Shown here piece by piece: positions 1 through 28,304 of a stretch of DNA of 28,304 bases. Within the stretch, counting starts at the first letter, position 1, and the number at the start of each line of letters is the position of its first letter. The notes under the pieces were generated by a model. That model was not told where the DNA came from, made no database searches, and saw only the letters and a list, made by a program, of their open reading frames with translations. The stretch is from a virus: IMG/VR virus record IMGVR_UViG_3300044845_000397, positions 1 through 28,304 of that record; one strand, 5' to 3'. Position numbers and translations under genes: made by a program.

Positions 1-85
1 ATTTCATTGAAACCATCTTCAATTCTGTTAATGCTGTTACAGACCCAATTGTAATCAAAAGAATTGAAGATGGTTTCAATGAAAT
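1..85. repeat. Perfect 26-bp inverted repeat at the window edge
   Basis: Bases 1-26 are the exact reverse complement of bases 60-85, with a 33-base spacer, and the left arm may extend beyond the window. Both arms lie inside the open reading frame of the truncated giant gene. The right arm encodes IEDGFNEI, which resembles later module ends such as AAFDEIID (near 1437) and is therefore likely native. The left arm is also in frame and readable (FIETIFN). It could be a real hairpin in the gene, or a fold-back artefact at the end of an assembled sequence. Confidence 0.85.
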
Positions 86-3000
86 CATTGACATTGCAAG
101 AAACAATAGCAATAAGTTCACACCAACAAACGCAGCGTATGATCCAGTAACCGGTCTTATGGTTGTTACTATTGGTTCGCATGATTTCCAACTTGGCGAT
201 ACGATTATTATCGAGCAAGAAAGCATTACTTTCCAGTGTGGTTCTCCTGCTGTTGAAATTTCTCACCCAAGAATAACAGATCCAGCGTTTAATACCGCTT
301 TACCAATCTTAGCAAAGACAACTACTACAATCACTGTAAACGTTGGTAACGCTAACGGTTATACAGGTGCTCATACATTTGTAAGTGCTACTGCAAACGC
401 AATTCGTGATGCAGGTATCTATGACGGTAAGTTTACACCTCTAGATGCTACGTATAATCCAATTAGTGGTGATATGACACTCACAATTGGTCAACATAGT
501 TTACCAGTTGGTAAGTGGGTTTCTTTTGCAGATGAATCTATTACATTCTCTTGCGCTAATACAGTTGCAAATACTACTGTTGAGATCTCTCATCCTAGAG
601 TTGGCGAACCAGCGTTTAGACAACCAGTTAGAATTACTGGTGTAACATCTAATACGATTACTGTAAATGCAGCTAATGCTAACGGTTACACTGGTGCTCA
701 TACATTTGTACGTGCAACAGTTGATTGTGTTGATACAAATGCTATCTACTGGACAGATCCAGCTAAAATTGCTTCTTTCCATACACCTACAGCCGCAACA
801 TATAATCCTACAACAGGTGCTATGACTGTCACTTTAGGTGAAGATCATGGATTTATTGCTGGCGATCACATTGAGTTTAAGCCTAACAGCGTTGTATTTA
901 GTTGTGCTAATAGCGGTACAGGCAGTACTACTGAGATTTCTCATCCTAGAATTGGCGAGCCAAACTACATGATGCCACTTGAGGTTCTATCAGTAAGCAA
1001 CACTGCAATTACTGTAAACCCAGGAACATCAAATGGTTATACAGGTACTCATACATTCGTAAGCGCTGAAGAAGGCGGAGTAGTTAAAACACCTTCTGGA
1101 GTTACACGTCAAGGTAGAAATGCTGCGATCAAACTTCAAGAAAATAGAACATTCTTGCAAGACGAAGTTGATGCTTGGATTAGAGACAACTATTTTGTTT
1201 ACAAAGAAGATCTATGCGCAAGAGATACTGGTCTAATCTTAGATGCGGTACGTCGCGATATGGCAACTGGCGCAAACGTTAATACTGTATTTGCTGGTTT
1301 AGCTTATCGTTCAGGTAATGCAAGTGCAACTGAAGTTGTTACAAATCAACTTACAGAAACTGTAGGCGCTATTACTTGGCTAAAAGGTCAAATTCAAGGT
1401 ATCACAAGTGGTACTGGTGAAACAAGAGCTAATGCAGCATTCGATGAAATCATCGACATTATGCAAAACGGAGTTGGCGCAGCAAACACAATCGTATTTG
1501 GAACATCATATGTTTCTGAAGACGCTATGCAAGCAAAAACTGCATTACAAGCTAATAAAGCATTCTTAAAAGCAGAAGTTACAGCTTGGATTGCAAATAC
1601 TCATCCATCTCTAACGTATGATGTTGCAGATTGCGAAAGAGATCTTGGTTACTTCATTGATGCAATTTCTTGGGATGTTCAACACGGTTCAAATGCAGCA
1701 ACACTAAAGAATGCTAGATTATATTTCGATAATGCAGTAGGCGTACTTGCTGAAGAAGAAAAGCCAATTACTGCTTCAGCTTATAAGCACATCGCTAAAC
1801 TAGCTGGAATGATTGTAAGAGAAGAAGCTGTAACTCCAGAATCTTTATCAACACAAACATTTAATGCATCTAGCAATGCACTTACACCTACAACAGCAAC
1901 TTATAATCCAGTAACTGGAGTAATGGTAGTAACTGTTGCTTCTCACACATTGTCTGCTGGTGATTATGTTGTAATTAGAGAAGGTGGCATTACTTTCCAA
2001 TGCGGTTCACCTGTTGTACAAATTTCTCACCCAAGAGCAACAGACCCATATTTCAATACACCAATTCGCATTGACGAAACAACTTCTACAACACTAACAA
2101 TGCAGGTTGGTACTGCTGGTGGTTATACAGGTGCTCATACATTTGTAAGCGCTATTGCAAATTCAATTAGACCATCAGTTGCTCCTGCTGTTGCAAATGA
2201 AGTCGTTGGTTTATTTGAAGCGATTGGTAATATTGTTTTAGAAGATAACTTCACAGAAACATTCACAAACGCTGGATACGGAACAGGCATTCCACAAATC
2301 AAAGAACCAACTCTTGCTGGAACTGGATATGACTCAGGAATTAATTCTCAATACGAGAGAATTTCTGGTGCTACAGTTAAATATCAAAGAGAAATTATCG
2401 ACTTTATTCGTGAAGAATATAACGGTCTTGGATTTGATACTGATCTTTGCTACAGAGACACTGGTCTTATCATAGATGCTATTACAGAAGACATGGAATA
2501 CGGTGGCGATGGAGCTGCAACAAATGCAGCAGCATTCTACTTTAACAATGCTGTAAGTATTCTACCATACGATCAAAGAGAGCCAACAAGATTAGCATTT
2601 GAACACCTAGCTAATACTATTGAAGACGTTGTTCAAGGTACTACAGTAACACCTACAACAGGTAACACTACTACACAGATCGTTGCTGGAAGCGTTGCTA
2701 ATTCTGCTACAGGACTTAGAGCTAAGACTCTTACTAACATCGTATCTTCAACAATAGATAACAGATTAGTTATTCCTGATTATACTGGTTCACTTGATGA
2801 ACTGCAGAAAGTACCAGATCCTCTTCCATCTGCAACAGCAGCATTGCTACCGGCGATCGAGCCAAGCAGAACATTTGCTCGTAAGTCTTTACAGAAGAAT
2901 AAGAATCTTATTCAAGACGAAGTTGTTGCATTCATTAATGACAAATACTTTGTTTACAATGAAGACAAGTGCGCAAGAGATGTTGGTTACATTCTAGACG

Positions 3001-6000
3001 CCGTTAAGCGTGATGTGCAAACTGGTTCTGATTATCCAAGTAAATATGCCGGTCGTGCATACAGAGCTGGTAATGTTGGAACAGACATCGTTATTAACGA
3101 ACAACTAGCAGAAACAATCGAAGCTATCAAGTACATTAAACTAGATGTTCTTTCAAGATTAAATGATGTTGCATTAACAAGAGCTACAAACGCTTTTGAC
3201 AACATTATTAGCATCATGAAAAATGGTACTACTGGTTTAACTTACAGCTCATTCGGTACAGCTTATGTTGGTGCAAGTAACAATAACGCAACAGACGGAT
3301 TGCAAGTTAACAAAACATTCTTGCAAGCCGAAGCTATAGCTTGGATTAATAGACAAATTGCTACTAACCAACCAGGTTTTGTTGGTCTTGTATATGACCA
3401 AGCTAAATGTTCAAGAGACGTCGGTTACATGATTGACGCGGCTTCTTATGATGTAAAACACGGTTCTAATGTTGCAATGAGAGATGTTGCAAGATTATAC
3501 TTTGAAAATGGTCAATCAGTTCTACCTGTAAATCAAAGAGCAGTAACAGCTGCTGCGTTTAGTCGCATTGCTACAGTGGCAAGACAAGTTGTTCTAAAAC
3601 AAACAGTAACAAAGTCTGTAGGAAATGCGCTTGACCCAGTAACCTCATTTGGTAACGTAGTTGGTGCAACTGGTGATACTGTTTTTGGTTTAGTAAACAT
3701 TGTAACAGATCTTATTACTGCAGGTGATGTTATCGCAATGCCAGCAGCAGTTGAAGCTCAAGTTACTAATGGCGCAGCAGTTAATTACATTTATGAAACA
3801 TCTGTTGCAATCATTGAAGGTCGTAAAGCACCTTTACAAGCAAGCATTAATGAATATCTGCAAGACACTTTTGATTATCTTGAGTATAATCAAGTTAAGT
3901 GCCGCCGAGATGTTGGTTACATGGTTGACGCGATCTCTCACGACATTCAATATGGTGGAAACGCTGCTATGTGGAATGCAGCTCAGATCTACTTTGTAAA
4001 CATGACAAACTTGCTACCTCTTGACCAAAGAGATGCAACAAGAAATGCATTTACAAGAATGTCGAATGTAATCTATGATGTTATTCGCAACGTGCCAGTT
4101 GTAAAATCACCAGGAAATACAGCTGTTCAAGACATGTCAAACCTTACTGCAAGAAGAGAAATTGCTACAGAAGCAAAAGCTCTTGGCTTAATGGTTGCAA
4201 ATATCGCTGATGATAACAATCCTAATAACTTACCATCTAGAATTGAACCAGAAAATCAAAACTGGATGCCATCAATTGTTATTACTGAAAAGAATATTGT
4301 TGATAACGCGCTAGAAACTCTAGTGACAAGCATGATCAACTTTATTTCTACTGAGTATAACGGTATCAGCTATCCTAAAGAGAAATGCCGTCGAGATGTT
4401 GGTATCATTGTAGATGCGCTATCTCACGATGTTCAATACAGTACAAACTACGCAACAAGACTTTGCGCAAATATGTACTTTGACAATGCAACAAGTGTTT
4501 TACCATTCGATCAGCGAATTCAAACTGCTGATTTCTATGTTGAATTAGCTGGCTTGCTTGGTAATATCGTTCTAGAAGGTGAAGTTGGACAAAACACTGC
4601 AAATGATCCAGCCACAGCAGTTGAAGCTGAAGCTGTAAAAGATCTAGTAAGAATTATTGAAGAAGCAATTCGTAGAGATAGTTTAGATGCTATGCCAGCA
4701 CTTGTTGAGCCAGATACTTCATGGGTACAAGCAGCTGAACTAGCAGCAGGTGAAGCAATTGATGCTCAACTCAACGATCTTGCAGATGACGTAACAGACT
4801 TCTTAAGAGATAACTTCACTATTGTTGATTACAGCAAAGCAAAATGCCGTCGTGATTCTGGTTATATCTTAGATGCTATGTCTTGGGACCTTAACTACGG
4901 TGGTAACCTTGCTTCAAGATGGAATGCTGACTTCTATTTCTGGAATAACATTTTAAGAATTCCAGAAAATACAAGAGAAGCAACTGCTAAAGCTTATCGT
5001 CAACTTGGCGATATCGTAAGCAAGGTTGTAACAGGAAGCTACGAAGGACAAGTAACAAGACCAACAGTTGGAAGCCAAGATCAAGCTACACAAGCTTATG
5101 ATCTAGGATTAATCTTCTATAACGCATTGTTATATAATACACCAAAGGCTCTTGGACCAACAATTAATCCAAACTTTGAGTGGGAAGAAAATAGACAGTT
5201 TGTATTTGCTAAAGATATTCTTGCAAATAACAAAGTTAAACTGCAACGCGAAGTACAAAGATTTATTACTTCTGAATACAAGTTTATTGATCTGCCTAAA
5301 ACTTATCGTGATGCTGGTAACTTGCTAATAACTCTACAGAATGATATTAAAGATAAGTCTGGAAGACCTGGTGGATATAACTTACCTGGTGGTGTAATTA
5401 GCGAAGGATCAGATAGATCAACTAGAGCTTTTGCTGGTGCGTTGTTTAACATCAATGCTCAACACGTATTCCCAGTGTTTAACCCACCTGCATCTTTTGC
5501 AAATTGGCGCAAGCTAAGATTCAAAGGTACTGTAGAAAATTCTACAATAAGAAATGCATTAACAGGCATGAAGCGTTGGGACTCATATATTATTCCAATA
5601 AATAATAGTGGTAATCGTTACATAGGCGAAATCTGGTATTGGACTGGTACAACTTGGGCAACTGCTGGACAAAATAACACAGACCTTCTTGAGTCATTTG
5701 TTGATGCTTACGGGCGTATTAAAGATTACATAAATACAAATGTAGCAACACAAACTGCTCAAAGAACAATGATAACTGAACTTATTGATAACGTGCTAAT
5801 TGATAGCGTAATCCGTCCAAACTTCTTGGTATTCGGTTCACTAGTTGAATCAATTGCCCACCAGTTTAACGGTGCTTCAGCAGGTGTTAACAGAAATGCG
5901 TTACCATTGAACTTCAGAAACGTTGGGGCGGCTATTGGAGCAAATGCTTCTGTACTATCTGAAAATGGCGGTCGTATTAGATGGTCAGGATCAGACGAAT

Positions 6001-6128
6001 TAAACAACCAGTACTTCGCAAGAGGACTAAAAATTAATGGTAGAACGGGTAGAATCGAAGGTCGTCCGTTTACATCATCTGTAAGAAAACTTGCAAGAAG
6101 AGCATCTAACTCAAGGGCATCACTATAA
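1..6128 (+). CDS. Giant modular virion (tail fibre/baseplate-type) protein, 5' truncated by the window edge
   Basis: The frame is open from the first complete codon at position 3, so ATG 159 is an internal methionine and the true start lies to the left. At least 2041 residues are present. Two module types alternate. The first is a beta module of about 90 residues that begins ATYNPxTGxMxVTxG, contains ITFxCGS and ISHPR, and ends GYTGAHTFVSA (four copies). The second is a helical-looking module of about 140-170 residues built around C-x-R-D-x-G-x-x-x-D-A (eight copies, with Cys codons at 1215, 1632, 2448, 2970, 3408, 3900, 4386 and 4845), plus a ninth copy near 5301 that lacks the Cys. The C-terminus is basic (residues like RGLKINGRTGRIEGRPF). 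I recognise similar modules from memory in large structural proteins of marine T4-like phages, but no specific function is known to me. No signal peptide or membrane segment is seen. The stop overlaps the next start (TAATG). A virion location is inferred from context. Confidence 0.85.
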   Translation, partial: FIETIFNSVNAVTDPIVIKRIEDGFNEIIDIARNNSNKFTPTNAAYDPVTGLMVVTIGSHDFQLGDTIIIEQESITFQCGSPAVEISHPRITDPAFNTALPILAKTTTTITVNVGNANGYTGAHTFVSATANAIRDAGIYDGKFTPLDATYNPISGDMTLTIGQHSLPVGKWVSFADESITFSCANTVANTTVEISHPRVGEPAFRQPVRITGVTSNTITVNAANANGYTGAHTFVRATVDCVDTNAIYWTDPAKIASFHTPTAATYNPTTGAMTVTLGEDHGFIAGDHIEFKPNSVVFSCANSGTGSTTEISHPRIGEPNYMMPLEVLSVSNTAITVNPGTSNGYTGTHTFVSAEEGGVVKTPSGVTRQGRNAAIKLQENRTFLQDEVDAWIRDNYFVYKEDLCARDTGLILDAVRRDMATGANVNTVFAGLAYRSGNASATEVVTNQLTETVGAITWLKGQIQGITSGTGETRANAAFDEIIDIMQNGVGAANTIVFGTSYVSEDAMQAKTALQANKAFLKAEVTAWIANTHPSLTYDVADCERDLGYFIDAISWDVQHGSNAATLKNARLYFDNAVGVLAEEEKPITASAYKHIAKLAGMIVREEAVTPESLSTQTFNASSNALTPTTATYNPVTGVMVVTVASHTLSAGDYVVIREGGITFQCGSPVVQISHPRATDPYFNTPIRIDETTSTTLTMQVGTAGGYTGAHTFVSAIANSIRPSVAPAVANEVVGLFEAIGNIVLEDNFTETFTNAGYGTGIPQIKEPTLAGTGYDSGINSQYERISGATVKYQREIIDFIREEYNGLGFDTDLCYRDTGLIIDAITEDMEYGGDGAATNAAAFYFNNAVSILPYDQREPTRLAFEHLANTIEDVVQGTTVTPTTGNTTTQIVAGSVANSATGLRAKTLTNIVSSTIDNRLVIPDYTGSLDELQKVPDPLPSATAALLPAIEPSRTFARKSLQKNKNLIQDEVVAFINDKYFVYNEDKCARDVGYILDAVKRDVQTGSDYPSKYAGRAYRAGNVGTDIVINEQLAETIEAIKYIKLDVLSRLNDVALTRATNAFDNIISIMKNGTTGLTYSSFGTAYVGASNNNATDGLQVNKTFLQAEAIAWINRQIATNQPGFVGLVYDQAKCSRDVGYMIDAASYDVKHGSNVAMRDVARLYFENGQSVLPVNQRAVTAAAFSRIATVARQVVLKQTVTKSVGNALDPVTSFGNVVGATGDTVFGLVNIVTDLITAGDVIAMPAAVEAQVTNGAAVNYIYETSVAIIEGRKAPLQASINEYLQDTFDYLEYNQVKCRRDVGYMVDAISHDIQYGGNAAMWNAAQIYFVNMTNLLPLDQRDATRNAFTRMSNVIYDVIRNVPVVKSPGNTAVQDMSNLTARREIATEAKALGLMVANIADDNNPNNLPSRIEPENQNWMPSIVITEKNIVDNALETLVTSMINFISTEYNGISYPKEKCRRDVGIIVDALSHDVQYSTNYATRLCANMYFDNATSVLPFDQRIQTADFYVELAGLLGNIVLEGEVGQNTANDPATAVEAEAVKDLVRIIEEAIRRDSLDAMPALVEPDTSWVQAAELAAGEAIDAQLNDLADDVTDFLRDNFTIVDYSKAKCRRDSGYILDAMSWDLNYGGNLASRWNADFYFWNNILRIPENTREATAKAYRQLGDIVSKVVTGSYEGQVTRPTVGSQDQATQAYDLGLIFYNALLYNTPKALGPTINPNFEWEENRQFVFAKDILANNKVKLQREVQRFITSEYKFIDLPKTYRDAGNLLITLQNDIKDKSGRPGGYNLPGGVISEGSDRSTRAFAGALFNINAQHVFPVFNPPASFANWRKLRFKGTVENSTIRNALTGMKRWDSYIIPINNSGNRYIGEIWYWTGTTWATAGQNNTDLLESFVDAYGRIKDYINTNVATQTAQRTMITELIDNVLIDSVIRPNFLVFGSLVESIAHQFNGASAGVNRNALPLNFRNVGAAIGANASVLSENGGRIRWSGSDELNNQYFARGLKINGRTGRIEGRPFTSSVRKLARRASNSRASL
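132..1070 (+). repeat. Three consecutive beta modules (GYTGAHTF type)
   Basis: Three copies lie at about 132-389, 447-716 and 792-1070. Each opens with a YNPxTG-like turn, contains a conserved Cys in ITFxCGS or SFSCAN followed by E/Q-ISHPR, and closes with GYTGAHTFV or GYTGTHTFV. The beta fold is inferred from alternating polar and hydrophobic residues rich in T, V and I. A fourth copy occurs separately near 1890-2160. Confidence 0.85.
1140..5370 (+). repeat. Array of eight C-x-R-D modules plus one degenerate copy
   Basis: Each unit has a lead-in resembling EVxAWIxxxY, then C-x-R-D-x-G-x-x-x-D-A-x-x-x-D, then a G-x-N or related element, and usually a stretch such as YFDNAxxxLPxDQR followed by a helix rich in A, I and V. 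Distances between successive Cys codons are 417, 816, 522, 438, 492, 486 and 459 bases. The 816-base gap holds the inserted fourth beta module. Units 1 and 4 (Cys at 1215 and 2970) share a second-half type (AGxAYRxGN and later an IMxNG element) that differs from the others. The last unit near 5301 has Thr in place of Cys but keeps Y-R-D-A-G. Confidence 0.85.
1890..2160 (+). repeat. Fourth beta module inserted within the helical array
   Basis: This copy contains ATYNPVTGVMVVTV, ITFQCGSPVVQISHPR and GYTGAHTFVSA. It is close to the copy at 132-389 and separates the second and third C-x-R-D units. The order suggests a larger repeating block in which a unit ending in an IMQNG-like element is followed by a further C-x-R-D unit and then beta modules. 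Confidence 0.85.
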
Positions 6129-6550
6129 TGACAATTACAACTATAGTTACAAGTCAGTCACCTGACGCTAAACCGGTCGCTAAGTCTTTTACCTTAACGA
6201 CTAACTGGCAAATAATGATCGAGGTACCTCAGTATGAAGTACCTGAACTTGTGTTCGGTGGATCTACAACAGTTGAACCTGGTGTAGGTGAAGTTATTTC
6301 GCCTTTAATTCTATGCAATTTTACAGCTAATACTGCCTCAGTAGATGTTCGAGCTTATAGATATATAGAAAATGATGTATTTTTTATTGTAAGAAACTTG
6401 CAAATACCGGCTTATGACACTATCCCGTTACCGCTTAACGGACAATTCTTCAAAACTGGTGATTTATTAGAAATTAAAGCTGATACAAATTTAGCCGTTG
6501 ATGCTACATTATCGTTTACACTTGGACAATCTGAAAAGGATGATGTATAA
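6128..6550 (+). CDS. Small beta-rich protein of unknown function in the fibre operon (140 aa)
   Basis: The ATG overlaps the preceding stop in TAATG, and its own stop overlaps the next start in the same way, so it is probably translated by coupling between two very large fibre-type genes. A modest AAGGG ribosome site lies about 11 bases upstream. The sequence is acidic and rich in V, T, I and P, with hydrophobic strands such as [20 protein letters not shown] and [12 protein letters not shown]. There are no predicted membrane segments, no Cys pair and no catalytic motif I can name. The size and beta pattern suit a compact beta-sandwich that could act as a connector, collar or fibre-associated protein, but this is inferred only from position. 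I do not recognise a named family. Confidence 0.85.
6536..6540 (+). promoter_or_regulatory. Ribosome binding site for the collagen-like fibre gene
   Basis: AAGGA lies nine bases before the ATG at 6550 and inside the end of the 140-residue gene. It fixes the start at the TAATG overlap. Confidence 0.7.
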
Positions 6551-9500
6551 TGGCGTTTAGATCTATAGGCGGAAGTAGAGTAATTGGACAAGGTAATCCG
6601 CAAGATGTACCGATCCAGTTAGATCCAGCACCATACGAAGGCGCCGTTGCTTATGGCTCTGATGGTCTTATCTACGTTTCAAACGGAACAGCATGGAATC
6701 CAGTTGGTGCCGGCCCTCAAGGCACAACCGGTATTCAAGGCGATACTGGTGTTCAAGGTGTACAAGGTACCTATGGACCTGGTTTTACAATCATTGGTTC
6801 TGTTCCAAACGTTAACGTTGCTCCACCAAACAATCCACAAACAACGCTAAATGCTGCGTTCCCTTCTGCTAATATTGGCGAAGGTGTAATTGACGATCTT
6901 CTAGATGAACTTTGGATTTTTGACGGAACTGTTTGGGTAAATATCGGTTCTTTCCGTGGTGTTCAAGGTTTCCAAGGTGTACAGGGCGTTCAAGGTCTTC
7001 AAGGTACAATTGGTGAAGAAGGTATCCAAGGTTCTCGCGGCTTCCGCGGTTTCCAAGGTGTTCAAGGCTTGCAAGGTACAACCGGTATACAAGGTACACA
7101 AGGTATTCAAGGCTTGCAAGGCACACAAGGTGCGCAAGGTCCACAAGGTACTACCGGTATTCAAGGTGATACAGGTATTCAAGGAACACAGGGCGTTCAA
7201 GGCGTTCAAGGTCCACAAGGAACAACTGGTATACAAGGTGATACAGGTATTCAAGGTATTGCTGGTGATTTCGGCGGGCTTTCTTACGATTTTACATACG
7301 ACAATAATACAGCAAATTCAGATCCAGGAACTGGTAAAGTACGCTTCAGCAGCACAAACATGGCTGCTCCTGGTCTTGTCATGTATATTGACGACCAAGA
7401 CGATGGTGGCGTTACTGTAACTGACGGCATCATGACTGAACTAGCAGGTGTTGCTGGTCCGGTCAAAGGTTACATGAAGATTGTAAATGGCGCTAACATT
7501 TATGATCAAGCAACATTTAGAATTGACGCTCCTGTAACAGATGCAACTCCAGCAACATTCTGGAGAGTAAGTTTAACATTTATTAGTGGTTCTACAGCTT
7601 TTACTAATGGAACTGACTTTAGAATTTCATTTGTAAGAAACGGCGAACAAGGCGTTCAAGGCTTACAAGGTATTCAAGGAACAACTGGTATTCAAGGTGA
7701 TACTGGTATTCAAGGTACTCAAGGTCCGCAATCTACGCAAGGAACACAAGGTGTTCAAGGTGACACTGGCACCCAAGGTCTGCAAGGTGTTCAGGGCGTA
7801 CAAGGTGTGCAAGGCATACAAGGCGTTCAAGGCGATACTGGCACACAAGGTGTTCAAGGTGTACAAGGCGACACTGGCATTCAGGGCGTTCAAGGTGTAC
7901 AAGGCGATTTTGGACCACAGGGTATCCAAGGTAGCAGAGGTTTACAAGGTTATCAAGGAACAACTGGTATTCAAGGCGGTACCGGTGTGCAAGGTATTGT
8001 CGGATATAATGGTGGATTAACGTTTGAATGGAATTTCAACACTAATACTAGCATATCAGATCCTGGTGCAAGTCAGTGGAAAATTAACAGTGTTAATGCT
8101 GCCACAGCAACAAAATTAACTATTGACGATGTTCCATTAAATAATTTTGCAACTCAACTTGACGAGTTATTTGATTATTTACAAAACAAGCCAAACGTTG
8201 TTAAAGGTCAGATCATTATTGCTTCTAAGCAAGATAATGATGGTCCTGCAGGTCATCATTTTATTGTATATGAATTTACTAATTTTGTTTGGGACAGCGT
8301 AGCAAAAAATTATGGTACGTTTGATGTAACATACGTCCAAAGTTCTAATCTTGGTGTTGGTAATAATTGGAGCAACGTTGTTGCAGACCACGGCGCCGAA
8401 ACAGTTATTAATTTCATACCACAAGGCGAAAAAGGCACACAAGGTGTTCAAGGTATTCAAGGCACTAGAGGCATTCAAGGTTTACGTGGTTTACAAGGCA
8501 CTAGAGGTCTTCAGGGCGTACAAGGTGTTCAAGGTGACACCGGTGTACAAGGAGCGCAAGGTGTTGCAGGTTCATTTGGTGGAGCATCATTTGAATACGA
8601 CTTTACTCCAGACGTTACTCCAACAGGACCAGCAACTGCTAGATTTAAGTTTAACAACACAAATATTACTACAGCAACAGTTTTAAGACTTTCTTCAACT
8701 GATACTACTGGTACTAATATTTCTGCGTACTTAGCTACTATTGCTAATAGTACAAGCGCAATTAAAGCTTATGTTAAACTTATTTCGATAGCAAATCCTA
8801 GTGTATTTGTTATTTACGGTATAACTGCTTCTACTCAAGTAAGTACTTATTTTAATATGACTGTTACGTACTTGTCTAAATCGGCAAGTATGGATGCGAC
8901 ATATTTAACAAACAATACAGATACTATTGTTTCTTTTGCTGAATCTGGAGATGCTGGTGTACAAGGCGTTCAAGGATTGCAAGGTACAACAGGTGTACAA
9001 GGCGATACAGGTTTGCAAGGTACAACAGGTGCCGGTACTCAAGGTGTACAAGGTGTACAAGGTGACTTAGGTTTCCAAGGTGTACAAGGTTTCCCAGGAC
9101 CAATTGGCCCACAAGGTGTTCAAGGCGCTGACGGTATTCAAGGTGGTGGCGGTCTTCAGGGTATAACTGGTGGATTTGGCGGTATAACATTTGACTATAC
9201 TTACAGCATCAACATTGCCGCGTCAGATCCTGGCTCTGGCATATTAAAATTCAACAACGCAACTTTATCATCTGCAACTACGCTGTATATTGATGATAGA
9301 GATGATAACTTTGTTGATATTCAACCGTTCTTAAGAACTATTGATGATTCAACAAGTCCTATTAAAGGTCATTATAAGGTATCTGAAAAATTAAATCCTC
9401 AGAATTTTGTAATATTTACTATTGCGTCATTAACAGAACAAGCGGGTTATTTCCAAGTATCTTCTGCCTTTGTAAGTGGATCAGTAACTAATTTCGCAAA

Positions 9501-11340
9501 CTCTGCAGATATCACTATTACATTTGCTAGAACAGGTGATATTGGTCCTCGTGGTAATCAAGGTATACAAGGTTTTGAAGGTTTCCAAGGTCCTCAAGGT
9601 GTTGATGGCGGACTTGGTATTCAAGGTATTCAAGGTCCTCAGGGTATTCAAGGCGGGCGTGGTTTACAAGGAAGAGCAGGATTTATTGGCGGCGATGGTA
9701 CACAAGGTTCTCAAGGTGTTCAAGGCACCAGAGGTCTTCAAGGTGTAGCAGGCGCTGACGGTGACGAAGGCTTCCAAGGTGTACAAGGTGTACAAGGCCG
9801 CACAGGAGCTGGTGCGCAAGGTTTGCAAGGTACACAAGGTGTTAAAGGAAATGACGGTATCGGCGCCGTTGGTATTCAAGGCTTCCAAGGTGTTGACGGT
9901 AATCAAGGTACGCAAGGCATACAAGGCACTAGAGGTCTACAAGGACGTTTTGGTCTTCAAGGCGCAAACGGTTCTGGTAATCAAGGTACGCAAGGTTTGC
10001 AAGGCGAAATTGGTGAAGGCCAACAAGGTACACAAGGTATGGCTGGCTCAGGCTTGCAAGGTAGCCTTGGTATTCAAGGTATTCAAGGACCAGATGGCCC
10101 GCAAGGTATAGATGGTACCGGTAATCAAGGTACACAAGGTTTCCAAGGTCCTGCTGGTATTGGTGACGAAGGTCTTCAAGGTGATACTGGTTTCCAAGGC
10201 ATACAAGGTATTGCTGGCGATGAAGGTGGATCTGGCGTACAAGGTATTCAAGGTATACAGTCTGCACAAGGTGTTCAAGGTATTGCAGGCGGCGCAGGTG
10301 AATTTGGTATACAAGGTATTCAAGGTGTACAAGGTGATTTTGGTCCTCAAGGTCCTAGCGGTGCTGGTATTCAAGGACCACAATCTACACAAGGTATTCA
10401 AGGCAGAAGAGGTGTTCAAGGTCCGCTTGGCGCCGGCTCACAAGGTACTCAAGGTCATCAAGGTATTCAGGGTGATATCGGTATTCAAGGTTTCCCGGGT
10501 CAAGGTACTCAAGGTATGCAGGGTACTCAAGCTGCTCAAGGTTTCCAAGGTTATCGCGGTTACCAAGGTGTTCAAGGTGTTCAAGGTTTTGGTGCCGAAG
10601 GTGCTGTTAAAAACTTACAAAACGTTCATGAATCAGGTTTACAAACAACACCATTATTCCTAACAATGGTTGAAGGCGGTGCAACTGAGAGACCTCTTAA
10701 TGCTACACTTGGACCAAACCCAGGTGGCGAGTCTAACTTCTATTATACTTCAGCATCAGACGAATTAACAGTAGAAAACCTTCAAATAGAAGGTAACTTA
10801 ACTATTGTCGGTACTTTAAGTGCTGCTACAACTACAGGCAACCAAGGACCGCTTTGGGTGCCAGACAACATTACGATAGGTTATGGTGATGTTGAAGCAA
10901 CTCCGACCGTTACACAAAGATATATCTCTGCTTCTAATACTTTTGCAGTTAAGTCTGCGGCAATTGTTAATCAAATTCGTTTCCTAAATTCAGCTAACAC
11001 TGCCGTGTTTGATTTTAGTATTACGACTGGTAACTTTATTGCAACAGGTGATGTTCAATCTAATTCTGATGAGAGATTAAAAGAAAACGTTGAAACAATT
11101 GAAAATGCTCTCGATAAAGTATCAAAACTAAGAGGTGTTTACTTTGATATGAAAGCTAGACCGGGCGTTAGAAAAGTTGGTCTTATCGCGCAAGAAGTAG
11201 AAGAAGTGCTTCCAGAAGTTGTTTCTACCGATTCAGACGGAGATAAAATCAAGAGCGTTGCTTACGCAAACATGGTTGGTCTTCTAGTCGAAGCAATTAA
11301 AGAATTAAAAGATGAAGTTGACCACTTAAAAGGTCAATAA
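6550..11340 (+). CDS. Collagen-like tail fibre with C-terminal S74 self-cleaving chaperone (1596 aa)
   Basis: The N-terminal part (about residues 1-53) is a short beta domain ([20 protein letters not shown]). Six collagen-like blocks of G-x-Q repeats follow, separated by one short and four related globular inserts. The last block is about 350 residues. After a beta region ([14 protein letters not shown], then an [13 protein letters not shown] junction), the C-terminal 91 residues match the peptidase S74 / endosialidase chaperone family: [23 protein letters not shown] and LLVEAIKEL are all present. In this family a Ser-Lys pair five residues apart cuts just before the Ser once the trimer has folded. 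Here these would be Ser1506 and Lys1511, releasing a 91-residue chaperone. The product is presumably a trimeric, elongated receptor-binding fibre. Start choice is supported by AAGGA nine bases upstream. The gene closes the first operon segment, ahead of a strong terminator. Confidence 0.93.
6706..6783 (+). repeat. Collagen-like block 1
   Basis: This is a short run of Gly-x-Gln triplets ([13 protein letters not shown]) just after the N-terminal beta domain. It is followed by a short globular insert at 6784-6957. Confidence 0.85.
6958..7272 (+). repeat. Collagen-like block 2
   Basis: About 35 Gly-x-y triplets, dominated by GVQG, GIQG, GTQG and GDTG. Pro is rare compared with animal collagen, and Gln fills the third position, as is usual for phage collagen-like fibres. 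Confidence 0.88.
7273..7641 (+). repeat. Globular insert A between collagen blocks
   Basis: First of four related inserts of roughly 120-138 residues. Each opens GG(L/A/I)-(S/T)-(Y/F)-(D/E)-(Y/F/W), has a (S/T)-D-P-G or equivalent turn and a K/R-F/I-N/S strand, and ends in a hydrophobic strand followed by G-(E/D)-x-G. Paralogues lie at 8011-8424, 8578-8946 and 9178-9534. Confidence 0.8.
7642..8010 (+). repeat. Collagen-like block 3
   Basis: About 40 triplets of GVQG, GDTG and GTQG type. A glycine is replaced by Ser at codon 7732-7734 (residue 395, context PQSTQG). Confidence 0.88.
8011..8424 (+). repeat. Globular insert B between collagen blocks
   Basis: Related to insert A (GGLTFEWNF opening, SDPG turn, LTIDD strand). 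It is the longest of the four at 138 residues, with an enlarged central part rich in D, N and aromatic residues. Confidence 0.75.
8425..8577 (+). repeat. Collagen-like block 4
   Basis: A short block of about 17 triplets that includes charged positions ([10 protein letters not shown]) and the [10 protein letters not shown] form. Confidence 0.85.
8578..8946 (+). repeat. Globular insert C between collagen blocks
   Basis: Related to inserts A, B and [10 protein letters not shown] opening, ARFKFNN strand, a central KAYVKL strand and an [11 protein letters not shown] end. Confidence 0.78.
8947..9177 (+). repeat. Collagen-like block 5
   Basis: About 26 triplets, including one two-residue interruption (GTTGAGTQG) and a more collagen-like [10 protein letters not shown] stretch. 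Confidence 0.85.
9178..9534 (+). repeat. Globular insert D between collagen blocks
   Basis: Opens GGITFDYTY, has an SDPGSG turn and an LYIDDRDD segment that closely parallels MYIDDQDD in insert A. It ends [12 protein letters not shown]. Confidence 0.8.
9535..10602 (+). repeat. Long collagen-like block 6
   Basis: About 350 residues of Gly-x-y, broken by about ten two-residue G-x-G interruptions such as TGAGAQG, NGSGNQG and DGTGNQG. Three triplets have the leading Gly replaced: Ser1238, Ser1279 and Ala1328. Confidence 0.88.
11062..11337 (+). other. S74-type intramolecular chaperone domain
   Basis: This stretch encodes the C-terminal self-cleaving domain of the collagen-like fibre. The Ser codon at 11065-11067 and the Lys codon at 11080-11082 form the expected catalytic pair in SDERLK. 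The [15 protein letters not shown] signature and the closing [13 protein letters not shown] helix follow, as in endosialidase and other phage appendage proteins. Cleavage is predicted between Asn1505 and Ser1506. Confidence 0.88.
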
Positions 11341-11368
11341 AATCTTTTATATCTTATTGTACAGTATT

Positions 11369-11391
11369 AGGGGGCTTCTTGCCCCCTTTTT
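11369..11391 (+). terminator. Rho-independent terminator after the collagen-like fibre gene
   Basis: The stem AGGGGGC pairs with GCCCCCT around a TTCTT loop and runs into five T residues. It lies 28 bases after the fibre stop and immediately before a late promoter, so it separates two transcription units. Confidence 0.93.
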
Positions 11392-11399
11392 CTTTCTAT

Positions 11400-11407
11400 T
11401 ATAAATA
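11400..11407 (+). promoter_or_regulatory. T4-type late promoter (TATAAATA)
   Basis: Exact match to the T4 late consensus box, placed between the terminator and the next gene. By analogy with T4 spacing, transcription would begin near 11413, about 16 bases before the ATG at 11429. In T4 this box is read by RNA polymerase carrying the phage sigma factor gp55. Confidence 0.83.
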
Positions 11408-11428
11408 AAGAAAAAAGAGAAAGTAAAC

Positions 11429-11755
11429 ATGAGTTCTCAACTAAACATCTATATAGACAAAGGCACAGATTTCAGGCTTACAGTAGAGCTGTTTGATGAA
11501 GATGATTTGGATTTGCCTATCAGCAATTACGAATTTTTTGGTGATATTAGAAAAATATATTCTAATAAAAGAGCTGCTGAATTTGAGTTTCAAAAGTCTA
11601 GCAACGATATCACTCTTATATTAGGTGCAGATAGCACCAGCCAGCTTGCGCCTGGAAAATATCAATTTGATATTATAATGAAAAAACCAACTGGTGAATT
11701 ATCTAAAATTATTAATGGTCTAGCATTCGTCATTTCAACTATCACGGAGGTATAA
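11429..11755 (+). CDS. Small beta-strand virion-associated protein (108 aa)
   Basis: First gene behind the late promoter. The ribosome site is weak (AGAGAAAG), and the ATG at 11429 is the only sensible start. The sequence has a repeating strand pattern: NIYIDKGTDFRLTVELF, then a polar turn, FFGDIRKIYSNKRAAEF, LAPGKYQFDIIMKKPTGE and a final hydrophobic strand. I recall similar short proteins with the KGTDF and PGKYxFDI pattern next to fibre and baseplate genes in other phages, where a beta-sandwich fold is usually assumed. Its likely role is as a baseplate or fibre-attachment subunit, inferred from neighbours only. The stop is followed at once by the next gene's start (three bases apart), so the two are co-translated. 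Confidence 0.85.
   Translation: MSSQLNIYIDKGTDFRLTVELFDEDDLDLPISNYEFFGDIRKIYSNKRAAEFEFQKSSNDITLILGADSTSQLAPGKYQFDIIMKKPTGELSKIINGLAFVISTITEV
11746..11750 (+). promoter_or_regulatory. Strong ribosome binding site before a GTG start
   Basis: GGAGG lies eight bases before GTG 11759 and inside the end of the 108-residue gene. The ideal sequence and spacing support GTG as the true start of the 1321-residue fibre. Confidence 0.85.
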
Positions 11756-11758
11756 GAC

Positions 11759-14700
11759 GTGACCGTTAAAGTTAAAGTTGGTCAGACTAGAAATATTCGT
11801 CTTGTAGCAGCAGGCGAAAAAAGACCAGTAATTGTTCCAGATTCTATTGTATTAGGTATAGATACGGTAGGCCAGTACGTTGCTCGCATCGATGGCGGGC
11901 AAGGTATCATTGTTGCGCCTGAAAATAATATAGAATCAGCTAATCTAGTAATTTCTCACGCTAATACAACTACAGAAGTAAGTAGTAACAATTCATTATT
12001 AGAGTTTATTAGAAATGCTTCTATTGACCAATTTGGTCATATAACATCATTAGTCGCTACAGGCCTTGATGCAAACAACTTTATTTCTGCAAATAATGTA
12101 ATATCATCAAAGCAAATTACATTTGGTAATACTGCCATTACGCTTGGTGGTTCAACAGACGAATTTACGGGTTTAAATCTTTTAGAAGTTGGTAGCTTTA
12201 CCATTTCTGCAAACACAATTTCTGCTCCCGACAATATTAATTTTAATATTGCAAATTCTGACGGTATCATTAATGCTGGTATTCATAGAATTATTAATGT
12301 AGAAGACCCAATTGGTCAACAAGACGTTGTTAACTTACGTTATTTAGAAGTAGAATTAGATAGAATTGAAACAACTGTTAAAGTTGTAAATGATCCTGTT
12401 CTACCAACAGACGGTGCTAATAAAAGATATGTAGACGCCCTTGTTCAAGGATTAGTTGTTCGCCCAGCAGCTTTAGCAGCAACAACCGCTGATCTTGGCG
12501 GGGTTTTTGAATCAGGCAACTCTACAGTATCTTCTACAATTACTTTAAATCCTATACAGTTTTTGTATATTGATGATGTTACTGCTTGGGATGTTGGCGA
12601 TAACGTTGTTGTAAAAAATCAGATAAATCCTTTAGAAAATGGTAGCTACGATCTTATACAAAAAGGTGATGCTAACACAGCTTGGATTTTCCAAAGAACT
12701 GAATGGTCAAACCAAAGTACAGAATTACCAGGTTCGTTTGAGTTTGTTACTGACGGTACAGTAAACGGTGGTACAGGTTGGGTTGCAACTGTTGCTGATG
12801 CTTCAAACTTTTTAATAAACGTAGATGCTGTTACTTGGACACAATTTTCAGGTGAAGGTACGTTTACCGCAGGTCAAGGTTTAACACTTACTGGCAGACA
12901 ATTTAGTGTTAATCAAACGCAGATATTATCTACAATTAATCCAGCAAATAATGCATTAATTATTTCTGGAACTGGCGCATTAAAGATTCCAGTTGGTTCT
13001 ACTCTTAATAGACCAACAGCTTCTCAAGGTATGATCCGTTATAACACAACGGATGGTAGATTTGAAGCATACGACGGATTGGCTTGGACAGGTCTTGGCG
13101 GTGTAGTTGATGTTGACCAAAATACAAAAATCACCGCGGAAAACTTTCCTGGTGCTAATAACAACGAATTAAAATTCTTTGCAAACGGAACTCTGTCTGC
13201 AATGTTTAACGCTAATACAGCGTATTTCTACGGAAACGTAGATGTTACTGGTAACGTTAACATTGGTGGTAATATCACAATTGGTAACGCTAATACTGAT
13301 ACAGTTAGTGTTGTTGCAGATTTTACAAGTAATTTAAATCCTGATGCAGATAGAACTTATAATCTTGGTTCTGAATCAAAGAATTGGTCTACACTTAATG
13401 TAGATACAATTAGAAGTTCCGACGAAATTGTAAAATTTAATACAACTGGAGCTCTTAAACTTCCTGCCGCAAATACAGCTTTAAGACCTACTGGCTCTGC
13501 TGGTATGCTTCGTTTTAATACAGACGAAAGCAGATTTGAAGGATGGGACGGAACTATATGGTCTGGTCTTGCAGGTTCTGTAATTGACTTAGACAGAAAT
13601 ACTTACATCATCGCAGAAACATCTGCAGGCGCTAATAACAATGAACTTGACTTTGTAACAGATAATGTTCAAAGAATGCAAATTGATGCAACAGGCGATT
13701 TGCTCTTTGGTGCTGGTCTTAATAAACTTGTAATTGATTTTGCTACAGGCGACATGTTTGTTAATGGCAAGTTAACAGCAAACAATAATTTAATTATAGA
13801 TCCTGTTGGTTATATTAGTGTTGCTAATAACACAATTACAGATCTTGCAGATCCAGTAAATCCTGGTGATGCAGTTAACTTAAACTATCTAAATAACGAA
13901 TTTGCTTCTGGTCTAACAATAGTTGATAATGCAAATACGTATGTTGATGGTATTAACTTACTACAAAGTCCGACTATTGAAATTGGTCGTGGTCTTGAAG
14001 TACAAAACATTAGTACTGCAAACAATTCATTTAAGATTGGTCTTGATGCACTAATGGCTGGTTCAACAGGCATATACGGTAACGACGGATTTATTCCGCG
14101 CATTCGTATTACTGAAGACGGTCGTATTGATTTTGCTACAGAAATTGCAGTAGAATTACAAGCAAACGCAATTCCTGACTTTACAGAAACATCGCGCGAC
14201 ATTATTGGTTTAATGTTTACCGATGGTATTCATGAAGGTGTTAGTGTATTCAATGACGATCTTAATGATCGCATGAATATTCTTGCGAATAATTTTGGCA
14301 TTACACTAGCTGGAGATGTTTCCGGCACAGCAACTGTTGCTCGCCTTGCTAATACAACTATTACAACAAGTTTAACTGCTAACTTCTTAACAACAGTTAC
14401 AGGAGATGCAAATAGTGGTATTATTGTTACGCACACACCTGGACCAAATACAACTGCAGACCTTGATTTAAATTTCACTTATTTAAATACACTTTATGTT
14501 CCAGTAACAGGCGGTACTTACACAGGTAACATTAGTGCACCAAGATTTGTAGATTCTAATAATACTAATTTTTACATGGATCCAAATGGTACTTCACGCA
14601 TTAACGATGTTGAAGTTGGCTTTGGTAGTACATTTTCGCAAATTAAAATGCGAGATGGATCTGGATCGTTTTCGATATTGTACGGCCAAGGCGGCAAAAT

Positions 14701-15724
14701 TGGTTTCTTAAACAACACTTTTAACTACGCGGCTTACTCCGAAAGAGCAACAGGAAATTGGGTTGTAGAAAACGGTGATGTAAGAGCAAAAAGATTTGTT
14801 GACGTTGATTCAACTACATATTTTGTTAATCCAGCTGGTACAGATACTCTATTAAGACAAATAACAGTACAAGATAAAATTACTGTTAGCAGCATTGCTA
14901 TTGGCGGCGATGTTGGTGTAAGAACTATTAAAACAACTACCGGCGTATTAGCTGTTGATGCAAGCGGTGGTATTAGTTTACAAGGTGCTGGCAACGATTT
15001 AAATGTTAATAGCTCTAAGATTACTAATCTTTTAAATCCTACATCGGGACAAGATGCAGCTACTAAGTCATATGTTGACGCAGCTGCTCAAGGTTTAAGA
15101 GTTATTCCTGCAGCGCTTGCTGCAACTACTACAAACTTAGATGCAACATTCCTTGCAGGTGTTCTTACTTCAAATAGCAATGGCGCATTTACTGTCGATA
15201 ATGTTACTGCGTTTGTTGTTGGTAGTAGAGTACTTGTAAAGAATCAAACCGCGCAATTACAAAACGGTTCATACGTAGTTACTACAGTTGGTACTCCATC
15301 TACTCCGTGGGTGCTTACACGCGGAGAATATTTTAACGAATCATCTGAGATTCCTGGCGCTTTCCAATTTGTAACTGACGGTACTCTAAATAGAAGTACA
15401 GGTTGGGTTGCAACCGTAACAGACGCTGAAACTTTTGCTCTTGGTGTTAATCCTGTTGTTTGGTATCAATTCTCTGGTGCTGGTACGTATACGGCTGGAG
15501 AAGGATTAAATTTAACCGGAACACAATTTTCCATTTTAGATGGAGCTATTCAAAATATTAAATTAGCTAATCCTAGCATAAGTATCGCTGGAGAAGCTGG
15601 TGCAAATACATCGATTGCTTTAGGTGCTACACTTATTATTGAAGGAACTGATGGCGTAAATACGACAATTTCCAACGGTAAAGTATCAATTGCAGTAGAT
15701 GTATTAGACGGTGGAACATTCTAA
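11759..15724 (+). CDS. Modular tail fibre protein, GTG start (1321 aa)
   Basis: The GTG start is chosen because of GGAGG eight bases upstream and contact with the previous stop. After an N-terminal region (about residues 1-220), a domain of about 160 residues occurs twice, at roughly residues 224-384 and 1105-1259. Both copies carry QGLxVxPAALAATT, V.VKNQ, NGSY, FVTDGT, TGWVAT and W.QFSG.GT. This domain is common in phage tail fibres. Between them lie two copies of an RPTxSxGMxRxNT-type segment (GLAWTGLG and TIWSGLAG endings) and two RFVDxxxTxY motifs of the kind repeated in the downstream giant gene. The C-terminus ends VLDGGTF. There is no S74 domain, so any assembly helper must be elsewhere. 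It is presumably trimeric and part of a tail fibre; the receptor is unknown. Confidence 0.9.
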   Translation: MTVKVKVGQTRNIRLVAAGEKRPVIVPDSIVLGIDTVGQYVARIDGGQGIIVAPENNIESANLVISHANTTTEVSSNNSLLEFIRNASIDQFGHITSLVATGLDANNFISANNVISSKQITFGNTAITLGGSTDEFTGLNLLEVGSFTISANTISAPDNINFNIANSDGIINAGIHRIINVEDPIGQQDVVNLRYLEVELDRIETTVKVVNDPVLPTDGANKRYVDALVQGLVVRPAALAATTADLGGVFESGNSTVSSTITLNPIQFLYIDDVTAWDVGDNVVVKNQINPLENGSYDLIQKGDANTAWIFQRTEWSNQSTELPGSFEFVTDGTVNGGTGWVATVADASNFLINVDAVTWTQFSGEGTFTAGQGLTLTGRQFSVNQTQILSTINPANNALIISGTGALKIPVGSTLNRPTASQGMIRYNTTDGRFEAYDGLAWTGLGGVVDVDQNTKITAENFPGANNNELKFFANGTLSAMFNANTAYFYGNVDVTGNVNIGGNITIGNANTDTVSVVADFTSNLNPDADRTYNLGSESKNWSTLNVDTIRSSDEIVKFNTTGALKLPAANTALRPTGSAGMLRFNTDESRFEGWDGTIWSGLAGSVIDLDRNTYIIAETSAGANNNELDFVTDNVQRMQIDATGDLLFGAGLNKLVIDFATGDMFVNGKLTANNNLIIDPVGYISVANNTITDLADPVNPGDAVNLNYLNNEFASGLTIVDNANTYVDGINLLQSPTIEIGRGLEVQNISTANNSFKIGLDALMAGSTGIYGNDGFIPRIRITEDGRIDFATEIAVELQANAIPDFTETSRDIIGLMFTDGIHEGVSVFNDDLNDRMNILANNFGITLAGDVSGTATVARLANTTITTSLTANFLTTVTGDANSGIIVTHTPGPNTTADLDLNFTYLNTLYVPVTGGTYTGNISAPRFVDSNNTNFYMDPNGTSRINDVEVGFGSTFSQIKMRDGSGSFSILYGQGGKIGFLNNTFNYAAYSERATGNWVVENGDVRAKRFVDVDSTTYFVNPAGTDTLLRQITVQDKITVSSIAIGGDVGVRTIKTTTGVLAVDASGGISLQGAGNDLNVNSSKITNLLNPTSGQDAATKSYVDAAAQGLRVIPAALAATTTNLDATFLAGVLTSNSNGAFTVDNVTAFVVGSRVLVKNQTAQLQNGSYVVTTVGTPSTPWVLTRGEYFNESSEIPGAFQFVTDGTLNRSTGWVATVTDAETFALGVNPVVWYQFSGAGTYTAGEGLNLTGTQFSILDGAIQNIKLANPSISIAGEAGANTSIALGATLIIEGTDGVNTTISNGKVSIAVDVLDGGTF
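12428..12910 (+). repeat. Fibre domain, copy 1 of an internal duplication
   Basis: From YVDALVQGLVVRPAALAATT to GRQFSV. It contains VVVKNQ, ENGSYD, FEFVTDGT, GTGWVAT and WTQFSGEGTFTAGQGL, all matched in copy 2 at 15071-15535. Confidence 0.88.
12968..13690 (+). repeat. Tandem RPT-GM-RxNT segments
   Basis: Two direct copies offset by about 474 bases, starting near 12971 and 13445. Both have TGALK, LNRPT or ALRPT, GM(I/L)R(Y/F)NT, RFE, a GANNNEL element and a hydrophobic end. The segment is typical of phage fibre shafts. Confidence 0.82.
15071..15535 (+). repeat. Fibre domain, copy 2 of an internal duplication
   Basis: From YVDAAAQGLRVIPAALAATT to GTQFSI. Conserved elements match copy 1, but the central region has diverged, so the duplication is not recent. 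Confidence 0.88.
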
Positions 15725-15728
15725 TATT

Positions 15729-15744
15729 TAACCTACATAGGTTA
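15729..15744. repeat. Short palindrome between two fibre genes
   Basis: TAACCTA and TAGGTTA form 7-base arms around CA, five bases after the stop of the 1321-residue gene. The stem is short and AT-rich and lacks a run of T, so a terminator is doubtful. It could be a weak hairpin or an operator-like site. Confidence 0.5.
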
Positions 15745-15751
15745 TTATAAC

Positions 15752-15758
15752 AAAGGGA
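15752..15758 (+). promoter_or_regulatory. Ribosome binding site for the 758-aa fibre gene
   Basis: AAAGGGA lies with the last G eight bases before ATG 15766, supporting that start. Confidence 0.75.
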
Positions 15759-15765
15759 CATAGAT

Positions 15766-18042
15766 ATGTCAACTATTAAGTTACGTAGGAGCGCCGTACC
15801 CGGCAGAATACCTACAGTCGAACAGTTAGATCTTGGCGAATTAGCCATTAACACAGCTGACGGCAAAATTTACTTTAAAAAATATGATGCGGGTGCAAAT
15901 ACTGAATCAATTATTGACGTATCAGCAAACTTAGATGCTAACGCGATCTTAGAGCTTTTAAAAGGTGTTGACGGAGCTAACTCAGGCCTCGATGCTGACC
16001 TTTTAGATGGACAGTCAGGTGCATATTACCTAGACTATAATAACTTCACCAACGTCCCTCCAGCCACCTTAGATTTAACTTTAAGTGGCAAAGTAACCGG
16101 TAATGCCTTCTCAAATACTGGCATTATGACACTGTTCACTGAGCTGGCAAATACAGGTGTTACTGCTGGTACATACGGTTCTGCTTCTCTTGTTCCAATT
16201 ATTACTATTGATGAAGATGGTAGAATTACTGTTGCAAATACAGTATCAGTTGCCGGTGTATCGAACACTTACTGGACATCTTCTAATAACACATTTACAA
16301 TTGAAACTGCTGATGGCGGCATTTATGATACCATCATTGAAGAATTTTCTGATATTACAGTAAACGATTTAACTGCAAATAATATCATTGTAAATGGTTT
16401 AGTTGATGGTCGTGATATTGCAGCTGATGGCGCTAAATTAGATTTATTAGAAGATGGTTTAGATCTTACACTAACTGGAAAAGTTACTGGTACCGCTTTT
16501 TCAAACAATGGGATAATGACTCTTGATACAGAGTTAGCAAATACCGGTGTTACTGCAGGAACTTATGGTTCTTCTACTCAAATTCCAGTTATTACCGTCG
16601 ACGAAGATGGTCGTATTACTGTTGCGAACACTACATCGGTTGCAGGTGTAGACGATTTCACATACGCTGACGCAAATAATACTATTACATTAGAAACCGG
16701 TGATGGTTCTGTATTTAATATTCAAACAAAAACAACAGTTGAATTAACTGGTAAAGTTACAGGAACTGCTAATTCATCTTCTGGAACTGTAAGTATTGAT
16801 GTTGAACTTGCAAATACCGGTGTTACTGCAGGCACGTATGGTTCTTCTACTGCAATTCCTATTATTACTATCGATGAAGATGGTAGAATTACTGTTGCAA
16901 ATACTGCATCTGTCTCAGGTGTAGACGATTTTTATTGGACTTCTTCTAACAATACTTTAATATTGCAAACAGGAGATGGAACAGCATACGTAGTTCCAAT
17001 TGAAGACTTTAACAATATTACAGTAAACGATTTAACTGCCAACAACATTATAGTTTCAGGTACGGTTGATGGCCGCGACGTCTCTGTAGACGGTGCTAAA
17101 TTAGATGGTATTGAAGATGGTGCTACAGCAGACCAAACAGCCGCAGATATTCGTGGTCTTGGTTTCTTTGACGTAACAAACGATGGTGGTGGTTCTGGTC
17201 TTGACGCTGATCTTTTAGATGGCCAACATGCTTCTGATATTATTGCTGCAGCAGTTAGCCAATCTGGGGCGCAAATTGGTAACGGTAGAGTAACCATAAC
17301 TGGTAACACAGGTCTCACTGGAACCGGTTCGTTTAATCTTAACGATTTTTCTAATACATCGATTACAATAACTCACGCTGATACTTCATCAGTAGCAAAT
17401 ACTTCAAATGCAAACGGCAACGTAATTACTGGTATTACTTTTGATACCTTTGGGCATACTCAAGCTGTTACGTCAACGGATTTAGATGGTCGTTACTATA
17501 CTGAAACAGAGTTAAACGCTGGCCAATTAGATAACAGATATTACACTGAAACAGAATTAAATGCTGGACAGTTAGATAATCGTTATTATACTGAGACAGA
17601 ACTAAATGCGGGCCAACTAGATAATCGTTACTATACTGAAACTGAAGCAGATTCTAGATTTGTAAATACTACCGGCGATACAATGTCTGGCAGTTTAACT
17701 GTTAATGCAGATATAATTCAAAAAGAATCTAAGTTTATTTCTGAAACGCAGACAACAACGTCTACTTCACAAGCTGCAATATATGCTTTTGCTCATGCTA
17801 CATTTAGTGCAGCAGAAGTTTTAATTACAGCAACAGAAACAACAAAAAAGCATATCACAAAACTACTAATAACGCATAACGGTTCCACTGCAATTGCAAC
17901 CGAATATGGTGTTGTGTATACTAACACTGAATTAGCAGATTACGATGTATCAATTGTCGGTCCGACATTACAAATATTAGCAACTCCAGCTAGTTCAATT
18001 TCTACTACATTTAAAATTGTAGCAACTTTGATTGATGCATAA
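15766..18042 (+). CDS. Repeat-rich tail fibre protein (758 aa)
   Basis: The N-terminus (LRRSAVPGRIPT, then QLDLGELAINTADGKIYFK) matches a common phage fibre anchor domain. Elements GLDADLLDGQ (two) and three repeats of about 90-130 residues follow, starting near 16075, 16471 and 16741. Each carries ELANTGVTAGTYGS and then IDEDGRITVAN or VDEDGRITVAN. A tandem of 15-residue YYTETELNAGQLDNR units (17491-17640) precedes a C-terminal domain of about 110 residues that begins near SKFISETQTTTSTSQ and ends IVATLIDA. The YYTETE repeat is a familiar trimeric shaft motif in phage fibres. A ribosome site AAAGGGA is well placed. The product is presumably a tail fibre that sits beside the larger ones; no self-cleaving domain is visible. 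Confidence 0.9.
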   Translation: MSTIKLRRSAVPGRIPTVEQLDLGELAINTADGKIYFKKYDAGANTESIIDVSANLDANAILELLKGVDGANSGLDADLLDGQSGAYYLDYNNFTNVPPATLDLTLSGKVTGNAFSNTGIMTLFTELANTGVTAGTYGSASLVPIITIDEDGRITVANTVSVAGVSNTYWTSSNNTFTIETADGGIYDTIIEEFSDITVNDLTANNIIVNGLVDGRDIAADGAKLDLLEDGLDLTLTGKVTGTAFSNNGIMTLDTELANTGVTAGTYGSSTQIPVITVDEDGRITVANTTSVAGVDDFTYADANNTITLETGDGSVFNIQTKTTVELTGKVTGTANSSSGTVSIDVELANTGVTAGTYGSSTAIPIITIDEDGRITVANTASVSGVDDFYWTSSNNTLILQTGDGTAYVVPIEDFNNITVNDLTANNIIVSGTVDGRDVSVDGAKLDGIEDGATADQTAADIRGLGFFDVTNDGGGSGLDADLLDGQHASDIIAAAVSQSGAQIGNGRVTITGNTGLTGTGSFNLNDFSNTSITITHADTSSVANTSNANGNVITGITFDTFGHTQAVTSTDLDGRYYTETELNAGQLDNRYYTETELNAGQLDNRYYTETELNAGQLDNRYYTETEADSRFVNTTGDTMSGSLTVNADIIQKESKFISETQTTTSTSQAAIYAFAHATFSAAEVLITATETTKKHITKLLITHNGSTAIATEYGVVYTNTELADYDVSIVGPTLQILATPASSISTTFKIVATLIDA
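16075..17020 (+). repeat. Three GVTAGTYGS / DEDGRITVAN modules
   Basis: Copies begin near 16075, 16471 and 16741 with (D/T/E)LxGKVTGxAxS, then ELANTGVTAGTYGS and DEDGRITVAN. The first and third also share WTSSNNTxxxxTxDG and an ITVNDLTANNIIV tail that the second lacks. Confidence 0.85.
17491..17655 (+). repeat. Tandem 45-base repeats encoding a fibre shaft
   Basis: Three full 45-base units (17491, 17536, 17581) and a partial fourth from 17626 encode RYYTETELNAGQLDN. Third-codon bases differ between copies, so selection on the protein has outlasted the DNA duplication. Confidence 0.9.
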
Positions 18043-18045
18043 AGT

Positions 18046-18053
18046 TATAAATA
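18046..18053 (+). promoter_or_regulatory. T4-type late promoter (TATAAATA) before the giant fibre gene
   Basis: Second exact match to the T4 late consensus, placed four bases after the previous stop. Transcription would begin near 18059, giving a leader of about 43 bases before ATG 18102. Confidence 0.83.
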
Positions 18054-18085
18054 TACCAATATCTAATTTCATAAAAAGCCTAACT

Positions 18086-18091
18086 GGGGAG
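18086..18091 (+). promoter_or_regulatory. Ribosome binding site for the giant fibre gene
   Basis: GGGGAG lies ten bases before ATG 18102 and fixes the start of the giant open frame. Confidence 0.75.
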
Positions 18092-18101
18092 AGTGAACCG
18101 A

Positions 18102-21100
18102 ATGGCGAATAATAAAAAATTCATAGTCAAGAACGGCTTAGAATCGCAAGAAAATGTCGTAATTGGCACAACAACGGACGACGGAGTAAATAAACTCCAA
18201 GTCACTGGAAGCTCAAAGCTTACAGGCGCCGTTGAAGTCACTCAATCAACCGCGGCAACACCTACTGTAAAATTTACTAACAGCGCTGGCCCATCTGCGC
18301 TTATTGCAGAATTTGCTGGTACAAGTCAAAGTGTTAGAATAACTAATTTTTCTGCTGGCGATTATTCAATTCTTAATACCGGACAAAGCAACGGTATTCG
18401 TCTTTTTAATGATACTGCTGGTCTTGATATCCTTTATAATGGTAACACTGATTTAGTATTTAATTCTACTGGTATTGACTTTAAACGTGCTCCAACATAT
18501 CTTGGCAATGTTTTCTGGAATGCAGGTAATGATGGTGCTAACTCTGGTCTTGACGCTGACTTAATTGATGGATTAGATTCTAGCCAATTCCTTCGCTCTG
18601 ACGAAAGCGATACAATGAATGGTAGCCTGATAATTACAGGCAACCTAACCGTTCAAGGTACAACTACTACACTTAGTACTGAAACTATTCTTCTTGCTGA
18701 TAATATTATTACTCTTAATAGTAATTACACTGGAAGTACACCTTCTGAAAACGCAGGTATTGAAGTTGAACGTGGCACACTAGCTAATTCAACATTTCAA
18801 TGGTTAGAAGCTTCTGATAAGTGGGAACTTGGCGGACCATCACTAGGATTGATTCTGGGTGACACTTCTAACCGCCAAGGGGCAATCACATCTTACGCAA
18901 ATTCGTTCATCATAGAGGCCGGAGGTGCATCTGGCGTATCAAGTGGTACAGTACTATTATCAGGTAGATTGTTCGGAACGGCTGCAAATGCAGGTGTAGC
19001 AGCATTCCACAATCCAACAACTAATATTTCATATGGTGAACTGCTATATAATGGTAGTCCTCGTATTCGTTCTGAAAGCGTTGGTGTAACTGCTCTCGGT
19101 AACTCTACAGTACAAGGTACTCTTACTGTTGGAACTGGCAGTGGTGGGGCGTATATTTACTTAGACGGTGCAGGTACAAACGGTACAATTTATTCGTCTG
19201 CTGGTGAAATTGGTTTCTTAAACGCATCTTTAAATTATGCTTTAAAAGTTGATACAGCTGGTGACGTAAGAGTCACAGACAATATCTACGCGCAAAAGTT
19301 TATTGATATTAATAACAACACATATCAAGTTGTGCCATCAGTAACTTCTGTTCTAAATAATATTGATTTAGAAGGTTCACTACGCCACAACGGTGACACT
19401 GATACATTTATTACTTTCCCTACTACAGGCAGAATTGGATTTACATTAGACGGTACTCAATACGGTTTAATGACAAACACTGCTTTCCAGTATACTGGAG
19501 ATGTGATTGCTGATAGATTCTTAGATCGTAGTGATAATGCTTATTATGTAGATCCTGCAAATTCTTCTGTTTTAAATACAGTTGGTATTGATTCCGATTT
19601 ATTCCATAATGGCGACACTGATACTAAGCTTTCATTTGCTACAGACTCAATTACGCTATCAACTGCTAACGTAGTAAGATTAACAGCCAACACAACTGCT
19701 CTTACATCGAGTCTTGATGTTTATGCGCCACGTTATTATGATTCAAATAACAACGCATTCTACTTAGATCCTGCTTCAACGTCAGAATTAAACTCTGCAA
19801 ACTTCTATAGTGCTTCTGCAAACAACGCTATTAACGTTGGTATCAATGCTGCTCAAAGATTCAACATTGACGTTACAAGCAGCCAAGGATATATTCGTTA
19901 TATTCAAAACGAAATAGATGCTACAGATCATTCAGTAAACTTTGAAATTATATCCGGTAGCGGTGGCCTAAATCGTTTTAACTTCAATAAAAATATTGAT
20001 GTTGGATCAAATACTATTACTGGCGGATTCGGTGTATTTACTTCTGGTGCGTATGCTTCTGTTTTCTATGATTACGATAACGAAGCTTTCTTCGCCGACT
20101 TAAACAATACCGGCAATTCTATTAACATTGCGGGTACGGTTCAAGCTGGCAACGGAACTCTTGCGCTTCCTTCATACACGTTTGGTTCTGATACTAACAC
20201 TGGAATGTATAGAGCCGGTGTAGACACAATAGGTTTCTCTGCAGGTGGTAACGACGAATTTAGAATTCTTACAACATATACGTTGTCTCCAGGTTCATCT
20301 CGTGCTCCTATCTTCTATGATAGCGATAATACAGCATACTATGGAGATTTTGCTAGCACATCAGTAATGAATCGTGTTGGTATCGATGATTACATTCAGC
20401 ACAATGGAAACATCACTTCTTACTTCGGTTTCTCAGCAAACAACATCTTTAAGTTGTTTACTAACGGCGCTGAAAGATTAAACATCGATGATAACTCAGC
20501 AGACTTCTCTGTTGATGTTTATGCACCTCGTTATTACGACTCAAACACAATTACTTATTACGGTGATTTTGCTGCAACGTCAGTAATGAACCGCATTGAT
20601 ATTGACGACTATATTCGTCACAATGGAAATACGACTTCTTACTTTGGTTTCTCAGCAAATAACATTTATAAGTTATTTACAAATGGTGTTGAGAGATTAA
20701 ACGTAGATGACGACTCTGCAGATTTCGCAGTTAACGTTTATGCTCCACAATATTACACTAATGATTATTTAATTCACAATGGTGATACAAATACTTATGT
20801 TGGTTTTGATGCTAATGACCAATTCGGTGTATGGACAAACGGTGTAAAACAAATTGCTGTTAATACAACAGCAGTAGCTATTAACCTTAATACAAATATT
20901 ACTGGCGCACTTGATGTTACTGGTAGAGCTACGATTGGCAACAGTTTAACACGCCCAGACAGTCTTGCTGTTTTAGCTAATTCTGCTGCGCGAATTGGTG
21001 GAGCAGATGTTCATCTTCACGTTGCTTCATTAGGTGCTGCTGCAAACTATGCTGTTGCATTGCAATCTGGTCGCCAATCAGATAATGTTAGCTTCCCGTT

Positions 21101-24100
21101 AGTAATGCAACCAAACGGCGGTAACGTTGGTGTTGGTACACTTACAGCCGGAGCAACTCTTACTGTTAATAAGAAAACTGCGCAAGGAAATAACCCATTT
21201 GCGGCAGGTACTTCATTATTCAGTTTAGGTGACGTTGACGTAGTTGATTACAGTATTAGAACAGACTCGTTTGGTAATATCTTCCACGTTAATGATAACG
21301 GCGGAAATCAAATTTGGTACACTTCAAGTGCTGGCGGTTTATTTGCAATTTTAAATACCGGTGATGTTGTTGTTAATAACGATTCAACTACATACGCAGT
21401 AACAGACGCAGCTACAAACTTTATTGCTACCGGAACTGCATCAAATAATAAATTGCACGTCACAGGCAGTATTTCGATGGGATCTATAAATGATGTCATT
21501 AGTATTTACGGTGCAGACGGTGCTAATACAGCAATCACTTCAGCCACATTCCTTGGTGTTAATGAATTAGGATTTAGTGGCGGTGGCGGTTTCTACATGA
21601 ACGATACTGCTACAGTTAGAGTTCGTGGTAATAAAGCCATCTCTACAACTGGTGATATTACTGGTGCCAGATTCATTGATGCAGGTAACAACACTTACAT
21701 CGTAGATCCAGCTGGTACTTCAGTAATGAACCGTATCGATATTGACGATTACATTCGTCATAACGGTGATACTGATAACTACTTTGGCTTTGCAGCTAAC
21801 GATACTTTCAGAGTATTTACTGGTAACGCACAACGCCTAAACATTGATAACGATTCAGCAGATTTTACTGTTAACGTTTATGCACCAATCTTCTATGATA
21901 GCGATAACAATGCTTATTATGGCGATTTCGGTGGAACATCAAACATGTCTCGTATTGATGTTGATGATTATATCCGTCATAGAGGCAACACTGATGCTTA
22001 CTTCGGTTGGGCTGGAAATAACAACTTTAAGTTATTTACAAACGGCACTGAGCGCTTTAACATAGACGCAGACTCTGCTGATTTTGCAATTAACGTTTAC
22101 GCTCCAAGATATTACGATAGTAATGACTCTACTTATTATGTAGATCCAGCTTCAGTATCAATAATGAACAATGTTTCATTTGGTGTTCCTGGTAATGGTT
22201 CAAACGTAAAAGGTCGTTTCTTATCTATTGAAGGCGACACTGACGCTAGTGGCGAAGGTTCAAGTCGTATCTTCTTTGCAGAACATAATTCAACAACTGC
22301 AGATCAAGATAAGTACGGTATGGCTCTTGCATATCGTGGCGGTAATGCAGCTATCAATAGTGTTACAGGCCAGCCAACTACATTAACTGGACTAGGCAAC
22401 GGCGAATGGGGTCTCCTTGGTTATGATAATAGTATAAGCGGCAACTGGGCAATGAGAGGCCCACGTTCATCGGCTTATGTTGAAGCTCGTGGCGATTTCC
22501 GCGCACCTATCTTCTATGATAGCAACAACACCGCATATTACGGTGACTTTGCTTCTACTTCAATAATGAACATTGTTCGTGTTGGCCAACTTCAGGTTGA
22601 TGACGCAACAACATTTATCGATAGCAGAGCGGGTGATTACGGTACTATTCGTGTAGAAGGTACTACTGGTGCAGGTTCATGGGCAGGTTACGCTATTCGT
22701 GATGACTGGGTCTTCATGTCAAACGGCGCAGCGTCTGCCGGTATTTACAATGACACTGACAATGAGTGGGCATTAGAAGCAGCTCAAAACTCTTGGACAA
22801 GATTATACGCTAACGGTGTCCATCAGCTTAGTGCTGAAAACGGTTATGGCTTTGCGCCAACTAGTATGCGTTCACCTATCTTCTATGATAGTGACGATAT
22901 TAACTATTTTGCAAACTTTGCGGCTGGTAACGCAAACAACGCAATCAAAGTAAACGGTAGAATCTTTAGAGAAGGTTTTACTGCTGATAGTGGTTCAACA
23001 AACACATTCTTGCTAGCGCAAGATGAAAACCAATTTATTTGGAACACTGCTACAAACTGGGGTATTTTCTGGGCTACTAACACGTCAGCTGCTTATCGTT
23101 ACACGCCGTTTGGCGATAACATGATTTCGTTTGTCGGTGCTGGAAATTTAAGAGCAGCTATTGACCTTGATAATGGTGCTGCGTATTTCCAAGGTGCTGT
23201 AACAGCAGCTGATTTTAAAATCAACGGTGGTAACGAAGATCTAGGTATCTTAAAAACATACGGATCCGGTCTTGGCGATACAATGATGTTTGACGGTACT
23301 GAGTACTGGGAAAAACGTGTTATTAAAGTAATGCAAGGCGCTGAAGCAAACGCGACAAATACTACTGCAGAATATGTTAAAAATAACAACGGCCCATTTG
23401 CTTCTACATATGCATTAAGAACAAATCAATATCGTACTTTTGATTCTGATTATATTCCAGTTGAACCAGGAGAACAAATTTACGGTGAAATTGCTGTAAG
23501 ATATATTTCTGGATCTGGTGGTCTTGTTTATATGGGTGTTCGCCGCTATGATAAAGACAAACTTGCAATTGCTGGCAATGATGGTATTGAATATTTCGTT
23601 GTTGGTGGCAACAACGTAACAGATACTAACTGGCAAACATTCCGCGGTCATACTACAATTCCTAGTTCACATACTCCGTTTAGTGGATCTGACGGTGGTG
23701 CATGTAAGTATGTTCGTGTAATTGTTCTTATGAACTATCCGAACGCAGGTGGTCCTGCTCTTCGTGAATACGGTCCTCCAGTTTTAAAGCGCGTAAATCA
23801 CTTAAGCAACCTTGTAACAGATTTTGACTTGAGCGTTGGTGGAAATGCAACTATCACTGGTGACTTAACTGTTGATGATATCACATCTGATGTTATCGAC
23901 GCTAACCTATTTAGAGATAGAAGCAACAACGCTTACTACGTAGATCCATACGGATTTACTAATCTGGGTCGTGACACTGGTACAGTAGTAGCAATTACAA
24001 AAACTGGCGCAAGTACTGACAATACATTAATTGTTACAAACACACGCGGTGATCATTCTTACGGTATTACTGGCGAGTTTAGAGTTGAAGGCACTGCTGG

Positions 24101-27100
24101 TACAGATAGACCATCTATTCTATTCTCATCTGGATATAACTCAAATACTTGGTCTGCAGGTTTTGGATTTACTGATAGTAATTTTAGAATTAAATACGAT
24201 CACGGCCATAGAAACGGTAGTTGGGGTACAACTTCTCTTGAAATAGACAGAAGCAGCAACGTTTGGGCTTATGGCTCTATGCGTTCACCTATCTTCTATG
24301 ACAATGATAACACTGGATACTACGGTGACTTTGCATCAACATCTAACTTAAACGCTTTAAATGCTGAAGCTACTACAGTTCGTCATCTTAACTTTAAAGG
24401 TGAAGGCGGCGATAGTGGTGTAGGTACTCGTGCTTACTCTATCTATCAAGAAGCTGGAGCTTGGTCATTCCCATATCCAGATTTAAGAATTGCATTCCAC
24501 ACTGGTATTAAGTTTGGAGCAAATTCAGGCTATCAAGGCATGCGTTTTTATGATGATTATACTATGGTCACGCAGGTCATGTCTATCAACAATGCTAATG
24601 ACGCGCTTGGTGCTAATAACGTTTACGTTAATAACAGTTTGCAAGCTGGTAGTTCATTAAGAGCTCCAATCTTCTATGATTCAAATGACACTAATTATTA
24701 TGGTGACTTTGCATCAACATCTGTTGTTAACGTTCTAAGAGCTAACCAACTACAACTTGATGGTTCTACATATACTATCGATTCTGTGTCTGATGATTAT
24801 GGTTCTATTGCAGTAAACGGATATAGAAACGGTTGGGCTGGTTACTCTATTAATAATCAGTGGGTGTTTATGTCAAGTGGTCCAGGTAATGCTGGTATCT
24901 ACAACGATGTTAACAATCAATGGGCTATTTTAGCTGCGCAAACTTCAGATGTTCAAATCTTCTTCAATGGAACATGGGAAGAGCGTTCACGTTCTGGATT
25001 TATGGAAGCTCGCGGATCTTACCGTGCACCAATCTTCTATGATTCAGATAACACAGCGTATTTAATTGATGGTAACGGCACATCAAGACTCTTAAACCTT
25101 AACGTTGATAACGTAATTGGTGGTAGCGTTAATGGATATTCTGAATTACTCTTAAGCAGAGATAACAGAACAATTGCGCCAAGTGAAGATCCGGCTGCCA
25201 GAATGCGTTTTGGTTTTACATCTTGGGCTAACAACGATTCGGCACCATATGCCGATTACTTGCATTTAAGATCTTATACAGATGCGTCTGGTGGTTCAGA
25301 TAATCTTATAACATTCCTAAAATCCGGTATTGGAATGCGTATTAGGCAACAAACTTGGGGTTCTGGAACTGCGTATTCTACTGTTAGAAACGTTACAATT
25401 TATAACGAAAACCCAGGCGCTGGAAATGATTTGTATGCTTCTATCTATTATGATAGCAATGATACTTCATATCGTGTAGATCCTACCGATACATCCATTA
25501 TAAGATATCTAAAAGTTAATACAGCGGGTTCAAGCTCAGGAACTCGTGCGTTAACTATTAAATCTGACGGACAAGCAGAAATTAACTTCGGGGCTTATCC
25601 CGGAAATTGGACATCCGCGCTGCAAATTCAGAATAACAACAATACTGACTTTGTGTGGATTTCTCCTCTTGATGATGGACAAAATGCAAGATTTAGAACT
25701 GGTGGGTCTGGCTTAGATATCTATACAGATGGTGGTTCTGGTGATGCTGGTACTTATTCAGCATTTATTGGTTCTGGATCTGTTCGTTCATCAATCTTCT
25801 ACGATCTAGATAATACGGGGTATTACTTAAATCTAAACGGTTCTTCAAACCATGCTGGTGATTTTAGAACTGATCAGTTTTATGCTCGTGGTTGGTTCCG
25901 CAATGATAACAGCGGCACTGGTCTTTATAACCAAGCTACTGCGATGCATTGGTATTCTGATACAAGTTCACGTTTTAGATTATACAGTACCACATCTACA
26001 TCACAGATTTTGATGGCTACAGCAGGTGATGTTGCACGTGGTTATGTTTATGCTGAAAACGATAATAGCATTGGTTTCCTTAACAACGGCGGAAGCTGGC
26101 GCATGCGAATCGTTAGCGGCGATTGGATAGACGTTGGTGGTTCAAGCATTCGTGCGCCGATATTCTATGACAACCAAGATACAACTTATTACGTAGATCC
26201 TAACAGCAGTGCTAGAATAGCAACAGTAGGCGTTGGTCTTGCTGCCAACAACGGCGGTAAACTAAGCGTAACTGGCGGACATGGCGATTCTAATATTAGA
26301 GTAACTGCTCAAGGTAACCAATTAGGTTCTGGTGTTACTTCATCTATGCATTGGTGGGTGTCTGAACCCGGCGTTACATGGAACGAAGGTGGTTTCGGAT
26401 TTAACGTAACCAACGATGGTGGTACTCCATCTGGCTTTGGACGTCCTAATACGTCTTATGGCCAAGGCTACATGAGATATACTACTGGCGGCGATATTGT
26501 TGTTTATAACACAAACACGTCTGGTACAAGATTCCAAAATATGGAATTCCTTTCAAACGGAACTGTGTATGCAAACAACTATCTAACTGGCGGCAACAGT
26601 CTTCGTGCTCCTATCTTTTACGATAGTCAAGACACTGGGTATTATAGCGATCCAAATGGCGGCAGTAGATTAAACACTACGGAAAATATTGGCAGAGTTG
26701 GATTTAGTAATTACCTTGTAAGCCGTAATGAAGGCGGCATGATGGGTAGCTACAACGCTACTGGTACTGCAGATAAGGTAATCTGGACTATCGGTGAAAG
26801 CTGGCCTCTTGGTAACATGTATGGTCTTGCTTATTCTTACGGCGGTTTTGGACCATTTGGAACTCAACATAAGCTTGTACTGAGAGAAAACGGCTCTACA
26901 TCTACACAATTTGGTTTTGGCGGCAATATGTATGTTGCGGGTTCTGGCGCAGCCCAAAACGACTTCCGTGCTCCTATCTTCTATGACTCAAATGATACTG
27001 CGTATTATTTTGATGGTGCAAGCGTAAACTCTACACGATTCGAAGGTGTGAGTAATAGAACAAAAGCAATGATGGGTCTACCAGGTAGAACCGGATTTAG

Positions 27101-28304
27101 TGCGGAATATTACTCAGCAAGACCTCGTATCACTGGTGATGTAAACTACTGGACCGGCTCAATGGGCTGGGGTACGATCGATATGAACGATCTTGCTCAC
27201 TGGGGTTCTGGTTTCATTGACTCTTGGAGCAACCCTGGTAACCAACCAAGTGGTACATCACATTGGGTAGGTACGCAAGCATGGCACTATACTGATAACG
27301 GCAATGCTCGTTATGGTTGGCAGCTAGTTGGTGGTCCAATTGGTAACCTTCGTTTCCGTCAATCATGGTCTGGCTTTAATGCATGGCGCACAGTTCCAAT
27401 GCTTGGTGTTAACGACGGTAACGGCGCTGCAATGTATGCTAACATTTATTATGATAGTGATAACACTGGTTACTACTGCGATCCGTCCGGTTCTTCAAAC
27501 TTAAACCTAGATTTAACAACTGACCAGTATTACGCTCGCGGTTGGTTTAGAAATAACAACGTAAATACAGGTCTGTACAATCAGGGTACTGGCAGCCACT
27601 GGTATTCATCAAGCTCGCAATACTGGAATGCAACTGGTAATAATAACGGCGCGGATATGAACATCCGTGGTTTAGCAGCTTATCAGGGTACAAGTCGTTT
27701 CTGGTTGCACGGTGCAACTGATGGTTACCAAGGATTCTTGAATTCAAACGGTTCTTGGTTGTTCAGAATGTCTCACAACGCTGGCCAATCGCCAGGTATT
27801 TGGTTCTACGAAGCTGGTGAAAGCTGGACTGGTAACATTGGTGCTGACGTTGGTAAGATTGAATACCACGCAAACCGTTTCTACATCGTGTCTGGTTCTA
27901 ACTCAGATCGTATTGTGCAGTTTAGACGTGACGGTAGTGATTTCTCTTATATTGCTAACGATGGTGTATTTGTTGGTACTGCAACTTCAGCTCGTTGGGC
28001 CGACTTAGCAGAACGTTATGAAGCAGACGCTATCTATGAAGCAGGTACAGTATTAGCTATTGGTGGAGATAAAGAAGTTACTCTTTATCAACCTGGTATG
28101 CCACTTGCTGGAGCAATATCAGTTAAGCCTGCTTATCGTATGAATGATGAGAATTACGGAAACGATAATTCTATCGAATCTAAGATGAATCCGTTTGTCG
28201 CTCTTAAGGGTCGTATTCCAGTTCTAATCAATGGTTCTGCTAAAAAGGGACAGTGGATTATTGCTGATAAAGACGGTAAAGGTAGAGCTGTAGATTACGA
28301 CCCT
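18102..28304 (+). CDS. Giant tail fibre/adhesin, 3' truncated by the window edge (at least 3401 aa)
   Basis: Starting at MANNKKFIVKNGLESQ, with GGGGAG ten bases upstream, the frame reads to the last base with no stop noticed. The N-terminal KFIVKNGL and the later LTVQGTTTTLSTETI segment are common in phage fibres. The main body has about 21 copies of a motif near APIFYDSxNTxYYxDP, spaced by about 70-350 residues and separated by varied beta-rich inserts. Among these are tandem DDYIRHNG units, paired WVFMS...AGIYND units, paired YARGWFRN...TGLYNQ units and a jelly-roll-like domain near 23280-23800. At the end, ARWADLAERY (from residue 3297) and EAGTVLAIGGDKEVTL resemble a C-terminal domain of other phage fibres that I associate with self-cleaving G2-type peptidases. 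Most of the gene is therefore present. It is presumably a host-recognition fibre; its receptor is unknown. Confidence 0.9.
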   Translation, partial: MANNKKFIVKNGLESQENVVIGTTTDDGVNKLQVTGSSKLTGAVEVTQSTAATPTVKFTNSAGPSALIAEFAGTSQSVRITNFSAGDYSILNTGQSNGIRLFNDTAGLDILYNGNTDLVFNSTGIDFKRAPTYLGNVFWNAGNDGANSGLDADLIDGLDSSQFLRSDESDTMNGSLIITGNLTVQGTTTTLSTETILLADNIITLNSNYTGSTPSENAGIEVERGTLANSTFQWLEASDKWELGGPSLGLILGDTSNRQGAITSYANSFIIEAGGASGVSSGTVLLSGRLFGTAANAGVAAFHNPTTNISYGELLYNGSPRIRSESVGVTALGNSTVQGTLTVGTGSGGAYIYLDGAGTNGTIYSSAGEIGFLNASLNYALKVDTAGDVRVTDNIYAQKFIDINNNTYQVVPSVTSVLNNIDLEGSLRHNGDTDTFITFPTTGRIGFTLDGTQYGLMTNTAFQYTGDVIADRFLDRSDNAYYVDPANSSVLNTVGIDSDLFHNGDTDTKLSFATDSITLSTANVVRLTANTTALTSSLDVYAPRYYDSNNNAFYLDPASTSELNSANFYSASANNAINVGINAAQRFNIDVTSSQGYIRYIQNEIDATDHSVNFEIISGSGGLNRFNFNKNIDVGSNTITGGFGVFTSGAYASVFYDYDNEAFFADLNNTGNSINIAGTVQAGNGTLALPSYTFGSDTNTGMYRAGVDTIGFSAGGNDEFRILTTYTLSPGSSRAPIFYDSDNTAYYGDFASTSVMNRVGIDDYIQHNGNITSYFGFSANNIFKLFTNGAERLNIDDNSADFSVDVYAPRYYDSNTITYYGDFAATSVMNRIDIDDYIRHNGNTTSYFGFSANNIYKLFTNGVERLNVDDDSADFAVNVYAPQYYTNDYLIHNGDTNTYVGFDANDQFGVWTNGVKQIAVNTTAVAINLNTNITGALDVTGRATIGNSLTRPDSLAVLANSAARIGGADVHLHVASLGAAANYAVALQSGRQSDNVSFPLVMQPNGGNVGVGTLTAGATLTVNKKTAQGNNPFAAGTSLFSLGDVDVVDYSIRTDSFGNIFHVNDNGGNQIWYTSSAGGLFAILNTGDVVVNNDSTTYAVTDAATNFIATGTASNNKLHVTGSISMGSINDVISIYGADGANTAITSATFLGVNELGFSGGGGFYMNDTATVRVRGNKAISTTGDITGARFIDAGNNTYIVDPAGTSVMNRIDIDDYIRHNGDTDNYFGFAANDTFRVFTGNAQRLNIDNDSADFTVNVYAPIFYDSDNNAYYGDFGGTSNMSRIDVDDYIRHRGNTDAYFGWAGNNNFKLFTNGTERFNIDADSADFAINVYAPRYYDSNDSTYYVDPASVSIMNNVSFGVPGNGSNVKGRFLSIEGDTDASGEGSSRIFFAEHNSTTADQDKYGMALAYRGGNAAINSVTGQPTTLTGLGNGEWGLLGYDNSISGNWAMRGPRSSAYVEARGDFRAPIFYDSNNTAYYGDFASTSIMNIVRVGQLQVDDATTFIDSRAGDYGTIRVEGTTGAGSWAGYAIRDDWVFMSNGAASAGIYNDTDNEWALEAAQNSWTRLYANGVHQLSAENGYGFAPTSMRSPIFYDSDDINYFANFAAGNANNAIKVNGRIFREGFTADSGSTNTFLLAQDENQFIWNTATNWGIFWATNTSAAYRYTPFGDNMISFVGAGNLRAAIDLDNGAAYFQGAVTAADFKINGGNEDLGILKTYGSGLGDTMMFDGTEYWEKRVIKVMQGAEANATNTTAEYVKNNNGPFASTYALRTNQYRTFDSDYIPVEPGEQIYGEIAVRYISGSGGLVYMGVRRYDKDKLAIAGNDGIEYFVVGGNNVTDTNWQTFRGHTTIPSSHTPFSGSDGGACKYVRVIVLMNYPNAGGPALREYGPPVLKRVNHLSNLVTDFDLSVGGNATITGDLTVDDITSDVIDANLFRDRSNNAYYVDPYGFTNLGRDTGTVVAITKTGASTDNTLIVTNTRGDHSYGITGEFRVEGTAGTDRPSILFSSGYNSNTWSAGFGFTDSNFRIKYDHGHRNGSWGTTSLEIDRSSNVWAYGSMRSPIFYDNDNTGYYGDFASTSNLNALNAEATTVRHLNFKGEGGDSGVGTRAYSIYQEAGAWSFPYPDLRIAFHTGIKFGANSGYQGMRFYDDYTMVTQVMSINNANDALGANNVYVNNSLQAGSSLRAPIFYDSNDTNYYGDFASTSVVNVLRANQLQLDGSTYTIDSVSDDYGSIAVNGYRNGWAGYSINNQWVFMSSGPGNAGIYNDVNNQWAILAAQTSDVQIFFNGTWEERSRSGFMEARGSYRAPIFYDSDNTAYLIDGNGTSRLLNLNVDNVIGGSVNGYSELLLSRDNRTIAPSEDPAARMRFGFTSWANNDSAPYADYLHLRSYTDASGGSDNLITFLKSGIGMRIRQQTWGSGTAYSTVRNVTIYNENPGAGNDLYASIYYDSNDTSYRVDPTDTSIIRYLKVNTAGSSSGTRALTIKSDGQAEINFGAYPGNWTSALQIQNNNNTDFVWISPLDDGQNARFRTGGSGLDIYTDGGSGDAGTYSAFIGSGSVRSSIFYDLDNTGYYLNLNGSSNHAGDFRTDQFYARGWFRNDNSGTGLYNQATAMHWYSDTSSRFRLYSTTSTSQILMATAGDVARGYVYAENDNSIGFLNNGGSWRMRIVSGDWIDVGGSSIRAPIFYDNQDTTYYVDPNSSARIATVGVGLAANNGGKLSVTGGHGDSNIRVTAQGNQLGSGVTSSMHWWVSEPGVTWNEGGFGFNVTNDGGTPSGFGRPNTSYGQGYMRYTTGGDIVVYNTNTSGTRFQNMEFLSNGTVYANNYLTGGNSLRAPIFYDSQDTGYYSDPNGGSRLNTTENIGRVGFSNYLVSRNEGGMMGSYNATGTADKVIWTIGESWPLGNMYGLAYSYGGFGPFGTQHKLVLRENGSTSTQFGFGGNMYVAGSGAAQNDFRAPIFYDSNDTAYYFDGASVNSTRFEGVSNRTKAMMGLPGRTGFSAEYYSARPRITGDVNYWTGSMGWGTIDMNDLAHWGSGFIDSWSNPGNQPSGTSHWVGTQAWHYTDNGNARYGWQLVGGPIGNLRFRQSWSGFNAWRTVPMLGVNDGNGAAMYANIYYDSDNTGYYCDPSGSSNLNLDLTTDQYYARGWFRNNNVNTGLYNQGTGSHWYSSSSQYWNATGNNNGADMNIRGLAAYQGTSRFWLHGATDGYQGFLNSNGSWLFRMSHNAGQSPGIWFYEAGESWTGNIGADVGKIEYHANRFYIVSGSNSDRIVQFRRDGSDFSYIANDGVFVGTATSARWADLAERYEADAIYEAGTVLAIGGDKEVTLYQPGMPLAGAISVKPAYRMNDENYGNDNSIESKMNPFVALKGRIPVLINGSAKKGQWIIADKDGKGRAVDYDP
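20385..20760 (+). repeat. First tandem pair of 73-residue DDYIxHNG units
   Basis: Starts at 20385 and 20604 (219 bases apart). Both read DDYIxHNGN, SYFGFSANNI, KLFTNG, ERLN, a DDxSADF element and VYAP. Only the first has the FYDS-type link; the second runs into a shortened copy (YYTNDYLIHNGD). Confidence 0.87.
21744..22184 (+). repeat. Second tandem pair of 73-residue DDYIRHxG units
   Basis: Starts at 21744 and 21963, again 219 bases apart, with the same order of elements as the pair at 20385. Both units end in an FYDS or YYDS motif. Confidence 0.87.
22590..22890 (+). repeat. DYG...WVFMS...AGIYND unit, copy 1
   Basis: Contains DYGTIRVEG, WAGYAIRDDWVFMS, AGIYNDTDNEWAL and an LYANG element, then runs into an SPIFYDS motif. 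Its partner lies near 24756-25050. Confidence 0.82.
23280..23800 (+). other. Jelly-roll-like insert in the giant fibre, possible glycan-binding domain
   Basis: About 170 residues with no FYDS motif: YWEKRVIKVM, a LRTNQYRTF linker, YIPVEPGEQIYGEIAVRYI, VYMGVRRYDKDK, YFVVGGNN, NWQTFRGH and KYVRVIVLMNYP. The strand order and the VRRYDKD / KYVRVIVLMNY pairing resemble carbohydrate-binding or galactose-binding-like domains seen in phage fibres. This is fold inference from sequence pattern only. Confidence 0.5.
24756..25050 (+). repeat. DYG...WVFMS...AGIYND unit, copy 2
   Basis: Contains DDYGSIAVNG, WAGYSINNQWVFMS, AGIYNDVNNQWAI and an FFNG element, then runs into an APIFYDS motif. It is the diverged partner of the unit near 22590-22890. 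Confidence 0.82.
25863..26130 (+). repeat. YARGWFRN...TGLYNQ unit, copy 1
   Basis: Contains FYARGWFRNDNSGTGLYNQ, HWYSDTSS, a VYAENDNSIGFLNNGGSW element and MRI. A second, extended copy lies near 27516-27780. The unit is familiar from phage tail fibres. Confidence 0.8.
27516..27780 (+). repeat. YARGWFRN...TGLYNQ unit, copy 2
   Basis: Contains YYARGWFRNNNVNTGLYNQ, HWYSSSSQYWNA, GFLNSNGSWLFRM and extra Asn/Gly-rich residues relative to copy 1. Confidence 0.82.
27990..28304 (+). other. C-terminal domain of the giant fibre (start of a processing or cap domain)
   Basis: From ARWADLAERY at residue 3297: YEAGTVLAIGGDKEVTL, LAGAISVKPAYRMN, then FVALKGRIPVLINGSAKKGQ and IIADKDGKGRAV. The GTVL-GG-EVT / VALxGRxPV / KKGxxI pattern matches the C-terminal domain of many phage fibres, including ones grouped with G2-type self-cleaving peptidases. 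The end is cut by the window, so catalytic residues cannot be checked. Confidence 0.55.

Follow-up and report, generated by a model that had tools for sequence, protein, structure and literature searches.

The gp12 protein of phage phi29 is an autocleaving trimerisation chaperone. Its mature form, gp12*, ends at residue 691 (PMC6542822). Earlier papers (PMC5332604, PMC2853527) class the radical-SAM genes of T4-like and Campylobacter phages with metabolic or iron-sulphur genes, and in the literature on phage radical-SAM RiPP systems we found no description of the cassette presented below. Here, we analysed a viral DNA stretch of 28,304 bases (the window), which is the whole IMG/VR fragment IMGVR_UViG_3300044845_000397, and in particular the giant gene at its right end (18102-28304, + strand). 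We estimate a probability of roughly 80% that this gene is complete and functional in the phage, is truncated in the window by the contig end, and encodes the distal tail fibre of a T4-type myophage with a modular shaft, a G2-like folding cap and a putative tip cassette downstream, of which we infer the trimeric state, the cleavage and the position in the virion. The module pattern, the cap type and the linked cassette were absent from the initial annotation of this DNA.

The initial annotation had proposed an open frame of more than 10.2 kb running off the right edge. The frame is indeed free of stops from GTG 18093 or ATG 18102 to base 28304, with 3,401 residues when counted from the ATG to the last base. 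Chance can be ruled out as its origin because the probability of such an open frame is ~10^-96 given the base composition of the window, and because each of the other five frames is interrupted many times (170 and 422 stops in the forward direction; 182, 181 and 267 in the reverse direction). Comparisons with orthologues gave, for example, a pS of 0.67 and a pN of 0.28 for the whole gene, and 0.54 and 0.10 for the C-terminal domain; this large excess of synonymous over replacement changes indicates that the frame is under selection. We assigned the start to ATG 18102 since a ribosome-binding site, GGGGAG (18086-18091, + strand), is located 10 nt upstream and is kept ahead of the start codon in L003, L008 and L009, L009 has the upstream GTG in a different frame from the fibre gene, and L004 uses GTG as the start codon at the position matching ATG 18102. 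A second record, IMGVR_UViG_3300042397_002506 (L003; 58,470 bases), overlaps the window at 15290-28304 with 11 differences over 13,015 bases (99.9% identity), 8 of which lie within the 10,203 nt of the fibre gene. L003 contains the whole gene of 3,426 codons, which begins at the same ATG and ends with ...VDYGTSGINTFDIIGIAIGDSNGGEVEVKI followed by TAA. Extension to the right, as the initial annotation had suggested, thereby located the stop: the window holds 3,401 of the 3,426 codons, and judging from L003, the TAA of its own gene would fall at about 28380-28382, 25 codons past the edge. Neither assembly has an in-frame stop or a frameshift within 18102-28304.

The gene was also thought to encode one of the larger phage fibre proteins. 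Complete orthologues have 3,113 (L004), 2,795 (L008) and 3,194 residues (L009), and four proteins with the same cap and weaker shaft similarity (G005-G008) have 3,920-4,221 residues. A two-module alignment scan of viral contigs returned 255 confirmed relatives, and the modules were found within one long open frame, mostly of 2,800-4,022 residues, in all 40 uncultivated contigs searched. Comparable giant genes are present in the cultured phages DSL-LC03 (3,161 aa), S-WAM2 (3,219 aa) and Phosso (4,555 aa). Because of these orthologues, contigs and cultured phages, the size of the fibre is unexceptional: it belongs to the upper range of phage fibres, yet it is normal for a family whose members span 2,795-4,221 residues. 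Likewise, the expectation that gene callers miss the gene applies to tools refusing genes that are open at a contig edge and not otherwise, as the complete gene stands in L003; the miss is a contig-edge effect only.

A T4 portal protein (PF07230, E 1e-161) is encoded in the 99.9% identical record (G001), and on this portal the phage of the window is identified as a T4-type myophage (Straboviridae-like/Kyanoviridae-like). The portal of the near-identical contig has its nearest isolates in the Sinorhizobium phiM12 group (54% identity), followed by Stenotrophomonas phage DLP_6 (51%) and cyanophages (49%). The best PHROG neighbours of the giant protein are tail fibres, and its repeats are of the tail-fibre type. 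A tblastn search with the whole protein against 50,697 phage records gave short patches only, a Pfam search with the entire fibre gave only chance matches such as CIF, and gp37-type homology was confined to a short repeat at residues 132-178 in common with gp36+37 of Vibrio phage nt-1. The name "fibre" given initially is supported by motifs common to phage fibre proteins, a cluster of fibre genes upstream, the T4 portal and a putative self-chaperoning domain at the C terminus.

Upstream in the window, the left edge truncates another giant gene (3-6128) of at least 2,041 residues with repeated C-x-RD-x-G-x-x-[IV]DA units, whose product is distantly similar to a cyanophage short tail fibre and structural proteins. 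Positions 6550-11340 encode a collagen-like fibre of 1,596 residues (Pfam Collagen, 6.5e-79) with a C-terminal Peptidase_S74 chaperone (9.5e-17). Since this S74-capped fibre is found beside the fibre with the G2-like cap, a single phage may use different cap types for adjacent fibres.

The giant protein begins with an N-terminal region (approximately residues 1-392; 18102-19277), best conserved among orthologues at residues 101-200, which is followed by the shaft (19287-27494). Here, the joint motif [YR]AP[IR][FY]YDS[DN][DN]TA[YF]YxDPASTS, with the longer consensus xGDxYAPIFYDSDNTAYYxDPASTSxxNxI, occurs 21 times between residues 400 and 3116; L004, L008 and L009 have 21, 17 and 21 copies, and shuffled proteins have none. 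The distances between joints fall into classes of 72/73, 83, 104, 110, 117-124, 137 and more residues, which recur across orthologues. The shaft is also repetitive at the DNA level, where two tandem pairs of 73-residue modules are seen (20303-20758 and 21662-22117). Large gaps in the orthologue alignments often start about seven residues ahead of a joint motif, and some gaps do not coincide with joint motifs. The clearest gap is exactly one module, the 72 residues 466-537 (19497-19712), which is absent in L009 and lies within a longer absence in L008, where residues 466-732 are missing save two. From these alignments, whole modules are seen to have been gained or lost between orthologues. Identity along the fibre swings from below 10% to 85%, as expected of a mosaic protein. 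The shaft is therefore best described as, probably, a string of about 20 bead-like modules joined by the YDSxNTAYYxDP element. DSL-LC03 was the sole carrier of the joint motif found among cultured phages. Within the window, the ORF at 11759-15724 (1,321 aa), which matches the T7 tail-fibre N-terminal domain, has two copies of the motif at residues 930 and 1013.

The last ~127 residues (3300-3426; from 27999 to 28304, with the final 25 residues outside the window) constitute a domain present at the C termini of other phage proteins, among them one from PA5oct that is annotated as identified in the virion by mass spectrometry. When the C-terminal 151 residues were used as the query, 41 related loci were retrieved. 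The protein of the window had no match to Pfam PF11962 (Peptidase_G2; cut-off 25 bits). Among 18 relatives of the cap, Peptidase_G2 appeared below or near the cut-off in 7, the best at 2.2e-6, with for instance 21.2 (L033), 20.0 (L035) and 20.9 bits (L011). Neither hhalign with the cap alignment nor pairwise blastp with the cap produced a significant or convincing alignment with phi29 gp12, and no match came from searching PDB sequences with the cap profile. The phi29 sequence outranked 1,000 shuffles. AlphaFold gave weak models for both the cap and a double module (mean pLDDT 57-58), partly because single chains were modelled; among PDB folds, the weak cap model was matched best by the C-terminal fragment of phi29 gp12 (3gqh; E 6e-3, probability 1.00, TM 0.38-0.42). 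WADLAERYE in the fibre aligns with WSDFAEYFE in phi29, placing ADxAE opposite SDFAE at 691-695, and the cut-site residues A59, D60, A62 and E63 are invariant across the 18 cap relatives. We regard the C terminus as a putative remote relative of the Peptidase_G2 autochaperone of phi29 gp12. Because of this alignment, the end of gp12* and the invariant A, D, A and E, self-cleavage is predicted between A3300 and D3301 (27999-28004), the counterparts of S691 and D692.

The S74 cap recurs on the same kind of shaft: all six of the tested module fibres that have no G2-like cap end in Peptidase_S74, so the same shaft, to judge from these C termini, bears either of the two caps. The cassette accompanying the G2-like cap is located beyond the window, at 10546-20264 of L003, which continues the window's phage past 28304, and it is assigned to this phage through that near-identical record. 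There, the fibre gene is followed by genes for a cupin-like protein of 145 residues (recognised by eye), a 259-residue protein, a SPASM radical-SAM enzyme, a 190-residue protein ending in ...CHASCHSNCHNSRSRR, and then three more radical-SAM enzymes and 2OG-Fe(II) oxygenases. A regular-expression search of all loci identified small proteins (126-315 aa) ending in CHxSCHxSCHxSRGRR directly 3' of G2-capped fibres, as well as in clusters of Phosso, Atu_ph07, SURPRISE13 and DT01. The DNA pattern of this tag was found in at least 120 stretches of viral contigs, whereas a search of 84,980 cellular genomes gave only 10, each with the same neighbours as in the viruses. Directly upstream of the tagged gene is a radical-SAM enzyme in 46 of 79 viral loci and a G2-capped protein in 24; a single locus, 1 kb long, has neither as a neighbour. 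The search pattern constrained the Cys, His and Arg positions of the tag in part but left Ser free, and the three Ser positions are conserved in 91/91, 89/91 and 90/91 distinct proteins. Both AGY and TCN codons are used for them, indicating that selection acts on the protein. On the 5' side of the tag, the proteins form seven groups without detectable mutual similarity, and NCBIfam has no model for them. L208 (11753-13467) encodes two long CHxS-tailed proteins, 270 and 309 residues from stop to stop, which outside the tag resemble neither other CHxS proteins nor each other.

The radical-SAM enzymes of the cassette reached only the SPASM domain cut-off in NCBIfam, and scored 34.3 of 370 bits with HxsB and 30.3 of 268 bits with HxsC, the HXS models. 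The enzyme is ~60% identical among unrelated cultured phages and occurs in 7 of 50,697 records; cultured phages with the cassette include Burkholderia phages FLC6, FLC8 and SURPRISE13, Pseudomonas phage DT01 and Sinorhizobium phage Phosso. In SURPRISE13 (L137:4714-5835) and DT01 (L138:7127-8701), the tail proteins 5' of the radical-SAM cluster have Trp-rich ends (ISGGWRLVWPPQWQ and VNSVWQQVWPPLWQD, respectively), which are possibly another substrate. The cassette enzymes would modify the CHxS-tagged tail-tip proteins in a RiPP-like manner.

Radical-SAM genes of the cassette type were present in 14/14 informative contigs with a G2-capped fibre, a fifteenth (G007) being left out as it ends too soon after the fibre gene, and in 0/19 contigs with module fibres without the G2 cap, two of which had a weak distant match. 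Among 78 loci or fibre regions selected by the modules, radical-SAM and CHxS genes accompanied the fibre in 3/3 with the G2 domain and 0/75 without it. These contig counts are not independent because the pair of cap and cassette has one origin within the module lineage, whose G2 contigs form one clade in the portal tree. Mere shared descent was rejected as the explanation for the link, since cap and cassette also occur together in a distant portal lineage (G005 and G008) and in rhizobial jumbo phages; these, together with the tag-pattern loci, provide independent support. We also rejected a strict dependence of CHxS proteins on a G2 cap, because the cassette-adjoining tail proteins of SURPRISE13 and DT01 show no such cap. 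No strong radical-SAM match was obtained on the contigs of many short G2-domain proteins (L017-L043). The co-occurrence suggests that the G2-like cap is part of a tip cassette that can be exchanged and that also comprises the CHxS-tailed small proteins and the downstream radical-SAM enzymes. The fuller proposal, that SPASM radical-SAM enzymes and 2OG oxygenases modify the shared tag and that the modified proteins form or decorate the fibre tip, is tentative, and we place it slightly below even odds.

Several other explanations would change this picture to different degrees. Repeated modules are a known hazard in short-read assembly, and 7 of the 8 differences from L003 fall in the last 203 nt, as might be expected if collapsed or chimeric repeats had been fused into a false long frame. 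We consider such an artefact highly improbable, as the same 10 kb recurs in a second record with so few differences and a single open frame of 2,800-4,200 residues is retained in orthologues at 45-65% local identity. More weight must be given to a C-terminal domain that acts solely as a structural cap and does not cleave itself, given that the Peptidase_G2 homology is remote and catalysis is putative; the invariance of the counterparts of phi29 D692, A694 and E695 in 18 relatives argues against it and makes it doubtful in our judgement.

The giant protein could also be another part of the virion, such as a whisker, a head-decoration fibre or a baseplate-associated filament, with the cap merely trimerising it. 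The adjoining ORF 11759-15724 matches head-decoration PHROGs as well as tail-fibre PHROGs, and related caps are found in proteins annotated as baseplate tail pins. Against this role, which we regard as unlikely, stand the tail-fibre type of the repeats and of the best PHROG neighbours, and the small genes directly 3' of the fibre, which occupy what we take to be the place of the adhesin gene 38 in T-even phages.

As a distal tail fibre, the protein would form a homotrimer with a shaft of about 20 beta-rich beads, and beads gained or lost whole at the joints would change the length and the surface of the fibre. The G2-like domain would serve as a folding cap, initiating trimerisation before it severs itself from the fibre at A3300/D3301 and leaves a mature fibre of ~3,300 residues. 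The gene defines a giant modular fibre family with a clear rule of bead addition; its members are common among uncultivated viruses and hardly represented in culture collections. The two self-processing caps, and the tight tie of one of them to a tag and radical-SAM cassette, suggest that phages chemically modify the proteins contacting their hosts. If true, RiPP-like chemistry would here be seen for the first time on the receptor-binding apparatus of a phage, and the tip cassette could be swapped as a whole for an S74-capped tip.

The S74-capped giant fibres L159-L162, L166 and L167 share the bead-and-joint shaft, a length of 3,100-4,000 residues and the T4-type phage background with the fibre of the window, but S74 replaces the G2-like cap and there is no radical-SAM/CHxS cassette. 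Synechococcus phage DSL-LC03, also of the T4 type, encodes a giant fibre-like protein (WJZ47903.1, 3,161 aa, annotated as a hypothetical protein) with joint motifs close to its C terminus; it has only five copies, however, and aligns over about one-quarter of the window protein with 29-45% identity. The gp12 protein of phi29 has a C-terminal domain of similar fold and a WxDxAExxE motif at the cut site, whereas its sequence identity with the fibre cap is very low, and it is a short podovirus spike with a pectate-lyase fold instead of a modular shaft. As in HXS and other SPASM radical-SAM RiPP systems, in which SPASM radical-SAM enzymes adjoin His-x-Ser repeat proteins, the phage enzymes are encoded next to a repeat-tagged protein. 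In contrast to those systems, the phage enzymes remain far under the HxsB and HxsC cut-offs, the tag consists of Cys-His-x-Ser repeats followed by SRGRR, and the cassette sits in tail operons.
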